Assembly (NCBI GenBank): GCA_022844205.1
Contig: JALHMF010000001.1
Span: forward strand, 244,018 to 308,017
Direction: 5' to 3'
Source of the DNA: Xanthobacteraceae bacterium
GTDB taxonomy: Bacteria > Pseudomonadota > Alphaproteobacteria > Rhizobiales > Xanthobacteraceae
DNA length: 64,000 bases
Positions within the stretch are counted from its first letter, which is position 1. Every line of letters begins with the position of its first letter. Positions 1 to 64,000 of this stretch are shown in pieces. The notes below the pieces were generated by a model. It had not been told where the DNA came from. It saw only the letters and a program-made list of their open reading frames with translations, and made no database searches. Both the position numbers and the translations under genes were made by a program.

Positions 1-2
1 TG

Positions 3-635
3 GCCCCGCCGGAGATGCCGCCTGCGCTCTCGGCGAAAAAGATCGACGGCTATACCGTCGCGGAGCCGTTCAATGCGCTCGGCGAACTGCGTGCGGGCGC
101 GCGGATGCTCCGTTTCACCGGCGACATCTGGAAGAACCACCCCTGTTGCGTCATCGTCGCTCACGAGCGGCACACCGTCGAGCGCCCGGAATGGACGCAG
201 AAAGTGATCGACGCAATTGTCAGGGCGCAGATCTTCGCTTCGAAGAACAAGCTCGAAGTCGCACGCCTCATCTCCAAGGATGACAGGGGCTATCTGCCGA
301 CGCCCGCCGACGTCGTCGTGAAAGCGGTCACAGACTACGGGGAACACTACGAAGCGAGCGGCGCCATCCGCCACCGCAAGTGGGGCAACGGCCGTATCGA
401 CTTTCAGCCTTGGCCTTACCCATCCGCCACCAAGCTCATCGTCGAGGCCATGGGCAATACAATCGTCGAAGGTGACACGACTTTCTTGAAGGGCCTCGAT
501 CCCGAGTTCGTAACAAATGATCTCGTCGACTACCGCTTCGTGAAAGCGGCGTTGCAACGATTCCCCGAATGGATCGAGGATCCCAGCGTCGATCGCGCGA
601 ACCCGTTCGCACGCCAAGAGCAACTGACTCTATGA
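3..635 (+). CDS. ABC transporter substrate-binding protein, C-terminal part (CmpA/NrtA-like)
   Basis: The reading frame is open to the left edge, so only the C-terminal part (about 210 residues) is visible; the N-terminus and signal peptide lie outside the window. The segments IDGYTVAEPFNA and IWKNHPCCVIV match the conserved core of the COG0715 periplasmic binding proteins (CmpA/NrtA/SsuA type), which capture an anion or small organic solute and deliver it to a membrane permease. The stop codon overlaps the start of the permease gene by 4 bp (ATGA), so the two are translationally coupled parts of one importer. No ATPase gene is visible here; it may lie upstream. The substrate cannot be told: bicarbonate, nitrate, sulfonate and aromatic compounds are all possible in this family. 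Confidence 0.85.
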   Translation, partial: APPEMPPALSAKKIDGYTVAEPFNALGELRAGARMLRFTGDIWKNHPCCVIVAHERHTVERPEWTQKVIDAIVRAQIFASKNKLEVARLISKDDRGYLPTPADVVVKAVTDYGEHYEASGAIRHRKWGNGRIDFQPWPYPSATKLIVEAMGNTIVEGDTTFLKGLDPEFVTNDLVDYRFVKAALQRFPEWIEDPSVDRANPFARQEQLTL

Positions 636-1456
636 TCTCGCTCGCGCCTGATATCCGACCCGCGCCCGGCTCAGTGGTCTCCGCGCTGCGAGCGGCGGGA
701 TCGCAATTTGTCGCGCCTGCGCTTGGTATCGCAACGATGCTTGGATTGTGGTGGATGGCGGGGCTGGTGCTGACTTCCGAACCGCGCTTCGCCGCCTTCC
801 AGGGCTTTGCGATCGAACGAACCTTCGCTTCGTTCGGTGACCTCCTGGTCTCGGGCGATGCCTGGCGGGCAGCCAGACCGAGCCTCATCCGTGTCGGCTA
901 TGGTCTATTCTGGGCTTTCGTCATCGGCGCACCGATCGGACTCGCGCTCGGATGCTATCGCTTGTTCGAAAACGCGGTGCAGTTACCGTTTCAAATTCTG
1001 CGCATGGTGAGCCCGCTTGCCTGGATGCCGATCGCCATCATCGCGTTTGCGAGTTGGGATGGAGCCATCGTCTTCTTGATCTTCGCCGCTGCAATCTGGC
1101 CGATCCTGTTCGCGACCGCCGCCGGGGTAAAACAGATCGACCCGGTGTGGACTGCTATGGCGCGCAATCTCGGCGGGCGGCATCTCGCGTTGCTCAAGAC
1201 AGTCATCGTACCTGCGGTGGCGCAAGACATCCTGACTGGCCTGCGGCTCGCACTCGGTGTTGCCTGGGTGGTGCTCGTTCCCGCCGAATATCTCGGAGTC
1301 ACCAGCGGGCTCGGGTATGCCATCAATGATGCGCGTGACACCCTTTCCTATGATCGGCTCGCAGCCCTTGTGCTGCTCATCGGTCTTATCGGTTACGCGC
1401 TCGACGCGGTGATCGGCTTTGCCCTTCGCCGTGCGCATTGGACACCCTCCATTTAA
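632..1456 (+). CDS. ABC transporter permease (SsuC/TauC/NrtB type)
   Basis: Inner-membrane subunit of the importer begun by the upstream binding protein. The chosen ATG at 632 overlaps the upstream stop in an ATGA; an earlier in-frame ATG at 569 would lie well inside the neighbour and is unlikely. The 274-residue product has several hydrophobic helices (around residues 25-50, 85-115, 135-175, 205-230 and 245-265). It carries the EAA-type cytoplasmic loop (NLGGRHLALLKTVIVPA), the contact site for the ATPase subunit. This layout and length are typical of the BPD_transp_1 permeases in nitrate, sulfonate and taurine uptake systems. The substrate is unknown. Confidence 0.9.
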   Translation: MISLAPDIRPAPGSVVSALRAAGSQFVAPALGIATMLGLWWMAGLVLTSEPRFAAFQGFAIERTFASFGDLLVSGDAWRAARPSLIRVGYGLFWAFVIGAPIGLALGCYRLFENAVQLPFQILRMVSPLAWMPIAIIAFASWDGAIVFLIFAAAIWPILFATAAGVKQIDPVWTAMARNLGGRHLALLKTVIVPAVAQDILTGLRLALGVAWVVLVPAEYLGVTSGLGYAINDARDTLSYDRLAALVLLIGLIGYALDAVIGFALRRAHWTPSI

Positions 1457-1483
1457 GTTCGCCACAACACAGGGAACTTCAAT

Positions 1484-2029
1484 ATGACCAAAACCAAACC
1501 GAAGGAGATCGTCTCCGCCTTCGAGATGATCGACCATACAGCGCTCCATACCTTGTCCGAAAAAGGCAAAGCCGATCCGACCGTCGTGCGCACGGTGCGT
1601 TGCCGGACGGTCGCTGAAGGGCGCCGCTTCCGTCATCTCAACTACATTCGCAATCTGCCGCCTCATATCGTGGATGAGCCGCCGCAACTCCTTGGCGACG
1701 ACACCGCCCCCAATCCGACCGAGGCGCTGCTAGCGGCGCTCGGCACCTGCGTTTCCGTAGGAATCCAGGCGAATGCGGTGGCGCGCGGCTGGAAGGTGCG
1801 CGGAATCGAGATCGAGACCGAGGGCGACATCAACATCACGTCGGTATGGGGTACGGGCGATCTGTCGCCGAAGCCGGCGGGGCTGACGGCCGTGCGCCTG
1901 AAGATTCGGCTCGACATCGACGGCGCGAGTCCGGCTGAGCTCGATGCACTCATCACCCATGCCGCCAAATGGTCGCCGGTTCTGAATACGGTCCGCAACC
2001 CCGTCCAGATCGCGATCGAACGCGCGTGA
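1484..2029 (+). CDS. OsmC family protein
   Basis: A 181-residue cytosolic protein with the OsmC/Ohr fold signature: NPTEALLAALGTCVSVGIQ places a conserved cysteine at the N-terminus of the central helix, followed by a long beta region and a C-terminal ARxxPVxNTVxxPV-like segment. OsmC/Ohr proteins reduce organic hydroperoxides through a cysteine pair. Only one clear catalytic-type cysteine is evident here (a second cysteine earlier, in RTVRCRTV, is not in the usual place), so peroxidase activity is not assured. It lies 27 bp after the permease, and its stop abuts the next gene, suggesting one transcript. The neighbouring ABC system and flavoprotein fit an organosulfur or aromatic catabolic role, but this is inference. 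Confidence 0.82.
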   Translation: MTKTKPKEIVSAFEMIDHTALHTLSEKGKADPTVVRTVRCRTVAEGRRFRHLNYIRNLPPHIVDEPPQLLGDDTAPNPTEALLAALGTCVSVGIQANAVARGWKVRGIEIETEGDINITSVWGTGDLSPKPAGLTAVRLKIRLDIDGASPAELDALITHAAKWSPVLNTVRNPVQIAIERA

Positions 2030-2040
2030 GTGAGAGTGCC

Positions 2041-3135
2041 ATGACCCAAGCCGCTGCCCGCGCCGAGCGGTTGACGAGCGTCGCATCGGTTGTCGCACGG
2101 GATCTCAAGCCGTTGGTCCGGCAGATCGACGCGGAAGGCTTCTATCCGAAGGAGGTATTGCGGCGGCTGGGCGAGACCGGAGCTTTTGCCCATCACACGG
2201 GCGGCGATGCTGCGGCCGGAGGTCTTCGCGCTGCAGTCGAGGCGATGGCCGAAGTGGGTGCGACTTGCTTGTCAACTGCGTTCTGCATGTGGTGCCAGGA
2301 TGCGCTCGTCTGGTACCTCGATCGATCCGAGAACCCGCTTCCGCGACAGCGTCTTCTTGATGCCGTAGCCTCCGGGCGCCAGCTCGGGGGTACCGGACTA
2401 TCCAATCCGATGAAGGCGTTCGCAGCGATCGAGCCGATTGCCCTGAAGGGTAGGCCCGTGCCCGGCGGTTATCGTGTGACCGGTCGGCTGCCCTTTGTCT
2501 CGAACCTTGATGACGGCCATTTCTTCGCCAGCATCTTCGCGCTCGAGGGCGCAGAAGACCACCGCGTGATGTCTCTTTTCCACGCCGGCCAGGATGGCGT
2601 GAAGCTCGCACGGAACGCACATTTCATCGCGCTTGAGGGCACCGGAACGTTCACCATCCTCATCCGCGACGCCTTCGTGCCGGACGACGATGTGCTTTCC
2701 GAGGACGCCGCCCGCTTCGTACCGCGCATCCGGAAGGGATTCGTGCTGCTGCAAGCCGGCATGGGGCTTGGCATCGCAAACGGCTCGGCAGGCCTCATGC
2801 GCAGCGATGGAGCAGGCCGCAAACAGTCCGCGCTCCTGCCGCTCGGTCCCGACCAGATCGAGGCTCGCGCCGCTGTGCTGGCGGAGCGCATCTCGGATCA
2901 GGCACGCAATATCGAAGAACCGGATCGCGGCTCCTTTCTCGATGTCCTCCGGACTCGGCTCGATATTTCGTGGCTCGCGCTGGAGGCGGCCCAGTCCGCC
3001 ATGCTGCAGTTCGGGGCCCGAGGCTATATCATTGGCTCCGAAGCTGCTCGCCGCCTGCGCGAGGCGCAGTTCGTAGCGATCGTCACACCATCTGTAAAAC
3101 ATATCCTCACTGAACTGGCAGTGTCAGATCGATAG
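2041..3135 (+). CDS. acyl-CoA dehydrogenase family flavoprotein
   Basis: A 364-residue protein of the acyl-CoA dehydrogenase/flavin monooxygenase superfamily. The N-terminal helical part (residues 1-110), central beta domain (RVTGRLPFVSNLDDGHFF) and C-terminal helical bundle ending in a GARGYIIGSEAARRLREAQF segment follow the family plan. That C-terminal motif is where FAD contacts and dimer packing occur. It does not show the usual catalytic glutamate context of straight-chain acyl-CoA dehydrogenases, so it may instead be a two-component monooxygenase-like (SfnB/DszC type) enzyme. ATG at 2041 is preferred; a GTG at 2026 would overlap the OsmC stop. It is the last gene of the run that starts with the ABC transporter. 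Confidence 0.8.
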   Translation: MTQAAARAERLTSVASVVARDLKPLVRQIDAEGFYPKEVLRRLGETGAFAHHTGGDAAAGGLRAAVEAMAEVGATCLSTAFCMWCQDALVWYLDRSENPLPRQRLLDAVASGRQLGGTGLSNPMKAFAAIEPIALKGRPVPGGYRVTGRLPFVSNLDDGHFFASIFALEGAEDHRVMSLFHAGQDGVKLARNAHFIALEGTGTFTILIRDAFVPDDDVLSEDAARFVPRIRKGFVLLQAGMGLGIANGSAGLMRSDGAGRKQSALLPLGPDQIEARAAVLAERISDQARNIEEPDRGSFLDVLRTRLDISWLALEAAQSAMLQFGARGYIIGSEAARRLREAQFVAIVTPSVKHILTELAVSDR

Positions 3136-3339
3136 ATCATTTGCGGGTAATGAAAGATAGCATGGATGAATTCTGACACCTGCTTGCCGCTATTGATCGG
3201 TTTCGGTGACATACACTGCCCCGACGAAACGCGCCCACGATCCACATGTCCGCTTTGGGTCAGGAGCAGACATCCAACAAAGCCTTGCTGATTTCTGCTA
3301 AGTGCCAATAGCGACATTGCTCGTTGGCTTGAAATGAAA

Positions 3340-3363
3340 GAGGCCGCCAATTGAGGCGGCCTC
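3340..3363 (-). terminator. terminator of the DUF1330 gene
   Basis: Nine-bp perfect stem GAGGCCGCC/GGCGGCCTC with a 6-nt loop, 24 nt beyond the stop of the minus-strand DUF1330 gene and followed on that strand by a T-rich stretch. The rest of 3136-3387 shows no gene. Confidence 0.6.
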
Positions 3364-3387
3364 CATAATCTTACGGTTCGGTAACGA

Positions 3388-3774
3388 TTATTTGGCTACG
3401 CCTTCAACGATATATAATCTGAACGTTGCGTATTTATCGCCAATCTTTCTAGCTTCCTTATAGGCCGGAGAAGTAAACGCTGCTTGCGCTTTTTCCATGC
3501 TCTCGAAAGCGTTTATAGTGATACGCGATTTGGTCGGCGCTCCCTCGAGGGATAAGATCTTGCCGCCACGCGTTAAATTGTTTGAACCGCCATCTTGCAA
3601 AGCTTTCGAAGCAAGCGGGACATATTCCTTCACGTACCCGTCTTGGTTCGTCACGTCGATCTCTCCAATGACGTAGGCTGGCGGTTTCGCTTGAGCGTGA
3701 AGGCCCTGAATGGCCGCTCCGCCGATGGCAGCGCCAGCGACGAGCGCAATGGCTACCTTGTAATTCGATTTCAT
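3388..3774 (-). CDS. exported DUF1330 family protein
   Basis: A 128-residue product beginning with a signal-type or membrane-anchoring helix (KVAIALVAGAAIGGAAIQG, residues 5-23, then LHAQAKP). The DUF1330 domain follows: YVIGEIDVTNQDGYVKEY, KILSLEGAP, and a C-terminal region with AFESMEKAQAAFTSPAYKEA. This ferredoxin-like alpha/beta-barrel family is common in alphaproteobacteria, and its biochemical role is not established. The start at 3774 is chosen because it has an AGGGAGGA ribosome site 6 nt upstream and begins just before the signal helix; the upstream ATG at 3819 adds a polar, unlikely extension. The gene is monocistronic with its own terminator. It seems to be the last host gene before the integrated DNA. 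Confidence 0.85.
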   Translation of the reverse strand: MKSNYKVAIALVAGAAIGGAAIQGLHAQAKPPAYVIGEIDVTNQDGYVKEYVPLASKALQDGGSNNLTRGGKILSLEGAPTKSRITINAFESMEKAQAAFTSPAYKEARKIGDKYATFRLYIVEGVAK

Positions 3775-4116
3775 GGTGTCCTCCCTGATTGACTGCTTCT
3801 TTTCTGGAGTCGCGATCATTGCGAGCCGATACGATTATATATGGAAGAGTGAACGGTGGATATGGGTCAGACTCAGAAGTTGCGGCATGTCCGCATTAAG
3901 TCTGCTTGACCCAATGAGCAGACATTAGTGCGCCCGTTCATAAGTTGACGCCCTACCATGGCGGCCGAGCACCAATAAAAGGACGATCCATCGGACCAAG
4001 GAGAGGCATGCTACACTTTTTTTGTATGAACTTAGTACCCCAGGCGGGGCACCCGCTATTCATTGCCGAACATACCGGCCGTTTCCTTTTCGCCTCGCTG
4101 TCGTAATCAAGTTTCT
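3775..4116. other. intergenic junction between host DNA and integrated DNA
   Basis: No convincing gene. An imperfect hairpin spans about 3863-3915 (TGGGTCA...TGACCCA arms with internal GCGG/CCGC pairing). The left limit of the foreign DNA probably falls here, because the gene content changes from host type to mobile-element type. No second copy of the tRNA-Gly 5' half is present, so the exact boundary cannot be fixed. Confidence 0.4.
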
Positions 4117-5097
4117 ATGCAGACCGACCAGCAAGCCCCGACCCGCCACGACGTGTCGCGACCAGCCAAGTCAAGGCGCGCCCGCTTCCGGCGTATTGAC
4201 CCACCTGCAATGCGACTTACCGACGATGATCTCGCTGCAATCCGTCACGTGGCCAACCATCGTTTCCTTCGCTCGACACATCTCATCGCCCTACTTGAAC
4301 GGTCACCCAAAAAACTTCTCGAACGGCTCGCTGCGCTCTATCACAACGGCTATCTGGACCGCCCGCGCGCCCAGCTCGACTATTACGCGACCGCAGGAAG
4401 CTCTCCGCTCGTCTATGCCCTCGGAAACAAGGGTGCAGCGCTCCTTGCTGAACTCGACGGGAGCCAGCGTGCGAAGGTCGATTGGACCTGGAAAAACCGG
4501 GATGCTGGCCGGATTTTCATCGACCATACGTTGTTGATTGCCGATCTCATGGTTTCAGCGGAAATCGCATCCCGCTGCGCGGGCAACGTAAGGCTGATCG
4601 ATCCCCGGCAAATCCTAACTGCGGCGCCAGAAGCGACCCGGCGTGCTGACAATCCTTGGGCACTACCCGCGAGAATTATCTTCGCAGGCATCACCCATGA
4701 TATTCGGCTGATCCCGGATAAAGTATTCGGGCTCGACTACACGGACGCCCGCAAACGATCGTATTTTTTTGTGGAAGCTGATCGTGGCACCATGCCCGTG
4801 ATGCGTTCGCATCCGCGACAAACTTCTTTTCATCAGAAAATTCTCGGCTACCTCGCTGGCTCAAGGCCAGCTAACACGCACGGCCAGCATTTCGGTATCG
4901 GCAATTTCCGTGTATTGACCATCACCACGAGCCGCGAGCGGATCAGGACTATGATTGACGCGTTGAAACAAGCTACGAAAGGGATGGGCTCTAACCAGTT
5001 CCTGTTCACCGATCGCACTTCGCTACAGTCAAATCCTGACCTGCTTTCACTCGAATGGATAAGCGGCAAGGGTGATTGCGTTCGACTTGGACTGTAG
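4117..5097 (+). CDS. replication-relaxation family protein (Replic_Relax)
   Basis: A 326-residue protein with an N-terminal winged-helix-like region (about 25-110: LTDDDLAAIRHVANHRFLRS, then a second segment ending GYLDRPRAQ) and a C-terminal alpha/beta region with FIDHTLLIADLMVSAEI and YFFVEADRGTMPV. That order matches the Replic_Relax family (PF13814) found on plasmids and integrative elements and proposed to act in DNA relaxation at replication or transfer origins. A second, clearly related gene lies at 29270-30253; both share the EIDRxTMP/EADRGTMP and LTITTS signatures. ATG 4117 is chosen because the conserved part begins soon after; the upstream ATG at 4063 gives a low-complexity extension. 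The start region contains a GTCGCG site resembling those near 14.5 kb. Confidence 0.8.
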   Translation: MQTDQQAPTRHDVSRPAKSRRARFRRIDPPAMRLTDDDLAAIRHVANHRFLRSTHLIALLERSPKKLLERLAALYHNGYLDRPRAQLDYYATAGSSPLVYALGNKGAALLAELDGSQRAKVDWTWKNRDAGRIFIDHTLLIADLMVSAEIASRCAGNVRLIDPRQILTAAPEATRRADNPWALPARIIFAGITHDIRLIPDKVFGLDYTDARKRSYFFVEADRGTMPVMRSHPRQTSFHQKILGYLAGSRPANTHGQHFGIGNFRVLTITTSRERIRTMIDALKQATKGMGSNQFLFTDRTSLQSNPDLLSLEWISGKGDCVRLGL

Positions 5098-5107
5098 GTG
5101 GTATAAT
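5081..5107 (+). promoter_or_regulatory. candidate sigma70-type promoter
   Basis: A perfect TATAAT at 5102-5107 lies just after the relaxation gene and about 70 bp before the next small gene, with a weak TTCGAC-like -35 about 15 bp upstream. It would give the 5178 gene its own transcript. Inferred from sequence only. Confidence 0.35.
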
Positions 5108-5177
5108 TTCTGAGGCTTCCGTCTTGTCGCTCGGCACCCGATTGGCGGGTGTCGATCATGCGAGACGGAGAAAATAG

Positions 5178-5402
5178 ATGCTCGACATTCCCTTGCACCC
5201 GCCACCAGGATTTAACCCCGAGCACGTGCAGTTCTATAACATCGAAATCGCTCGCCTTGCGGATGGCATGATCTCGGTAGCCGTTACGGTCACCACGTGT
5301 CCACGCGATGAAGAGTTGGCTACCCAGGAGCTTCATTGCGATCGCGCACATAATCTCGATGAGGTGCTGGCGATAGTCAAGAATTCAGTCTTGCTCCAAT
5401 AG
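5178..5402 (+). CDS. small conserved mobile-element protein, function unknown
   Basis: A 74-residue acidic protein with ribosome site GACGGAG 9 nt before the ATG. No known motif is recognised. The sequence alternates beta-type stretches (EIARLADGMISVAVTVTT) with an acidic C-terminal helix (HNLDEVLAIVKNSVLL). It sits between the relaxation gene and a second small gene, and is closed by a strong terminator whose sequence recurs after the next gene. The layout as one-gene cassettes suggests an accessory gene of the element, perhaps a DNA-binding, antirestriction or toxin-antitoxin component, but nothing in the sequence proves this. Confidence 0.6.
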   Translation: MLDIPLHPPPGFNPEHVQFYNIEIARLADGMISVAVTVTTCPRDEELATQELHCDRAHNLDEVLAIVKNSVLLQ

Positions 5403-5418
5403 TCCTTCATCTAAGCCT

Positions 5419-5452
5419 CGGGCCCTGCGAAAAGTGGGGTCCGCTCTTTTTT
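5419..5452 (+). terminator. rho-independent terminator, first of two copies
   Basis: CGGGCCC/GGGTCCG stem with 11-nt loop and a following CTCTTTTTT run. The 39-nt block 5413-5451 is repeated almost perfectly at 6120-6158. Confidence 0.85.
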
Positions 5453-5815
5453 GATCATTCTCGCGCGCTCCGTCACGTGACCGTCAAGGCGACCCCTCCG
5501 GGGCGCTTATCGCGACCTTGACTGTCGCGGCCGAACGCGCGGATGCGAGTGCATGTCGGCTCCGGAAAGCATGCCGATCCTGTCTCACCAGAAAGCATCA
5601 CCAGGGAGTTCACAGGAAGAAGGCATCAAGCTGTGTGTCGAAGCCACCCGACCCGTTTCCTTGCGCGAAGACTTACAGGAGGTATAGTTTTGAAAGAACA
5701 GCGAATTCTCCCTGACAATCAGAACTTCGAACGTGGGTCAGAGCCGCGCCAGGCGCGTGTGTGTCTCTGACCTGCGTTTGCAGGAACCTGAAGATGCAAA
5801 AAGGGAGTACCTGAA
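5453..5815. other. intergenic region with a possible short leader ORF
   Basis: No gene of normal size is supported. A strong AGGAGG at 5677-5682 precedes a TTG-started frame of 26 codons (5690-5770), which ends 45 bp before the next gene and could be a leader peptide. The first 100 bp are GC-rich with short inverted repeats (GCGACCCCTCCGGGGCGC). Confidence 0.35.
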
Positions 5816-6097
5816 ATGGCGAAAATGTTTCGCGTCTACTCGATCATTGAGCGACAAAAACAGGACGATTACTGGCTGAACATCGGCGTGGCGTTTCCAC
5901 ATGAAGACGGAAAGGGCTTCAATGTGATGCTGCAAGCTCTTCCGCTTCACGGCAACGGCAAGATCGTGCTTCGCGAACACGAAGCAAAAGATCACGACGA
6001 AGAAGAAACGGGCCAGGACACGCCCAGCAAGCCTGCCGGCAACGGTCCCAAACGGGAACGTGGTGGAAGTAACGATCGCCAGCCCGTACGTCGCTAG
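5816..6097 (+). CDS. small conserved mobile-element protein, homologue of the 33147 gene
   Basis: A 93-residue protein with a good ribosome site (AAAGGGAG) before the ATG. The N-terminal half (FRVYSIIERQKQDDYWLNIG, AFPHEDGKGFNVMLQALPL) forms a compact beta-rich unit. The last 40 residues are charged and disordered (HDEEETGQDTP...RERGGSNDRQPVRR). The first half aligns by eye with the 84-residue product at 33147-33401: W-x-IG/LG-x-A, DGxGFxVxLxxxP and G-K/T-I/L-VL are shared. The same family thus occurs in both tandem elements, each time near a replication-relaxation gene or primase. The role is unknown; a DNA-binding or single-strand-binding accessory factor is one guess. Confidence 0.7.
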   Translation: MAKMFRVYSIIERQKQDDYWLNIGVAFPHEDGKGFNVMLQALPLHGNGKIVLREHEAKDHDEEETGQDTPSKPAGNGPKRERGGSNDRQPVRR

Positions 6098-6125
6098 CGA
6101 CAAGCTACGCCATCTGCCAAAGCCT

Positions 6126-6158
6126 CGGGCCCTGCGAAAAGTGGGGCCCGCTCTTTTT
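6126..6158 (+). terminator. rho-independent terminator, second copy
   Basis: CGGGCCC/GGGCCCG stem, 11-nt loop, CTCTTTTT run. It has the same 39-nt block as at 5413-5451 with one substitution, which improves the stem. Confidence 0.85.
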
Positions 6159-6283
6159 CCCAATAAATTAACAACTGATTTTCGCTTTGTACCAACAGCA
6201 GATAACTAGCTAGCGGCTACCACCTTTCGCAGCGGAAGCTCTAACGATACGGTCTGGCGACCGAATCAAAGGAGCGTCTGCGA

Positions 6284-9200
6284 TTGAGCCAACTCCTTAT
6301 CCAGCACTACCTCAATGAATTGCAGACATTGCGCCGCGTTTCGGGCACGTCGCGCGAGTCGGTGGTGCGCGAGGCGTTCAAGACTCTGCTCAAGGATTGG
6401 GGCAAGTCGCGCGACCTGATTTTCATTCCCGAATACGAGTACCAGACCCCGCAAAAGGCCCGCGTCTATCCGGATGGCGCGCTACTGCACGCGCTGCGCG
6501 TCCCGCTCGGCTATTGGGAAGCGAAGGATGAGGAAGACGACCTCGATGAGGAGATCGATAAGAAATTTAGAAAGGGTTATCCGCAAGACAACATCATCTT
6601 CGACGACACGCATGAAGCGGTTCTGATCCAGGACAAACAACCGATAATGCGCTGCGGCGTAGAAGACCCAGCGCAATTGCAGAAGTTACTGGAGCTGTTT
6701 TTTGGTTATGAGCGCGCAGAGATTGCCGATTTCCGTAAAGCGGTCGAGCAGTTCAAAACTGATCTTCCGGAGGTTCTCAAAGCGTTGCGGGAAATGATCG
6801 AGAAGGCGGAGCGTGATAACGAATACTTTCGTAAGGCGTCGTTGCGCTTCCTCAAGCATGCGCAGGATACGATCAACCCGAATGTCACGGCTGCCGACGT
6901 ACGCGAAATGCTGATCCAGCATATTTTGACTGAGGAAATCTTTTCGCAGGTATTCGATAATCCCGACTTCCATCATAAAAACAACGTTGCCAGGGAGCTT
7001 TATTCGCTGGAAAACACTTTCTTTACCGGCAAGGTCAAGCACGACACGCTCGCGGGGTTGCGACCCTACTATGCTGCGATCAAGAGCGCAGCCGCGCTCG
7101 TCACCGGCCACAACGAGAAGCAGAGGTTTCTAAAAACAATCTACGAGAACTTTTACAAGGTCTATGACAAGAAAAAAGCTGACCGCCTTGGCGTCGTCTA
7201 CACACCAAACGAGATCGTGCGCTTCATGATCGATAGTGCCGACTGGCTGTGCCACAAGCACTTCAATAAGTCGCTGATCGACAAGCAGGTGGAAATCCTC
7301 GATCCGGCTGTAGGCACCGGCACATTCATCACGGAATTGATCGAGCACTTCCGTGGACAGCCGCAAAAGCTTCGCTACAAATATTTGGAGGAACTGCACG
7401 CTAACGAAGTGGCGATTCTGCCTTACTATGTCGCCAACCTGAATATTGAAGCGACCTACGCCGCACTTGCCGGCTATGAGGAGTATCCGAACCTCTGTTT
7501 CGTCGACACACTTGACAACACTACGGCGCTTAAGGCTCAGAAAAACCAACATGTTGGAGATTTATTCGGCGGCGTTAGCGACGAAAATGTCGCGCGCATT
7601 AAACGCCAGAATAAAAAAAAGATCAGCGTAATCATCGGCAACCCGCCCTACAACGCCAACCAGTTGAATGAGAACGAGAACAATAAGAATCGCGAATACC
7701 CCGAGATCGACCGACGCATTAAAGCAACTTACATCAAGGCTTCAACGGCGCAGAAAACCAAGCTCTATGATATGTACGCTCGTTTTTTTCGGTGGGCATC
7801 AGATCGCATCGACGAAAACGGCATCGTCGCCTTCATTACAAATCGAAGTTTTATTGAGAGCCGCACCTTTGACGGTTTTCGTAAGATGGTGGCAGACGAA
7901 TTTAACGAAGTTTACATCATCGACCTTGGCGGCGACGTGCGCGCAGACCCAAAGTTGTCGGGTACAAAGCACAATGTGTTCGGAATCCAGACCGGGGTAG
8001 CCATCAGCTTTATGGTCAAGTGTGCAAACGCGAAGGGCTGCCGCATCAAGTACGCGCGGCGACCACAATCAGAGACAGCAGAAGATAAGTTGGCGTTTCT
8101 ATCCAAAGGAAAGATCGACGCCATTTCGTTTGAGGATGTTCGACCGAGTGTCCGGCATGATTGGTTGAACCAAACCGCTAACGATTTCGACAGTTTCATT
8201 CCAATCGCGGACAAAAAGACCAAGTCTGCAAAGGTGGCTGGGCAACAGCAAGCCATATTCAGGATGTTTGCGGCCGGTATTAAGACGAATAGAGATGACT
8301 GGGTATATGATTTCGATTCCAAGACACTGACAAAGAAAATCGAGTTTTTCGCAAGGGTTTTTAATCAGCACCTCGACGACGGCAAAAGGAAAAAGGAATC
8401 ATTCGATCCTTCTATAAAATGGAGCCGGGATCTAAAAAAGAAGAGAGTCAAAGTACGTTACGATCGTTCTTGCATCGTGAAGTCGCAATTTCGGCCGTTC
8501 ATCACAAAATCGTTCTTTGCCAATAAGGTGATGAATGACGTTCTTACCTCTCTTCACCAGATTTACTTTGGTGACGATCTAAGTCGTCAGAACTGCATCA
8601 TCGCGTTCCTGTGTGTCTATTCGTCCCATCCGATTGCGGTAATGGCAGTGGAGGGCCCCTTCGATTATTGCATGTTGAAAACGGGCAATGGAGGGACGGA
8701 ATCTATAGCGCGATGGAGATACAACAGCCAGGGCGCCAAAGAAGATAACATTACCGATTGGGCTCTTGAGCAATTCCGCGCGCATTATGAATCGGGAATG
8801 ACACCGAAGCGTCCAATCACCAAAGATGCGATCTTTTTGTACGTCTACGGCCTGTTGCATGATCCGATCTACCGCGACAAATATGCGCAAAATCTTAAAC
8901 GCAATTTTCCGCGCATTCCGTTCTATGAAAACTTCTGGCGTTGGGCCGAGTGGGGCGAGAAGCTGATGGCGCTGCATATCGGCTACGAGACGGCCGAGCC
9001 GTGGCCGCTTGAGCGCATCGACGCGCCCGACGAGAAGTCGCGCAAGGCCGGGCTCGCGCCCAAGGCGATGCTCAAGGCGGACAAGGACGCCGGCAATATC
9101 CAGCTCGACAGTGAGACCCAACTGACCGGTGTGCCGCCGCAGGCGTGGACATACAAGTTAGGTAATCGCTCGGCGCTCGAATGGATTCTCGACCAGTACA

Positions 9201-9358
9201 AGGAAAAGACGCCGAAAGACCCGACCATCCGCGAGAAGTTCAACACCTACCGCTTCGCCGATCACAAGGAGAAGGTGATCGATCTCCTCAAGCGCGTCAC
9301 GCGCGTTAGCGTCGAGACGATGAAGATCGTTGATGCGATGCAAGCGGAGCAGCGGTGA
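6284..9358 (+). CDS. single-chain restriction-modification enzyme (type ISP/IIG-like, no helicase)
   Basis: A 1024-residue protein combining nuclease, methyltransferase and target-recognition functions. Near residues 66-80, PDGALLHALRV...GYWEAKDEE gives the D-x(n)-ExK pattern of a PD-(D/E)xK nuclease. A helical linker follows, then the N6-adenine methyltransferase core: SAM motif DPAVGTGTF at 340 and catalytic NPPY at 453. The last 350 residues match the target-recognition part of type ISP enzymes. Known type ISP proteins (LlaGI/LlaBIII) also carry an SF2 helicase between nuclease and methylase; none is present, so this should act more like a type IIG enzyme cutting near its site. It starts at a TTG with AAAGGAG 9 nt upstream. 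It stands alone and is the likely selective cargo of the left remnant. Confidence 0.85.
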   Translation: MSQLLIQHYLNELQTLRRVSGTSRESVVREAFKTLLKDWGKSRDLIFIPEYEYQTPQKARVYPDGALLHALRVPLGYWEAKDEEDDLDEEIDKKFRKGYPQDNIIFDDTHEAVLIQDKQPIMRCGVEDPAQLQKLLELFFGYERAEIADFRKAVEQFKTDLPEVLKALREMIEKAERDNEYFRKASLRFLKHAQDTINPNVTAADVREMLIQHILTEEIFSQVFDNPDFHHKNNVARELYSLENTFFTGKVKHDTLAGLRPYYAAIKSAAALVTGHNEKQRFLKTIYENFYKVYDKKKADRLGVVYTPNEIVRFMIDSADWLCHKHFNKSLIDKQVEILDPAVGTGTFITELIEHFRGQPQKLRYKYLEELHANEVAILPYYVANLNIEATYAALAGYEEYPNLCFVDTLDNTTALKAQKNQHVGDLFGGVSDENVARIKRQNKKKISVIIGNPPYNANQLNENENNKNREYPEIDRRIKATYIKASTAQKTKLYDMYARFFRWASDRIDENGIVAFITNRSFIESRTFDGFRKMVADEFNEVYIIDLGGDVRADPKLSGTKHNVFGIQTGVAISFMVKCANAKGCRIKYARRPQSETAEDKLAFLSKGKIDAISFEDVRPSVRHDWLNQTANDFDSFIPIADKKTKSAKVAGQQQAIFRMFAAGIKTNRDDWVYDFDSKTLTKKIEFFARVFNQHLDDGKRKKESFDPSIKWSRDLKKKRVKVRYDRSCIVKSQFRPFITKSFFANKVMNDVLTSLHQIYFGDDLSRQNCIIAFLCVYSSHPIAVMAVEGPFDYCMLKTGNGGTESIARWRYNSQGAKEDNITDWALEQFRAHYESGMTPKRPITKDAIFLYVYGLLHDPIYRDKYAQNLKRNFPRIPFYENFWRWAEWGEKLMALHIGYETAEPWPLERIDAPDEKSRKAGLAPKAMLKADKDAGNIQLDSETQLTGVPPQAWTYKLGNRSALEWILDQYKEKTPKDPTIREKFNTYRFADHKEKVIDLLKRVTRVSVETMKIVDAMQAEQR

Positions 9359-9461
9359 CCTCACCTTTTTACGAGGGCTTAGCGGACATCATTTTCGGTT
9401 CGGAGAAATCCAAGCACGTACCAACGGCCGACGGTTCACCGCTTTGTGAATTCGTCCAGTT

Positions 9462-9495
9462 AGCCTAAAAAATGAGAGCCTAAAAAGAGCCTAAA
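9462..9495 (+). repeat. short direct repeats AGCCTAAA, candidate integrase arm sites
   Basis: AGCCTAAA occurs three times at 9462, 9477 and 9488 (spacings 15 and 11 bp), ending 18 bp before the tRNA-Gly 5' half. The 11-bp phasing and position mirror the GGTGCCTG pair beside the intact tRNA at the other end of the larger element. The rest of 9359-9513 holds no gene. Confidence 0.45.
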
Positions 9496-9513
9496 GTTCT
9501 AAAACACGCATTT

Positions 9514-9550
9514 GCGGGCGTAGTTCAGTGGTAGAACGACAGCTTCCCAA
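9514..9550 (+). repeat. attL: duplicated 5' half of tRNA-Gly
   Basis: A 37-nt exact copy of tRNA-Gly positions 1-37 (through the anticodon loop, ending TTCCCAA), matching 37741-37777. Identity starts and stops at these bases: T versus C before, T versus G after. It is a pseudo-tRNA, since no T-arm or 3' acceptor follows. This is the core attachment duplication of the 28-kb element. Confidence 0.9.
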
Positions 9551-9670
9551 TCAGACGACGCAATTTGTATAGCGCATCATAGATGATGATTAGCCCCGAT
9601 TTTTGGGGCTTTTCTCATGTTACATTATTCGTAGCTGTACATTGAAACACGCAGCTACACCCATCCAATC

Positions 9671-9689
9671 GGTGCCTGAGAGGTGCCTG
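9671..9689 (+). repeat. paired GGTGCCTG repeats, left arm sites
   Basis: GGTGCCTG at 9671-9678 and again at 9682-9689, 11 bp apart, just before the integrase start. The same 19-bp block is present in the same orientation at 37689-37707 near the right end. This position suggests both integrase binding and autoregulation. Confidence 0.6.
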
Positions 9690-9692
9690 GCC

Positions 9693-10826
9693 ATGAGAGC
9701 CATGCTGACTGATGTCAGCGTGCGGGCTCTCAAAGCGCCAGCACGCGGACAATACACTATATGGGACACGAACAGTCCTGTTGGTGTCCGCGTCTCAGAG
9801 GGAGGCGCTAAATCGTTCATCGTCCTCGTCGGCAGCGGCAAACGCCGCATGATTGGCAAGGTCGGTATCATCACGCTAGCGGAAGCGAGAATCGAAGCGA
9901 AAAGAATTCTCGCAGAAAAAACGCTCGGCATCTCAAAACCAAAAGCGTCATCAGTTACTTTCTCGACCGCTACGGCGATTTTCCTTGAAGAAAACTACAG
10001 GGGAAAAAAGCCAAGAACGAAAAAGGAAACGAAGCGTCTACTAGAACGGCACTTCGCGCCAAAATTCGCAAAGAAGCCGGTCTCCGAAATTACCGACACT
10101 GATATCGGAGAAATTCTCGCAAAACTCGCAAGAATACCGAGCGAGCAACTTCACGCCTTTCGTGCGGTTCGAACAATGCTCAAGTGGTGTACGCGACCTC
10201 CCCGTCGCTACATCACTCACAGTCCTCTCGAAGGTTACGAGCCGCCCGGAGAAGATCGAAAAGGCACGAGGGTACTTTCTGATAGCGAGCTTTCAAAGAT
10301 TTGGTACGCAGCGACAGGCCGCTATGGCGGCATGGTACGGCTTCTGATTCTTTGGGGGACTCGCAATGGAGAGACCGCTCGCATTAAGCGTGCTTGGATT
10401 GAAGAGAATGTGCTGACTATTCCCGGTGAAGTAACGAAAAATAAGCGAGCCCACGCAATTCCTTTGCTTCCGTTCGCTCGTTCAACCCTCATCGGTCAAT
10501 CTAAGCGCGGTGCGTACTTCTTTCCTGGCAAAGACCTCGACACCCATTTCCACGACGGCTCTTGGGGCAAGCTCAAGAAAGAGCTCGACCAGAAAGCCGG
10601 CGTGAAGAATTGGCAACTTCGAGACATCCGACGGACGTTCCGCTCCAACATGGCAAAGCTCAAAGTGCCACGAGAAATAGCTGAAATTCTTCTGAATCAC
10701 GTTACAGGTGCGAATAGGAATGACCTCGACGAGATTTACGACAGGTACGACTACCTGCTGGAAAAGAAGGAAGCACTAGCCAAGTGGGAGAAGCGGCTGC
10801 GCCAAATTCTGAATAAGAAACAATGA
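9693..10826 (+). CDS. tyrosine integrase of the tRNA-Gly element
   Basis: A 377-residue site-specific recombinase. An N-terminal arm-binding domain of the DUF4102 kind (LTDVSVRALKAPARGQYTIW, then GVRVSEGGAKSFIVL) is followed by a core-binding region (about 95-190) and the catalytic domain. The domain shows Arg in WGTRNGETARIK near residue 223, a box II LRDIRRTF in which the usual His is Arg, His in LLNHVTG, and nucleophile Tyr in EIYDRYDYL near 350. It should cut at the anticodon-loop half of tRNA-Gly and drive integration and excision. ATG 9693 is chosen; the frame is open from 9603, but that extension would cover the GGTGCCTG arm repeats. It is monocistronic with a strong terminator overlapping its stop. 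Confidence 0.93.
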   Translation: MRAMLTDVSVRALKAPARGQYTIWDTNSPVGVRVSEGGAKSFIVLVGSGKRRMIGKVGIITLAEARIEAKRILAEKTLGISKPKASSVTFSTATAIFLEENYRGKKPRTKKETKRLLERHFAPKFAKKPVSEITDTDIGEILAKLARIPSEQLHAFRAVRTMLKWCTRPPRRYITHSPLEGYEPPGEDRKGTRVLSDSELSKIWYAATGRYGGMVRLLILWGTRNGETARIKRAWIEENVLTIPGEVTKNKRAHAIPLLPFARSTLIGQSKRGAYFFPGKDLDTHFHDGSWGKLKKELDQKAGVKNWQLRDIRRTFRSNMAKLKVPREIAEILLNHVTGANRNDLDEIYDRYDYLLEKKEALAKWEKRLRQILNKKQ

Positions 10827-10861
10827 GGAGCTATGAGTATCTTGTAGCTCCTCATTTTTTT
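10824..10861 (+). terminator. terminator of the integrase gene
   Basis: Nine-bp perfect stem TGAGGAGCT/AGCTCCTCA that starts at the integrase stop codon, followed by seven T. Confidence 0.9.
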
Positions 10862-10930
10862 GCATAGCATTCGGCGTCCATCGGTGGTGAACCGAGGGCT
10901 TGCAAGCTCTCCTTCAAAGGGAGTCTTGCA

Positions 10931-11167
10931 ATGTCCGAACGACCGCTCATCGTCGATTGGAAGGGCCTAAAGAAGCTTGGCTGGTGTTACTCACGAGCCC
11001 ATACGTGGCGCTTGATGTTTGACCCGGAGTATGGCGATCGCCGGTTTCCGGCTTGTCGCAAGCTCGGGAAACATCCAAACGCACACCCGGTGTGGCGAAT
11101 GAGCGAAATCCTCGCCTATCTTGAGTCCCACGGTTTGAAAGTGACCGAAGATTGGAATGCTTCCTGA
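10931..11167 (+). CDS. small excisionase/AlpA-like DNA-binding protein
   Basis: A 78-residue basic protein with ribosome site AAAGGGAG 8 nt before the ATG. It begins with LIVDWKGLKKLGWCYSRAHT, a helix-turn-helix-like pattern in which a conserved Leu-Gly-[WY]-S-R-x-[HT]-x-x-R element resembles MerR/AlpA excisionases. A central MFDPEYGDRRFPACRKLG segment then places Phe-Pro near the wing, as in AlpA (RFPxPxKLG). The C-terminal WRMSEILAYLESHG helix also fits that family. Its place directly after the integrase suggests it is the recombination directionality factor or a regulator of the element. It is closed by its own terminator. The assignment is by motif only. Confidence 0.7.
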   Translation: MSERPLIVDWKGLKKLGWCYSRAHTWRLMFDPEYGDRRFPACRKLGKHPNAHPVWRMSEILAYLESHGLKVTEDWNAS

Positions 11168-11176
11168 AAAGGAAGC

Positions 11177-11210
11177 CGACCCCCGGTGTCCAAACCGGGG
11201 GTCGATTTTT
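11177..11210 (+). terminator. terminator of the excisionase-like gene
   Basis: Eleven-bp perfect stem CGACCCCCGGT/ACCGGGGGTCG with 6-nt loop and ATTTTTC tail. The following 11211-11427 shows no gene. Confidence 0.9.
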
Positions 11211-11427
11211 CTGCACGCCCTGGCCCGGCAAATGCTACAGGAAAACCACGTAAATAATTCCGGCCAGATTTATCGGGGTTTTTCAGCCTGTATCGGCTTC
11301 CCTTGCGAGTAGCGCACCTCCATGAACTCCGGTAAAAGTGCTCATTCCTTGGGTTTCTTACCGCTCAATTCTTCCTTAAGTATCAGCGACGACCCTTCCG
11401 CATTGTCATTGCTGATAGGATCAGACC

Positions 11428-12228
11428 TTGCCATTTCGTCCTAGGAACGAGAACCACGCGATTCAAGAAGTCGTTTTCGTGCTGACTCTTCAGCGCGCCT
11501 TCTTGCCAACCGAAGTGGAGGCTTTGGTCGCTGCTCATGACAAATGGAAAGCCGATCTTCCGGGGATGAAGAAAATTGACGGCTTCCAGTTCGAATTTGG
11601 CGACGATCTTTCACCTACTCAAAGCGCAGTGCCAATGGCAGGCGTGAGCTTCGACGCTCATAAACGCGATGGTTCGCTCGACTGGCGCCTTCGTGCAAAC
11701 CAAAACTGGCTGGCAGTGAATTGTCTATCCTACACTCGTTGGGCTGACGTTTACGCACGCGCCCGCGGCTATCTTAGCGCCGCCTCGGCGGTCATCCCCG
11801 ACGAAAACCAAGTGGTAGGCATCGCACTTCAATACATCGATGTGTTCGAGTGGGAAGGCGAGCTTGCGAATTATAAACTGGATGGACTTTTCCGAGCGGG
11901 GACAGACTTCGTATCTAAAAGTGTTTTCGGGAAGGGCCCGCTATGGCACGCGCATCAAGGTTGGTTCAGAACTGACGGCCTGATTGCTCCCGGTAGGCAG
12001 CTAGAGCGAATACACATCGACGCCGTAGAGCAAAAGAATGCGCATCAGGTGAAGATTGATATTACTCTCAGGCTGGACTTACAGGAAAAGTGCACTGCTG
12101 CGAGTCTTTTCGCAGGAAAAGCCCCCCTCGTTGACCAAGTGATGGACAGTCTCCATATACGCAATAAGGAACTTCTATCGGGAATTCTTAAGGACGATGT
12201 GATCCAAAGGATCAAGCTGAATGCTTAA
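11428..12228 (+). CDS. TIGR04255 family protein
   Basis: A 266-residue cytosolic protein. The opening (NHAIQEVVFVLTLQRAF), the central GVSFDAHKRDGSLDWRLRANQNWLA region and the later IALQYIDVF element match TIGR04255, a family of unknown function widely scattered on mobile DNA. It starts at a TTG at 11428 preceded by AGGA; no ATG gives the conserved N-terminus. Its stop overlaps the next ATG by 8 nt, and a third gene follows after 8 bp, so the three form one operon. TIGR04255 proteins are often found in small gene sets of defence or toxin type, but no activity is established and none is visible in the sequence. Confidence 0.75.
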   Translation: MPFRPRNENHAIQEVVFVLTLQRAFLPTEVEALVAAHDKWKADLPGMKKIDGFQFEFGDDLSPTQSAVPMAGVSFDAHKRDGSLDWRLRANQNWLAVNCLSYTRWADVYARARGYLSAASAVIPDENQVVGIALQYIDVFEWEGELANYKLDGLFRAGTDFVSKSVFGKGPLWHAHQGWFRTDGLIAPGRQLERIHIDAVEQKNAHQVKIDITLRLDLQEKCTAASLFAGKAPLVDQVMDSLHIRNKELLSGILKDDVIQRIKLNA

Positions 12229-12838
12229 TACTGCTCTCACCCAAGCGCATCCCGATTTTGCAGGAGTTACTGCTGAGAGTGCGCTTGCCCGCTACGACAG
12301 TGGTCTTGACGAAGTTGCTTCTGCCGCTTCCCACCCTCAGTCAACTTCGCGCGCATCGAGCGTAGTAACTGCTGCTTTTGTTGCGGCGGTAACGTCATCA
12401 ATTGCAAACCCCACTTCCTCGTCCTTTAACACGACTGCTTGGTCGGCAAGTCGCCCCGCAATTTATGCTTCTGTTCATGTTCAAGATGATCGCAACGCGG
12501 CGCTGTCCGCTAAGATCGCAACCTATCGCTCGTTGGTCGATGGCTGGGACGGGCTGGGCAGCGTGGCCCCGTCGCGCAAAGCGATCGATGATGCGATGAT
12601 CTTCATCGATAAGATTCCGCCAGGCGCAAAACTTCCTGAGCCGATGGTTTCCGCTGATGGTGAAGTTGGCTTCTTCTGGAAATCTCAAGGCGTCTACATC
12701 GACGTGGGACTTAAAGGTGATGGATTCATCTCCTATTATGGAGAAGCACCCGGCGGCCCTTCTGCGAGCGGCGTGAAACCTTTCAACGAATTTACCCGCC
12801 TGCCTGAAGACCTTGCGAGAATAATCAGAAATTCCTGA
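12221..12838 (+). CDS. hypothetical protein, second gene of the TIGR04255 operon
   Basis: A 205-residue protein. The first 85 residues are rich in Ser, Ala and Thr and look disordered or linker-like (SSVVTAAFVAAVTSSIANPT is only mildly hydrophobic). The folded part starts near residue 90 with IATYRSLVDGWDGLGSVAPS, then FIDKIPPGAKLPEPMVSADG and IDVGLKGDGFISYYGEAP. The pattern W-D-G-x-G/D-x-x-x-P-S followed by P-x-x-x-x-x-x-DG-E-x-x-F-x-W recurs in uncharacterised proteins that partner TIGR04255 genes. Its ATG lies inside the end of the upstream gene (8-nt overlap), which implies translational coupling. No catalytic motif is recognised. Confidence 0.6.
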   Translation: MLNTALTQAHPDFAGVTAESALARYDSGLDEVASAASHPQSTSRASSVVTAAFVAAVTSSIANPTSSSFNTTAWSASRPAIYASVHVQDDRNAALSAKIATYRSLVDGWDGLGSVAPSRKAIDDAMIFIDKIPPGAKLPEPMVSADGEVGFFWKSQGVYIDVGLKGDGFISYYGEAPGGPSASGVKPFNEFTRLPEDLARIIRNS

Positions 12839-12846
12839 GGTGGTCG

Positions 12847-13383
12847 TTGGCGACGGAAGCAGACGAAGAGTCCTGTCCGTGTGAGAAGATTGCTCATGGC
12901 GATATGGGCTTGGTCTCCGACGAGGAACGTCTCGCGCGAGTAGTATGTTCGCCTAACCATTATAACGAAACCACCGGCAACATTCGCCCGTCGGTCTTTC
13001 CTGACAAGCATATAATCCTTGGCACATTATCGTTGACCAGGACGGATAAGGTCGATGCAACTGAATTGAAGGCGATAGCCGACGACGTAGCCAAATCGAT
13101 TCCAGACCAGCCGCAGAAAGCCGCCGGCTATTTGGTCGCTAAGACTGAGGACCTCCGTCGCTTAAGTGAAGAAGATGGGCGCAGGTTAGTCTGTGTATGG
13201 GATAACCCAATCATCGATATGCCCCCATATCGGAATAATCCGGCTCACGCTCTTCTAGGAAAAAACCCCCACGTGAATGAGTTACCTGCTCCTGACGATG
13301 ATATTTGGGGCGCTGTCAAAGAGTTGAAAAAACGATTGGTTGAAACTTTCAGTGGCCTTCTACAAGCAGATAAAATTTATTGA
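12847..13383 (+). CDS. hypothetical protein, third gene of the TIGR04255 operon
   Basis: A 178-residue acidic protein starting at TTG 12847 with GAGG about 8 nt upstream. The N-terminal segment (EESCPCEKIAHGDMGLVSDE, then LARVVCSPNHYNETTGNIRPSVF) carries three cysteines and a histidine that could bind metal. The middle part contains IILGTLSLTRTD, and the C-terminus holds NPHVNELPAPDDD. This Cys-Pro-Cys start plus a conserved P-x-H-x-N pattern suggests a defined small family, but I do not recognise it. The gene ends the operon; a weak hairpin follows 50 bp later. Confidence 0.6.
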   Translation: MATEADEESCPCEKIAHGDMGLVSDEERLARVVCSPNHYNETTGNIRPSVFPDKHIILGTLSLTRTDKVDATELKAIADDVAKSIPDQPQKAAGYLVAKTEDLRRLSEEDGRRLVCVWDNPIIDMPPYRNNPAHALLGKNPHVNELPAPDDDIWGAVKELKKRLVETFSGLLQADKIY

Positions 13384-13431
13384 GCAAGATTTGATTCTTA
13401 AGTCACGTCTCTAGCTCACGCCGTAAAGATT

Positions 13432-13453
13432 GAGGGCGCCCGAAGGCACCCTC
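13432..13453 (-). terminator. weak hairpin, probable bidirectional terminator
   Basis: GAGGGCGCC/GGCACCCTC stem with one mismatch and a CGAA loop, lying between convergent genes ending at 13383 and 13461. The T-run is poor on both strands. Confidence 0.4.
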
Positions 13454-13460
13454 TGTTCGT

Positions 13461-13691
13461 CTAGCTTGTCCGTTGCGGTGCGAGGCCGTTTCTGAAGGGC
13501 GAGCGGGCCTTCGTGTCTGGTGGCCTCGTCGCTTTCGTCGCTTCACCGTAATTGCGTCCAGCTAGAAACGCCTGTGCAAGCGCGGTTCGCGTCGCCTCGT
13601 CCTGCGTGTCGCTGCCGAAGTTCATGTCGGCGATGAACTCAAGTAAGCGACCGTAAGATAGGTGAACTGAGGCTAGCTCGTCAGGGTTCAT
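13461..13691 (-). CDS. hypothetical small protein
   Basis: A 76-residue frame beginning MNPDELASVHLSYGRLLEF. The N-terminal two-thirds is helix-forming (TRTALAQAFLAGRNYGEATK), and the last 20 residues are basic and disordered. There is no clear ribosome site ahead of the ATG. It faces the TIGR04255 operon and could be co-transcribed with the upstream 13742-14389 gene. No family is recognised; it may be spurious. Confidence 0.4.
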   Translation of the reverse strand: MNPDELASVHLSYGRLLEFIADMNFGSDTQDEATRTALAQAFLAGRNYGEATKATRPPDTKARSPFRNGLAPQRTS

Positions 13692-13741
13692 TAGGGAGCG
13701 AAACGTGGCGCGGGGAGAAAAATCTGACGGGGTGGGATGAC

Positions 13742-14389
13742 CTATTTCTTCAACTCATACACTCCAAATATGTTGAGCGGACCAACCGAAGTGGTCGAAA
13801 CAACCGTAATATGATTTGTTGAGGCTTGGACGTCATTCGCCCAAACAGTTAGCCGCGTTGGCTCCGACCGCTGTTTCCAAGAATTTTCCACTTCTGGCAG
13901 AAGCGCATTCTCAAACCGCACCACTTCGCGATCGATCGCTTGAAGCACTCTTTCCATATCGCCAGTATTCAATTTTACCTTTAGTGGTGCGCGCTCGTAT
14001 TTTAGATGCGCGACTTGCTCCTCCATCGGCTTTTGTAGTGTATCGATCTCTTGATCGAGGCGAGGTTGATACCCTGACGTTGTGAAATCTCTAGCCGAGA
14101 CTTCTCCTTGAGCCATTGTATTTGGGCGACGTCTGAAAAAATACATGAGCGCTCGTGCATGCACCCAGAATGACTCCATCGCCATGTTCCTGATCGCCTT
14201 CTTCTCATCAGACGGAAATGGTTCGGAGGAAATGGCATTTACGAGGTCAAACGCTTGGTGGAGGGTATCCAGCTCGTATGGAAGATGCTCCTTCACACAC
14301 GCCCAATAAGCGTCCTGTGGCTCAAGCATGCACTTCATCTCCAACGTGTCGGGTGTAGAAACGGGTGTAGGATTTTGCGAGCGCCGCAC
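13742..14389 (-). CDS. hypothetical protein, possibly HEPN-like helical domain
   Basis: A 215-residue, mostly helical protein. The region LVNAISSEPFPSDEKKAIRN followed by MAMESFWVHARALMYFFRR resembles a HEPN-type helix with a conserved histidine and arginine. That resemblance is by eye only, and the canonical RNase motif R-x4-6-H is not seen. The C-terminal third (SVGPLNIFGVYELKK) is beta-type. The start is uncertain: ATG 14389 gives the longest frame, while an ATG at 14338 would remove a low-complexity leader. The upstream end is close to a tRNA-Ser scar, so the gene may be the edge of a nested insertion. Confidence 0.5.
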   Translation of the reverse strand: MRRSQNPTPVSTPDTLEMKCMLEPQDAYWACVKEHLPYELDTLHQAFDLVNAISSEPFPSDEKKAIRNMAMESFWVHARALMYFFRRRPNTMAQGEVSARDFTTSGYQPRLDQEIDTLQKPMEEQVAHLKYERAPLKVKLNTGDMERVLQAIDREVVRFENALLPEVENSWKQRSEPTRLTVWANDVQASTNHITVVSTTSVGPLNIFGVYELKK

Positions 14390-14422
14390 TAACCAAGAAA
14401 ATCAGCGCTTCTTGAAGGTTAG

Positions 14423-14448
14423 TGGCGGAGAGGGTGGAATTCGAACCT
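14423..14448 (-). repeat. tRNA-Ser 3'-end remnant (attachment scar)
   Basis: The minus strand reads AGGTTCGAATTCC followed by ACCCTCTCCGCCA. This matches the T-loop, 3' acceptor strand and CCA of a typical alphaproteobacterial tRNA-Ser at all but about two positions. No 5' part, D-arm or anticodon arm is present, so it is not a functional tRNA. It is most simply explained as an att site carried or left by another integrative element that targets tRNA-Ser. Confidence 0.65.
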
Positions 14449-14496
14449 GAATCTACTCTGCTGCAGGTGTGGATAAGAAATCATAGCTTGTCCTTT

Positions 14497-14514
14497 CAGG
14501 TTATTATCAACCTG
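14497..14514 (+). promoter_or_regulatory. operator-like inverted repeat at a start codon
   Basis: CAGGTT-6 nt-AACCTG palindrome whose right arm ends on the GTG start of the 14514 gene. It would be well placed for autorepression or for binding of the encoded DNA-binding protein. Confidence 0.45.
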
Positions 14515-15062
14515 TGACTATAGACCCGTCGCACCCGGTCGCGACACGTCCCGACAGCGACTTTACCCTATCGATCGACGAGGCCTTAGAACGGTACACA
14601 AAGGCCGGTCATCCTCGCACGCCACGCAGTGTCCAACGCTATTGCGCCAAGGGCCATCTTGTCTGCCGCCTGGTGGAAACGGGCTTTGGCGAAAAATACC
14701 TTATTGCTTCGGATTCGGTGGATCAGCACATTGCTTATATCAACGAAGTGACACCTGCGACCAGTCACGACGCTTCGCGACCTTTCGCGACAAGTCGCGC
14801 TTTGGAAAATAAAGACGACACGCCACGACAAGAGCCGCCGATATTATCGGACACGCCGCGACCAGCCGCGACCGGTCCCGACGTGTCGCGCTATGTCGCG
14901 CGCCTTGAAGGCGAGAATGATTTCCTCCGTGGCCAGATGACGGTAAAGGATGGCCAGATCAAAGAGCTGACCGAACGGGCACGCGAAACCAATGTCTTGA
15001 TTGCTGGCCTGCAAAAAATGCTCACACCGTTGCTCGGTGGGGCAGGGGAACGGCGCGAGTAG
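14514..15062 (+). CDS. putative DNA-binding replication/partition accessory protein with coiled coil
   Basis: A 182-residue protein starting at GTG. Residues 15-60 (LSIDEALERYTKAGHPRTPR, SVQRYCAKGHLVCR) look like a MerR-type winged helix that recognises DNA. A Pro/Ser/Thr-rich linker (about 80-120) and a C-terminal coiled coil (LEGENDFLRGQMTVKDGQIK) follow, probably for oligomerisation. This layout is common in proteins encoded beside replication initiators of alphaproteobacterial plasmids and integrative elements. Notably, its own coding DNA contains arrays of GTCGCG sites spaced exactly 10 bp, which may be its binding targets. The next gene downstream is a winged-helix replication-type protein. 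Function is inferred. Confidence 0.65.
   Translation: MTIDPSHPVATRPDSDFTLSIDEALERYTKAGHPRTPRSVQRYCAKGHLVCRLVETGFGEKYLIASDSVDQHIAYINEVTPATSHDASRPFATSRALENKDDTPRQEPPILSDTPRPAATGPDVSRYVARLEGENDFLRGQMTVKDGQIKELTERARETNVLIAGLQKMLTPLLGGAGERRE
14528..14563 (+). repeat. 10-bp-phased GTCGCG array, first cluster
   Basis: GTCGCA at 14528, GTCGCG at 14538 and GTCCCG at 14548, then a diverged GCGACT near 14557. The first three units are spaced exactly 10 bp, one per helical turn, inside the coding region. Confidence 0.5.
14775..14900 (+). repeat. 10-bp-phased GTCGCG/TCGCGA arrays, second and third clusters
   Basis: TCGCGA at 14775, TCGCGA at 14785 and TCGCGC at 14795 (10-bp steps). A further cluster has TGTCGCG at 14884 and 14894 (10-bp step), with CGCGACC copies near 14852 and 14861. 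A 10-bp period cannot come from a repeated peptide, so it looks like selection on DNA. Confidence 0.5.
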
Positions 15063-15099
15063 GGGATAGCCTCAAGCACATCCGCTAATTCGGCGTATA

Positions 15100-15468
15100 A
15101 TGCGCTATATGGAGTTTTCTTCCGGCAAACGAATCGGCGACCTTATGCGGGATAAAAACATAATCCTGCGCGGTGCAGACGCCGCCACGGCCATGGGCTT
15201 CACGCAGCTCCCAAACTTCTTGCTGAAATCGAAGAAGTTCAGTTCCGGCGACAAGATCACCTTCGCCATGCTGTTGAGCTATGCCTGGCAGAACGATTTC
15301 TGTTTTCCGGGGCAAGCCCGGCTCGCAGCCGACATGGGTATTACCGAACGCAGTGTCCGGACCCATCTGAAGGCCTTGGAGGTTGGTGGTTTATTAGCCA
15401 TCACACAGCGCGGGCAGGGCAAAACCAATATCTATGAATTGAATCTCAAGCCGCCCGGCAAGCGATAG
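15100..15468 (+). CDS. winged-helix protein, probable replication initiator or regulator of the element
   Basis: A 122-residue protein with a C-terminal winged-helix domain: LPNFLLKSKKFSSGDKITFA, FPGQARLAADMGITERSVRT, HLKALEVGGLLAITQRGQG and KTNIYEL. This is the HTH_36 pattern shared by plasmid replication initiators (RepA-like) and regulators of integrative elements. A TATAAT sits at 15096-15101 over the first ATG, so the true start may be the ATG at 15109 (leaderless) or 15145. Repeats with AACTTCCG and CGGAAG directly downstream may be its binding sites. It follows the coiled-coil DNA-binding gene by 37 bp and appears to form a replication/maintenance module with it. Confidence 0.7.
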   Translation: MRYMEFSSGKRIGDLMRDKNIILRGADAATAMGFTQLPNFLLKSKKFSSGDKITFAMLLSYAWQNDFCFPGQARLAADMGITERSVRTHLKALEVGGLLAITQRGQGKTNIYELNLKPPGKR

Positions 15469-15479
15469 CGATTTATCCT

Positions 15480-15555
15480 GCGGACCGGAAGAAAACTTCC
15501 GGCCAAGACCGGAAACAAACAACCGCTCTAGACCGGCAAAAAACTTCCGCTCCTC
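15480..15555 (+). repeat. iteron-like GACCGG...AACTTCCG repeats
   Basis: Two imperfect copies of GACCGG-(4-5 nt)-AAACTTCCG start at 15483 and 15530, with a third partial GACCGG at 15507. The first copy contains the palindrome CGGAAG-AAAA-CTTCCG. They lie directly after the winged-helix gene, the usual place for an origin with iterons. Confidence 0.5.
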
Positions 15556-15907
15556 TATAATGATATTCAGAGGAATAAGACTCATAAAATAATACTCAGA
15601 AAGCAAAAATCATTTTCTTTGAAAATAAGAGCGTCTTGACACTATTAACTTCTATGGTCGTGTATGGAAGATGTAAGATATTTTAGGGTAGGGAAAAACG
15701 CAGACAGGACATTGTGCAAAATAGGTCGCACAATTATGAGGTTTCTGCGATGCCTTGCGCCGAGCGGGGAACCACACATGCGCCATCGAGAGGCGTTGCA
15801 GAAACCTTGTTGCACGAAACCGCGGGCCGCGAGTTGCGCCTATGGAGATTTGATCGCGACGGGTGCTGATATGGGCTGGAATTGCCTAGCCTGCGCGCGA
15901 CGTAATG
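15556..15907. other. intergenic region with one long inverted repeat
   Basis: No gene is supported. The arms 15740-15755 and 15791-15806 (GGTTTCTGC...) match at 14 of 16 positions around a 35-nt spacer. The first 100 bp are AT-rich. This stretch probably joins the replication module to the IS91-type insertion. Confidence 0.4.
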
Positions 15908-15940
15908 TGTCGAGCACGACGGCGTAACGCGTGCTCGACA
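15908..15940 (-). repeat. 11-bp hairpin downstream of the IS91-type transposase
   Basis: Perfect stem TGTCGAGCACG/CGTGCTCGACA with an 11-nt loop, 150 bp past the 3' end of the minus-strand HUH transposase. Subterminal hairpins of this kind mark the replication origin or terminus of IS91-family elements. Confidence 0.5.
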
Positions 15941-16090
15941 GTTTAGAGGGTCCAATTTGCATGATGTTCAGCGGCGATTCGCTTTGCTTACCCGATATAA
16001 ATCGACGCTGGAGTCGTGCTGCGCCGAGACCGTCGGCGCGGTCGGACTGATCATTCATACGGTACGCGAACAACAGTCGAGAATGTGCTG

Positions 16091-17290
16091 TCATGAGCTG
16101 TCGGCCCTCCGAGCATGGTAAGGGCGTGAGTATGGCCCATCGAAGGTCTCCACGGTCTTCATGCGACCGCCGCAGCATGGGCAGGCTGGCGGCTCGAAGA
16201 CTGATGCGTGCTCCGCGTGCTCATCGCGTTTGGTGTGATCGGATTCGGCGCTGGGAACATCGAGGAGCGTTCGACACAGCACGAGCTTGTCAGCTCGGTG
16301 CCCATTCGCAAAGAGGCCGTAGTGGCGGATGCGATGAAATCCTTCCGGCAGGACATGGAGTAAAAAGCGGCGCATGAACTCGCCAACGGCGAGCTTCATG
16401 ACCTTGTTCTTGTGGTCGGCATTCTCACGATAGTCCTTCCAGCGGAAGCTGACATGGGTGTCTGTCAGATCGACCAACCGGCTGTTGCCGATGGCGACGC
16501 GATGGGTGTAGCGCGCGAGATAGGCCAAGACTTGACTCGGGCCTGCGAATGGACGCTTGGCGTAAACGACCCATTCCTGCGTGCGCAGGGGAGCGAGGTA
16601 GGCCTTGAATGCTTCCGGGTTGCTGAGTGAGCAAAGATCAGAAAAGAACTTTAGTTCTTCCGCGGCGTGCAATGCTTGAAGACCTTCGAGAAATAAGCGC
16701 CGGAACAAACGTGAGAGCACGCGAACCGAAAGAAAGAAGTTTGGCCGGCATCGAACCCACCGATCACCATCCGGAGAGATTCCACCGGCCGGCACGATGC
16801 AATGCACGTGCGGATGATGATTGAGGTTCTGGCCCCAGGTATGCAGGACGGCGGTAAGGCCAACGACGGCCCCGAGGTGCTGAGGATCAGCAGCGATGGT
16901 TGTGAGCGCCTCAGCCGCAGCCGTGAACAAGAGCCCGTAGACCTTGGCCTTGTTCTGGTAAGCGATCGCACCGATCGCGGCTGGCAGAGTGAACACGACG
17001 TGGAAGTACGGCACCGGCAGCAGCTCGGCCTCGCGCGCTTCGAGCCAGGCTTGCGCCGCGGTCCACTGGCACTTCGGACAGTGCCGATTGCGGCAGGAGT
17101 TGTAGGCGATGCGCGTGTGCGCGCAGTCATCGCACCGCTCGACGTGCCCGCCGAGCGCAGCAGTACGACATATCTCTATGGCCGTCATGACGCGCCGTTG
17201 GGCGAGGCTCAGATGGGCCTCGTTCGCCGCGCGCCAGCCGGCCCCGTGGCGGCGAAAAACATCCGCCACCTCCAGGATTGGCCGGGGCAT
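16091..17290 (-). CDS. IS91 family transposase (HUH rolling-circle)
   Basis: A 399-residue rolling-circle transposase. An N-terminal zinc ribbon (ERCDDCAHTRIAYNSCRNRH, then CPKC) binds DNA. The HUH metal-binding motif is HPHVHCIV near residue 160, and the candidate nucleophile tyrosine lies in YLARYTHRVAIGN near residue 260. A second cysteine cluster (CPCCGGRMKTVETF) is near the C-terminus. Length and order match intact IS91/IS801 transposases, so the gene looks complete. It is preceded 10 bp upstream by a tyrosine recombinase and is probably co-transcribed with it. It should move DNA by one-ended rolling-circle transposition and may have brought in or exported the neighbouring cargo. Confidence 0.92.
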   Translation of the reverse strand: MPRPILEVADVFRRHGAGWRAANEAHLSLAQRRVMTAIEICRTAALGGHVERCDDCAHTRIAYNSCRNRHCPKCQWTAAQAWLEAREAELLPVPYFHVVFTLPAAIGAIAYQNKAKVYGLLFTAAAEALTTIAADPQHLGAVVGLTAVLHTWGQNLNHHPHVHCIVPAGGISPDGDRWVRCRPNFFLSVRVLSRLFRRLFLEGLQALHAAEELKFFSDLCSLSNPEAFKAYLAPLRTQEWVVYAKRPFAGPSQVLAYLARYTHRVAIGNSRLVDLTDTHVSFRWKDYRENADHKNKVMKLAVGEFMRRFLLHVLPEGFHRIRHYGLFANGHRADKLVLCRTLLDVPSAESDHTKRDEHAEHASVFEPPACPCCGGRMKTVETFDGPYSRPYHARRADSS

Positions 17291-17300
17291 AGCCAGCTCA

Positions 17301-18164
17301 TCAGGTCGGCGCTGCCATCTCCATGTTCAGGAGTTCGAGCGGGCTCTGGACTTGCCGGATGGTGTTGATCGCCACACGGGCATAGCGGGTGGTGGACGCA
17401 ATGTTACGGTGGCCGAGCAAATCCTGAATCACGTGAATGTCGACGCCCTGTTCCAAGAGATGGGTGGCGAAGCTGTGGCGCAACGTGTGCACGGTGACTG
17501 TCTTGTCGAGACCTGCGGCCAGGGCCGCCTTGCGGCACGCTCGTTCCACCGATCGCGTCGTAATCGGCCTAACCGGGTCAGGGCCAGGGAAAAGCCAATG
17601 CTCAGGGTGGGTCTGCTTCCAATAGGCGCGCAGGATGCCGAGCAATTGCTCGGACAGCATGACGTAGCGATCCTTGCGCCCCTTGGCCTGCCGAATAGCA
17701 ATGACCATGCGCGCGCTGTCGATATCGCGGGCGGTCAACTTCACGGCCTCGGAGACACGTAAACCTGCGGCATAGATTGTAATGAAGATCGTTCGCATCT
17801 GAAGATCGGTTGCCGCCTTCAAAAAACGCACGACTTCGTCCCGTGCCAACACGGCTGGCAATGTGTCTTCCTTGCGGGCATAGGGAATCTGCTCGGATAT
17901 GTGCTTCTGCCCGAGGGTCGTGCCGTAGAAGAATCGCAACGCTCCCATGATTGGGTTGATCGAGGTGGCTTTGAGCCCGCGAGAAATGAGGTGAAGTCGA
18001 TAATCGCGCACGTCCTCAGAAGTAAGCTTGTCGGGAGAGCGTGCGTGGAAAATGCTGAAGTTCGCTACAGCGCGAACGTAAATCTTTTGAGTGCTCGGCG
18101 ACATGTTGCGGATCGTCATGTCTTCGATCATGCGCTGACGCAGCGGCGTCATCTGTTCGGTCAT
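17301..18164 (-). CDS. tyrosine recombinase accompanying the IS91-type transposase
   Basis: A 287-residue phage-integrase-family protein. The N-terminal SAM-like core-binding domain (MTPLRQRMIEDMTIRNMSPS, VRDYRLHLISRG) is followed by a catalytic domain with AAGLRVSEAVKL (Arg), HTLRHSFATHLLE (His-x-x-Arg), LLGHRNIASTTRY (His and nucleophile Tyr). All catalytic residues are present. Such XerC-like recombinases are regularly paired with a subset of IS91 transposases and may resolve or circularise transposition intermediates. The start at 18164 is chosen because MTEQMTPLRQRM opens the conserved domain; the upstream codon at 18203 adds an unrelated leader. Confidence 0.88.
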   Translation of the reverse strand: MTEQMTPLRQRMIEDMTIRNMSPSTQKIYVRAVANFSIFHARSPDKLTSEDVRDYRLHLISRGLKATSINPIMGALRFFYGTTLGQKHISEQIPYARKEDTLPAVLARDEVVRFLKAATDLQMRTIFITIYAAGLRVSEAVKLTARDIDSARMVIAIRQAKGRKDRYVMLSEQLLGILRAYWKQTHPEHWLFPGPDPVRPITTRSVERACRKAALAAGLDKTVTVHTLRHSFATHLLEQGVDIHVIQDLLGHRNIASTTRYARVAINTIRQVQSPLELLNMEMAAPT

Positions 18165-18346
18165 GAAAATACTCCTGTCGGATGAACTGCACTGAACGTG
18201 CAATCCTGACAGACAGAACGACCGCTACCGACAGGCGCAGGCTCGGCTCCAGATATTCGATGGGGCGCGAAAGTAATCTTGCGCGACGTATCCAACATGG
18301 CTCTGTTGAGCCATATTATCTGATCCCCTCTCGGCAGGCTTGTAAG

Positions 18347-18958
18347 ATGGCTGATTGTCCACTCGGATTTTTTGAAGGCACCGGTATGCCCGATCCGGGC
18401 TGGTGGGAGGCTTTGTGGCCCGATCCCGCTGGAGTGTTGCGCGCTGTCGGTGTGAAGCCTGGAATGGATGTTGTGGACCTTTGCTGCGGTGATGGTTGGT
18501 TCACGTTGCCGCTCGCAGGAATCGCCCGCAGCGTCATTGCGATTGACATCGATGCGAAGCTGCTGGATGCCGCCAAGGTGCGATTTGCGGAACGTGGCGG
18601 TGCACCTAACGTCGTACTTGTCGAGGCCGACGCTTACGAAATGGAAAGGTATATTCGCGCGCCGGCTGATTATGTGTTCCTTGCAAACGCCTTCCATGGC
18701 GTGCCAGATCGCACGCGGCTCACGCGCGCCGTCCGCGACATTCTAAAACCTGGTGGCTTGTTTGCAGTTATCAGCTGGTATGCGCGGCCACGCGAGGAAA
18801 CCACCGTCCTGGGCGAACCCCGAGGGCCAGCAACCGAACTACGGATGACGCCCGAGCAAACCGTTGAAGCAGTCGAGGCCGGCGGCCTGCGCTTCCGTTA
18901 CCAAGTTGATGTGTCGCCATATCACTATGGCGCTGTGTTCGAACGTACCGCTTCCTAG
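18347..18958 (+). CDS. class I SAM-dependent methyltransferase
   Basis: A 203-residue protein starting at ATG 18347, close after a short ATGGCTC/GAGCCAT hairpin. It shows motif I VDLCCGDGWFTLPLA (residues 43-57) for SAM binding, an acidic residue ending strand 2 (IAIDIDAKLLDA), motif IV-like YVFLANAFHGV and the post-motif RDILKPGGLFAVISW. This is a complete small-molecule-type methyltransferase with a WWEALWPDPAG leader typical of UbiE-like enzymes. The substrate is unknown. It is followed 7 bp later by a nucleoside phosphorylase gene, probably in one operon, and lies just outside the IS91-type element, so it may be transposon-borne cargo. Confidence 0.82.
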   Translation: MADCPLGFFEGTGMPDPGWWEALWPDPAGVLRAVGVKPGMDVVDLCCGDGWFTLPLAGIARSVIAIDIDAKLLDAAKVRFAERGGAPNVVLVEADAYEMERYIRAPADYVFLANAFHGVPDRTRLTRAVRDILKPGGLFAVISWYARPREETTVLGEPRGPATELRMTPEQTVEAVEAGGLRFRYQVDVSPYHYGAVFERTAS

Positions 18959-18965
18959 GCTCGGC

Positions 18966-19751
18966 ATGCCTCCCATTCTCGACAACAAGAACCCATCTTC
19001 CCCATCAGTCTTCTCGCCAGCTGCGCTGCTACGCGAGGCGCGTCGCCAAAAGGGCTTGCCGGTGGTCGACGTCCCGCCCCTGTGCATTCTCGATCCCGAC
19101 GGCGATATTGTCCGCAGCCTGAGACGCAACGGAAGCGCCAAGCCACTTGAGGGGTGGCCCTGTTACCACACCCAACTCGACACCTTCACGCTCGGCGGAC
19201 ATGTGGCGGGAATCGTGGGCTGTGCGGTGGGCGCACCGTTTGCTGTCTTGGTCGCAGAAGAACTATTTGCGTCCGGCTGTCGTATGCTTGTCAGCGTGAC
19301 ATCAGCCGGTCAGATCACACCGGCCGGATCACCTCCGTACTTTGTAATCATCGACCGCGCGCTTCGCGATGAAGGTACAAGCTACCACTACGCCGCACCT
19401 TCAGAATACGCAGAGGCAGACCCGCAGCTAGTTGCGGCGGCGAGCGAAGCCGTCCGAAAAAGCGGCCATCATGTTGTTGTCGGTTCTAGCTGGACGACCG
19501 ATGCCCCATTCCGCGAAACGTCCGAAGCGATTCAATCGGCTCGATCCAAAGGCGTGCTCGCGGTCGAGATGGAAGCTGCGGCGCTGTATACTTTTGCGCG
19601 GGCTGCTGGCGTACGAGTTCTCTGCCTTGCCCACGTCACAAACACCATGGGGCAAACGGCACAAGACTTCGAAAAGGGCGAGATGGATGGTGCGGCAGAA
19701 GCCCTAACAGTACTTGGAGCAATTGCAGACCGCGCCTCCGATCGTTCGTGA
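18966..19751 (+). CDS. nucleoside phosphorylase family protein
   Basis: A 261-residue protein of the PNP/UDP phosphorylase superfamily. GAPFAVLVAEELFASGC and LVSVTSAGQI correspond to the phosphate- and base-binding core; TDAPFRET and VLAVEMEAAALYTFA carry the conserved Met-Glu pair that contacts the ribose. Enzymes of this fold cleave a nucleoside or deoxynucleoside with phosphate to give a free base and a sugar phosphate. ATG 18966 begins the conserved protein; the longer frame from 18864 overlaps the methyltransferase. It is co-transcribed with the upstream methyltransferase. The precise substrate (purine, uridine or methylthioadenosine type) is not determined. Confidence 0.85.
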   Translation: MPPILDNKNPSSPSVFSPAALLREARRQKGLPVVDVPPLCILDPDGDIVRSLRRNGSAKPLEGWPCYHTQLDTFTLGGHVAGIVGCAVGAPFAVLVAEELFASGCRMLVSVTSAGQITPAGSPPYFVIIDRALRDEGTSYHYAAPSEYAEADPQLVAAASEAVRKSGHHVVVGSSWTTDAPFRETSEAIQSARSKGVLAVEMEAAALYTFARAAGVRVLCLAHVTNTMGQTAQDFEKGEMDGAAEALTVLGAIADRASDRS

Positions 19752-19781
19752 AAGGAGGGCTCTGTCCTAGCCGCTCCCCTA

Positions 19782-20006
19782 TCAGCGACAACACTCCCCA
19801 GACCCGGCTTCGCCGGAGCGCTCCGCCTGTATCGGCGGACATGGCACCGAGCCGTAAGAACAGAAGACGCAGCAATCCCCGGACTTCGGCCGTAGCTTCA
19901 TGCCGCAGTGCGTGCATTCGTAGACAACCTGGCACGCGTCAATCGGCATCCGCTCAGTCTTCGCGGTGCCACATCCCGGGCAAGTGATAACGGACTGCTC
20001 GATCAC
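19782..20006 (-). CDS. small zinc-ribbon-like protein with GDCCVFCSYG motif
   Basis: A 74-residue protein starting at GTG. It contains CPGCG near the N-terminus, CTHCG in the middle and the highly conserved block KSGDCCVFCSYGSVPCPPIQ, giving at least nine cysteines. The CxxC pairs suggest zinc or other thiophilic metal binding. Small proteins with the GDCCVFCSYG block are, as I recall, common beside heavy-metal resistance genes on mobile DNA; no such genes are nearby, so this may be a stray piece of such cargo. It is convergent with the phosphorylase gene. The family is recognised by motif; its function is not known. Confidence 0.7.
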   Translation of the reverse strand: MIEQSVITCPGCGTAKTERMPIDACQVVYECTHCGMKLRPKSGDCCVFCSYGSVPCPPIQAERSGEAGSGECCR

Positions 20007-20112
20007 GGCGATTCCCTACCGCGACAGCGGTTTAGTGCAATTTTCTTTTTGCGACACGCAAATCTCGTTCTGTCAAGATTCCGGCCTTTTCAATGCGTGT
20101 TACAATTGTCTT

Positions 20113-20322
20113 ATGAGCAAATTGCTTGAACAGGCATTCGCCCAGATGCGCGACTTGCCGGAAGATTTTCAGGACAAGGCCGCGCGGCAATTAATCCGGT
20201 ATGTCGATGAAATCTCGACTGTGGATGGTGAGGCCGTAGAGGAAGGTCGGCAAGCGTATCAACGCGGCGAGTTCAGGACGCTTAAACAATGGCGGAATGA
20301 CGTGGGGATTATTGATTACTAG
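20113..20322 (+). CDS. antitoxin of a RelE/ParE-type system
   Basis: A 69-residue acidic, helix-rich protein (MSKLLEQAFAQMRDLPEDFQ, AARQLIRYVDEI) encoded just ahead of a RelE-like gene and overlapping it by 26 bp. Such an order and overlap is the hallmark of a type II toxin-antitoxin operon. The C-terminal half (GRQAYQRGEFRTLKQWRNDV) would wrap the toxin. A TACAAT at 20101-20106 may be the -10 element. The ATG at 20113 is chosen because the preceding frame is out of family. Confidence 0.8.
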   Translation: MSKLLEQAFAQMRDLPEDFQDKAARQLIRYVDEISTVDGEAVEEGRQAYQRGEFRTLKQWRNDVGIIDY

Positions 20323-20554
20323 CCCCGCCGAACGCGGACTGCGCAAAATCCCCCGCGTCGATCTGGAACACATCGATCAAGCATTTTCCGAAATGTGCTT
20401 GGACCCATACTCTGGTGACATCAAGTTCCTGCGCGGCATGGGCGCCACCGTCCGCCGCCGGGTCGGTGACTGGCGGATTCTGTTCGAGCTCGACAAGAAC
20501 CTGCAGCTAATCATCGTGCTCGCCGTCAAACGGCGCGGTTCTAAGACTTATTGA
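20297..20554 (+). CDS. RelE/ParE family toxin
   Basis: An 85-residue basic protein: LLITSPAERGLRKIPRVDLE, then YSGDIKFLRGMGATVRRRVG and DWRILFELD...IIVLAVKRRGSKTY. The terminal K-R-R-G-x-x-x-Y and the D-W-R-I-L-F segment are standard for RelE-fold ribosome-dependent mRNA interferases (or ParE gyrase inhibitors). Full length for the family (80-95 residues). The toxin is neutralised by the overlapping upstream antitoxin. It probably stabilises the integrative element. A gene-free, GC-rich stretch follows to 20712. Confidence 0.88.
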   Translation: MTWGLLITSPAERGLRKIPRVDLEHIDQAFSEMCLDPYSGDIKFLRGMGATVRRRVGDWRILFELDKNLQLIIVLAVKRRGSKTY

Positions 20555-20712
20555 TCGGATTGAAGTTTGGGCGCGTCGGCTTCGCCGACCGGGCTCTATG
20601 CGCTTCGCTTACCGAGCCGGCTGTTACCCGCGGGCGGAACAGCCACCTCGGCCCACCCTCCGGGTGACGATCCCTCGCGCGACCCTATGACGAGGGGGGC
20701 TCCTTGAAAGAG

Positions 20713-21222
20713 CTAATCTTTTGAGTTTGTAGTGTGACTCCGCTCCTGAAGCCGCTCCCAGATGCCAGCCGAATGTGCTTGATACAAAAGCAAGCCTAGC
20801 AACGTTTTTGAATCAGCAAATGGAGATTCTGTAATGGCACGAATTGCATCTTGAAGAGACATTGAGGTAACCGATATCGGCCCGCAGTCCGTAAATACTT
20901 TTGGCCGCTTTTGTGAGGCTAAGTTTGTAAGGCACACGAACAGGTGAATGAGTTCGTCTGAATAGCCAACGGTAGCTGCAAAAACACCCAATTCGATTGT
21001 AGCTAAGACTGAATAACCTGTTTCTTCGAGAACTTCTCGAACGACCGCACTATCCGGGCTTTCGCCAGTGTCTATTAGCCCGCCCGGAAGCTCAAGCATA
21101 TTCGCTGCCAACGCTGGTCTGAATTGCTGAACAAGCACAACGTCGTCGGGTCCTTTCAATAGTACTGATGCAACGGTCCCTGGGTGACCTCGAAATTCTC
21201 TTTTTTTTATTTTTTCAGTCAT
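20713..21222 (-). CDS. Nudix hydrolase (ADP-ribose pyrophosphatase-like)
   Basis: A 169-residue enzyme with a complete Nudix box: GLIDTGESPDSAVVREVLEE followed by TG (G-x5-E-x7-REUxEExGU), preceded by LVQQFRPALAANMLELPGG as in ADP-ribose pyrophosphatases. It should hydrolyse a nucleoside diphosphate linked to another group, for example ADP-ribose or a nucleotide sugar, into two phosphates. It is transcribed divergently from the Gfo/Idh/MocA and STAND genes, with 154 bp between start codons. No partner follows it on its own strand. A possible role is processing of a nucleotide signal or cofactor in the same system as the adjacent genes; that is inference. Confidence 0.88.
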   Translation of the reverse strand: MTEKIKKREFRGHPGTVASVLLKGPDDVVLVQQFRPALAANMLELPGGLIDTGESPDSAVVREVLEETGYSVLATIELGVFAATVGYSDELIHLFVCLTNLASQKRPKVFTDCGPISVTSMSLQDAIRAITESPFADSKTLLGLLLYQAHSAGIWERLQERSHTTNSKD

Positions 21223-21376
21223 TGTCCGCAGGGCTGAGAGAGAAATAAAGTTTAATACGTGATCGCAATAAAAACTCGGTAGCCAGCACCTGCAATTTGG
21301 TTTTCCAGGACGATGCTCTGCTTTGACGGTGCGATTTGATTTGGTAGACTACAACTATGGCGTGTGAGGTCAACGT

Positions 21377-22345
21377 ATGAAAATCGCATTGATAGGTCTA
21401 GGTCACGTCGCGAGATTTCAAATTGAAGCCCTCGCGCAATCGCAGGAAATTGTGCTCAGCGACGCCTTTGACATTAATTACGAAACGGCAGGGATACTAC
21501 CTTCGAATACGAAATTTCATCATTCACTGGACGCTATTTTGCAAGAGTCCAAGGCCGATTTATTTATGGTTTCGACTCCGAACGTAACCCATTTCGAGAT
21601 CGCTTATCGCGCCATTCAGGAAGGAAAATCAGTCGTAGTTGAGAAGCCGATATGCGCGAATGAGGTAGAACTTGAAACGCTCGTTAGCGAAGCTGATCGA
21701 CGGTCTGTATTTGCTCATGTGGCTTTGCACGCATCGTTTGCCAGAGATTTGCATTGGTGGCTGGATCACCGTGAAGAGTTCACAGCGAATACCAATAACC
21801 TAGTCGGATTTGCTTCAGGATTTTTTGATCCGCTCATTACGGATGGCGACCTTGCAAAACATGCTGCTAGCCTTGGCGGATCATGGTTCGACAGTGGGAT
21901 TAACGCACTAAGCGTTATTGCTAAACTGGTGGACTCCAAAACATTGCGTGTAGAGGAATCGCGTATGACACGCATTCCTCAAATTCCATGCAGCCAAATT
22001 CAAGGATTCGCCCTTCTATCTTTTATGAGTGGATCCCATCAACGACACGGCTTTATCGATACCAATTGGACATTGGGCCTAAATCGTAAGGTCACCAGAC
22101 TCTTTTACGAAGGGTTCGATGTCGTATTGCACCACTCTGACGAAAAGGTTCTTATCGTCCGCAATGGTCAGATTGTTCGAGAGGTCAAGCTTGCGGGCAG
22201 TCTGCCGCGCCTGACGAATCACTATACAGCGCTATTTCAGGACCTTCATCGCAGTTATCAAAGGAAACAAGGAAACATTCGCGAGGCAATCCCGCTGCAT
22301 CGGCTTCTTTTTACGGCGGCGCGCGGAAGCGAACAGGGCTTATGA
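21377..22345 (+). CDS. Gfo/Idh/MocA family oxidoreductase
   Basis: A 322-residue protein with an N-terminal Rossmann fold: GLGHVARFQIEAL (GxGxxA-type NAD(P) loop), then DLFMVSTPNVTHFEIAYRAI and the diagnostic VVEKPICAN (EKP motif) near residue 96. Members use NAD(P) to oxidise or reduce sugars or sugar derivatives. The C-terminal half (HASFARDLHWW, LGGSWFDSGINALSVIAKL) also fits, with D-x-G-x-N-x-L near the active site. It has GAGG 9 nt upstream. The gene is followed after 9 bp by a STAND-type ATPase, so the two are probably one operon. A metabolic enzyme paired with a signalling ATPase on a mobile element is unusual and may point to a defence or signalling role. Confidence 0.85.
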   Translation: MKIALIGLGHVARFQIEALAQSQEIVLSDAFDINYETAGILPSNTKFHHSLDAILQESKADLFMVSTPNVTHFEIAYRAIQEGKSVVVEKPICANEVELETLVSEADRRSVFAHVALHASFARDLHWWLDHREEFTANTNNLVGFASGFFDPLITDGDLAKHAASLGGSWFDSGINALSVIAKLVDSKTLRVEESRMTRIPQIPCSQIQGFALLSFMSGSHQRHGFIDTNWTLGLNRKVTRLFYEGFDVVLHHSDEKVLIVRNGQIVREVKLAGSLPRLTNHYTALFQDLHRSYQRKQGNIREAIPLHRLLFTAARGSEQGL

Positions 22346-22354
22346 GAACGATCA

Positions 22355-24865
22355 ATGGTTTTGAGTCGGTTGAAAGCGACGTCGCACTTTCAGGCAACTA
22401 AGCAATTTGTCGGCCGAGAAGACGCCCAAGCTGCTTTCTCATCGTTGCTAGATCATTATGTCTCTGATCGCCGGCCGTTCACGGTGTTAAATTACTATGG
22501 CGTGGGGGGAATTGGAAAGTCAGCTCTCATTCGGAATCTATATGAGAAGTCGAGCGCACGAGACGATGTCAAAATCGCATTCGTTGATTTGGAGGCGCCA
22601 CAGTTAGGAGCAACTTACAATTTTCTTTTAGAGATATGGCGCCAACTTCGCTTGAGATGTCCAAGATTTGAATACGCTCTAACAAGAGTCCTTACGCTTG
22701 AGGGACGTTCATTGAGCGATGTCCGACCCGGACACTTGCACAAGGACAGCCTTCTATATGATTTGCAGGAAGTTGCGCTGGGTTTGGCGGAAACCGTCGC
22801 GCCTGGGCGCCTTCTCAAGAAGCTTTTCGATATTGCAGATGAAAAAAGGCGTCGCTATCTTTCAGCTCTCAAAGACGATTTCGAGCAAATTGAAGCTTTG
22901 TCTGAAGCGGCTCTTATACAGTACTTGCCGCATTACCTCGGATCAGACTTAGCCAAGCAAGCAAGCGAGGGAAGCATCAAGTTTCTGGTATTTTTGGATT
23001 CGATCGACGCGATTTTCACACGGCCTGAGTTTCGGTCAATGAAGAGTGACGCAAACGAATGGTTGCGCGAACTTATTGGTTCTGCGGAACAGGGATTGTT
23101 TGTTCTGGCCGGGCGCAACTCTCTTAGATGGGCTGATCGAAATACGGAATGGCATGGCGTGCTCAAGCAGTACTTGCTTCAAGCACTAAGCCCTAAAGAT
23201 TGCGATAATTTTCTTGCATGTGTTCCGATCAGAGAGAGTGAAATACGCCAAGCGATAATTGATTCATCAAATGGCGTCCCTCTTTATCTAGATCTTTGCG
23301 CTAACACGTATCTTACCCGCGTACATGCGGGTGATAAGCCAACGCCAGAGGACTTTCGAATTAACGAAACAGAAGTTGTTCATCGCTTTTTAGCGCACCT
23401 CGATATTGAACACCAAGAAGCACTGCGTGCAATCTCCATCTTAGACATCTTTGACGCGGAGCTATTTGGCGAAATCGTTAAGACGCTGAATATCCATTTG
23501 CCGGTATCTCTTTTTGCTAAATTTTGTGAAATCTCATATGCAACTCCCGTTGTACAAGATGCAGAATTTTATCGAATTCACGATCTTGTTCGTGCGTACC
23601 TGCGCAATGCAACAACTGCGCAACATATTAGCGCGGTTGGTGGTTCAATCGTTTCGCAAATGGCCGGATGTCTGTTCAATAGAGATGTCGAGCGACTCTC
23701 TTGGCTGTTTAATCAAGCCTACGTTCTGTTCGCAGCGAATCAACTGCAGTTAAGCCAAGATCATTTGAATACAATTCTGAATAGTGGAATATTTCTTGTT
23801 GATGCTGGACGGTGGAATTCCGTGCATGGTTCTGTTTCGCTAATTGCCCCACGATTAAATACAATAACGGAACATTCTCACGCTACCGATCCGCAAATTG
23901 TTGGCAGCATTTTACTTCGGGGTTATTGCCATCGTAAACGAGGTGAACTAATCGACGCCGATCTTGAGTACAAGCGCCTGCGATTATCGGCGGACGTGCT
24001 TGGCAGTAGAAGGAAGCTATTTCTCTATTTGCAGGCTCACAATCAACATTTGCTTGGAGATTACAAGGTAGCTGCCGCTACTTATCGCTCGATAATTGCG
24101 CAATCGCATCAAGACGCAGACCGGTCCGAAGTTTGGCGGCTTGCGCGACGGCAACTAGCGGACATAGAAATGCTCGAAGGCCACTTTCGTAAGGCACTGT
24201 CGGCTTTTCAAAAATTGCAGGAGGAATTATCGGATGATCCATTGTGGCAAGCTGAGATAAGTCGCTTTCGCGGCCACGTTTATCGGTTCAATTTTCAGTT
24301 CGATAATGCCCAGAAAGCCTATGAACATGCGCTTACTATTTCTAGAGATACACGAGCTGAGGCAATGGAAGGCAAGGCCCTCACCAATCTTGCAGAGGTA
24401 TTTTGTTGGTCTGCGCCTTCGCAAGCTATGGATTTTGCAAAGCGTGCGATCCAACGGAACTTAGAAATTACTGCACCTATTGAAGTCGGCAAGGCGTATG
24501 CCGCTCGCGCTATTTCGCTCGCGTTAAGTCATTCTTTTAGCGAAGCAGTTGAGGCGGCCGATCAGGCGGTTCGTATTCACAGTGAATGCAAGTATCGAGC
24601 TGGGCCGCTATTCGGCTTGCAAGCGCTGGGTATTATACAGGTCTTGGCCGGCGATCAGACTAATGCACAAGAAACGCTAAAAAAGATGGAAAATCTAATT
24701 TCCGAAACTGCGGTATATCCGTTCTTGCCTTTTGTTCTCGATTCATTGCTTCATGGTGAGACTAAAGTTAGCGTTTGGAAAAATCGTTGTCGTTGGTTAG
24801 ATTTTACGAAAACGAAACTTATGCTTCGATCAATCTTCGTGTCAGTGTGGCCGCACTCGTCATGA
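22355..24865 (+). CDS. STAND-family AAA/NTPase with C-terminal TPR-like repeats
   Basis: An 836-residue signalling ATPase. Walker A is YYGVGGIGKSAL near residues 48-59, directly after a short N-terminal segment with FVGREDAQAAFSSLL typical of STAND/NB-ARC ATPases. Walker B is FLVFLDSIDAIF near residue 210. A winged-helix-like region (HRFLAHLDIEHQEALRAISI) follows. The last 350 residues are helical repeats of TPR type (GSILLRGYCHRKRGELIDAD, LYLQAHNQHLLGDYKVAAATY, ADIEMLEGHFRKALSAFQKL). No separate effector (nuclease, protease) domain is visible at either end, so an effector would have to be a neighbour. Proteins with this plan act as switch ATPases in regulation and in antiviral defence. It overlaps no gene and lies 9 bp after the oxidoreductase. 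Confidence 0.8.
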   Translation: MVLSRLKATSHFQATKQFVGREDAQAAFSSLLDHYVSDRRPFTVLNYYGVGGIGKSALIRNLYEKSSARDDVKIAFVDLEAPQLGATYNFLLEIWRQLRLRCPRFEYALTRVLTLEGRSLSDVRPGHLHKDSLLYDLQEVALGLAETVAPGRLLKKLFDIADEKRRRYLSALKDDFEQIEALSEAALIQYLPHYLGSDLAKQASEGSIKFLVFLDSIDAIFTRPEFRSMKSDANEWLRELIGSAEQGLFVLAGRNSLRWADRNTEWHGVLKQYLLQALSPKDCDNFLACVPIRESEIRQAIIDSSNGVPLYLDLCANTYLTRVHAGDKPTPEDFRINETEVVHRFLAHLDIEHQEALRAISILDIFDAELFGEIVKTLNIHLPVSLFAKFCEISYATPVVQDAEFYRIHDLVRAYLRNATTAQHISAVGGSIVSQMAGCLFNRDVERLSWLFNQAYVLFAANQLQLSQDHLNTILNSGIFLVDAGRWNSVHGSVSLIAPRLNTITEHSHATDPQIVGSILLRGYCHRKRGELIDADLEYKRLRLSADVLGSRRKLFLYLQAHNQHLLGDYKVAAATYRSIIAQSHQDADRSEVWRLARRQLADIEMLEGHFRKALSAFQKLQEELSDDPLWQAEISRFRGHVYRFNFQFDNAQKAYEHALTISRDTRAEAMEGKALTNLAEVFCWSAPSQAMDFAKRAIQRNLEITAPIEVGKAYAARAISLALSHSFSEAVEAADQAVRIHSECKYRAGPLFGLQALGIIQVLAGDQTNAQETLKKMENLISETAVYPFLPFVLDSLLHGETKVSVWKNRCRWLDFTKTKLMLRSIFVSVWPHSS

Positions 24866-24935
24866 CACTGACTGCTGTGGATACGAAAAGCCAAATTGAA
24901 CATCTTGTAGGGACTCGACTGTTCACTGAACTTTG

Positions 24936-24982
24936 CCATGGCAACGACCATGGCTTCCCGTTGCCATGGACTGTTGCCATGG
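24936..24982 (+). repeat. four CCATGG palindromes in 47 bp
   Basis: CCATGG at 24936, 24948, 24964 and 24977 (steps of 12, 16 and 13 bp), with shared TTGCCATGG flanks. It sits between the STAND gene and the large nested inverted repeat, in a non-coding interval of about 470 bp (24866-25335). Confidence 0.6.
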
Positions 24983-25015
24983 TTTGGCGTGAGGAAACCG
25001 CGCTGTAGCAACGAT

Positions 25016-25211
25016 TCCGCTCACTGTTCGTCGTGCTTTCAAAGCCCGACCCAATCCCTATCTTGCTTGCTTTTATTCAATAAAAGACAAGCACCACTGC
25101 GCATCGAGCCCGTGAGCATTCGCTACACGGGCTCGATGCTTTCGGGCTGAAGCGATTGGGTCGGCCTTTGATTGCTTGGATACCAAGCAACGCCGACGAA
25201 CAGTGAGCGGA
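25016..25211. repeat. nested multi-branch inverted repeat, candidate oriT or structured RNA
   Basis: An outer 18-bp arm (25016-25033 with 25194-25211, perfect) encloses a 17-bp arm with one mismatch (25040-25056 with 25154-25170). Inside that are a 14-bp perfect hairpin (25101-25114/25126-25139) and a 13-bp hairpin with one bulge (25064-25076/25080-25093). Between the two outer arms lies a further perfect 8-bp hairpin (25172-25179/25183-25190). Nearly all of the 196 nt can be paired. It lies 125 bp ahead of the first DNA-pumping ATPase gene. No reverse transcriptase or transposase accompanies it. Confidence 0.75.
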
Positions 25212-25335
25212 CAGTACGATAGAATGAAATTGGACCGTTCTTTCGGTGCCTTTACGGCAGTTCCCTATCGGGCGAATTCCTACAGAACGAGGCATTTCGC
25301 CTTTGGATGTTTGTTGCGATATGGAATTGCCTTGA

Positions 25336-26589
25336 ATGCAACTCGGCCTAGTCCGACAGTTTGACCCGCATCTTCGGGAGGAATTCTTCACGCCGTTCGA
25401 ACTTTCCGAAGAACGGCGCCTTCAGCATTTGTTTGTGATCGGTCGTACTGGCACCGGCAAGAGCACGGCGCTCAAGAATTTTATTCTGCAGGACATCGCG
25501 TCCGGCGCCGGCTGCGCATTTTTCGACCCGCATGGCGACGACACACTACAGCTCCTTTCACTGGTTCCCCCCAGCCGCCAGCAGGATGTGATCCTGTACG
25601 ATCCTTCCGACTTCGACTTCCCCATCGGCTTCAATCCCCTGCACAAGGTGCCCTTGCAGCGCCGCCCGTTCGTCGCTTCGGCGGTGGTTGATTGCTTCCG
25701 CGCCATCTGGGGTCACTCGTGGGGACCTCAGCTGGAGATGTTCGTATATGCTGGTGTCGCGGCACTGCTCGACCGGCCCGATGGCAGTCTCATGGGCCTG
25801 AAATTCATGCTCACCTCGCCGAGCTACCGCGCGCGGGTGCTGGCCGACGTGCAGGACCCGGCGGTACGGGATTTCTGGGAGACGGATTTTGAGACCCACA
25901 TGCCGGAACGCGAACAGCGCGAACGCACCTTGTCGACTTTGAACAAGATCGGCGCGCTAATAGCCGACCCCGCCATCCGCAACTCCATGGCCCAGGCAAG
26001 GACAAAAATCGACTTTGGGGAGATATTTGAGCGGCGAAAAATCTTCATTGCGCGCCTGCCGCAGGGCGAACTCGGCATCGAGAAGTCGTCACTCATCGGC
26101 GCGCTACTGCTGTCGAATTTTCATTTGAACGCGTTGCGCAGAAAGGATCGCGCGCCGTTTCATCTCTATCTCGATGAATTCCAACATTTCGGCAATAACA
26201 CGGTCATCGAAATGCTGTCCGGTATCCGCAAGTTTGGTGTCTCGCTGACGCTCGCCTGCCAGTATCTCGACCAACTCTCCCCCGCTACGCGTGCGGCCGT
26301 CCTTGGCACGGTCGGCACCATGCTCGCCTTTCGAACGGGAGCGCCTGACGCCGAAATGCTCTCAGCGGAATTCGAGTTGAACCGCGACGACACGGCGCTA
26401 TCCGCTTTGCCGCCCTACCGGGCCTACGTCCGCACCGACCACACCGTTGAATTACGGACGCAGCCTCTTCCGCAGTCCGGGCGCGTGCGAACGGCGCGGA
26501 AAATTCGCGACCGCTGCCGCTCGCAATATGCACTTCCCCGGCAAATCATCGAGGAGCGCATCGCTCGCTTCATCCGGAATACCGCTTGA
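25336..26589 (+). CDS. VirD4/TraG-HerA-like DNA-pumping ATPase (first of two)
   Basis: A 417-residue P-loop ATPase of the type IV coupling/HerA group. Walker A FVIGRTGTGKSTALKNFIL lies near residues 33-51 and Walker B FHLYLDEFQHFGN near 275. In between is GAGCAFFDPHGDD, in which the conserved D-P-H-G/x-D matches conjugative coupling proteins, and later SLTLACQYLDQL gives the sensor-like Gln. The protein lacks the N-terminal membrane helices of VirD4, so it is soluble. It would translocate or pump double- or single-stranded DNA during transfer or replication of the element. It is followed by a small gene and a second ATPase, forming a transfer module with the relaxation protein. The start ATG has no strong ribosome site. 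Confidence 0.85.
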   Translation: MQLGLVRQFDPHLREEFFTPFELSEERRLQHLFVIGRTGTGKSTALKNFILQDIASGAGCAFFDPHGDDTLQLLSLVPPSRQQDVILYDPSDFDFPIGFNPLHKVPLQRRPFVASAVVDCFRAIWGHSWGPQLEMFVYAGVAALLDRPDGSLMGLKFMLTSPSYRARVLADVQDPAVRDFWETDFETHMPEREQRERTLSTLNKIGALIADPAIRNSMAQARTKIDFGEIFERRKIFIARLPQGELGIEKSSLIGALLLSNFHLNALRRKDRAPFHLYLDEFQHFGNNTVIEMLSGIRKFGVSLTLACQYLDQLSPATRAAVLGTVGTMLAFRTGAPDAEMLSAEFELNRDDTALSALPPYRAYVRTDHTVELRTQPLPQSGRVRTARKIRDRCRSQYALPRQIIEERIARFIRNTA

Positions 26590-26643
26590 CGAGTTAGGGT
26601 GTAATTTTCGAGAATTGCAACCTTTCATGGAGGGGGCAATTCC

Positions 26644-27021
26644 ATGTATCTGCTGCTGCGGCGCGACCAGCGGTCGAGCCTGATGGGAAAGATTATCTTC
26701 CAGCTCGATGTGCGCGCGGAAATTTCCGACGAAGAATATCAGAGCATTACTCGCTACCGCCTCGGTGACACCATCCTCTATACCAAAGGCGAAATCATCG
26801 ATCCGGGTTCAGGTCTGCTCGGGCTCGCCTCCCGCTTGACGTTCAAGGCGATGAATATCTCCGTATCCGTCGATGATTTGATCCGGGGCAAGCGCATCGA
26901 GTGCAAGGACATTGTCGAGATGTTGGCTGTCGAAGCCCAAATTAAAGAAGCGGCCGCCACTTTCAAACAGGTTCTGAACGCAGCCATGTATTTTGGCGGA
27001 GAAGAAGCGATTGCGATCTAA
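26644..27021 (+). CDS. hypothetical protein between the two DNA-pumping ATPases
   Basis: A 125-residue protein with a strong ribosome site (ATGGAGGGGG) ahead of its ATG. The N-terminal half is beta-type (KIIFQLDVRAEISDEEYQSI, RYRLGDTILYTKGEIIDPGS); the rest is helical (IVEMLAVEAQIKEAAATFKQ). The C-terminus overlaps the start of the second ATPase gene by 29 nt, which suggests coupled translation and a stoichiometric partner. No family is recognised with confidence. By position it could be a structural or adaptor subunit of the DNA-processing complex. Confidence 0.75.
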   Translation: MYLLLRRDQRSSLMGKIIFQLDVRAEISDEEYQSITRYRLGDTILYTKGEIIDPGSGLLGLASRLTFKAMNISVSVDDLIRGKRIECKDIVEMLAVEAQIKEAAATFKQVLNAAMYFGGEEAIAI

Positions 27022-29167
27022 ACCGCAGAATATTTTCCATTGGGCGGTCAAGAACTTGTTCCAATGGTCCAACCTACGCGCGGCCTTCGTCGGCTCGCTG
27101 GTCGGTCGAGAACGACGGGAAGTGGAAGCCCTCTATCGTCGCGTGAGTAAAACCTACGCGGCGTCACGCTTTGCTGAAGAATATGCCGAGCTTGATTTCG
27201 TGCGGGAGCTTGCAGAAGAAGCAGCCCGACGCGCTGGCCGTGTTCCAAGCGAAGCTTTGCAAGAAGCCATGCACGAAGTGGTTTGGCAGCTTTTGATGCA
27301 GGAGCCGGTACTGTACGGCCTCCCGGAACGGCCCGACTTCGATCATCTCTCGCTCACGCAGTTGCAGGAGTGGCGAAAGCTCTTGATCATCAAGGAGCGA
27401 GTGCTCGGCGATCCGGATTATTACGTGGAAGTCTGGCGCGAGAAGGTTATTCGCCTCCTAGAGGGATTGCTGCACCACTTTCCGTCATTCGCCTTTGCCG
27501 AAGCGGATGAGCAGGATTCCAACGCGACTTACACTGTTTCACTTATCGACGTGTGTGCTCGTCCCGCCGAAGCCATCGAACGTTCGATGGCGACTTTTTA
27601 TGACGACGACATCGTGCGTCCGGGGCTGTTTGATCTGGTTCGCAATCGTTTTGATGACAATCTCTGTCGCGCTTCCGGACTTACGCGGGACGAAGCCTTG
27701 CGCGCGCGTTCGGTGGTCTCCCCCACCACGGCGAAAGACATGGACCCGCGCGAACTTGTGGCAAATTTTCTGGCGGGTACGCCGTTCGCGGAATTCTTCT
27801 TGGCCGAAGTACCCTTCCGCATTCCGGAAAAGTCCCGCTTCGAGCACATGCATATTCTGGCAGGCACCGGTCACGGCAAGACCCAGACTATCCAGCATCT
27901 GTTGACCGCTGACATCGCGCGAGTAATGCGTGGCGAGGCGTCGGTCGTGGTGATGGACAGCCAAGGCGATCTCATCAGGAATATTTCTAGCCTCAAAATC
28001 TTCGCCGACCATCCCGAAAAACTCTGTCTGATCGACCCCCACGACATCGAACATCCGGTCGCACTCAACCTGTTCGACATGGGTATGCGGCGGCTGGAGA
28101 CCTATTCCCCTCTCGACAAGGAGCGGCTGCGCAATAGTGCGAAAGAGCTGCTCAACTTTGTGCTGAGCTCATTGCTCGGCAGCGATATGACCAGCAAGCA
28201 ATCTACGCTGTTCGACTTCACGCTGGCGCTGATGCTGGAGATTCCGGGTGCCACCATTCACACTTTCCGCGATCTCATGCAGGAGGGTGCGCTCGCGAAG
28301 TATCAGCAATATGTCTCGAAGCTCGACGACACCGCACAGGATTTCTTTAAATACGAATTCGACGTGAAGAAAGGCCAGTTCGAGAACACCAAACGCGAAG
28401 TCGTTCGGCGGCTCTACGGCATTCTGTCCAACAATACCTTCCGCCGGATGTTCTCACACGAACATTCGAAGCTCGATCTCTTCTCGGAGATGAATTCAGG
28501 CAAGCTTATCCTAATCGATACCGCGAAGGACTTGTTGAAGGAGAACGGCACCGAGGTGTTCGGGCGTTTCTTTATTGCCTTGATCGCCAACGCCGCTCAG
28601 GAGCGGGCCACGCTGCATCCCTCGCAACGACTTCCCTGTTTCGTCTACATCGACGAGTGCCATGATTATATTTCCAAGGACGCCAATGTGACCGCGATCC
28701 TGGAACAGGCCCGCAAACAGAAGGTAGGCTTGGTGCTCGCTCACCAGTATCTTTCACAGATCAGCCAGAGCGTACTGGAAAGCCTGTTTGCCAATACGAG
28801 TATTAAATTCGTCGGCGGCGTGTCGGATCGCGATGCCCATACCCTGGCGCGTGAACTGCGTTGCACACCGGCCTTCATTCAGCAGCAGTCGACCGGCTCA
28901 TGGGCTGCTTACGTCAAAAACCATACGCCAAATGCGATCTCACTACGGATTCCATTCGGCACCATGGAAGCACTAGAGCGAATGGATCAGGCCGAACGTA
29001 TTGAATTGAGTGAGCACATGCGTAGCCGTTATGCGGCATTGCCCGCACCTATTCATGTCGAGGAGACACAATCGCCAGCTAAAGAGAGCCCGACGGCCGC
29101 GAGTCCGCAACCTAAAACTTCATCTTCCCCGTCCGAGCCATCCACGGACGCCAGCAAGGAGTGGTAG
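26993..29167 (+). CDS. VirD4/HerA-like DNA-pumping ATPase (second, with N-terminal extension)
   Basis: A 724-residue protein starting at TTG inside the previous gene. The first 270 residues are helical and novel to me (RREVEALYRRVSKTYAASRF, LMQEPVLYGLPERPDFDHLS). The ATPase core begins near residue 275: Walker A ILAGTGHGKTQTIQHLL near 290, VVMDSQGDLIRNI (an S-Q-G-D in place of the D-P-H/K-x-D of its neighbour), Walker B CFVYIDECHDYI near 552, and the sensor GLVLAHQYLSQI. The tail is Pro/Ser/Thr-rich. It should act as a DNA translocase; two unequal ATPases of this group in one operon suggest a hetero-oligomeric pump. It is followed by the relaxation gene. Confidence 0.85.
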   Translation: MAEKKRLRSKPQNIFHWAVKNLFQWSNLRAAFVGSLVGRERREVEALYRRVSKTYAASRFAEEYAELDFVRELAEEAARRAGRVPSEALQEAMHEVVWQLLMQEPVLYGLPERPDFDHLSLTQLQEWRKLLIIKERVLGDPDYYVEVWREKVIRLLEGLLHHFPSFAFAEADEQDSNATYTVSLIDVCARPAEAIERSMATFYDDDIVRPGLFDLVRNRFDDNLCRASGLTRDEALRARSVVSPTTAKDMDPRELVANFLAGTPFAEFFLAEVPFRIPEKSRFEHMHILAGTGHGKTQTIQHLLTADIARVMRGEASVVVMDSQGDLIRNISSLKIFADHPEKLCLIDPHDIEHPVALNLFDMGMRRLETYSPLDKERLRNSAKELLNFVLSSLLGSDMTSKQSTLFDFTLALMLEIPGATIHTFRDLMQEGALAKYQQYVSKLDDTAQDFFKYEFDVKKGQFENTKREVVRRLYGILSNNTFRRMFSHEHSKLDLFSEMNSGKLILIDTAKDLLKENGTEVFGRFFIALIANAAQERATLHPSQRLPCFVYIDECHDYISKDANVTAILEQARKQKVGLVLAHQYLSQISQSVLESLFANTSIKFVGGVSDRDAHTLARELRCTPAFIQQQSTGSWAAYVKNHTPNAISLRIPFGTMEALERMDQAERIELSEHMRSRYAALPAPIHVEETQSPAKESPTAASPQPKTSSSPSEPSTDASKEW

Positions 29168-29269
29168 AATTATCTCTACTTCGCACGCCGGTGCATGGCG
29201 GTGCAGGATTGTCCTCCACACCGCATCGCTCACGTTTACAGCGCGGGCAGGGCAGGTATTCGAACATGT

Positions 29270-30253
29270 ATGGAAACAAACAAACGCCGATCACGTAGCC
29301 GCCGGACCCCGAGAGGAAAGTCAGCGCGCATCACGCCGCGTCATTTGCAAATTCTCGGTATCCTGCAACGATATCGGTTCCTCGACGCCAAGCACATCTA
29401 CGCGCTAATCGGATCGAACAACAGTAACGTGCGCAGTGCATTGAGTGATCTGTTCCATGAACACAGTCTGCTAAATCGCCTTCCGCAACGCGCTTTCATG
29501 CGCGATCCCCTCTACGATCCAGAAATCTATGAATTATCGGAGGCGGGTGCGGAATTGCTGTTCCAGCGCGGTGAACCTTCACATGCCGCGACCTGGTTGA
29601 AGCAAGGCCGTTATGGCGCAAAGACGTTGGCAGCTCATAATCTAACAATTTGCCATGTCGTGGCGGCAATCGAGATAGCGGCAGAACGAGACGGCATTCG
29701 GTTCATTCCTTGTTCGGAAATACTGCAACGCTCGCCGCAAGCAACCCAAGCGGCACGGCAGCCATGTGCCATACCGGTATCGATCTCGCATCAATTCCCA
29801 AACGGCAGGACGCAGCATTCCGATATACCTATCATTCCGGATGCGGTGTTCGGACTGCAATACCCCGACAAGTCGTTCCGCTGCTTCGCGCTTGAGATTG
29901 ACCGCAATACCATGCCGCTTACCCGCACGAATCTCGACGAAACCTCTTACTTGCGTAAACTCCTGCAATATCGCGAAGTGATTTCACGCGGGGTCTATAA
30001 GATGCATTTCGGCATGACGGCGACGCCAATGCTTCTCCTTACGATCACCACCAGTGCCAAACATTTAGACGGGATCAAGTCCTTGCTGCGCGACCTCGCT
30101 GGCGAAAACCAGTGGAAGCGGGCTTTCCTGTTCAAAGCCGAACCGAGCTTAGGCAGTTTCGAGCGCGCGCCCTCACCGGCATTGTCACTGTTCGAAATGG
30201 GTTGGGAGCGCGTCGGTAATCCGCCGTTTTTCATCAACCGCATTGAAAATTGA
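29270..30253 (+). CDS. replication-relaxation family protein, second copy
   Basis: A 327-residue homologue of the 4117 gene product. The N-terminal winged-helix pair (ITPRHLQILGILQRYRFLDA, ALSDLFHEHSLLNRLPQR) is followed by YELSEAGAELLFQ, AHNLTICHVVAAIEIAAE, VFGLQYPDKSFRCFALEIDR-NTMP and LLLTITTS. The order and spacing are those of Replic_Relax (PF13814). Such proteins may act on superhelicity or nick processing at replication or transfer origins. ATG 29270 is chosen because the conserved domain starts soon after; the frame is open from 29195. The pairing of this family with HerA-like ATPases is repeated in related elements, as the remnant at 4.1 kb also shows one. Confidence 0.8.
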   Translation: METNKRRSRSRRTPRGKSARITPRHLQILGILQRYRFLDAKHIYALIGSNNSNVRSALSDLFHEHSLLNRLPQRAFMRDPLYDPEIYELSEAGAELLFQRGEPSHAATWLKQGRYGAKTLAAHNLTICHVVAAIEIAAERDGIRFIPCSEILQRSPQATQAARQPCAIPVSISHQFPNGRTQHSDIPIIPDAVFGLQYPDKSFRCFALEIDRNTMPLTRTNLDETSYLRKLLQYREVISRGVYKMHFGMTATPMLLLTITTSAKHLDGIKSLLRDLAGENQWKRAFLFKAEPSLGSFERAPSPALSLFEMGWERVGNPPFFINRIEN

Positions 30254-30327
30254 ACTTAGGAGTATATCTAGCGAATTTGTTATCAACACGCCACGCGCGT
30301 TCTATTGGTGACACCACGCATTCGCTT

Positions 30328-31065
30328 CTACTTAGGTTTTGAATTATGTTGTTTTAGTCTTTCATCTATTTCTTTCTTTAACTTGATAAGAGATTCTTCC
30401 GTGAACTTATCGAGTATGTTTTGCTCATCCTTCGTAAACTCTCGATACCTTGTCGTGCTTTTTCCGCTCGGAGAAATAAATTCAATCTCCTGTTTTGCAG
30501 TTGGCCCAAGAACAATTTGTGTAACTTTATCTTCGTCTTCCGGGCGCAAGATGTGTTGCTTAAACGACACTCCGAACTTTGTATTAAAAGTAGCCGCTTT
30601 GTTGAAAGCTAAACGACCAATGACGCTGACAGCGCTAGTCGCCAAGCCTCCAGAAGGATCAACAAACAAAGCAATCACTGCAGGCGATGAATCCGCGGCA
30701 ATCGCTTCTAAGCCATCCATTAATTTTCGAAAATTTTCCGGGTTGGAAATGTAGACTTTTCCGTTGGCATCTTCGAATGCCAAGATCCACCAGTCTCGGC
30801 CTGTTGTAAAAAATCCGGTGTAGTAGTCGACATCTTTTTGTGGAGAAGTGGTAGAACCAGAATTTATCGAAGACCAAGAAAGCTCTTGATCAAACTCATC
30901 ACTGTATTTGTGAAGAACAGTAATCTTCTTCAGGTCCATTCCTGTCTTATTGACGACTTCAATCTTCGCAGTTCGTTTTTTTGTGTCGAGTTGCGACCAC
31001 GCCTCACCTGGAATTACCAATAACAAACCTGCCAGCGTAGCCTGCAGCAAAAATTTCCAATGCAT
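30328..31065 (-). CDS. secreted protein, unknown function (possible beta-sandwich domain)
   Basis: A 245-residue protein with a typical signal peptide (KFLLQATLAGLLLVIPGEAWSQ), so it is exported. The mature N-terminal half has IEVVNKTGMDLKKITVLHKY and the tail of that domain YTGFFTTGRDWWILAFEDAN. This reminds me of the small PUD/Daf-2-upregulated-type beta-sandwich (as I recall; not verified). The second half is more polar and helical with FTEESLIKLKKEIDERLKQH. It is AT-rich compared with the backbone and sits 75 bp after the amidohydrolase gene on the same strand. The pair is probably acquired cargo. Confidence 0.65.
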   Translation of the reverse strand: MHWKFLLQATLAGLLLVIPGEAWSQLDTKKRTAKIEVVNKTGMDLKKITVLHKYSDEFDQELSWSSINSGSTTSPQKDVDYYTGFFTTGRDWWILAFEDANGKVYISNPENFRKLMDGLEAIAADSSPAVIALFVDPSGGLATSAVSVIGRLAFNKAATFNTKFGVSFKQHILRPEDEDKVTQIVLGPTAKQEIEFISPSGKSTTRYREFTKDEQNILDKFTEESLIKLKKEIDERLKQHNSKPK

Positions 31066-31140
31066 GAGTTCGCCTCCTGTAGGACTCGTTAAAATCGTCC
31101 GCCGTCACATGCCGCGTCCAAAGACTAGGTTTCCCCCATC

Positions 31141-32940
31141 CTAATCGAACACAGATAACCAGCTAGAATCTGCGCGCGCGTCTGAATAAAATTTTGCGAG
31201 TCGAATCCGATTCAAGTTTGACCCGTTTAGACCAAGGAAGTTCACTGAATTTCGAAACATTATATCCTGATCGCTCAAATCGATTTCAGTTAGGAACGCT
31301 GCGACAATTTCTGGATAAAGTTGCTTCTCTGTTACCGCGGGAAATTTTCGCTCGAGGCCAGTCATGATCCAATCCGAACCATAAATGAGCTTTGTTTTTG
31401 CGGCTGGAAACGTCCCGCAAAACTTAATCATCGCTTTCTTAATAATTTCGCGTTCACAGTTGCTATTTGACCGGCACGCATCTGCGCCTAACAGCTCATT
31501 AAAATAACTTATGTCAGCGTAAACTTGAGCGCTGGGAAATTTTTGCCAAAGACGTCCAATTTCCCATTCCCACGTCTCTGTCAATTTCGCTTCGTGGAAT
31601 ACTTCGTTTTCGTCGAACGCCTCCTCGAAGCCGCCGAAATGAGCCAAATTCAATCTCAAATCTGGGTACTTCGACAAAACCGCAGCCCAAAGTTTTGGGT
31701 TGGCCCTTTTTCCATAACCTGGATTTACGCCGTATGAATCGTTGCTATGTGACATGATTGGAACCGCAGCCTTGCTACTCCACTCATATAATTTATTCAG
31801 CGCGTCATCGATTAATTTTCCCGGCATATTGCCAAGCGCGCCAGGCTTGTTAGTTGGGTCAATGCACGTTGCCGAGTCACCCGGTGATCCAGGGCCATAT
31901 CGCACCCAGCATGGAAATTCTGCGCCGGTGGCTTCATTGTTAGCTGGGCTAAATCCCATCGGCGGATACAGTTTGATTCCAACAAACCCCTTTTTTTCCA
32001 CTGCATATTGCACGATGGCCAGCGGCGACTGAGCAGGAGGAAGATTAAGTTTGTTGTGTATGGCTTCGCGCAGCGGATCGAAAGCTACAAAACCGTGTAT
32101 TTTTGGCGAAGCTGCATCCGGCTTCCGAATAGAAATTCGTGAAAGTACATCAACCTGATCGCGCATGGATGTCGGCTCATCAACATCCAACCATTTCGTA
32201 TAATCAACCAATGCAGGTGTAAGTAGTACCGCTCGACCACGATGAATTTTTTGAAGCTCTTCCGCCAATTCATATCGATAGCGAGTTAATAAGCAGCCCC
32301 ATCGCAAATAATAGCCGAAATGTCCGCCTGAAAAATCATAGAGATGTCGAGCGAGATAGTCTGATTCTTGCCAATTCTCGTGATTATACGCTTGATCATC
32401 GTTATTCAAAATGTCACCAAGCGCAAACCCTTTTACAAAATACTTCACCGGAAATGCTTCGCGATGCATCAACCCAATTACAATATTCTGAAGGAAGTAC
32501 TCATGACCTTTCAATTTAGGTCCAAGAGTTCTTTGCTGCTTGATGTCCTCAATCATCGTTGTAAGCAGTTTTAGGTCTTGAGATCGAATTGTTGCTGAGC
32601 CTCTTTTTGAAGCTGGGTTTGCTTCAATCTTATCGATTTCTTTTATCTCATCGCTTGCGCTAACTGCAGCGTCATTCAGCTTTCCTGCGAGATACTTCAG
32701 GAAAAAATCGATTACTTCATTGTATTCTTTCGCGGCTTCTCGAAATTTCGGATTATTCGGAATAATGCACTTCTCGACGAATCCCACCATCGGCAAATCG
32801 CGGGCATTAAATAAATGGCAGTGCGCATCGATAATATTTGGGAGCTTAAGTGAAATGCGCTGTCCAAAACTAGCATGCGAAAAAAATAACTGACTTGTCG
32901 CAACTGTGGCGGCACCCGCCAAAAATTCCCTGCGCTGCAT
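31141..32940 (-). CDS. Tat-exported amidohydrolase-like protein
   Basis: A 599-residue protein beginning MQRREFLAGAATVATSQLFF, a twin-arginine (RRxFL) signal. After cleavage the enzyme starts with NIIDAHCHLFNARDLP, where H-C-H is the first metal-binding strand of the amidohydrolase TIM barrel. Later signatures are LNLAHFGGFEE (a His typical of strand 6), YADISYFNELL and YGSDWIMTG (the catalytic Asp of strand 8). It lacks an obvious carboxylated Lys motif. It may hydrolyse an amide, lactone or related bond in the periplasm; the substrate is unknown. The gene is markedly AT-rich, so it is probably recently acquired. It heads a two-gene operon with the secreted 30328 product. Confidence 0.8.
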   Translation of the reverse strand: MQRREFLAGAATVATSQLFFSHASFGQRISLKLPNIIDAHCHLFNARDLPMVGFVEKCIIPNNPKFREAAKEYNEVIDFFLKYLAGKLNDAAVSASDEIKEIDKIEANPASKRGSATIRSQDLKLLTTMIEDIKQQRTLGPKLKGHEYFLQNIVIGLMHREAFPVKYFVKGFALGDILNNDDQAYNHENWQESDYLARHLYDFSGGHFGYYLRWGCLLTRYRYELAEELQKIHRGRAVLLTPALVDYTKWLDVDEPTSMRDQVDVLSRISIRKPDAASPKIHGFVAFDPLREAIHNKLNLPPAQSPLAIVQYAVEKKGFVGIKLYPPMGFSPANNEATGAEFPCWVRYGPGSPGDSATCIDPTNKPGALGNMPGKLIDDALNKLYEWSSKAAVPIMSHSNDSYGVNPGYGKRANPKLWAAVLSKYPDLRLNLAHFGGFEEAFDENEVFHEAKLTETWEWEIGRLWQKFPSAQVYADISYFNELLGADACRSNSNCEREIIKKAMIKFCGTFPAAKTKLIYGSDWIMTGLERKFPAVTEKQLYPEIVAAFLTEIDLSDQDIMFRNSVNFLGLNGSNLNRIRLAKFYSDARADSSWLSVFD

Positions 32941-33114
32941 CTCATCCCCCAGTTATGGCAAGAAGACAACCTATGGTAGCAGCGGAGCACGGTCATCTGT
33001 CAATACAGGTGACCTGGGTGTTTGCGGGCGACTTTGAAATTTATCGATCTAAATCTCCAACATTGTCAGCTTCATCATGAACTTAGATAAGCTCGCAAGA
33101 TTAATGAGCAGCAG

Positions 33115-33142
33115 AAAAAAGGGCGCCTTTCCAGGCGCCCTT
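33115..33142 (-). terminator. terminator of the 33147 gene
   Basis: Stem GGGCGCC/GGCGCCC with 6-nt loop directly past the minus-strand stop, then a run of T on that strand (A on the plus strand, 33115-33120). 32941-33112 shows no gene. Confidence 0.9.
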
Positions 33143-33146
33143 GCAT

Positions 33147-33401
33147 TCAGCCTTCCAACTGTTCCGGTACTTCTTCGTTTGACAACGGCGGCAACAACAC
33201 CAGCGTGCCGTCCCAATTTCCGACAGGGATAGAATTCAGCTTCACGCTGAAGCCATCCTCGCCGTTTTTTCGTTGCCATGCGTAGCCGAGCGTGACCCAA
33301 CGTCCGCGTGCATTCGAGTCCGGTGCTCGCACTACGAAGACCGGTTTGCGGCGTTCATTCCGCTGTCGCGGAGTCTGCGTCGTTGCTTCCGAGGTTGCCA
33401 T
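33147..33401 (-). CDS. small conserved mobile-element protein, homologue of the 5816 gene
   Basis: An 84-residue protein with ribosome site AAGGAG 8 nt ahead of its ATG; the longer frame from 33461 has no such site. The N-terminal 22 residues are polar and basic (MATSEATTQTPRQRNERRKP). Then comes the shared fold: VFVVRAPDSNARGRWVTLGY, AWQRKNGEDGFSVKLNSIPV, GNWDGTLVLLPP. It matches the first 60 residues of the 5816 product in residue pattern (W-x-xG-x-A, DGFxVxLxxxP, G-x-L/I-VL). It faces the primase-like gene, with 75 bp between starts. Its recurrence next to replication/transfer genes suggests a role in element maintenance. Confidence 0.75.
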   Translation of the reverse strand: MATSEATTQTPRQRNERRKPVFVVRAPDSNARGRWVTLGYAWQRKNGEDGFSVKLNSIPVGNWDGTLVLLPPLSNEEVPEQLEG

Positions 33402-33476
33402 GTCGTTGCTCCTTCCAGAGTGCAGTTCCTGCTCAATGGTACAATGTGAAGCGGCAAACATCGGGAGGATATCCCC

Positions 33477-34271
33477 ATGCCGTTCATTGACTTCGCTGAC
33501 CTGAAATCCCGCATCGACATCATGCAGGCGGCTCGATTGCTATCGCTGACGCTCAAGCCGGGCGGCAACCAGCAACGGGGCCCATGTCCTGCCTGCAATA
33601 CTGGTGGTGAGCGCGCTTTAGTGATCACGCCGGACCGCGGCTTGTTCTACTGCTTTCCGGCAAAAACCGGCGGCGACCTCATCAAGCTCGCCGCCCACGT
33701 CAAAGGTTGCACGCAGAACGAAGCGGCAAAATTTATCGCGGCGAAAATCGGGATGACTACCGAGGCTCCGGTAAAATCGAACCTGCAGCAGCCCGAGAAT
33801 GGCGCGAGTAAAGCATCCGACGGTCAGACGGGAGAGCTAAAACCACTTCCGTATCTTGAAGTCGAACACCCGCTGGTGCAAGCGTTAGGCATCTCTCCGG
33901 CAACGGCCAAATCATTCGGCAGTGGCTACGCAGGACGAGGAGTCCTACGAGGCCGCCTAGCGGTGCCCATACACGATCAGAACAGAGAGCTACTCGCCTA
34001 TGCCGGAGTGTCAGTGTCGAAGGAGCAAACACCGCGATTACTATTCCACAATTTTGATCCGGCGTCGGCGATCTTCAATGCGCACCGCCTCGCATCGGCC
34101 GGCGACTTGTATGTCTACCGCGATCCGCTGCATGTCCTGCTCGCGGTGGAAAATGGAATATCACCGGAATGCGTGGTCTCGTTCCTGACCGATCGCATCA
34201 GCGCCCAGCAATTTGAATTGTTGGCTGCTCTGATGCACGAGAAGAAGGTTGAGCCCGCCCTATTCCTGTGA
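33477..34271 (+). CDS. CHC2 zinc-finger DNA primase-like protein
   Basis: A 264-residue protein with a strong ribosome site (GGGAGGAT). The N-terminus has the primase zinc ribbon: RGPCPACNTGGERALVITPD and GLFYCFPAKTGGDLIKLAAH, giving Cys-x2-Cys and a later Tyr-Cys-Phe. This is the CHC2 fold used by bacterial primases to recognise template DNA. The remaining 170 residues (YLEVEHPLVQALGISPATAK, SFGSGYAGRGVLRGRLAVPI) resemble the start of a TOPRIM-containing region, but no complete DxDxxG TOPRIM motif is seen, so the synthetic activity is doubtful. It may be a truncated primase that initiates or loads replication of the element. A terminator follows. Confidence 0.78.
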   Translation: MPFIDFADLKSRIDIMQAARLLSLTLKPGGNQQRGPCPACNTGGERALVITPDRGLFYCFPAKTGGDLIKLAAHVKGCTQNEAAKFIAAKIGMTTEAPVKSNLQQPENGASKASDGQTGELKPLPYLEVEHPLVQALGISPATAKSFGSGYAGRGVLRGRLAVPIHDQNRELLAYAGVSVSKEQTPRLLFHNFDPASAIFNAHRLASAGDLYVYRDPLHVLLAVENGISPECVVSFLTDRISAQQFELLAALMHEKKVEPALFL

Positions 34272-34280
34272 AGTACACTT

Positions 34281-34305
34281 AGCCCCTCATAGTGAGGGGC
34301 TTTTC
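34281..34305 (+). terminator. terminator of the primase-like gene
   Basis: Nine-bp stem AGCCCCTCA/TGAGGGGCT with TAG loop, then TTTTCT. Confidence 0.85.
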
Positions 34306-34345
34306 TATTGGCGTGATCTTCGACCCTATGTGGTAAAATTTAAAA

Positions 34346-34498
34346 ATGAAAAAAACGATCCGCTCGCAAGGAAACCTGAAAACTGACCACCAAAGTAATG
34401 AAGCCAAGCAGTTTTGTCTTGAGACGCAAAAGCTTTTTCGAAAGTCGTTATGTGGACGTACACATAAATACGGTCCAATCGACACTGACTTTTTGTAA
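34346..34498 (+). CDS. possible 50-residue small protein upstream of the HD gene
   Basis: A 51-codon frame (MKKTIRSQGNLKTDHQSNEA ... ending TDFL) in the interval between the primase terminator and the HD gene. A TAAAAT at 34334-34339 could be a -10 element. There is no clear ribosome site, so it may be a leader or non-coding. It is basic at the start, has two cysteines, and matches no family I recognise. Confidence 0.3.
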   Translation: MKKTIRSQGNLKTDHQSNEAKQFCLETQKLFRKSLCGRTHKYGPIDTDFL

Positions 34499-34540
34499 CC
34501 GACCAAATGGTGTATAAAGGTCACAGGATGGGTTTTGGAA

Positions 34541-36361
34541 ATGCCAATCACGTCTATCAAAAAAATTAAAGACCCAATCCATGGGTACGTAAATTATTCC
34601 CGGATCGAGGAAGGCATCCTAGCGCATCCGCTTGTTCTGCGACTACACCATATACGTCAAAACGGTGCCGCGTTTCTTACTTATCCCAGCATGCGAGTAC
34701 ACCGTTTCGAGCATTCACTCGGCGCCATGCATATTGCGGGGGATATGTTTGACCACGGCATTCGGTTTTCTACAGATACGACTGTGGCCGCGGCACTACC
34801 AGATGTACTAGGAGAGCTGGACTTTGATATAGATAAGATCGTGAAGGCAATTCAACGCAATTCCTCGCGGCAGGGTGACGCGACATTCGTTGAGCAGGAT
34901 AGTCTATATAAACTCTACCATCTCAACCAAATTGAGAATAAAATTAAATTTGCGCAGCTTTTAATGTTTCAAGCGGTCCGCTTGGCTGCGCTTGTCCATG
35001 ACATAGGGCACCCACCTTTCTCGCACACATTTGAGACCGCACTCAAACAAAAGGATCCAAGTCTTTATCGAAATCATGAGGTAGTTGGCGTAGAGTTATT
35101 GAGTATTATCCTCAAAGATATTGACGACAACAATCTCTTCGTGCGCGGCGAATTTGATCTTGCACAGCCAGCGGCGGGTCTCGCCGCAATTATTCTCGAT
35201 AAAGATAAGTTATATCATGCAAAGGTGAAAGGTCTAACCGACATCGTAAGTAGCGATATCGATTGTGATCGCTTGGATTACGTGAGACGAGACGCGCAAG
35301 CTGCCGGCTTGACGACAAATGCTTATGATCTTGGTCGGCTTTACGACTCAGTAAAACTCGTTCCATATCGCGACGCTGCCGGTATATCCATCCACCTGCA
35401 ATGGACCGCTCAAGCGCTTAGCGTCGTTGAAGCCTTCTTCAGCGTGCGCTTTCATCTTTACCGATGGGCGTTGTGGCACCACGCAGTTGTCCGCCAAAAT
35501 ATGGCTCTAGTGATTATTGCCGCCAGCCTACATGACCTATGGAATCGCAAACTACCCTATCTTGCGTCGATCCAACCAGACTTGGATGATATTTTCGGAC
35601 TTGCACTCGACCCCAGCCGACGGCGTGACTACTGGTATTTCACGGATTACTTCCTGCTTGCTAAACTCGCGCATATCTTTTCATTTCTAGATAGCAACCG
35701 AGATTGGATCGGCCAGGCCAATCAAGCAGATCAGGGGAAAAAGGAATGGGGCATCGTCGCTGATCTACACAAATTTCTGCTGACCTTTCTTCACCGAGAC
35801 AAGCGTTGGCTTACCCCTTTCTGGAAACGCCCGGACGACTACGAGGCGTTCGCCAGTGAAGTTGTCGGCCAGGGCGGCGAACGTTCACGCAACTTTAATG
35901 ATAAACTAGCGGACATGTACAGGAGGATCGCGCACAATGAAGCCAAACGCCTAAACCACGACATTTCGACTCTTGAGCGGGAGAAGAACTTCGTGGGGGA
36001 GTATTCCGATTATCTTGCAGGCGTATTTAATCGGACGATCGAGGATGAGATCAACAAGACGGCGAAGGCATCGCACTGCCGTGTGCGCGCATATTATCTT
36101 ACCAAGTTCTCCCCCATTCCACGCGACCTGCGACTCAAAAGCGATGGCGGTGAGCATGAGTTGAAAACGCTTTCTCCATCGGTGGCCGCTCTTGATAATG
36201 CCTGGAGGGCATTGCCCCATTTGTGGCTGTTCCGTGAATTTTATGAGTTTGACGAAGGTGGGGAAAAGACGAAATTGCCAGCTAAAGGGGGGGATCGAGA
36301 TCATCTGATCCGTGTTAAAAAGATAGCCGCCGATACGCTCAAGCGCATGCTGGCCGAATGA
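34541..36361 (+). CDS. HD-domain phosphohydrolase, SAMHD1/dGTPase-like
   Basis: A 606-residue protein with a COG1078-type opening (KKIKDPIHGYVNYSRIEEG). All four metal-ligand motifs are present: His58 in RVHRFEHSLGAMHIA, the His153-Asp154 pair in LVHDIGHPPFSHTFE, and the later Asp in SSDIDCDRLDYVRRDAQAAG, equivalent to the SAMHD1 I-D-x-D-x-x-D-Y segment. Enzymes of this group hydrolyse dNTPs to deoxynucleosides and triphosphate, often under allosteric control, and several restrict phages. The C-terminal 200 residues are helical and unassigned. ATG 34541 (with AGGATGG upstream) is preferred over the TTG at 34535. The gene is 7 bp ahead of a PurZ-like gene and surely co-transcribed. Substrate preference cannot be read from sequence. 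Confidence 0.88.
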   Translation: MPITSIKKIKDPIHGYVNYSRIEEGILAHPLVLRLHHIRQNGAAFLTYPSMRVHRFEHSLGAMHIAGDMFDHGIRFSTDTTVAAALPDVLGELDFDIDKIVKAIQRNSSRQGDATFVEQDSLYKLYHLNQIENKIKFAQLLMFQAVRLAALVHDIGHPPFSHTFETALKQKDPSLYRNHEVVGVELLSIILKDIDDNNLFVRGEFDLAQPAAGLAAIILDKDKLYHAKVKGLTDIVSSDIDCDRLDYVRRDAQAAGLTTNAYDLGRLYDSVKLVPYRDAAGISIHLQWTAQALSVVEAFFSVRFHLYRWALWHHAVVRQNMALVIIAASLHDLWNRKLPYLASIQPDLDDIFGLALDPSRRRDYWYFTDYFLLAKLAHIFSFLDSNRDWIGQANQADQGKKEWGIVADLHKFLLTFLHRDKRWLTPFWKRPDDYEAFASEVVGQGGERSRNFNDKLADMYRRIAHNEAKRLNHDISTLEREKNFVGEYSDYLAGVFNRTIEDEINKTAKASHCRVRAYYLTKFSPIPRDLRLKSDGGEHELKTLSPSVAALDNAWRALPHLWLFREFYEFDEGGEKTKLPAKGGDRDHLIRVKKIAADTLKRMLAE

Positions 36362-36368
36362 ACGTACC

Positions 36369-37427
36369 ATGATAACGATCGTTGTTGGCGCCCAGTACGG
36401 AGGGGAAGGAAAAGGGAAGGTCGCCGCATATTTGGCCTTCGCCGAACGCCCTGATTGTGCCTGCAGATGTGGGGGACCGAATTCCTCACATACCGTTGTT
36501 TGGCGCAACACGATACATCGCTTGCGGATGATGCCGACTGCCTCTGTCGTTCACACTGACATGGACGTTCTTTTTGGCGCTGGAACATTGATTCATGTTC
36601 CAACGCTATTTCGAGAGATTGGGGTAATTGGTTTTACGGGACGGATCATGATTGATCCCAACGCGGGGATCATTACGGAAGATATTATCGAAGAGCAGCG
36701 CGCTGATCCTCGATACGCTACGCTGGGTTCCACACTGACCGGCACGGGTTATGCGAGTGCGAAACGAAGTCTACGATCGCTTCCTCTAGCTAAAGACTGC
36801 CCCAACCTAGCGCATCTTTTAGGCGACGTGGCGGGCTATTTACAGAATTTAATAGCTCGTCGCGGCTCCGTGTTGATTGAAGGTCACCAAGGCTACGGTT
36901 TGTCAAATTATCACGGCGATTATCCTTTTACGAGTAGTCGTGATTCGACTGCGTCCAGCATGCTCGCCGAATTGGGGCTTGGTCCCATTCAAACAGATAT
37001 GAAAATTGTGCTTGCGACGAAATTGTTTCCAACACGAAATCACGCCGGCGCACTTCACGAAGAGCTTTCTCGTGCTCAGATCAATAATCTTGGCATCACT
37101 GAAGAAGGTGGAGGTGCATGGGATCTGCCGAACAGGCCAAGACGTGTAGGACTCCTTGATCTGACAATCGTCAAACGGGCCATTTTTGCTAATTCTGCTA
37201 CTGAAATTGCGCTTACGGGTGTTGATTATCTCTATAAAACAGACGCTTCTCGTACCGATATCGATGGGGCCAGTCGTGAGCTCTATACGCTTGTTAAAGA
37301 GATCGAGACTGTTGCAGAAATACCGGTTCGTTATGTGTCAACGGGACCAGACACTGAAGCGATGATTGATATGATTGTGGAGAGAAATGCCCGTACAAAC
37401 ATACGAGAATTTCGCCGGGCATCATGA
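36369..37427 (+). CDS. adenylosuccinate synthetase homologue lacking the catalytic Asp (PurZ-like)
   Basis: A 352-residue PurA-superfamily protein, short like archaeal PurA and phage PurZ rather than the 430-residue bacterial enzyme. The P-loop VVGAQYGGEGKGK (residues 6-17) has Gly12 where PurA has the catalytic Asp (GDEGKGK). His41 in CGGPNSSHT is kept, but the usual GGHNAGHT is changed to GGPNSSHT. EGHQGYGLSNYHGDYPF (171-187) then TSSRDSTAS resemble the archaeal/PurZ version. NRPRRVGLLD and ALTGVDYL are the usual base/GTP-site segments. PurA makes adenylosuccinate from IMP; PurZ makes 2-aminoadenylosuccinate from dGMP and also lacks the Asp. The change to Gly suggests a modified substrate. 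It follows the HD gene and ends at the right boundary of the element. Confidence 0.88.
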   Translation: MITIVVGAQYGGEGKGKVAAYLAFAERPDCACRCGGPNSSHTVVWRNTIHRLRMMPTASVVHTDMDVLFGAGTLIHVPTLFREIGVIGFTGRIMIDPNAGIITEDIIEEQRADPRYATLGSTLTGTGYASAKRSLRSLPLAKDCPNLAHLLGDVAGYLQNLIARRGSVLIEGHQGYGLSNYHGDYPFTSSRDSTASSMLAELGLGPIQTDMKIVLATKLFPTRNHAGALHEELSRAQINNLGITEEGGGAWDLPNRPRRVGLLDLTIVKRAIFANSATEIALTGVDYLYKTDASRTDIDGASRELYTLVKEIETVAEIPVRYVSTGPDTEAMIDMIVERNARTNIREFRRAS

Positions 37428-37740
37428 GTTTTATGAGCGGTAGCGGTCTGCCGACATCTGCGTGAAGTATGATCGTATTTAAAGATTAATCCGGAAACGA
37501 AGCTACATTTAGTAATGCCCGCAAGAGCCCGAATATTCGAGCATGTTCGATTCCGGCCCCTAGTGATCTCAGATACAAACCTGCCTTCGCTAACGTTTTG
37601 AGGCATTAACCCGCCGACAGGCTCGTTTGGCGATCATGTGCTTATCGCTTTCTTGCCTAAAGTGTAACAAAGCACCCGTCGTTCCCTCGGTGCCTGAGAG
37701 GTGCCTGAATATTTTCAAAAGTTGATAACGCGCTGATTTC
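37428..37740. other. right-end region of the element, upstream of tRNA-Gly
   Basis: No gene is supported. It contains the GGTGCCTG arm-site pair and supplies the DNA immediately 5' of the intact tRNA, so any tRNA promoter must lie in element-derived sequence here. Confidence 0.55.
37689..37707 (+). repeat. paired GGTGCCTG repeats, right arm sites
   Basis: GGTGCCTG at 37689-37696 and 37700-37707 (11 bp apart), an exact match to the 19-bp block at 9671-9689, ending 33 bp before the tRNA. Likely the second set of integrase arm-type sites. Confidence 0.6.
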
Positions 37741-37815
37741 GCGGGCGTAGTTCAGTGGTAGAACGACAGCTTCCCAAGCTGTATGTCGCGGGTTCGATTC
37801 CCGCCGCCCGCTCCA
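37741..37815 (+). tRNA. tRNA-Gly(CCC), intact, with attR in its 5' half
   Basis: A 75-nt gene with a complete cloverleaf: acceptor GCGGGCG/CGCCCGC, D-arm with GTTC/GAAC, anticodon arm ACAGC-TTCCCAA-GCTGT (anticodon CCC), T-arm GCGGG-TTCGATT-CCCGC, encoded CCA. It reads GGG codons. Positions 1-37 are duplicated at 9514-9550. The 3' half is host DNA and the 5' half probably comes from the element, an unusual orientation since most tRNA-targeting elements rebuild the 3' end. A CTCTTC-GGT-GAAGAG hairpin right after the gene is its probable terminator. Confidence 0.97.
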
Positions 37816-37893
37816 CTCTTCGGTGAAGAGCATCAAGAACGGCGCGCGGCTTCGTGACTTGCACCCCGCGCATTGCGGGCCTACCTATCGACC

Positions 37894-38061
37894 ATGAGCA
37901 TCCTGACCGCAGAACCCGGAACACGCACCAAGCGCCGCATTGCGCTGCTTGCGGGGGCAATTGTATTTGTCATGCTTGCGGGCGCGATCATGCTGTGGGC
38001 GCATCTTGGGACCGCTGTTTTCCTTGAAGCGATCCGCGCCGGCATTGCCTACTGTTTCTGA
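37894..38061 (+). CDS. small single-helix membrane protein
   Basis: A 55-residue frame starting MSILTAEPGTRTKRRIALLA, with one strong transmembrane helix (GAIVFVMLAGAIMLWAHLG) and a short C-terminal hydrophobic tail. It lies 21 bp upstream of the SCO1-like gene on the same strand and may be its small companion. Length and composition suit a cytochrome-oxidase-assembly accessory peptide, but this is inference. An upstream ATG at 37873 gives seven more residues. Confidence 0.5.
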   Translation: MSILTAEPGTRTKRRIALLAGAIVFVMLAGAIMLWAHLGTAVFLEAIRAGIAYCF

Positions 38062-38082
38062 TCGAACGGAAATGTTTCAGTC

Positions 38083-38676
38083 ATGAGTAACCGCGCCCGT
38101 TTTGCCGCCGCGATCTCCGCCTTCGTGGCGAGTGCTGCGCTGCTCGTTGCAGCGGTGATCTATGTATTGCCGCAACGCAATCTGACGGCGACGCAGCCTT
38201 CCTCGGTCGGCGGCGCTTTTCAACTCACCGACCAGAACGGCCGCGCGGTCACCGAGGCGGATTTCAGGGGAAAGCCGCATCTCGTTTTTTTCGGCTTTAC
38301 CCATTGCCCCGATATCTGCCCGACGGCGCTGTTTGAGATTTCCGAAGTGCTACGCCGGCTCGGGCCTGATGCGGAAAAGACCGGTGCTATTTTTGTCAGT
38401 GTCGACCCCGAGCGCGACCGGCCGGAAAAACTGAAGGAGTATCTTTCCAGCTTTCATCCGCGCATCAGCGCGCTTACGGGAACGCCGGAGCAGGTGGGGG
38501 CAATGACGCGCGCCTATCGCGTCTATGCGAAAAAGGTCCCGCTCGACGGTGGCGGCTACACGATGGATCACTCCGCCATCGTTTACCTGATGGACAAGAA
38601 CGGCCAGTTCGTCGCGCCGTTCAATCTCAAGCGCACCACCGATGCGGCTGCGGCCGACCTAAAGCGCTATCTGTAA
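38083..38676 (+). CDS. SCO1/SenC family copper chaperone
   Basis: A 197-residue periplasmic thioredoxin-fold protein. An N-terminal membrane anchor (FAAAISAFVASAALLVAAVI) precedes the domain. The copper site is the Cys pair in FTHCPDICPTALFEI near residues 70-84 with the distal His in YTMDHSAIVYLMD near 165. SCO proteins deliver copper to the CuA site of cytochrome c oxidase and act as thiol-disulfide factors. All three ligands are present and the length is standard. It belongs to the host backbone directly after the element; the small membrane gene upstream may be co-transcribed. Confidence 0.93.
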   Translation: MSNRARFAAAISAFVASAALLVAAVIYVLPQRNLTATQPSSVGGAFQLTDQNGRAVTEADFRGKPHLVFFGFTHCPDICPTALFEISEVLRRLGPDAEKTGAIFVSVDPERDRPEKLKEYLSSFHPRISALTGTPEQVGAMTRAYRVYAKKVPLDGGGYTMDHSAIVYLMDKNGQFVAPFNLKRTTDAAAADLKRYL

Positions 38677-38739
38677 GACGCCAATGGAACTCCAGACCGC
38701 CGAGGCCGTTATAGGGCCGTACAATCTCTGGAGGCTCAA

Positions 38740-38823
38740 ATGGGACGCGGTCTTTTGCTCTGGCTTGTCGGCCTTCCGCTGCCGATCATTCTTCTGATCT
38801 GGCTGTTTGGCGGACTTAGCTAA
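38740..38823 (+). CDS. 27-residue hydrophobic membrane peptide
   Basis: A short gene with ribosome site TGGAGG 5 nt before ATG. The product (MGRGLLLWLVGLPLPIILLI and then WLFGGLS) is a single helix with the MGRGLxxWLxGxPxPIIxLLxLFGG pattern of a tiny membrane protein that recurs in alphaproteobacteria, as I recall. It falls below usual gene-calling cut-offs. Function unknown; position after the SCO1 gene may be coincidental. Confidence 0.6.
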   Translation: MGRGLLLWLVGLPLPIILLIWLFGGLS

Positions 38824-38973
38824 GCAACTATCTTCCATCATTTCATTCGCGCGTTCGCATGCTTTCTTCAGGCATCGGCGCGCGAATTTCATTTTATGGG
38901 AATGGAACAGGAACAAGGCTCCAGGCAGCGGATTGTCCTTTCACCGAGCAATTTACACCACTGGAGAATATCA

Positions 38974-39117
38974 ATGAGCTTGGTCCCCGCCCGCTCCATC
39001 GCAATCGCCACCACTGCAACGGGGTTTGCGTTTCCAGCTCTGGCGCAAACGTTCTCCGCAAAGGACGCCGTGGTCGCCAAGGCGAAAAAAGAGCAGGATT
39101 TCGCGGTGCCCAGTTGA
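38974..39117 (+). CDS. possible small exported peptide
   Basis: A 47-residue frame with ribosome site GGAGAATATCA before ATG. It opens MSLVPARSIAIATTATGFAF, then PALAQTFSAKD, an Ala-x-Ala-type signal peptidase site, leaving a mature tail of about 20 residues rich in Lys. It may be a small secreted factor or a truncated exported gene; no homologue is recognised. Confidence 0.35.
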   Translation: MSLVPARSIAIATTATGFAFPALAQTFSAKDAVVAKAKKEQDFAVPS

Positions 39118-39148
39118 AGAAGAGTTTCTCCGGCGCGAAGAGCACGAA

Positions 39149-41068
39149 CTAGCGGCGGAATCCTGCAACCCCATGTTCCGTTTTCTCCCAGTAATATGGC
39201 GCAACGATCAACTGATAAACCGCCCGCCAGGCGGCAAGCGAAAGCAGCATCCAGTAAACGGGGATCGTCAAAAGCACCCACGCGCCGCCTTTCATGCCGC
39301 GCCGCCAAAGTCCAGCAAAGGCGAGCGCCCCGGATCCAAGATAACCGCTGACGAGAATGGCGAGGGAAAAATACTTCCTAAAAGATGCGTCAAAGGATTC
39401 ACTTTCAACAAAAAATCCCCCGAGCACAAAGTCGTTGACGACAAAGAGCATAAAGAGCGGATGCACAAGCGCCGCCAGCACAGTCCCGCCCACGAACAGT
39501 TGCAGCGATAAAAATCCGCGCAATCCCATTTCTTTTTTCAAGAGAAAAGGCGAGCGCATATGCACGATCCAGGTTTGCATCCAGCCCTTGAACCAGCGCG
39601 TGCGCTGGCGAAGCCACTGACCAAAGCGAACCGGCGCTTCCTCCCACGTCGTGGAAGAAATCACGCCCGTATGAAATCCGAAGCGGGCGAGCCGCATGCC
39701 GAGATCGGCGTCTTCGGTGACATTGAAGGGGTCCCACCCGCCAACTTCCTTGAGCGCCGAGATGCGGAAATGATTGGATGTGCCGCCAAGCGGCAATGGC
39801 AGATGAAGATAGGCGAGGGCGGGCAAGAAAACATCGAACAGCCCCGCATACTCGGCTGCGAAATGGCGCGCGAGCCAGCCATCCTTGCTGTTGTTCACCG
39901 CAAGCATTGCCTGCACGCAGGCGAGCGAGCGCGGCCCGCGAAAGAAGGCTGAAAGCGCCACGCGCAGCTGATCCGGATCCGGCACGTCTTCCGCGTCATA
40001 AACGACGACGAATTCCCCGCGTGCGAAATGCAATGCGGCGGCCAGCGCCTTCGGTTTTGTGCGTGGACCCGCCGCGGGAGAAAGGATGACCTCGAACGGC
40101 GCAGTCAGTTTCTGGGCGGCCACCGCGAGGCGTGTGTCGGTGTCGTCGGACTCCAGGACGAGCTTGATGTCGAGTTTTTCCGGAGGATAGCGCAGCCGTT
40201 TCAGCGCGCCCACGAGTTGCGGGACCATATTCGCCTCGCGGTAGAGCGGCACGATCACCGTATAGACCGGAAGCTCGCGGGCGGGCAGATCGTGAGAGGC
40301 GCGCGGGAGGGGCTTCACCCAGCATGCAAAGAGCCGCAATCCAATCCAGGCCAGAAACGAAATGCCAAGAAAATATTCAACGACCAGCAAAAGTTCTGCC
40401 GGCATCAGCACGCCGCCCACGATCAGTAGCAAAAGCACGCAAGCAGAAAACCAGCGCAACGGATGTGCTGTCCGGTTTGCCGCGGAAAGGTCCGGCTCAC
40501 GCCCGTAAAGCCCAAACACGGCTTCGTGCGCTAGTTCACGGGTACCGATTTTTCGCACATGGTTGGAAAGCCGCTCGGGAGAGGCCATGCGGACATGGCG
40601 TTTCAACTCACGGTCGCCCGCTAGCGCTTTTGCGAGCCTCCTGATGCCCAGGCCTCGAGGCGCCACGGTGATGAGTGTTTCTCCGCCCGGCATTCGCCTC
40701 ATCAGGACGCCGTTAGCGGCCACCTCAAGCAGTCTTTCCGGCGGCAATGCCGCATGGTCTGTAAGCGGATCGACTGCAAGACCGAGCTTGCGCGCGACCG
40801 CCTCCGTAAGCTGGTCGGCTGAAACGATGCCGTGATTGCGCAGAACCTCGTCGCCTCCGACGCCAAGGGCTTCGGCGCGGCGGGCGGCGGTTTCCAGGAG
40901 CGTACGGTCGAGGATGCCCTCGAAGGCTGCGAGTTCGACGGGTAAAGGCGGAAGAGTGCCCTTACGCCGGTCACCAGCGCGCGCACGTTCCGGTGCGTAT
41001 TGCCGGCGCAGCTGACGAGAGGAAATACCAGCCAATCCGGCGCCAGGCTCGGCGCGAAACTCGCTCAT
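39149..41068 (-). CDS. membrane glycosyltransferase family 2 with N-terminal GspE_N-like domain
   Basis: A 639-residue inner-membrane enzyme. The first 170 residues (VNGVLMRRMPGGETLITVAP) resemble the MshEN/GspE N-terminal fold, often involved in cyclic-di-GMP or nucleotide control. A membrane pair near 210-260 precedes the GT2 catalytic domain: ELPVYTVIVPLYREANMV, VYDAEDVPDPDQL (the D-x-D-type metal-binding region), GGTSNHFRISALKEVGGWD, TEDADLGMRLARFGF and QRTRWFKGW (Q-x-x-R-W), the last two being processive glycosyltransferase marks. Several C-terminal membrane helices follow. It probably builds an extracellular or capsular polysaccharide. The start at 41068 (MSEFRAEPG) is preferred. Confidence 0.88.
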   Translation of the reverse strand: MSEFRAEPGAGLAGISSRQLRRQYAPERARAGDRRKGTLPPLPVELAAFEGILDRTLLETAARRAEALGVGGDEVLRNHGIVSADQLTEAVARKLGLAVDPLTDHAALPPERLLEVAANGVLMRRMPGGETLITVAPRGLGIRRLAKALAGDRELKRHVRMASPERLSNHVRKIGTRELAHEAVFGLYGREPDLSAANRTAHPLRWFSACVLLLLIVGGVLMPAELLLVVEYFLGISFLAWIGLRLFACWVKPLPRASHDLPARELPVYTVIVPLYREANMVPQLVGALKRLRYPPEKLDIKLVLESDDTDTRLAVAAQKLTAPFEVILSPAAGPRTKPKALAAALHFARGEFVVVYDAEDVPDPDQLRVALSAFFRGPRSLACVQAMLAVNNSKDGWLARHFAAEYAGLFDVFLPALAYLHLPLPLGGTSNHFRISALKEVGGWDPFNVTEDADLGMRLARFGFHTGVISSTTWEEAPVRFGQWLRQRTRWFKGWMQTWIVHMRSPFLLKKEMGLRGFLSLQLFVGGTVLAALVHPLFMLFVVNDFVLGGFFVESESFDASFRKYFSLAILVSGYLGSGALAFAGLWRRGMKGGAWVLLTIPVYWMLLSLAAWRAVYQLIVAPYYWEKTEHGVAGFRR

Positions 41069-41160
41069 TACCCAACCCCAACACAAACAATCAGTTTTAG
41101 AGTATCATTTACAAATTCGTCCAGTGCGGCGAAATTCGTACTTTCCGCCAAGGTGAGCGA

Positions 41161-42060
41161 ATGTCCGGGCTCTGGAATCGTAGAATGCAGCGCCTGCTGA
41201 CCCTCTCCCTGTTCACATTTGTGTTTTTTACCTTGGCCGGGATGCCCGGTGCGCAGACCTTTCTGTCAAGCGCCGCCGCGCAGCAAAGCTTTGGCGGCGT
41301 GAGTGTCCCAAGCTTCTGGGACCCGAAGCGCCGGCCGGATCGCGTCGATCTTCCGCGCACCAGCACCATCCGTTTCGTCACAGAGGAGGATTATCCGCCG
41401 TTCAATTTCAAGGGACCGGATGGACAGCCAATCGGTTTCAACATCGATCTGGCCCGCTCGCTCTGCAATGAGCTTGGCGTGAATTGCACGATCCAGGTGC
41501 GCCGCTTCGACACGATTATTCGCGCGCTTGAGGAAAATTCCGCAGACGCAGCGGCGGCCTCACTTGCGATAACGCCCGAGACGCGGAAGCGGGTGCAGTT
41601 CACAGACCGCTACTATCGCACGCCCGCGCGCTTCGCGGCGCGGCTGGATTTTCCGGATGACGATGTGATGCCGGAGGGAATTATCGGCAGGCGCGTGGCG
41701 GTAGTCGCCGGCAGCGCCCATGAAACATATCTGCGCGATTTCTTCGCCGAGACCGCGATCGTCAGCCTGCCAAACCTGGAAGAAGCGGTGACGGTGCTGA
41801 AGCGCGGCGATGCGGATCTCGTGTTTGCCGACGGCATTGCGCTCTCGTTCTGGCTGAACGGGGCGGGCTCCGAAAACTGTTGTGCTTTCCGCGGCGGCCC
41901 CTTCAGCGAAAGCCGTTATTTCGGCGAGGGGATCGGCATTGCCGTCCGCCGCGAAAATGAGACGCTGCGGCAGGCGCTCAATTACGCGCTGTTCCGGCTA
42001 TGGGAAAAAGGAATCTTCGCCGACCTTTATCTGCGCTACTTCCCGATCGGCTTTTACTGA
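41161..42060 (+). CDS. periplasmic amino-acid-type solute-binding protein
   Basis: A 299-residue exported protein with a signal sequence (LLTLSLFTFVFFTLAGMPGA...SSAAAQQ). The type 2 periplasmic-binding fold is shown by IRFVTEEDYPPFNFKGPDGQ, PIGFNIDLARSLCNELG, FDTIIRALEENSADAAAASL, AITPETRKRVQFTDRYYRTP and ADLVFADGIALSFWLNG. This is the ligand cleft of the SBP_bac_3 family, which binds amino acids or related compounds for an ABC importer or signals to a sensor. No transporter genes are adjacent, so it may work with a system elsewhere. The MFS gene starts 8 bp after its stop. Confidence 0.88.
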   Translation: MSGLWNRRMQRLLTLSLFTFVFFTLAGMPGAQTFLSSAAAQQSFGGVSVPSFWDPKRRPDRVDLPRTSTIRFVTEEDYPPFNFKGPDGQPIGFNIDLARSLCNELGVNCTIQVRRFDTIIRALEENSADAAAASLAITPETRKRVQFTDRYYRTPARFAARLDFPDDDVMPEGIIGRRVAVVAGSAHETYLRDFFAETAIVSLPNLEEAVTVLKRGDADLVFADGIALSFWLNGAGSENCCAFRGGPFSESRYFGEGIGIAVRRENETLRQALNYALFRLWEKGIFADLYLRYFPIGFY

Positions 42061-42067
42061 GGTTCCG

Positions 42068-43264
42068 TTGCATTTGCCGCAGGACATCCGGCGCGACGAG
42101 AAAAAGGCGCTCGGCGTGGCGTCGGGCGCGCATGCGCTGCACGATGGCTATACCGATCTCATCTATGTGCTGCTCCCGGTCTGGCAGGCGGAATTCGGCC
42201 TCGGTTATGCGGAAATCGGCATGCTCCGTGGGGTGTTCGCAGGCATAGCGGCCGCATTTCAGATTCCGGCGGGCATACTCGCTGAAAAAATCGGTGCGCC
42301 GCTGGTGCTTGCGGGCGGGACCGCGCTCGCGGCCATCGGCTTCCTGCTTGCGGGCTTTGTGACCACCGGTTTCATTTCGCTGATCGCTGCCCTTGCCATC
42401 GGCGGACTCGGATCGAGCGTCCAGCATCCGATTGCCTCGTCCATCGTCGCCAAAGCCTATCAGGGTGCTCGTTCGCGTATCGCGCTGGGCAACTATAATT
42501 TTGCAGGCGACATCGGAAAGATGGCACTGCCCGCCGCCACGGCGTTGCTGCTGACGTTCATGCCATGGCGTCCGGCGCTCGCGCTGATCGCCGTACTTGG
42601 CCTGCTTGTCGCGGGGGCGATCTATTTCTTCACGCCGCGCGCGTCTGCCGCGAAAATCGCGGACCTGGAAGCGGAGCAAAATACCGCCACGCAAGTTCCA
42701 GTCTCAGCCGGTCGCGGAGGGTTTCCCATCCTGCTTTCCATCGGCGCGATCGACAGCGCCACCCGCATGGCATTCCTGACGCTGCTGCCCTTCCTGCTGA
42801 TCGCGAAGGGCGCCTCGCTGCCGGCGGTCGGGATCGCATTGACCTTGGTGTTCGCGGGCGGTGCCGCCGGCAAGCTCGTCTGCGCGCATCTCGGCGCGCG
42901 CTTCGGCATGTTGGCGACGGTGATCTTCACCGAAGTGCTGACCGCCATCGCCATCGTGGCGCTGCTGCCGCTGCCGCTCTGGGCGGCGTTCGTGCTGCTG
43001 CCGCTGATCGGTATCGCGCTGAACGGCACGTCCTCGGTACTCTATGGCACCGTGCCGGAGCTGGTGGCCCCTGAAAAACACGCCCGCGCCTTCGGCGTCT
43101 TCTATACCGGCACGATCGGCTCCGGCGCCGTGGCGCCGGCGCTCTATGGCTTCTTCACGGACGCCTACGGCGTGACCGCGACGCTTTGGCTCATCGCGGG
43201 TGTGGTCCTGCTGACGGTCCCGCTCGTGATCGCGTTGAAGCCGTCGCTGCCCGCCAAAGCCTAG
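42068..43264 (+). CDS. MFS transporter (Fsr-like)
   Basis: A 398-residue protein with about twelve hydrophobic helices. It opens with LGVASGAHALHDGYTDLIYV, the H-x-x-H-D-x-Y-x-D pattern of the fosmidomycin-resistance (Fsr) branch of MFS, and contains GMLRGVFAGIAAAFQIPAGI and the conserved A-x-x-x-G-x-L region. It is probably a proton-driven exporter of a small drug or metabolite. Start TTG 42068 is chosen: the frame is open further upstream, but that part lies inside the binding-protein gene. It belongs to the same direction as, and is close to, the solute-binding protein gene, so the two may be co-transcribed. Confidence 0.88.
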   Translation: MHLPQDIRRDEKKALGVASGAHALHDGYTDLIYVLLPVWQAEFGLGYAEIGMLRGVFAGIAAAFQIPAGILAEKIGAPLVLAGGTALAAIGFLLAGFVTTGFISLIAALAIGGLGSSVQHPIASSIVAKAYQGARSRIALGNYNFAGDIGKMALPAATALLLTFMPWRPALALIAVLGLLVAGAIYFFTPRASAAKIADLEAEQNTATQVPVSAGRGGFPILLSIGAIDSATRMAFLTLLPFLLIAKGASLPAVGIALTLVFAGGAAGKLVCAHLGARFGMLATVIFTEVLTAIAIVALLPLPLWAAFVLLPLIGIALNGTSSVLYGTVPELVAPEKHARAFGVFYTGTIGSGAVAPALYGFFTDAYGVTATLWLIAGVVLLTVPLVIALKPSLPAKA

Positions 43265-43312
43265 TTTCCGGCGGAGAACTGCGCTACTCGTTCGGCCCGG
43301 AGATCTGACCCC

Positions 43313-44944
43313 TTGAATACCGCCGAACTCGCAGAAGATTTGCGCGCCGTCGCCGAAACCTCCAACGCCTGGCCGTTCGAGGAAGCGAAGAAAATTGTCG
43401 CGCGCCTGAAGAAGAAGCCGAAGGACGAAGTGATCTTCGAGACGGGCTATGGCCCGTCCGGGCTGCCGCATATCGGCACGTTCGGCGAAGTCGCGCGCAC
43501 GACGATGGTGCGGCACGCGTTCCGCATATTGACCGATGACAAGATCAAAACCCGCCTGATCGCTTTTTCCGACGACATGGACGGCTTCCGCAAGGTGCCG
43601 GACAACGTGCCGAACAGGGACATGCTGGCGCAGCATTTGAACAAGCCGCTGACGCAGGTGCCGGATCCGTTCGGCACGCATCCGAGTTTCGGCGAGCACA
43701 ATAATGCGCGGCTGCGCGCGTTCCTCGATCAATTTGGTTTTGAGTATGAATTCTTGTCCTCCACCGCTTGCTACAAGGCGGGGCGTTTCGATGAAACGCT
43801 GCTCCTGATGCTCTCGCGTTTCGACAAGGTGATGGACATCATGCTGCCGTCGCTGCGCGAGGAGCGCGCGCAGACCTATTCGCCGTTCCTGCCGCTCAGC
43901 CCGCGCACGGGGCATGTGTTGCAGGTACCGGTGCTGGAGCATGATCCGAAGGCCGGCACGATCACCTACGAAGACCCGGACACGAAAGAAAAAGTGACGA
44001 CGCCGGTCACCGGCGGCGCCTGTAAATTACAATGGAAGCCCGACTGGGCGATGCGCTGGGTGGCGCTCGGCATCGACTACGAAATGGCGGGCAAGGATCT
44101 GATCGACTCCGTAAAGCTCTCCGGCGAGATTGCCAAGGCGCTGGGCGCTGCGCCGCCGGAAGGATTCAATTACGAACTGTTCCTGGATGAAAAAGGTCAG
44201 AAGATTTCGAAGTCGAGGGGCAACGGGCTCACGATCGAAGAGTGGCTGCGCTATGCCAGCCCGGAATCGCTCTCGCTCTTTATGTATCGCGAGCCGAAGG
44301 CGGCGAAGCGGCTCTTTTTCGATGTGATCCCGCGTAACGTGGATGAATATCAGCAATTCCTCGACGGCTACCAGAAGCAGGATACGAAGCAGCGGCTGTC
44401 CAATCCGGTTTGGCACATCCATTCCGGTAATCCCCCGCGCGTGGAAATGCCGGTGTCGTTCCAGTTGCTGCTGACGCTGGTGTCCTCGTCGAACGCGGAA
44501 AACGCCGAGACGCTCTGGGGCTTCATCGGCCGCTATCGCCCCGGCGTCACGTCAAAGACGCATCCGAAGCTCGATCAGCTTGTAAAATACGCGATCCAGT
44601 ATTTCCGCGACTTCGTGCTGCCGGAAAAGAAATTCCGCGATCCCGACGCAGTCGAGCGCAAGGCACTGACGGATTTGCGCGATGCGCTCTCGCAATTGAA
44701 GCCGGGATCGACCGCCGAGGAAATTCAGAACGTCGTTTATGAAATCGGCCGGCGTCCGCCGTTTCTCGACGAGACGAAGAAAGCGAAGGACGGCCGCCCC
44801 GGCGTCTCGCTCGACTGGTTCAACATGCTCTATCAGGTGCTGCTCGGGCAGGAGAAAGGACCCCGCTTCGGCTCGTTCGCCGCCGTCTATGGCATCGACA
44901 ACACGGTGGCGATGATCGACGGCGCGCTGGCGCGGAGTGCGTGA
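43313..44944 (+). CDS. lysK: class I lysyl-tRNA synthetase
   Basis: A 543-residue cytosolic enzyme that charges tRNA-Lys. The HIGH motif is [20 protein letters not shown] near residues 45-64 and KMSKS is KISKSRGNG near 300. The N-terminal Rossmann fold and the C-terminal alpha-helical anticodon-binding region ([19 protein letters not shown], then [20 protein letters not shown]) are both complete. Class I LysRS is found in archaea and in some bacteria, including alphaproteobacteria, and is a useful lineage mark. The start is TTG 43313, giving the usual N-terminus. It is convergent, stop to stop, with the S24 repressor gene. Confidence 0.95.
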
Positions 44945-45583
44945 TTACTGGCTGGCCCACACGATCCGTGCGATCCAGAGCACGTCGGATGCGTTCAGCA
45001 CGCGGTCCTTGTGCGCGGGATTGAGCGAACTCAACTCGACGATTTTCGAGTTGCGGCGTTTCAATTCCTTAGCGAGCACTTCGCCGGATTTCGTCTTCAC
45101 CACGACGCGGTCGCCCTTGCGGATGGGTGCCGCCGGCGAAATCACCAGCATATCGCCCTTGCGATAGAGCGGTTCCATCGAACTGCCGGAGACTTCCAGC
45201 GCATAAGCATGCTCGTCGTTCACGTCGGGAAAGCGGATCTCGTCCCAGCCGGAGCCGACCGGAAAACCGCCATCGTCGAAATAGCCGCCCGCACCCGCTT
45301 CCGCGAAGCCGATCACGGGCACCGGCCGCGTCACCGGCTTCCCCTTTTTATCGAGGAGCGACATGAATTCATCGACGCCCGCCGCGGTGGCATCCAGAAT
45401 TTTCGCGATCGATTCCGTGGACGGCCAGCGCGGACGGCCGTCCGGCGTCACCCGCTTGGAGCGATTGAAGGTGGTGGGGTCGAGCCCGGCCTTTTTGGCG
45501 AGCCCCGAAGGCGAATAGCCATAGCGGGCCGCGAGCCGGTCCACGGCACCCCACACCTGATGATGGGACAGCATCGTGCGCAT
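44945..45583 (-). CDS. S24-family phage-repressor-like transcription factor
   Basis: A 212-residue protein with an N-terminal helix-turn-helix (RYGYSPSGLAKKAGLDPTTF, NRSKRVTP) and a C-terminal LexA/UmuD-like S24 peptidase domain: EVSGSSMEPLYRKGDMLVI contains the Ser nucleophile, and KKGKPVTR and GDRVVVKTKSGEVLAKELKR the catalytic Lys. The protein binds DNA and may cleave itself upon damage. Such repressors in the backbone regulate stress or prophage genes; the target is unknown. A -10/-35 was not identified. It is divergent from pyrD. Confidence 0.9.
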   Translation of the reverse strand: MRTMLSHHQVWGAVDRLAARYGYSPSGLAKKAGLDPTTFNRSKRVTPDGRPRWPSTESIAKILDATAAGVDEFMSLLDKKGKPVTRPVPVIGFAEAGAGGYFDDGGFPVGSGWDEIRFPDVNDEHAYALEVSGSSMEPLYRKGDMLVISPAAPIRKGDRVVVKTKSGEVLAKELKRRNSKIVELSSLNPAHKDRVLNASDVLWIARIVWASQ

Positions 45584-45712
45584 GGCGTTTCCATCGATTC
45601 GGGTTACATGAATATTATCCTAGGAATAATCACCTTGGCGGGCGGTGTCCACCCACCTTCCCGCGAAACGATCTTGCGCTGCACCGGGTCAAACTTTAGC
45701 TTGCGCGGCAAC

Positions 45713-46777
45713 GTGAACCTGTTTGACCTAGCGCTCCCATTCGCCCGGCTGCTCGACCCGGAGGACGCCCACCGGCTCGCGATCCGGGGACTGTCGGCCT
45801 TGCCCCAGCGGCCACCGCCGGCGGACGACGCGCGGCTGAAGGTCGAGGCGTTCGGCCTGACCTTCCCCAATCCCTTGGGGCTGGCCGCCGGGTTCGACAA
45901 GAATGCCGAGGTGCCGGACGCGATGCTTTCGCTCGGTTTCGGCTTCGTCGAATGCGGCACGCTGACGCCGCGCCCGCAGACGGGCAATCCGCGCCCGCGC
46001 ATCTTCCGGTTGCCGGACGACAGGGGCGTCATCAACCGGCTCGGCTTTAACAACGAGGGGTTCGCGCCGGCGGTCGCGCGGCTGAAGTCGCGCGTAAGGC
46101 GCGGCATTGTCGGCGCCAATCTCGGGGCGAACAAGGACACCGCCGACCGCACCGACGATTACGTGGACGGCATCAAAACCTTCGCGCCCCACGCGGACTA
46201 TCTGACGATCAACATTTCCTCGCCCAATACGCCGGGCCTGCGCGACCTGCAAGCCGCCGAGGCGCTCGACGATCTCCTCGCGCGTGCGCTGGAAGCGCGC
46301 GACAGCGCGGGCACGCGCAAGCCGGTGCTGCTGAAGATCGCGCCGGATCTTTCGCTGCCGGAACTCGACGATGTGGTGAAGGTCGCCCGCGCGCGGCGCG
46401 TGGACGGCATGATCGTCTCCAACACCACTGTCTCGCGGCCGGATTTCCTGCGCGACGTGAACCGGAAGGAGAGCGGCGGTCTCTCCGGCAAGCCGCTGTT
46501 CGATCTTTCGACGCGAATGCTCGCGCGCACCTACATCCGCGTCGAAAACCAGTTTCCGCTGATTGGTGTTGGCGGCATCGATTCCGCCGAAACCGCCTGG
46601 AAGAAAATCCGCGCGGGCGCCACGCTCTTGCAGCTGTATTCCGGGATGGTCTATCGCGGCTTCGGGCTGGTGGACGAGATCAAGTCGGGATTGCTCTCGC
46701 GCCTCAATGCCGCGGGCGGACCATCGCTCGCCGCCAACATTGGCCTGGATGCAAGGGATTTGGCGGCCGAGCCCTGA
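45713..46777 (+). CDS. pyrD: quinone-dependent dihydroorotate dehydrogenase (class 2)
   Basis: A 354-residue FMN enzyme of pyrimidine synthesis, oxidising dihydroorotate to orotate with quinone at the inner membrane. The barrel shows NPLGLAAGFDKNAEVP, LGFGFVECGTLTPRPQTGNP, VINRLGFNNEGF, LTINISSPNTPGLRDLQ (with the catalytic Ser) and IGVGGIDSAETAWKKI with LQLYSGMVYRG at the FMN phosphate site. The N-terminal amphipathic helix (MNLFDLALPFARLLDPEDAH) is the quinone-access region of class 2. The start is GTG 45713, the only one that gives the family's N-terminus. Confidence 0.94.
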   Translation: MNLFDLALPFARLLDPEDAHRLAIRGLSALPQRPPPADDARLKVEAFGLTFPNPLGLAAGFDKNAEVPDAMLSLGFGFVECGTLTPRPQTGNPRPRIFRLPDDRGVINRLGFNNEGFAPAVARLKSRVRRGIVGANLGANKDTADRTDDYVDGIKTFAPHADYLTINISSPNTPGLRDLQAAEALDDLLARALEARDSAGTRKPVLLKIAPDLSLPELDDVVKVARARRVDGMIVSNTTVSRPDFLRDVNRKESGGLSGKPLFDLSTRMLARTYIRVENQFPLIGVGGIDSAETAWKKIRAGATLLQLYSGMVYRGFGLVDEIKSGLLSRLNAAGGPSLAANIGLDARDLAAEP

Positions 46778-47053
46778 TTATTTCCCGCCGGCCGAGCGCA
46801 CGAAGCGCATGATGAGCCAGATCGGGAAGACGAGCACGGCACCGAGCAAGAAGTAGCGCCACAGCCAGGCGACCGCGTCCCAGCCGAGATCGAAGATCGC
46901 ACGCACCAGCCGTTCGATGCTGTTCCAGATGTTCCAGGGATCGAAGCCGAGGGCCGCGAGCAGCACGCCGATCACCACCGACAGCATGACGAGGCGGACC
47001 ACCACCCAGAAGGGCGAGCCGCCAAAAAACCGGTCAATCGTCTCGTTTGCCAT
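46778..47053 (-). CDS. small membrane protein (DUF6460-like)
   Basis: A 91-residue protein with an amphipathic first part (MANETIDRFFGGSPFWVVVR) and transmembrane helices (LVMLSVVIGVLLAALGFDPW, LWRYFLLGAVLVFPIWLIMR). Ribosome site GGAGGGC stands just before the two adjacent ATG codons. It is conserved in Rhizobiales near pyrD, as I recall. It has no known function; its stop abuts the pyrD stop in a convergent arrangement. Confidence 0.7.
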   Translation of the reverse strand: MANETIDRFFGGSPFWVVVRLVMLSVVIGVLLAALGFDPWNIWNSIERLVRAIFDLGWDAVAWLWRYFLLGAVLVFPIWLIMRFVRSAGGK

Positions 47054-47116
47054 CATGCCCTCCGGCCGAAATACACGCGCTGCGTTTAGCACGGAGATGA
47101 TTTATGTACGAGGGCC

Positions 47117-48055
47117 ATGAAATCAATCTCCCTGCATCTGGGCTCCGGCGACCCGGTGCTCGACCGCCGGCTGGAATGGGCGCGGGCATTTCTCGACAAG
47201 GGCGATGCGGCGGCGGCCATCGAACTGCTTCGAGAAACGCTCATACAGGTACCGGATTTTCTGGCGGGTCATTTTCTGCTGGGTGAAGCCTGCGAAGCGG
47301 CGGGCGATCGCGATGCGGCAGCCACCGCCTATCGCCGGGCGGCCGAACTCGATCCTGAAGACCGGCTTGGCGCGCAACTTCGTCTTGCGTGGCTGGGTGC
47401 ACGGGAAGGGCAGGGGGCGATGTCGGGGAGTTACGTCCGCAATCTCTTCGATCAGTATGCAGCACGCTTCGACCGCGAACTTTCCGTGGCGCTTTCCTAT
47501 CGCGGGCCTGCGCTGCTGCGGGCGGCCATCGAACGGCTTGCGCCCGAAGAAAAATTCGAGCGCGCGCTCGATCTTGGATGCGGCACCGGCCTGATGGGTG
47601 AAGCGATCAGCAATATTGCAGGCGAAATCACCGGCGTCGATCTGTCACCCGCGATGATCGAGGTAGCACGGAAGAAGAATATCTACGCGCGGCTGGAGAC
47701 GGCTGACATTCTGGAATTTCTGCGGCGTGAGTCCGGGCGCTACGATCTGGTGCTGGCGGCCGACGTATTTGTCTATCTGCACGGTCTTGTGCCTGTTCTT
47801 GCAGAGATTGCCAGAGTTTCAGAAAGTCTTATTGTTTTCACCCTCGAAACGCATGAAGGCGAAGGTGTGATCCTGCGTGAAACGCTCCGCTACGCGCATG
47901 GCGAAAAACACCTGCGAAAAGCGGCGGAGAATGCGCGTCTTGATTTTTTGCTGCTGGAGCCGGTCGCGACGCGGACCGAAAAAGGTAAGCCGGTCGAAGG
48001 ATTGCTCGCGGTGCTGGCCGCGCGCGGATCGAAGTTCAATCGGTCCGGAAGATGA
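47117..48055 (+). CDS. TPR-containing SAM-dependent methyltransferase
   Basis: A 312-residue protein. The first 95 residues are TPR units (RLEWARAFLDKGDAAAAIEL, LLGEACEAAGDRDAAATAYR). The methyltransferase follows: FDQYAARFDRELSVALSYRG, motif I ALDLGCGTGLMGEAIS near residue 155, then GVDLSPAMIEVARKKNIYAR and DLVLAADVFVYLHGL. This is the COG4976 type, where a TPR binds a partner and the catalytic domain methylates a small molecule or protein. It overlaps the end of the TIGR02186 gene on the other strand by 20 bp. Confidence 0.88.
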   Translation: MKSISLHLGSGDPVLDRRLEWARAFLDKGDAAAAIELLRETLIQVPDFLAGHFLLGEACEAAGDRDAAATAYRRAAELDPEDRLGAQLRLAWLGAREGQGAMSGSYVRNLFDQYAARFDRELSVALSYRGPALLRAAIERLAPEEKFERALDLGCGTGLMGEAISNIAGEITGVDLSPAMIEVARKKNIYARLETADILEFLRRESGRYDLVLAADVFVYLHGLVPVLAEIARVSESLIVFTLETHEGEGVILRETLRYAHGEKHLRKAAENARLDFLLLEPVATRTEKGKPVEGLLAVLAARGSKFNRSGR

Positions 48056-48815
48056 AGCTCGCGAGGAAGCCGGTCATGATCGCGAGGAACGCCGTGCTGA
48101 TACCGTAAATGAATCCGTGATCGCGCGCGGCCCGCGCCACCAGTTCCTCAAATCCCGTTTTTACGACTTCGACCGCCGTTTCCTCGCGGGCTAGAATTTT
48201 TCCTTCCGACAGCAGCATCGTTTCCACGCGATAGACGCCGGTGGGTGCCGTGCCCGGAATCGGCACCGTGGCGCGGAAAAGCGTCGGCGTCAGGAACGTG
48301 ACACCCTGCGGCTCCTCGTTGAAGAGGCCCTCGCGTTCCTTCACGCGCAGAAAGGCGCTACGGAAAGCATCCTGCGGCTCGACATCCGCGAAATCGGTGC
48401 CGACGCGCTGCTGAAACGTATGGTTGACGACGCCGATGCGATTCCGGCGCAGAAATTCCGGCGGGCCGAGATCGGCGGGAGGCCGGCTCGTCAGTACGGA
48501 GAGATAGGACGGCACTTCAAGAAACTGGCGGGAATCATAGTTGATCCAGATTCCCAGAATGCGCTCCTTGCGGCGTGTGACGAAATTTTCGTTCGGTCCG
48601 AGCACGGTCACGACGAGATCGTATCCCTTGTCCTGAGGCTTGTCGTCGTCGATCGAACCGAAAAGTACAATGTCCGTGCCGGTGAAATTCGAACTGATCA
48701 GAACGCGGTGCGTGGAAACAGACGTGACCAGCCGTTCGGCATTCAGCGGAAACGCGGACAGCAGCGCGGCGGAAACCGTCGCGCATGCAAAGATGAAACC
48801 CTTGCGTGCGCTCAC
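48036..48815 (-). CDS. TIGR02186 family transmembrane protein
   Basis: A 259-residue exported/membrane-anchored protein: signal helix (IFACATVSAALLSAFPLN), beta-rich body (LISSNFTGTDIVLFGSID, GIWINYDSRQFLEVPSYLSV), then a C-terminal transmembrane helix (YGISTAFLAIMTGFLASFIF). This matches TIGR02186, a family nearly always next to a TauE/SafE exporter. The GTG start at 48815 overlaps the exporter's stop by 4 bp. The long frame further upstream (to 49805) is only the antisense of the exporter region and is not used. It is probably the periplasmic partner of the exporter. Confidence 0.9.
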   Translation of the reverse strand: MSARKGFIFACATVSAALLSAFPLNAERLVTSVSTHRVLISSNFTGTDIVLFGSIDDDKPQDKGYDLVVTVLGPNENFVTRRKERILGIWINYDSRQFLEVPSYLSVLTSRPPADLGPPEFLRRNRIGVVNHTFQQRVGTDFADVEPQDAFRSAFLRVKEREGLFNEEPQGVTFLTPTLFRATVPIPGTAPTGVYRVETMLLSEGKILAREETAVEVVKTGFEELVARAARDHGFIYGISTAFLAIMTGFLASFIFRTD

Positions 48816-49738
48816 GGCAGGCTCTCCATTTTGATGACGGTGAAGAGATCGCCGGGCCAGGCGACGAGATCGACCGCGACGCGGAATGCAACGCCAAGCA
48901 CCAGCACACCGAGCAGCAGACGCAATTGTTCCGCGCGGATCGCCTGGCCCGCGCGCGCGCCGAATTGCGCGCCGATGACGCCGCCGACCATCAGCGAGAG
49001 GGCGAGCACGATATCGACCGTGCGGTTCTCGATCGCGTGCAGCACGGTCGCGATCAGCATCGTGCAGAGCGTGAGAAACAACGACGTCGCGACCGATACG
49101 GAGGTCGGAACGCGCATCAAATAAATGAGTGCGGGAATCAGCAGGAAGCCGCCGCCGATACCCATGATCGCCCCGAAGAAACCGATCACGAAACCGATCA
49201 CCGTGATCGGCAGCGCCGAAACATAAATGCGCGACTGCCGGAACCGCAGCTTCAACGGCAGACCATGGAACCAGGCATGGGTCCCCGGGCGGCGCACAAC
49301 CGGTGCCGCCCCGCGATGCGTGCGCAAAATCGCGCGGATGCTTTCGGTCAGCATGATGCCGCCGACGATCCCGAGCAGGATCACATAGGAGAGCCCGACC
49401 ACGAGGTCGAGCTGGCCGCGGCGCATCAGTATCGCGAAAAACCAGACGCCCACGGCGGTGCCGATCATGCCGCCGGAAAGCAGCACCAGTCCTAGCCCCA
49501 CATCGACCAGCCGCTTGCGCCAGTAATTCAGCACACCGGACATCGACGAGGCGGCCATATGGCTCGGCACGTTGGCGACGGCGATGGCGGGGGGAATACC
49601 GACCAGAATGAGGAGCGGGGTCATCAGGAAGCCGCCGCCCACTCCGAACATGCCCGAGATGAATCCCACCGCGATCCCGAGCGACAGGATGACGAAGATA
49701 TTGACCGGCAATTCGGCGATCGGGAGATAGATCGACAC
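48812..49738 (-). CDS. TauE/SafE family sulfite/sulfonate exporter
   Basis: A 308-residue inner-membrane protein with eight or more helices: VNIFVILSLGIAVGFISGMF, GVGGGFLMTPLLILVGIPPA, then a second half with VIGFVIGFFGAIMGIGGGFL and LIPALIYL. The paired G-x-F-G-x-G-G-G-F-x-x-x-P motifs mark the two half-repeats of TauE/SafE. The family exports sulfite, sulfoacetate or similar organosulfur anions. It is co-transcribed with the TIGR02186 gene, and the pair is often associated with sulfur-compound metabolism. The likely promoter lies in the 100-bp gap to the next gene. Confidence 0.9.
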   Translation of the reverse strand: MSIYLPIAELPVNIFVILSLGIAVGFISGMFGVGGGFLMTPLLILVGIPPAIAVANVPSHMAASSMSGVLNYWRKRLVDVGLGLVLLSGGMIGTAVGVWFFAILMRRGQLDLVVGLSYVILLGIVGGIMLTESIRAILRTHRGAAPVVRRPGTHAWFHGLPLKLRFRQSRIYVSALPITVIGFVIGFFGAIMGIGGGFLLIPALIYLMRVPTSVSVATSLFLTLCTMLIATVLHAIENRTVDIVLALSLMVGGVIGAQFGARAGQAIRAEQLRLLLGVLVLGVAFRVAVDLVAWPGDLFTVIKMESLP

Positions 49739-49838
49739 GGCGACGGGTCCGGACTTTGATTATGTGCCGCAGGCGTGCGGCGCAATTCTCATGAACTGCC
49801 GTCACGCCCGATTGTCAATCAAAGGTGGCTGACAGCGT

Positions 49839-52800
49839 TTATTTCTTGACGGCCCGGCGGCGGGCGGGGGCCGCCTCGGCTTTTTCCCATTCGGGATTGA
49901 GCTGGGTCGAATTTGCGGCGGCGTTAACGGGCGCTGGGGTCCACGTTTGCACCGCAAGCTTGGCGGCAACGAGGCTCTGCTGATCGAGGCGCTTGGCCAC
50001 GTCGTCGCGCTTCTTTCCGGATTCCTGGTCACCCTGTGCGGCGGCAAGGGCAAACCAGCGATAGGATTCCGTCAGGTTCGGATCGACGCCAAGCCCTCGG
50101 GCATAGAGGACACCGAGATTATACTGGCTGTCGGCAACGCCCCGCTCGGCTGCCATGCGGAACCAGCGGGCGGCGCTTTTGTAATCGGGTGAGCCGTCAA
50201 CGCCATCGGAATAGAGCACGGCCAGATTGTGCATGGCCTTGAGGTGTCCGGTCTCGGCCGCGATCAGGTAAAAGCGCTTGGCTTCCTGCGCACTCTTCGC
50301 GATTCCTTGGCCTTTTTCATACATTCCGCCGATGCGGTAGGCGGCTGGCGCCGACCCCTTCTTCAGGGCGCGCTCGAACCAGTTCATTGCTTCGGACGGG
50401 CTTACCTGCACACCGCGGCCTTCGAGATAGCGTGCGCCGATTTCATAGGAAGCGACCGGATCGCCGGCGGAGGCCGCCGCACGCAAACCGGCACCGCCGA
50501 TTGTGAGCGGCAGTTCGTCGCCTCTTGCCGCGGTGGCATCCTTGCCGGCCGGGATCGAAGCGGTGAGTGCTGGCGGCGTTGCTGGTTTTGGGGGCTTCAC
50601 CGAACCGGTCGTTTCCGGTTCCTGTTCCAAGCGCGCGTCGCCAATGAGCGGAACGTTCTGCTGCGGGCCGATGATGCCGGCAGGAGTGGTTGTCAGAAAT
50701 GATGGCGTCTCGGGCAGCGCGGAATTTTTCTGCGGGGCCGGCGATTTTTCGGGCGGCGCGGCTTCCGGTGTGGAGGTTTTCGGCTGGCTGCCCGGCATCA
50801 GGTTGGGCAGGATGCCGTCGAAATAACGCATCGCCGTGAAGATCAGCAGGAACGCCGTGAGTGCCAGGAGAAAAGCCTGGCGGCCACGCGTGACCAGCAA
50901 GCCTGAGACTTTCTTCTTCGGCTCGCTTTCGATCGAGAATTTCTTCCTGTCGTCGCCGGCGGGCTCAGCCGCGGCGGATTGCGCGGCGCGGCGCGCCGCG
51001 GCGATGTAATCGGTCGCGCGCGCCGGATGTTCCGGCTGGCTGCCGCCGATGCCGCCAAGTGCTGCTTCGGACTGTGCAACGCGTTGGGCCGCGGTCTGGC
51101 TCGCGCGATGACGCGGTGCGCCGGAACCGGGCTCAAGCGGGAAGTCCGCCGGAATGTCGTCGGGGAGGTCGATGATCTTGTCGTTGCGCGGCAATGCCGG
51201 ATTGATGCGCGGTTCGGAACGGATCTGCGGCGCGCGCGTCTGGACCAGTGAGGCTGGCTCTTCGACGGTGGTGGGACGGTGAAATGCAGCAGGCTCCGAA
51301 CGCGCTTCGCGCGTCTGTTCGACCAATTCCATCGCGCGCGCTGCTGGCTTCGCGGGACGATCCGTATAGTCGGAAGCTTCCAAGGACACCGCGGATTTTG
51401 CTTCCTGCATCTGCGCGAAAAGCTCCTTCACGTTCTTTTCGATCGCGCCGAGCACGGAAAGCCGAGATTCCGCGGCATCAAGTTTGTCGGAAAGCGCGCG
51501 CAGACCGGCGTCCATGCTGCTGGAAGCGGCTTGCCCGGACTTGCCGATTGAGTGCATCAGGTCGTCGAGCCGGGAGCGGATTTCGCCGAGATCGGGGGTC
51601 GCCGGGGCCTGCTTGGTGGCGTGGTCGATGCGTTCGGAAAGCGCTTCGATGCGGCGGTCGAAGGCTGCCATGACATCGACCACAGCGCTGTCGTTATTCG
51701 CGCCCGTTGGGGTCGACTCGAACTTGCGCACCAGCGTTTCAATCTGGAGGCAGAGGTCCTTGAGCATGTCTGTCGGCAGCGCGCTTGCAAGCATGTCGCG
51801 GATTTCGGCCGTCTGTTCCTGCAGGCGTGCGACGGTCGAGCCATCGACGCTCCGCGCATTCAACGCATCGAGCTTGGCGGAAAGTTCCAGAAGATCGCGC
51901 TCGACGGAGGCAAAGCTCTCGGCCGGGCGAACGCCAGCGATCGCCTGGCGGATATCCTCGAGCGTCTGCGCGATCTCGGCACTGTTCGTTGCGTTTCCGC
52001 CAAGCTTGCCCTGATCGATGCGGTTCACGAGCGTTTCCACCGCGCGCTCGATCGCTTCCAGCGAGCGGCGCGGTGCAAGGTCCACGAGCTTGTTCGCAAG
52101 ATCGGAAACTTCGCCGCGCAATCCGTCGATGCTCTCGGCCTGCAAACCGCTGCGGCGGATCGAATGCATTTCCTCGGTGAGATTCCGGAGCTGGCTCTCG
52201 ATCCCGCTGAAATCGGGAGCGGGCGGCATCGGCATTTGCATCTGCCGCGGCTTCAACTGGCGCGGCATCGGCGTGCCGTCGAGCACGGACTGCCGCATCA
52301 TGATGTCGGCGACGGCGGAGTCCAGTTCGGCGACCGTCGGCGGAATCGAATAATCCGCATAGCGGACGTTTTCGTGCTCCAGCTTCCGGCTCATCGTTTC
52401 GATGGTGCGGGAGATATTCTCGAGCTTGCGCTCGAGATCGGGCGAAGTGTTGGAGTTGGAAAGACGCCCGCGCGTAAACAGTTCTTCGATACGGTCATCG
52501 AGCCGCTGGATCGCGGAGCGGACTTCCAGCGGCGCGTTCCGGTCATGCGAGCGGTCGCGCATCATCTGGTCGATACGCTCGCTCAGCGATTCGATGGAGG
52601 AGTAGAGGGCGGTCTCGCCGCGTCCGCCGCGCGGCGAAAGTTCTGAATTCTGCCGGGAGAAATGATCGAGCCGTTCGGCGATGTCGTCGAGGCGCTGTTC
52701 GAGCGGATCGGCCCCACGGAGCGAACGGCGCGGGCGCTCGCTGCTCGCCGAACACTCGCGGATCGCGGTGTCGAGCCATTCGCCGACCGAAAGGCCCGAA

Positions 52801-52877
52801 CGGCGTGCGGCATCCCGGGCCGCGGCCCAGGTTTCCGGCTCTACCGCATTGACGCTCCAGGGGACGCTCGCGCTCAT
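49839..52877 (-). CDS. large PodJ-like coiled-coil/SEL1-repeat protein
   Basis: A 1012-residue membrane protein. The N-terminus has WAAARDAARRSGLSVGEWLD, then about 550 residues of coiled coil (LERKLENISRTIETMSRKLE; IDGLRGEVSDLANKLVDLAP). A disordered Pro/Ala-rich region follows, then one transmembrane helix near 665-690 (QAFLLALTAFLLIFTAMRYF) and a periplasmic tail with SEL1 repeats from about residue 800 (GDPVASYEIGARYLEGRGV, APAAYRIGGMYEKGQGIA, YKSAARWFRMAAERGVADSQ). This order is that of PodJ-type polar organelle proteins, which organise a cell pole and interact with murein factors. The length is in the family range. The start ATG is the first residue of the conserved N-terminus. Confidence 0.85.
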   Translation of the reverse strand: MSASVPWSVNAVEPETWAAARDAARRSGLSVGEWLDTAIRECSASSERPRRSLRGADPLEQRLDDIAERLDHFSRQNSELSPRGGRGETALYSSIESLSERIDQMMRDRSHDRNAPLEVRSAIQRLDDRIEELFTRGRLSNSNTSPDLERKLENISRTIETMSRKLEHENVRYADYSIPPTVAELDSAVADIMMRQSVLDGTPMPRQLKPRQMQMPMPPAPDFSGIESQLRNLTEEMHSIRRSGLQAESIDGLRGEVSDLANKLVDLAPRRSLEAIERAVETLVNRIDQGKLGGNATNSAEIAQTLEDIRQAIAGVRPAESFASVERDLLELSAKLDALNARSVDGSTVARLQEQTAEIRDMLASALPTDMLKDLCLQIETLVRKFESTPTGANNDSAVVDVMAAFDRRIEALSERIDHATKQAPATPDLGEIRSRLDDLMHSIGKSGQAASSSMDAGLRALSDKLDAAESRLSVLGAIEKNVKELFAQMQEAKSAVSLEASDYTDRPAKPAARAMELVEQTREARSEPAAFHRPTTVEEPASLVQTRAPQIRSEPRINPALPRNDKIIDLPDDIPADFPLEPGSGAPRHRASQTAAQRVAQSEAALGGIGGSQPEHPARATDYIAAARRAAQSAAAEPAGDDRKKFSIESEPKKKVSGLLVTRGRQAFLLALTAFLLIFTAMRYFDGILPNLMPGSQPKTSTPEAAPPEKSPAPQKNSALPETPSFLTTTPAGIIGPQQNVPLIGDARLEQEPETTGSVKPPKPATPPALTASIPAGKDATAARGDELPLTIGGAGLRAAASAGDPVASYEIGARYLEGRGVQVSPSEAMNWFERALKKGSAPAAYRIGGMYEKGQGIAKSAQEAKRFYLIAAETGHLKAMHNLAVLYSDGVDGSPDYKSAARWFRMAAERGVADSQYNLGVLYARGLGVDPNLTESYRWFALAAAQGDQESGKKRDDVAKRLDQQSLVAAKLAVQTWTPAPVNAAANSTQLNPEWEKAEAAPARRRAVKK

Positions 52878-53219
52878 TGAATACCCGTTCGCGGAGGGCG
52901 GTCTTGGGCATACGCGTTAACGGGCGTGCACCGCGCTCCAGACCCGGAAATTCGGCTTGTTATGGTAAAGGGCGGGTTAATTTTGCCCGGTTCCGTGTGC
53001 GAAAAACGCTGGCAACACTGGGTCTGGACGGTTCCGGCCGCAAAAGGCCCGCCCCGCCGCCCGGCCCGATGCGAATCCGCCCCTGTTCGCCGGATTTAAT
53101 GAATAGGGCGTAGGCTGGGGGCGCGAATCGGTCTGCGGCAACGTGGGCTTTTTCTTCCGCTCCTCTGCCGCATTTCCGCGCGAGAAGCGGGCCCGGGGAG
53201 GCGGATAGAGAGGACTTTC
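52878..53219. other. intergenic region between divergent SEL1 and acyl-CoA dehydrogenase genes
   Basis: No gene is supported; frames here are GC-driven. It must contain two divergent promoters, but no consensus elements are clear. The last 10 bp before 53220 carry AGAGAGGAC, the likely ribosome site of the dehydrogenase. Confidence 0.4.
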
Positions 53220-55013
53220 ATGCCGAGTTACAAGGCGCCGGTGGACGACGTTCTGTTTCTCCTGAATGACGTTTTTCATATTGAGCGCTATGGCAACCTG
53301 CCGGGCTTTGCCGATACCAACCCCGAGACCCTCGAAGCCATCCTGAGCGAAGGCGCCAAACTCTGCGAGCAGGTGATCGCGCCGCTCAATCGTGCCGGAG
53401 ATGTCGAGGGTTGCACGCGCCATACCGATGGCTCGGTGACGACGCCGAAGGGCTTCAAGGGCGCTTACGACCAGTTGTCGGAAGGCGGATGGATCGGCCT
53501 CGCCTGCGATACTGAATTTGGCGGGCAGGGACTGCCGCAGACACTCACCTGGATTATGAACGAGTTTCTGACGGCTTCGAACATGGCGTTCTCCATGTAT
53601 TCGGGACTGTCGCAGGGTGCGTATCTCGCGCTCCGCATCCACGGCTCCGACGCACAAAAGAAAATGTACCTGCCGAAGATCGCGTCGGGCGAGTGGGCGG
53701 CGACGATGAACCTCACCGAGCCGCATTGCGGCACGGATCTTGGTCTCTTGCGCACGAAAGCGGTGCCGCAGCCAGACGGCAGCTATAAAATTTCCGGCAC
53801 CAAGATTTTCATTTCCGGCGGCGAGCACGATCTCACGAGCAACATCATCCATCTCGTGATCGCGCGCATCGAGGGAGCGCCGGAAGGCACCAAGGGAATT
53901 TCGCTCTTCGTCGTGCCGAAAATATTGCATGACGCCGATGGAAAGCTCGGCGAGCGAAACAAAGTCTCGTGCGGCTCCATCGAGGAGAAGATGGGCATCC
54001 ACGGCAACTCCACCTGCGTCATGAATTACGACAACGCGACAGGCTGGCTCGTCGGCGAGCCGCATCGCGGGCTTGCGGCCATGTTCACGATGATGAACGA
54101 GGCGCGGCTCGGCGTCGGCATTCAGGGGCTGGCGCTGTCCGAAGTCGCCTATCAGAACGCCGTCGCCTATTCCAAGGAGCGCCTGCAGGGCCGCTCGCTC
54201 ACGGGTGCGAAATTTCCGGATAAGAATGCCGATCCGATCATCGTGCATCCCGACGTAAGGCGGGTGCTGCTCTCGATGCGTGCGTTCAACGAGGCTGCCC
54301 GCGCGCTCGTGATCTGGATCGCACTGCAGGCCGACACCTATCACCGTTCCGATGACGCGAAGGCGAAGCAGACCGCCGACGATCTCATGGGTTTGCTCAC
54401 GCCGGTGATCAAGGGCGTGCTCACCGATCAGGGCTTCGCCAACACCGTGCAGGCCCAGCAGGTGTTCGGCGGGCATGGCTATATTGCCGAGCACGGCATG
54501 GAGCAGTTCGTCCGGGATGTCCGGATTTCCATGATTTATGAAGGCACTAACGGCATCCAGGCGCTCGATCTCGTGGGCCGGAAACTCGGCCGCGACGGCG
54601 GCCGCGCGATGATGACATTCCTCGCCGATGCACAGGGATTTCTGAAAGCGCACGCTGCGGACGAGGCGATGATGCCCTATATTAAGCCGCTTGAGGCGGC
54701 GATCGGGCATCTGCAAAAAGCGACGATGTGGCTGATGCAGAACGGCCCGAAGCAGCCGGACAATGCGGGTGCCGCGTCCTACGACTACATGCATCTCTTC
54801 GGGCTGGTGGCGCTTGGGTACATGTGGGTGCAGATCGCCAAAGCGGCACTCGCCAGCAAGTCAAAAGGCAACGGTGCGGCGATGCGCATGGATGCCAAGC
54901 TGACGGCGGGCAAATTCTTCATGGAACGGATGCTGCCGGAAACGGCGGCGCACCTTGCCCGCATCGAAAGCGGCTCGCGTACCGTGATGGAAATGCCGGC
55001 GGAAGCGTTTTGA
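53220..55013 (+). CDS. acyl-CoA dehydrogenase, large form with C-terminal domain
   Basis: A 597-residue flavoenzyme that begins each round of beta-oxidation by forming the trans-2-enoyl-CoA. The N-terminal region (YKAPVDDVLFLLNDVFHIER) is the extension typical of the FadE-like acyl-CoA dehydrogenase group with a C-terminal DUF. GWIGLACDTEFGGQGLPQTL, AATMNLTEPHCGTDLGLLRT and KISGTKIFISGGEHDL are the substrate and FAD sites. QVFGGHGYIAEHGMEQFVRD and ISMIYEGTNGIQALDLVGRK contain the usual catalytic-Glu and FAD-pocket pieces (E in YEGTNGIQ). The C-terminal domain (residues 460-597) is helical. It starts the beta-oxidation run; a REP-like palindrome separates it from the thiolase gene. Confidence 0.94.
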   Translation: MPSYKAPVDDVLFLLNDVFHIERYGNLPGFADTNPETLEAILSEGAKLCEQVIAPLNRAGDVEGCTRHTDGSVTTPKGFKGAYDQLSEGGWIGLACDTEFGGQGLPQTLTWIMNEFLTASNMAFSMYSGLSQGAYLALRIHGSDAQKKMYLPKIASGEWAATMNLTEPHCGTDLGLLRTKAVPQPDGSYKISGTKIFISGGEHDLTSNIIHLVIARIEGAPEGTKGISLFVVPKILHDADGKLGERNKVSCGSIEEKMGIHGNSTCVMNYDNATGWLVGEPHRGLAAMFTMMNEARLGVGIQGLALSEVAYQNAVAYSKERLQGRSLTGAKFPDKNADPIIVHPDVRRVLLSMRAFNEAARALVIWIALQADTYHRSDDAKAKQTADDLMGLLTPVIKGVLTDQGFANTVQAQQVFGGHGYIAEHGMEQFVRDVRISMIYEGTNGIQALDLVGRKLGRDGGRAMMTFLADAQGFLKAHAADEAMMPYIKPLEAAIGHLQKATMWLMQNGPKQPDNAGAASYDYMHLFGLVALGYMWVQIAKAALASKSKGNGAAMRMDAKLTAGKFFMERMLPETAAHLARIESGSRTVMEMPAEAF

Positions 55014-55017
55014 ATTC

Positions 55018-55152
55018 ACCCTCTCCCCTTGTGGGAGAGGGTGGTCCGAGCGAAGCGAGGACCGGGTGAGGGGTCCTTTGCAGGAAATACCCCTCACCCG
55101 CCTCGCAGCCTTCGGCTGCTCGGCACCCTCTCCCACAGGGGGAGAGGGAAAG
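55018..55152. repeat. REP-like palindromic intergenic repeat
   Basis: Long near-palindrome between the dehydrogenase and thiolase genes: CCCTCTCCC-CTTGTGGGAGAGGG at one end and CCCTCTCCCACAGGGGGAGAG at the other, with CCGAGCGAAGCGAGGACCGG and CCCCTCACCCG-type arms inside. It looks like the dispersed REP/BIME-type elements frequent in Rhizobiales. It may stabilise or attenuate the mRNA within the operon. Confidence 0.75.
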
Positions 55153-55162
55153 AGGAGAGGCC

Positions 55163-56368
<1,206 letters not shown>

Positions 56369-56371
56369 TCG

Positions 56372-56833
56372 ATGCCGAAGATCGACCCGCGAACGATAGA
56401 GCCGCGCACGAGCACGATCTATCCGAAGGAATTTGAGGCTGTAGTAGACGGGCGTTCAAAGCAGCGCCTCGGCGATGCGGCGGGCCTGACTCAATTTGGC
56501 GTCAACCTCACGCAGCTGAAGCCGGGGGCCGCGTCCGCGTTGTATCACTGGCACGAGTCAGAAGACGAGTTCGTCTACATCCTCGAAGGCGAAGTGATGC
56601 TGGAAGAGGGCGACACCAAAACGCAGCTTCGTGCTGGCGACGCCGCCGGATTTAAGGCGGGCGTTGCAGTGGGCCATCGCCTCGTCAACAATTCCAAAAG
56701 TAATGTTGTGTTTCTCGAAGTCGGCACGCGCGCGGCGCGCGACCGGTATGTCTATCCGAACGACGATCTCGTGGGCGAGAAAGACGAGAGCGGCGTTCGC
56801 CTGACCAATAAGGCTGGCATTCCCTATCGCTGA
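56372..56833 (+). CDS. cupin-domain protein
   Basis: A 153-residue protein whose core is a double-stranded beta-helix: LTQLKPGAASALYHWHESED (cupin motif 1: two His then Glu), EFVYILEGEVMLEEGDTKTQ and the later LRAGDAAGFKAGVAVGHRLV with a conserved His (motif 2). It may bind a metal. Its gene is inserted between thiolase and the FadJ-like gene with gaps of only 3 and 17 bp, so it is part of the operon. Cupins of this type (COG3837) often occur beside fatty-acid or aromatic degradation genes, with no proven activity. Confidence 0.85.
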   Translation: MPKIDPRTIEPRTSTIYPKEFEAVVDGRSKQRLGDAAGLTQFGVNLTQLKPGAASALYHWHESEDEFVYILEGEVMLEEGDTKTQLRAGDAAGFKAGVAVGHRLVNNSKSNVVFLEVGTRAARDRYVYPNDDLVGEKDESGVRLTNKAGIPYR

Positions 56834-56850
56834 ACAAGCGGGAGCTGACG

Positions 56851-59064
56851 ATGGCTTACAAGAATTTCAAGCTCGACATCGACGCCGACGGAATCGGCCT
56901 GCTCACGTGGGACATGCCCGGCCGTTCCATGAACGTCTTCACGATGGAGACGTTGCAGGAATTGAGCGACGTCGTGGAGAAAGTCGCCGCCGACAAGGCG
57001 ATCAAGGGCGTTGTCATCGCATCCGGCAAGGAAACATTCTCCGGCGGCGCCGACCTCACGATGCTAGAAGGCCTCTCGCGTATCTTCGTGGACTTCGTGA
57101 AATCGAAAGGCGAAGCGGCGGCGATGCAGGAATTTTTCGAGCAGTCGCGGAAAATGTCGGTGATCTATCGCCGCCTGGAAACGAGCGGAAAGCCGTTTGT
57201 CGCCGCGATCAACGGCATGTGCCTTGGCGGCGCGTTCGAGCTGGCGCTTGCCTGTCATTATCGGGTGGCAAGTGAAAACGAAAAAACCCGCGTCGGCCTG
57301 CCGGAAGTGAAGATCGGCCTGTTTCCTGGTGCCGGCGGCACGCAGCGCCTGCCGCGCATCATCCCGACCGCCGAGGCATTGCAGATGATGCTGCGCGGCG
57401 AGCAGGTTCGTCTCGACAAGGCGAAAAAGCTGAACCTGATCAACGAGGTTGTTCCGGCCGCGAAGCTGATCGAAACGGCAAAGGCGTGGATCAAAAGCGG
57501 CGGCAAGGGCGTGCAGCCGTGGGACGTGGACGGCTTCAAGCTGCCGGGCGGGCCGGTTTATTCCAAGGCCGGCATGATGACCTGGCCGCCCGCGAACGCG
57601 ATCTATCGCCGTGAGACGTTCGACAATTATCCGGGCGCGCGGGCCATTTTGCAGTCCGTCTATGAAGGACTGCTGCTGCCAATGGATCAGGGCCTGCGTG
57701 TGGAGTCGCGTTATTTCGCGAAGGTTCTTCGCTCCAAGGAAGCGGCGGCGATGATACGAACGTTGTTTGTATCGATGCAGGAACTGAACAAGGGTGCCCG
57801 CCGTCCCGCGAACGTGCCCGCGAACAAGATCAAGAGGATTGCCGTACTGGGGGCGGGTTTCATGGGTGCCGGCATCGCCTATGTGAGTGCGGCCGCGGGA
57901 ATCGAAGTCGTGTTGCTCGACCGCGATCAAGCCGCCGCCGACAAGGGCAAGAGCCTCTCCGACAAAATGATTTCCGAACAGGTCGCCAAGGGCCGCGCCA
58001 AGCCCGCCGACAAGGATTTGCTGTTGTCGAAGATCAAGACGACGGCGGACTACGCCGACATCAAAGGCGTCGATCTGGTGGTGGAAGCCGTCTTTGAGGA
58101 TCGCAAGATCAAGACGGAAGTCATTCAGAAAGCCGAAGCGGCGATGAGCGGCAAGGGAATCTTCGGCTCCAACACATCGACGCTGCCGATCTCCTCCTTG
58201 GCGGAAGTTTCAAAACGCCCGGAGCAATTTGTCGGCATCCATTTTTTCTCGCCCGTGGAAAGGATGATGCTGGTCGAGATCATCAAGGGCAAGAAAACCG
58301 GCGACGAGGCGATCGCGATGGCGCTCGATTTCGTGCGCGCGATCAAGAAGACGCCGATCGTTGTCAACGACAGCCGCGGCTTTTATACCTCGCGGGTCGT
58401 CAGCACATATATTCGAGAAGGGCATTTGATGCTGACGGAAGGTGTCCCCGCGGCGATGGTGGAAAATGTCGGCCGCATGGCGGGCATGCCGGTGGGTCCG
58501 CTTTCACTGAATGACGAAGTCGCCGTCGATCTCGCCTGGAAAATCCTGCAGGCGACGAAGAACGATCTCGGCGCGGAAGTCATCGACGAACGGCAGGAAG
58601 CGCTTCTGGAGGAAATGGTCGTGAAGCGCGGCCGTCTTGGCCGCAAGAACGGCAAGGGCTTCTACGATTATCCCGACGGCGCGCCGAAGCGTCTGTGGCC
58701 CGGCCTCCACGAGATCACCGGCGAAGCGCGGCCCGGGGAAATCTACGACATCGACGAATTGAAGAAGCGCTATCTCGTGATTCAGGCTTTGGAAACCGCG
58801 CGTTGCGTCGAGGAGGGCGTCATCACCGACGTACGCGATGCCGATGTCGGCGGCATCCTGGGTTTTGGATTTGCTCCGTTCACCGGCGGCCCGCTTTCGT
58901 ACATCGATGGAATGGGGGCCGGGAATTTCGTCGATCTCTGCAAGCGCTTTGCGGGCCGCATGGGTCCGCGCTTCGAGCCGAATGCTCTCCTGATCGAAAT
59001 GTCGCGGAAGGGCGAGACGTTCTATGGACGCTTCGCGCCGCCGAAGGAAAAACGCGCCGCCTGA
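56851..59064 (+). CDS. enoyl-CoA hydratase/3-hydroxyacyl-CoA dehydrogenase fusion (FadJ-like)
   Basis: A 737-residue bifunctional enzyme that hydrates enoyl-CoA and then oxidises the 3-hydroxyacyl-CoA with NAD. The N-terminal crotonase domain (1-300) shows SGGADLTMLEG, GMCLGGAFELALACHYRVA and RVGLPEVKIGLFPGAGGTQR with its two Glu. The linker leads into a Rossmann domain (IAVLGAGFMGAGIAYVSAAA near 325, then VVLLDRDQAAADKGK), NTSTLPISSLAEVSKRPEQF and GIHFFSPVERMMLVEIIKGK. The C-terminal part carries NDSRGFYTSRVVSTYIREG and FGFAPFTGGPLSYIDGMGAG. It completes the beta-oxidation operon with the thiolase and dehydrogenase. Confidence 0.95.
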   Translation: MAYKNFKLDIDADGIGLLTWDMPGRSMNVFTMETLQELSDVVEKVAADKAIKGVVIASGKETFSGGADLTMLEGLSRIFVDFVKSKGEAAAMQEFFEQSRKMSVIYRRLETSGKPFVAAINGMCLGGAFELALACHYRVASENEKTRVGLPEVKIGLFPGAGGTQRLPRIIPTAEALQMMLRGEQVRLDKAKKLNLINEVVPAAKLIETAKAWIKSGGKGVQPWDVDGFKLPGGPVYSKAGMMTWPPANAIYRRETFDNYPGARAILQSVYEGLLLPMDQGLRVESRYFAKVLRSKEAAAMIRTLFVSMQELNKGARRPANVPANKIKRIAVLGAGFMGAGIAYVSAAAGIEVVLLDRDQAAADKGKSLSDKMISEQVAKGRAKPADKDLLLSKIKTTADYADIKGVDLVVEAVFEDRKIKTEVIQKAEAAMSGKGIFGSNTSTLPISSLAEVSKRPEQFVGIHFFSPVERMMLVEIIKGKKTGDEAIAMALDFVRAIKKTPIVVNDSRGFYTSRVVSTYIREGHLMLTEGVPAAMVENVGRMAGMPVGPLSLNDEVAVDLAWKILQATKNDLGAEVIDERQEALLEEMVVKRGRLGRKNGKGFYDYPDGAPKRLWPGLHEITGEARPGEIYDIDELKKRYLVIQALETARCVEEGVITDVRDADVGGILGFGFAPFTGGPLSYIDGMGAGNFVDLCKRFAGRMGPRFEPNALLIEMSRKGETFYGRFAPPKEKRAA

Positions 59065-59445
59065 TCAGAATGTCGAGCTAATGCCCGTCATGCGCATGAT
59101 CAAAGCGATCACCCACATGACGATGGAAATCATCGCGGTATATTGCGCGTAGGTGAAATAAGCATCGCGCAGGACCGTGGATGCGGCCCATTGCGCGTAG
59201 GCTTCCGGCGGACGGAAATCCTTGTCGAGATAGAGCCACATCTCGGTCTTTTTATAATTCTGTGTCAGCGCGTAACGCGCTTTCAAAACCAGAATGAACG
59301 TCATCAGCATCGTCAGGATGCCGCCGGCCTGAAAGACGCGGATCGGATCGAAGCTCATGCCAACCATCACGCAGATGATGGCAAGCATCCCGAATCCGCA
59401 CGCGCGCTGCACCGATTCATAAGCAAGCTTGCGCATTTCATCCAT
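59065..59445 (-). CDS. small membrane protein, hypothetical
   Basis: A 126-residue protein with three hydrophobic helices (ACGFGMLAIICVMVGMSF, FQAGGILTMLMTFILVLKAR, AMISIVMWVIALIMRMTGI). The middle part is polar (NYKKTEMWLYLDKDFRPPEA). It is common in Rhizobiales and of unknown function. ATG 59445 is preferred over the upstream codon 59517. It is convergent with the FadJ-like gene, stop to stop with no gap. Confidence 0.75.
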   Translation of the reverse strand: MDEMRKLAYESVQRACGFGMLAIICVMVGMSFDPIRVFQAGGILTMLMTFILVLKARYALTQNYKKTEMWLYLDKDFRPPEAYAQWAASTVLRDAYFTYAQYTAMISIVMWVIALIMRMTGISSTF

Positions 59446-59534
59446 GAAGACACCCGGTCGGATTGACTGACAGGAGTTTGACGCCGGAATGCGTCCGGAG
59501 CAATCGGCAAACGCCAAATCACGAAAAATTGGTG

Positions 59535-59858
59535 TCAGCGAACGCCAAAGGCGAAGAAATTGGCCGCGGCCGGAAGTGTCAGCAGCGCCACGCCGCAGAG
59601 CCAGATAAACATGGAAATCGAGGTCGATTCGGACGCCCCGGTCCAGCGTTCATACAGTGCGGCAGGGATGCCCCCGGCGATCAGGGTCACGGTCGACAGG
59701 ACCAGCGAAGACAAAAAGAACAAAATTCTCACATCCGAAAGGAAGAATGCCGGTGCGAGAATCTGCACGAAGACGAAAATCAAAAGGAGGAGCGGGGAGA
59801 AAATGCCGTTGATAATCGAGAACAGCATGATCCCGACGATGTATGGTTGCGCGATCAT
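59535..59858 (-). CDS. small membrane protein, second gene after YggT
   Basis: A 107-residue protein with several transmembrane segments (YIVGIMLFSIINGIFSPLLL, FFLSSLVLSTVTLIAGGIPA, FIWLCGVALLTLPAAANFFA). Its ATG overlaps the YggT stop by 4 bp (ATGA on the minus strand), indicating coupled translation. The role is unknown; a membrane partner of YggT is likely. Confidence 0.75.
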   Translation of the reverse strand: MIAQPYIVGIMLFSIINGIFSPLLLLIFVFVQILAPAFFLSDVRILFFLSSLVLSTVTLIAGGIPAALYERWTGASESTSISMFIWLCGVALLTLPAAANFFAFGVR

Positions 59859-60205
59859 TGCGGCGTCACTCCCAGGGTCGGCGCCAGGCCTGTCGCCAGC
59901 AAAGTCATGTAGATCGCGATCCGCGCCGCAAACAGCCACACGACCGCCAGCAGCATGACGAACAGCGGCGGCACTGCCAGCGGAGTGAGATACCGGATCG
60001 GGCGCAAGACAGGATCCGTAATGCGCGCGAAAGCGGTCATGATGTAATTGGTCGAGGGTGGCGGGAACAAGAAGCCCAGAACAACGCGCCCGAGCATTGT
60101 GTACATCAACGCCGCCAAAACGAGGTTTGGCAGGTGGAACCACCAGTATTGAAAGAAAGGATTTTCCACAAACGAAATCTCCAGCCGATGCCGCTCTTCA
60201 AGCAT
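59855..60205 (-). CDS. YggT family membrane protein
   Basis: A 116-residue protein with three hydrophobic stretches: WWFHLPNLVLAALMYTMLGR, then ITDPVLRPIRYLTPLAVPP (the conserved R-x-x-D-P-x-L-x-P-I-R element of YggT), and LFVMLLAVVWLFAARIAIYM. YggT proteins are inner-membrane proteins linked, in some bacteria, to cell division, osmotic stress or membrane integrity. It is followed, with overlap, by another small membrane gene. Confidence 0.85.
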   Translation of the reverse strand: MLEERHRLEISFVENPFFQYWWFHLPNLVLAALMYTMLGRVVLGFLFPPPSTNYIMTAFARITDPVLRPIRYLTPLAVPPLFVMLLAVVWLFAARIAIYMTLLATGLAPTLGVTPQ

Positions 60206-60235
60206 GCCCTAACGAAAAAGAAAACCGCTCAGTCA

Positions 60236-60266
60236 AAAAGAAGCGGGGCCCCGTAGGGCCCCGCCA
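60236..60266 (-). terminator. terminator after the sodium:solute symporter gene
   Basis: Stem GCGGGGCCC/GGGCCCCGC with CGTA loop, 26 nt past the minus-strand stop at 60290, then TTCTTTTT on that strand. A T-run exists on the plus side too, so it may act in both directions. Confidence 0.9.
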
Positions 60267-60289
60267 TTTTTTGTATTAAGCGAAACGGC

Positions 60290-62287
60290 TCACTTTTCCT
60301 GAAGAACCGTCTTGCCGCGCGGCTTACGGATTTCGTCGATGTAAGCCATCATTTCCTTCGACGGAGCCTTGGTGAACAGGCTGACCACAATCATCACGAG
60401 GAAGCCGAGCGGTGCGCCCAGCAATCCGCAGTTGATGTTATTGAGGTCGAACCAGCCCACGCGGTTGGCCATCGGGTTCGCCGCAGACGCTGGAATGTCC
60501 GCTGCCCATTTGGGGTCGGCCAGGAGTTTGGCGACATCAATGAGCGGCTGACGGGTTTCCGGATTGACCAGCGACTTCATGCCCCACATCTGCACGCCAG
60601 CCTGCGGGAAGTACCGCGTGGTGACGAGATAGAAGACGCAGAGGCCGAAGCCGGCGATCATGCCGGCAATCGCGCCAGCCGTCGTCGTGCGCTTCCACCA
60701 GATTCCGAGCACGAGCGCCGGGAAGTTACCCGCCATAGCAAGCGAGAACGCCCAGCCGACCATGGCCAGAATGTCGCCTGGCTTGGTCGCCGCTAGCGCG
60801 GCCGAAGCGACGGCCACGAAGAACAACAGCACGCGGGCAACGGTGAGCCGGCGGATCGTCGCCGCGTTCGGATCGATCATCTTGTAGTAGATGTCGTGCG
60901 AGAGCGCGTTGGCGATCGCGAGCAGCAAGCCGTCGGCGGTCGAGAGCGCGGCGGCGAGACCGCCGGCAGCGACCAGACCCGAGATCACATACGGAAGGCC
61001 CGCGATTTCCGGGGTGGAAAGCACGATCACATCCGTGTTGATCACGAAGTCCGAGAACCGGAGCACGCCGGGGTGATTGGCAATCGCCTTACACGCAGCG
61101 ATGGTTGCTTCCAGATTCACGGCGTTCTTGCCGCAGATCTGAATCAGACCGAGTTCGCCCCAGTTGAAAACCCAGGGACGAAGCTGCGTGATGTCTTTGC
61201 CGATGATGTTCGTATAGACCTCCAGCTTCGAGAACGCCGCGTAGGCCGGCGCCGAGAAGTACAGGAGGAAGATGAAGAACAGCGACCAGGCCACGGACTG
61301 ACGGGCTTCACGCACCGACGGGGTGGTGAAATAGCGCATCAGAATGTGCGGCAGCGAAGCCGTACCCACCATCATGCAGAAGATGATGCCGAAGTAGTTC
61401 AGCGGCGTGTAGTTCATGAACGGCTGGATATGCGGCCGCAGCGTGCCCGGAGGGCAAGCCGTCTGCGTACACAGAACCGCGAGGCCGTCCTTCACCAGCT
61501 GAGCTTCACGGGCGGTGATTTCCTGAATCGCCTGACCGTACATCAACTGCGGAAGCGGCACGCCGTACTTCTTCGCCGACAGAATCACGATCGGCGTCAG
61601 GTACGCGATGATCAGCACGATATACTGAGCGATCTGCGTCCAGGTCACCGCGCGCATGCCACCGAGCATCGCGCAAAGCAGGATGCCGACGAGGCCGACG
61701 AACACGGCGACTTCGAACTGCATGCCAAGGAAGCGCGATGCGATGATGCCCGTGCCGAAAATCTGCGCCGTCACGTATGTGAAGGAGGTGCAAACGAGCA
61801 CGATCACCGCGAGGAAGCGGGCGAAGTTGCCGCCGAAACGGAACGCCATGAAGTCAGGAACCGTATAGGCGCCGAACTTGCGCAGATACGGGCCGACCAG
61901 GATCGACACCAGCACATAACCGCCGGTCCAACCCAGCACCCAGGCGAGACCGTCGTAGCCGAGCAGGAAGAGCGATCCCGCCATGCCCACGAACGACGCC
62001 GCCGACATCCAGTCGGCGCCGGTCGCCATGCCGTTATAGAAGGCCGGAACGCGCCGGCCCGCCACGTAGTATTCCGAGATTTCAGCGGTACGGGTCATGA
62101 CGCCGATGACGGCGTAGACCGCGAGCGTGAAGAACACGAAGAGATAGCCGATGACCTTATTCGGCACGCCCATCTGCTCAAGAATGGCGAGCAGAATGAC
62201 GAAGCCGAGAAAGCCGCCGGTATAGACGCCGTACATGCGTCCAAGGTTTTTCATGAAGTCTGAAGTAGCTGCGCTTTGAGTTGCCAT
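60290..62287 (-). CDS. sodium:solute symporter, large subunit (TIGR03648/VC_2705 type)
   Basis: A 665-residue member of the SSS family with 12-13 helices: FLGFVILLAILEQMGVPNK, GMATGADWMSAASFVGMAGS, LFLLGYDGLAWVLGWTGGYV, VPDFMAFRFGGNFARFLAVI, TSFTYVTAQIFGTGIIASRF, VTWTQIAQYIVLIIAYLTPI, GLVAAGGLAAALSTADGLLL and AMVGWAFSLAMAGNFPALVL. It is longer than ordinary ActP because of an inserted loop (VLCTQTACPPGTLRPHIQPF). Partners of the DUF4212 type form a two-subunit sodium:substrate (acetate/carboxylate-type) transporter. ATG 62287 has AGGGGG upstream. It is transcribed with the DUF4212 gene just upstream and divergently from a LuxR response regulator. Confidence 0.93.
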   Translation of the reverse strand: MATQSAATSDFMKNLGRMYGVYTGGFLGFVILLAILEQMGVPNKVIGYLFVFFTLAVYAVIGVMTRTAEISEYYVAGRRVPAFYNGMATGADWMSAASFVGMAGSLFLLGYDGLAWVLGWTGGYVLVSILVGPYLRKFGAYTVPDFMAFRFGGNFARFLAVIVLVCTSFTYVTAQIFGTGIIASRFLGMQFEVAVFVGLVGILLCAMLGGMRAVTWTQIAQYIVLIIAYLTPIVILSAKKYGVPLPQLMYGQAIQEITAREAQLVKDGLAVLCTQTACPPGTLRPHIQPFMNYTPLNYFGIIFCMMVGTASLPHILMRYFTTPSVREARQSVAWSLFFIFLLYFSAPAYAAFSKLEVYTNIIGKDITQLRPWVFNWGELGLIQICGKNAVNLEATIAACKAIANHPGVLRFSDFVINTDVIVLSTPEIAGLPYVISGLVAAGGLAAALSTADGLLLAIANALSHDIYYKMIDPNAATIRRLTVARVLLFFVAVASAALAATKPGDILAMVGWAFSLAMAGNFPALVLGIWWKRTTTAGAIAGMIAGFGLCVFYLVTTRYFPQAGVQMWGMKSLVNPETRQPLIDVAKLLADPKWAADIPASAANPMANRVGWFDLNNINCGLLGAPLGFLVMIVVSLFTKAPSKEMMAYIDEIRKPRGKTVLQEK

Positions 62288-62301
62288 TGTTCTGGTCCCC
62301 C

Positions 62302-62553
62302 TCAATCTTCAGCCACGCCGTGGTCGCGGTCGATCTTGTCCTGCTGTTTTGCAAACACGAACAGCATGACAACGAACGCGATCAGCGATCCCTGCGCGGC
62401 CATGTAGAAGCCGAGCGGGAAGCCCAAGATGGTGATTTTGTTAAGTGAATTTACGAACATGTGGATGATGTATCCAAAAAACAGCCATAGGCCGAGATGG
62501 ATAAGCATCAGCCGCGTCGTTGCTGCCCAATGTGATTCGTCGTTTGTTTTCAT
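62302..62553 (-). CDS. DUF4212 symporter small subunit (TIGR03647)
   Basis: An 83-residue membrane protein with two helices: LMLIHLGLWLFFGYIIHMFV and GFYMAAQGSLIAFVVMLFVF, plus a hydrophilic tail (KQQDKIDRDHGVAED). This is the TIGR03647/DUF4212 small partner that lies directly before the large sodium:solute symporter, 14 bp upstream. The two genes form one operon. Confidence 0.92.
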   Translation of the reverse strand: MKTNDESHWAATTRLMLIHLGLWLFFGYIIHMFVNSLNKITILGFPLGFYMAAQGSLIAFVVMLFVFAKQQDKIDRDHGVAED

Positions 62554-62999
62554 TTAGCCCTCCAGAAATTCCGCGATGGAGCGCGGGCCGGTCTGGACCG
62601 CGTCAACCTTGCGTTAAACGACCAAGGGTTCACCGAGCGTCCCGTTGAAACGGGATGGTTTGGCGCTTCCCCCGATAGACCGGCCCGCGGTTATTTTTTT
62701 TGCGGGTCCGAGCCTTAAAATTAACATTCGGTAAACTAAGGCCCCTATACGACTTTCGGCCACGATCCCCGTCGTAATACCAAGTAAAAACACGATATTT
62801 TTGCATTGCAGCACGCTCCGTTTTGTCGTTTGCCAAAAGCTTTCGCCATCCTCTCAATGGCTTGCAAAACGCTTGTCACATTGTCGGTGGAGCCATTACC
62901 GCTTTGCGGGGTAACTGTGTGCCGCATCATCCTTTCGTGGGACGTGGTATGTGAGCGGTGCCTGAGCAGCTTCAAACACCGGGGAAGGGAATACTGGCT
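62554..62999. promoter_or_regulatory. divergent regulatory region between DUF4212 and the LuxR regulator
   Basis: A 446-bp gene-free interval that should carry the promoters for both transcripts. It contains a short hairpin TCCCGTT/AACGGGA at 62640-62655, a run of T at 62693-62700 and AT-rich DNA to 62740. The response regulator may bind here to control its neighbour, as CrbR does for acetate genes in other proteobacteria. No binding consensus was identified. Confidence 0.45.
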
Positions 63000-63668
63000 G
63001 TGGACGTGTCCGCTTCCTTTCGATTCATCATTGCCGACGATCACCCGCTTTTTCGCGGGGCGCTGAAAGAAGCAGTCGGCACCCTGTTCAGCTCCGCCAC
63101 GATTTTTGAAGCGGGCGGTTTTGAAGACTTGCAGGCGTTGCTGGAGCGCGAAGGTGACATGGATATCGTGTTACTCGACCTCACGATGCCCGGCGTGCGC
63201 GGTTTCTCAGGGCTGCTTTATCTGCGCGCGCAGTTTCCTGGCGTTCCTGTGCTCGTCGTTTCCGCCAATGAAGAGCCGATCGTCATTCGCCGCTGCATGG
63301 AATTCGGCGCGTCGGGATTTTTGCCGAAGACCATGAGCGTCGAAGCGATGCGGGTCGCAATCCAGAAAGTGCTGGAAGGCGGGGTGTGGACGCCGCCCGA
63401 CGTCGATCTCAATGCTGGCGGGGATAGCGAGACTCGCGATCTCGTCGGGCGCCTCTCAACGCTCACGCCACAGCAGGTGCGTGTCCTGATGATGCTGTCG
63501 GAAGGCCTGCTGAACAAGCAGATCGCCTTTGCGCTGAAAGTCTCGGAAGCAACCGTGAAGGCGCATGTTTCCGCGATTTTGCAGAAACTTGGCGTCGAAA
63601 GCCGCACCCAGGCTGTGATCGCCGCTTCCAAGATCGAAGCAGGCCAGTGGCCGCAATTGCATAGCTGA
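63000..63668 (+). CDS. LuxR-type (NarL family) response regulator
   Basis: A 222-residue two-component regulator. The receiver domain shows FRFIIADDHPLFRGALKEAV, the phosphoacceptor Asp in DIVLLDLTMPG near residue 57, and the conserved Lys in FLPKTMS near 108. The C-terminal LuxR helix-turn-helix is LTPQQVRVLMMLSEGLLNKQ then IAFALKVSEATVKAHVSAIL. GTG 63000 (after GGGAAGGGA) starts just before the receiver domain; an upstream GTG at 62958 is possible. Its place beside a DUF4212/SSS symporter fits the CrbR/ErdR group that controls acetate or organic-acid uptake; the partner kinase is not in the window. Confidence 0.92.
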   Translation: MDVSASFRFIIADDHPLFRGALKEAVGTLFSSATIFEAGGFEDLQALLEREGDMDIVLLDLTMPGVRGFSGLLYLRAQFPGVPVLVVSANEEPIVIRRCMEFGASGFLPKTMSVEAMRVAIQKVLEGGVWTPPDVDLNAGGDSETRDLVGRLSTLTPQQVRVLMMLSEGLLNKQIAFALKVSEATVKAHVSAILQKLGVESRTQAVIAASKIEAGQWPQLHS

Positions 63669-63673
63669 AGTCT

Positions 63674-64000
63674 ATTCCGCCGCCGGCCGCGCCACGCGCC
63701 CACCCGCGCCGCCGAGCGGAGCGAGGAGCCGGCGCGGAGTTAAAAATTGCGACGGGTTCTGAGCGGCAGAATCATTCCGCCGCCGGCCGCGCCACGCGCC
63801 CACCCGCGCCGCCGAGCGGAGCGAGGAGCCGGCGCGGAGTTAAAAATTGCGACGGGTTCTGAGCGGCAGAATCATTCCGCCGCCGGCCGCGCCACGCGCC
63901 CACCCGCGCCGCCGAGCGGAGCGAGGAGCCGGCGCGGAGTTAAAAATTGCGACGGGTTCTGAGCGGCAGAATCATTCCGCCGCCGGCCGCGCCACGCGCC
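63674..64000. repeat. exact 100-bp tandem repeat, more than three copies, cut by the window end
   Basis: Units start at 63674, 63774, 63874 and 63974; the first three are identical over all 100 bp and the fourth continues past the edge. Each unit is GC-rich with a short AT-rich part (GTTAAAAATTGCGACGG) and contains CCGCCGGCCGCGCC and GCCGAGCGGAGCGAGGAGCC. The period is not a multiple of three, so it is not coding. It starts 5 bp after the response-regulator stop. Confidence 0.97.

Follow-up and report, generated by a model that had tools for sequence, protein, structure and literature searches.

A SAMHD1-like HD phosphohydrolase gene paired with a gene for an Asp13-less relative of PurA and PurZ on a bacterial integrative element

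Results and Discussion

A Recurring Pair of Genes

A gene for a SAMHD1-like HD phosphohydrolase and a gene for a PurA-like protein form a real two-gene unit whose members recur together. Both were found in the window, the whole stretch of 64,000 nucleotides of Xanthobacteraceae DNA analysed here (Table 1). The original prediction had described an HD gene followed after 7 bp by a gene for a 352-residue PurA homologue, and this arrangement was confirmed by the coordinates, the gap comprising positions 36362-36368. The HD gene starts with the ATG at 34541; the ORF tool begins six bases earlier at the TTG at 34535.

The linkage of the two genes in other genomes was determined from the best 120 of 331 HD matches and the best 120 of 185 PurA-like matches. 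For 23 of the 31 HD-clade proteins the longest contig was exactly as long as that of a listed PurA-like homologue, and this was the case for none of the other 89 listed HD matches (an exact match in the length of the longest contig indicates the same contig, not adjacency). The 23 linked proteins include the L002 contig itself, and the entries of the window (P0121 and P0001) stand outside this number. The remaining 8 HD-clade entries had no matching PurA-like contig among the matches listed. Adjacency was read at three loci, the window, Devosia L001 with a 4-bp overlap of the two genes and Afifellaceae L002, and in all three the HD gene comes first. The distances of 25 HD/PurA-like pairs correlated with r 0.68, a value as high as this being obtained in 0 of 5000 permutations. 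The suggested recurrence of the pair was thus borne out.

The PurA-like gene is often present without the HD gene. Among the listed homologues with a longest contig of at least 10 kb (n = 49, window and Devosia counted) 17 were HD-linked and 32 unlinked. None of the 25 NSKH-type members listed was linked to HD, and the Patescibacterial locus L003 has no HD. Clade members are rare: of 397 genomes from the order, the host and the L002 genome alone carried them, and a class-level search of 385 genomes detected them in the host alone. Further genomes searched for additional pairs led nowhere. No phage bearer of the clade emerged from scans of IMG/VR, in which A1 yielded 2 distant matches and the HD clade 8; in the flanks fetched for these 8, no PurA-like match reached E 1e-3. 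In phage records all 211 PurA-like matches were below 60% identity and none of the 11 HD matches covered 80%. A search of titles and abstract openings in the literature yielded no paper on such a pair.

The Integrative Element

The position of the pair at the right end of an integrative element, proposed earlier, was confirmed by 37-bp repeats, an integrase and a tRNA-Gly. The element spans 28.3 kb (9514-37777). The repeat is an exact copy of the tRNA-Gly 5' half, and its left copy is located beside the tyrosine integrase. At L002 the pair lies beside an integrase at a tRNA-Phe, together with homologues of the ATPase and Replic_Relax genes of the window. The ATPase encoded at 25336..26589 has a homologue close to the L002 pair (40%) and another in Devosia L091 (38%), the latter at a distance of approximately 14 kb from the pair, and the L002 homologue of the Replic_Relax protein (29195..30253) showed 28%. 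Recurrence on other mobile elements was established for one further genome, L002, in which the pair is clearly on mobile DNA.

By eye, the neighbours of the Devosia pair resemble copper and redox genes and not defence genes. Rfam detected the tRNA and nothing else. A promoter scan found 3 candidates versus 4.9 expected, and 7 terminator-like structures were found versus 3.7. PADLOC gave no match for the PurA-like protein and weak matches for the HD protein (dGTPase, 25.7 bits; Cas3b, 11.1 bits), so that no known defence system modelled by PADLOC fits.

Table 1: Features of the gene pair and of the integrative element in the window.
Feature	Position	Strand	Basis and remarks
SAMHD1-like HD phosphohydrolase gene, 606 aa	34541..36361	+	motif residues H58 / H153-D154 / D241, D243 intact
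HD dyad H153-D154	34997..35002	+	invariant in 34 rows; coordinates from reading frame
PurA-like gene, 352 aa, Asp13-less, sister to PurZ lineage	36369..37427	+	ORF, Pfam, NCBIfam, tree
Gly12 codon at place of PurA catalytic Asp13 / PurZ Ser	36402..36404	+	sequence alignment
Asn224 codon at place of Val273 (PurA) / Val241 (S-2L PurZ)	37038..37040	+	alignment; invariant in 25 HD/PurA-like pairs
Glycine-rich loop EGGGAWDLPNR replacing T/S-x-T/S aspartate loop	37104..37136	+	alignment
Asp286 codon at place of PurA Asp333 (PurZ: Gln308)	37224..37226	+	alignment
Left direct repeat (attL), 37 bp of tRNA-Gly	9514..9550	+	exact repeat
Right direct repeat (attR), tRNA-Gly 5' half	37741..37777	+	exact repeat, inside tRNA-Gly
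tRNA-Gly (CCC), integration site	37741..37815	+	tRNA call, Rfam
Tyrosine integrase of element	9603..10826	+	
TrwB/TraG-like ATPase of element	25336..26589	+	
Second TraG/TrwB-like ATPase	26993..29167	+	Pfam
Replic_Relax protein of element	29195..30253	+	Pfam

Relationship of the PurA-Like Protein to PurA and PurZ

The PurA-like protein matched the Pfam family PF00709 (Adenylsucc_synt) with 149.2 bits (1.9e-43), well above the gathering score of 27. Its top NCBIfam match was the archaeal-type PurA PRK04293 with 311.2 bits, which is below the cut-off of 368. The scores for TIGR00184 (PurA; 180.9 bits, cut-off 395.55) and NF038379 (PurZ; 144.1 bits, cut-off 300) were likewise below the respective cut-offs. 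A tree was constructed from 59 rows chosen by us, including 17 of the 120 listed homologues and 11 of the 17 loci L004-L020; P0114, P0117, the masked archaeal L046 and L022 were left out. In this tree the Asp13-less enzymes including PurZ and PurZ0 constitute one clade (100/99). The window protein belongs to a clade of its own (100/99), the sister clade of which (98/96) contains PurZ, PurZ0 and cellular relatives.

PurZ is known from phages and is thought to be derived from archaeal PurA. The claimed kinship of the window protein to archaeal-type PurA and to PurZ agrees with PRK04293 as the top NCBIfam match and with the sister position to the PurZ lineage. An ordinary PurA is excluded by the sub-cut-off scores and the tree position outside PurA, and membership in PurZ or PurZ0 by the 144.1 bits and the tree position outside both. 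The proposed placement in a PurA-PurZ tree thus put the protein outside ordinary PurA, with Asp truly absent. The host genome possesses a separate housekeeping PurA of 430 aa with the motif GDEGKGK on another contig, and also PurB and IMPDH.

The best solved relative, with 183 bits and a similar length, is the archaeal-type short PurA from Pyrococcus (2d7u/5k7x). Unlike the window protein it has Asp13, a T-V-T-G-R loop and Val at the place of Asn224, and it falls outside the Asp13-less clade. Phage PurZ (2-aminoadenylosuccinate synthetase from S-2L, phiVC8 and SH-Ab 15497) shares with the window protein PF00709, the short archaeal-like form and the replacement of Asp13, and a large part of the nucleotide pocket (N38, T122, R136, Q174 and R223) is kept. 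However, Ser occupies the place of Asp13 in all 147 phage sequences (PMC12884076), whereas the window protein has Gly. It further differs by Asp286 for Gln308, Asn224 for Val241, the replaced aspartate loop and its position in a sister clade and not inside PurZ. Together with 144 bits versus 300, these differences rule against an identity as PurZ. The PurZ0 proteins of actinophages (Archimedes, Ghobes; structure 7vf6) are also Asp13-less PurA relatives; in contrast to the window protein they have Ser in the P-loop and keep a T-V-T loop. Their partners are Dut-like or NDT-like (PMC12884076), not SAMHD1-like HD proteins.

Active Site of the PurA-Like Protein

The P-loop of the PurA-like protein reads QYGGEGKGK. 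The prediction of a PurA homologue without the catalytic Asp proved correct, Gly12 being located at its place. Gly replaces Asp13 in 115 of the 120 listed homologues (best 120 of 185), and in the other 5 the P-loop was unreadable. A misread Asp is thereby excluded. The second motif, GGPNSSHT for GGHNAGHT, also reads as described earlier, with the correction that His41 is unchanged; Pro replaces the first His alone, and SS replaces AG. The retained equivalents of PurA residues are the P-loop G11-K17, H41, Q174 (Gln224) and D286 (Asp333).

The aspartate-loop motif T/S-x-T/S, which makes contact with the amine donor aspartate and which PurZ and archaeal PurA have in common, is lost in the window protein. 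In a recount at fixed spacing it was present in 1 of the 14 clade rows aligned versus 34 of 39 others; the five non-clade rows without it comprise two viral-contig proteins and three bacterial PurA in which Ala or Val occupies the first position. A narrower first pattern had matched 29 of the 39 comparison proteins and, in clade rows, gave stray matches at L001 and L003 and the true T-I-S of P0095. A looser second pattern matched 37 of 39 but not P0095, and its match in L055 lay outside the loop. The motif is retained in 3 of 115 listed homologues with a readable place (best 120 of 185). Of these, P0095 has T-I-S beside its own GGG, and P0114 and P0117 combine Gly in the P-loop with a full T-V-S/T loop. 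Consequently, the changes in P-loop and aspartate loop are separable and the latter is not universal. The loop contains GG in 111 of the 120 listed homologues (best 120 of 185) and in 23 of 23 HD-linked ones. Judged from an alignment that crosses an insertion at this place, the aspartate loop thus appears mostly lost from the clade. In addition, Asn replaces Val beside the ribose in 14 of 14 clade rows. Owing to both changes, dGMP + Asp, the plain reaction of PurZ, may be only part of the story.

The HD Protein

The HD protein matched the Pfam family PF01966 with 2.9e-10. The motif residues R55, H58, H153, D154, H157, D241, D243, R244 and D246 are all present and did not vary across the 34 rows of alignment A2, which comprises the window, 24 of the 31 HD-clade matches and 9 proteins from outside the HD clade with just 23-26% identity. 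All rows thus contain the metal ligands and the R-x-x-H, H-D and D-x-D-R-x-D-Y motifs of a SAMHD1-like HD dNTPase, in line with the earlier assignment as SAMHD1-type with all metal ligands. SAMHD1 was matched by phmmer and by profile. The HD core is common to SAMHD1 and the bacterial SAMHD1-like proteins (2hek, 2q14, 2o6i, 9mr6), with profile E-values of 3e-59 to 4e-33. Unlike SAMHD1, the window protein has no SAM domain, and there was no Pfam match outside the HD stretch. BLASTP against S-2L DatZ gave an E-value of 0.26 and the lengths are 606 versus 175 aa, which excludes DatZ and upholds the distinction made originally between the two types. The HD enzyme is a predicted dNTP hydrolase.

Possible Function of the Gene Pair

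We tentatively favour a mobile anti-phage nucleotide system, in which the ligase would form a guanine nucleotide modified at C6, while dNTPs would be hydrolysed by the HD enzyme. The ligase would phosphorylate O6 of a purine nucleotide with GTP, since the P-loop and the equivalents of His41, Gln224 and Asp333 are kept. Gly at the place of Asp13 might admit a 2-amino group, so that GMP or dGMP and not IMP is proposed as the substrate. With the aspartate loop replaced, C6 is perhaps attacked by an amine other than aspartate, or aspartate may be held differently. An N6-substituted 2-aminopurine nucleotide would result. Canonical dNTPs would be removed by the HD enzyme, which could either rid the new nucleotide of its competitor, in the way that DatZ acts beside PurZ, or serve as an effector that the new nucleotide gates, as the CloB product does with CloA. 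The net effect would hit an invading phage or plasmid dependent on the dNTP pool. This reading is favoured by the linkage of the two genes, their mobile setting and rarity, the conserved catalytic residues of both enzymes, the separate PurA of the host and the operons of the Asp13-less relatives; the PADLOC outcome, the neighbours of the Devosia pair, the 8 unmatched HD-clade entries and the many PurA-like genes without HD speak against it.

Precedents for both options are Clover, with an HD dNTPase and a nucleotide-making partner (PMC12265719), and S-2L, with PurZ and a dATPase (PMC8342488). Clover likewise consists of two genes (CloA, an HD dGTPase, and CloB, a nucleotidyltransferase), but the partner in the window is a PF00709 ligase and not of the CloB type. 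In the S-2L cluster purZ-mazZ-datZ a PurZ-type ligase also adjoins an HD-fold dNTP triphosphohydrolase; however, DatZ has 175 aa and is unrelated at the BLASTP level, no MazZ gene lies beside the window pair, and the latter resides on a bacterial integrative element, not in a phage. A bolder reading, for which we have rather low confidence, would make the clade a new purine C6-ligase that has lost the catalytic Asp as well as the aspartate loop and joins another amine to a guanine nucleotide to give a so far undescribed product, with the co-inherited dNTPase sensing this product or making room for it, in a mobile bacterial immunity that would be the cellular sister of the Z-base pathway of phages.

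A cellular Z-type pathway appears unlikely. Here the ligase would make dSMP from dGMP and aspartate, host PurB and kinases would lead to dZTP, and the HD enzyme would remove dATP so that 2-aminoadenine would enter the DNA of the element, host or invader. The loss of Asp13 as in PurZ, the sister position to the PurZ lineage, an HD dNTPase partner recalling DatZ and the PurB of the host speak for it. It conflicts with the rarity of the aspartate loop in the clade rows, with the invariant Asn beside the ribose and with an HD protein unrelated to DatZ by BLASTP. Moreover, Pfam detected no MazZ-like or DNA polymerase domain in the 17 larger ORFs of the window. Finally, the Patescibacterial genome G003 (0.7 Mb), which carries a PurA-like member and no other match to the window protein, contained no PurB match, in an assembly that may be incomplete. 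The same genome, in which an IMPDH match is lacking as well, bears on a role as metabolic cargo. In this case the pair would serve ordinary purine salvage or interconversion, with an adenylosuccinate synthetase-like enzyme that has diverged and a dNTPase of the housekeeping type. The best match to archaeal-type PurA and the existence of PurA-like members without HD, including G003, are consistent with this role. But without PurB and IMPDH matches in G003 the product would lead nowhere in the usual pathway, and the host already has PurA, PurB and IMPDH. The score below the 368-bit cut-off, the Gly shared by all 115 listed homologues whose P-loop could be read (best 120 of 185) and the PurA-like partner kept by at least 23 of 31 HD-clade proteins also argue against it, and we regard salvage as improbable.

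A toxin-antidote pair is very unlikely in our opinion. The HD dNTPase would be toxic alone and be restrained by the PurA-like protein or its product, and the pair would help to maintain the element and not defend against phages. This would explain a PurA-like gene with at least 23 of 31 HD-clade members and PurA-like genes often without HD, and the HD dNTPase of Clover is toxic without its nucleotide-making partner (PMC12265719). On the other hand, the HD gene comes first at the three loci read, and PurA-like genes without HD would have nothing to restrain.

Asp13-Less Relatives in Other Organisms

By the tree, phage PurZ lies inside a larger Asp13-less group from bacteria and archaea. Several members of this group are encoded in operons that recur and also include dNTP-type enzymes, and one clade regularly accompanies a SAMHD1-like HD protein, in the window on mobile DNA. 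With two proteins, both the origin of the Z-base pathway and the idea of a bacterial immunity via altered purine nucleotides thus become directly testable. In neighbour counts for which some queries themselves came from the loci concerned, the relatives with replaced Asp13 at L004-L020 were accompanied by a DCD-like gene at 16 of 17 loci and by a dNK-like kinase gene at 11 of 17.

Organization of the Gene Pair and Its Element

The HD phosphohydrolase gene and the gene of the PurA-like ligase had been described as neighbors 7 bp apart at the right end of an integrative element. Both statements hold: the gap is 7 bp, and the pair represents the final genes of an element bounded by exact direct repeats (see table). 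The right repeat copy corresponds to the 5' half of a tRNA-Gly. Two more copies were detected on the same contig left of the window, at 219852 and 224714, which suggests that several elements are probably stacked at one tRNA-Gly; three copies in all lie upstream of the tRNA-Gly copy. The cargo of the element includes TraG/TrwB-like ATPases and a Replic_Relax protein. The start of the element's amidohydrolase was twin-arginine-like as judged by eye. The host genome encodes its own PurA (430 aa, GDEGKGK, on a separate contig), PurB and IMPDH.

Features in and beside the element carrying the gene pair
Feature	Position	Strand	Length	Remark
Type ISP restriction-modification gene	6284-9358 (region)			Directly left of the element
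Exact direct repeats	9514-9550 and 37741-37777		37 bp	Element borders
Tyrosine integrase	9603 (start)			Beside left repeat
IS91-type transposase adjoining second tyrosine recombinase	16091-18203	Minus		In element
PUD1_2-family protein and amidohydrolase	30328-32940	Minus		In element; unusual cargo
HD phosphohydrolase gene	34541-36361	Same as PF00709 gene	606 aa	
PF00709 (PurA-like ligase) gene	36369-37427	Same as HD gene	352 aa	

The HD Protein

The HD protein matched SAMHD1 and the bacterial SAMHD1-like structures 2hek, 2q14, 2o6i and 9mr6, in agreement with its earlier classification as SAMHD1-like and not DatZ. Identity with DatZ, the HD-type dATPase of phage S-2L, was rejected because sequence comparison with DatZ gave no significant match (BLASTP E 0.26). 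The HD motif residues were invariant in 34 aligned rows and in 25 paired HD proteins. Among the best 120 of 331 matches, the first 31 (at least 197 bits, including the window's own entry P0121) are set apart from the rest (144 bits or less) and are termed HD clade. In one HD-clade protein, P0137, a class III nucleotide cyclase domain (PF00211) occupies the N-terminus, and this protein showed a weak PADLOC match to PycC; the longest contigs of P0137 and P0023 are of equal size. This cyclase domain is a hint of signalling in the HD/PurA-like system.

Phylogeny and Active Site of the Ligase

The ligase scored highest with the NCBIfam profile of archaeal-type PurA (311 bits, cut-off 368), followed by PurA (181, cut-off 396) and PurZ (144, cut-off 300), reaching none of the three cut-offs. 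The motif GGEGKG was found in 115 of the best 120 of 185 homologues, which include the window's own shortened entry P0001; of the other five, four begin only after the P-loop, and the N-terminus of the fifth is different. In a maximum-likelihood tree of 59 hand-picked rows, all proteins lacking the catalytic Asp13 of PurA formed a single clade (support 100/99). Within it, the 21 rows of the window clade (100/99) form the sister group of a 30-row clade (98/96) composed of phage PurZ, phage PurZ0, three cellular protein groups and a single protein from a viral contig. The Asp13-bearing proteins, namely archaeal PurA, bacterial PurA and a Rhizobium cluster protein, fell outside. Thus, the proposed PurZ-like nature is retained as kinship, and membership within PurZ is contradicted by the separate clade and the PurZ score. 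In its available text, PMC12884076 already reports four archaeal sequences that carry Ser or Gly and branch basal to PurZ; cellular relatives without Asp are therefore partly known. That text describes neither the bacterial Asp13-less clades nor their partners.

The ligase residues were mapped onto S-2L PurZ and the host's own PurA. Gly12 occupies the place of Ser23 (PurZ) and Asp13 (PurA), and Asn38, His41, Thr122, Arg136, Gln174 and Arg223 are retained. Asn224 stands at the place of Val241 (PurZ) and Val273 (PurA), and Asp286 at that of Gln308 (PurZ) and Asp333 (PurA). According to the available part of PMC8342488, Val241 of S-2L PurZ faces the ribose 2' position, Gln308 is positioned at the nucleobase of the donor ATP, and a loop with the tip T273-T276 contacts aspartate. 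All 14 clade rows have Asn at the Val place, and 33 of 36 comparison rows of the same alignment have Val. Scored at fixed spacing ahead of the RR motif in an alignment that spans an insertion, the aspartate loop T/S-x-T/S was present in 34 of 39 comparison proteins versus one of 14 aligned clade rows (P0095). The five comparison misses are three bacterial PurA with Ala or Val first and two viral-contig proteins without the motif. Among the best 120 of 185 homologues, 111 have GG in this loop, including 23 of 23 HD-linked ones; three have T/S-x-T/S (P0095, P0114, P0117), and the place was unreadable in five. From these kept and changed residues we infer that the ligase would use GTP as donor and a guanine nucleotide as acceptor, with a doubtful role for aspartate.

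Linkage and Mobility of the Two Genes

The pair recurs in other genomes, a point that the original prediction had proposed to check. Adjacency was read in the DNA at the window, in Devosia (locus L001) and in Afifellaceae (locus L002, to which L056 and L078 also refer). Among the best 120 entries per search, 23 of 31 HD-clade proteins, including that on the L002 contig, had a longest contig of exactly the size of a PurA-like homologue's, versus 0 of 89 others; the window's own two entries were unmatched by this measure, though the genes are adjacent. For 25 pairs (the 23 size-matched ones, the window and Devosia) the pairwise distances of HD and PurA-like proteins correlated with r = 0.68, a value reached in none of 5000 permutations.

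The partnership is one-sided. When the count was limited to the 49 PurA-like entries whose longest contig reaches 10 kb, 17 were HD-linked (window and Devosia counted) and 32 unlinked. In the best 120 of 185 entries overall, 25 were HD-linked, including none of the 25 of NSKH type. The Patescibacterial ligase locus L003 contained no HD gene, and its genome, whose completeness is not known, gave no PurB and no IMPDH match.

In L002 the pair adjoins an integrase at tRNA-Phe, and the genes beside it include homologues of the ATPase (40%) and the Replic_Relax protein (28%) of the window element. The pair lies at the integrase end there and at the far end in the window element; therefore, it may move as a cassette. 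In Devosia, a TrwB-like homologue (38%) occurs about 14 kb away from the pair, whose surroundings appear, as judged by eye, to consist of copper and redox genes.

Possible Functions

We tentatively favor a two-enzyme nucleotide module acting as a defence or conflict system, since a nucleotide module is found here on mobile DNA, is rare and occurs alongside an intact housekeeping PurA. The ligase clade was detected in two of 397 genomes of the order (its own and that of L002). When 385 genomes of the class were scanned for the ligase clade and 398 of the phylum for the HD protein, the window's own genome was the sole bearer in each case. The HD enzyme would clear a competitor or be gated by the ligase product, and the sequence fits either. 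In their available texts, Clover (PMC12265719) offers a precedent for an HD dNTPase with a nucleotide maker, and the S-2L Z-cluster (PMC8342488, PMC8065100) for a PurZ-type ligase with an HD dATPase. Participation in the Z-pathway itself appears unlikely, and the same holds for ordinary salvage. A toxin-antidote role for the pair is less likely still. That the clade might be a purine C6-ligase joining an amine other than aspartate to a guanine nucleotide seems rather doubtful; T-I-S retained in one clade row weakens this idea slightly and leaves our estimate unchanged.

Other Arrangements of Asp13-Less Proteins

Besides the HD pair, two further arrangements were observed among Asp13-less cellular relatives. 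Seventeen loci (L004-L020) from many phyla, including archaea, have the order RNase_H_2/DEDD-type exonuclease, Asp13-less PurA-like protein (Gly), dCTP-deaminase-like (DCD-like) and deoxynucleoside-kinase-like (dNK-like) protein. The exonuclease gene was upstream in 16 of 17, the DCD-like gene downstream in 16 and the kinase present in 11, with query proteins drawn partly from these loci. This operon looks like a putative dNTP-modifying system. The other arrangement, in the window's order and class, is a kinase-ligase (PurZ-like) fusion of 532-562 aa with Ser in the P-loop (GSEGKG, as PurZ-type) at 13 loci (L028, L029, L030, L080-L085, L087-L090) on rhizobial plasmids and alphaproteobacterial chromosomes. 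DUF7002 comes next at 11 of the 13 loci, and at seven of the 13 a small YfbR-like HD protein and a 450-aa protein are encoded alongside the fusion; L083 lies close to homologues of genes carried by the window element. Because of these two recurring neighbor sets, deoxynucleotides would be the business of the Asp13-less group.

On a Sinorhizobium medicae plasmid (L027:6296-10937), a YfbR-like HD, an Asp13-less PurA-like (Ser) and a DCD-like gene adjoin a BilD-like gene (PADLOC 1.1e-165), a defence setting. A Patescibacterial genome (L097:1157-2167) encodes a PurZ0-like protein with GSEAKGK and TVTGKIRR. A Rhizobium leguminosarum plasmid (L026:3392-14713) holds genes for FolE, QueC, QueE, 6-carboxytetrahydropterin synthase, IMP dehydrogenase, nitrile hydratase and PurB together with a PurA-like gene retaining Asp; this looks like a toyocamycin-type cluster for a 7-deazapurine nucleoside.
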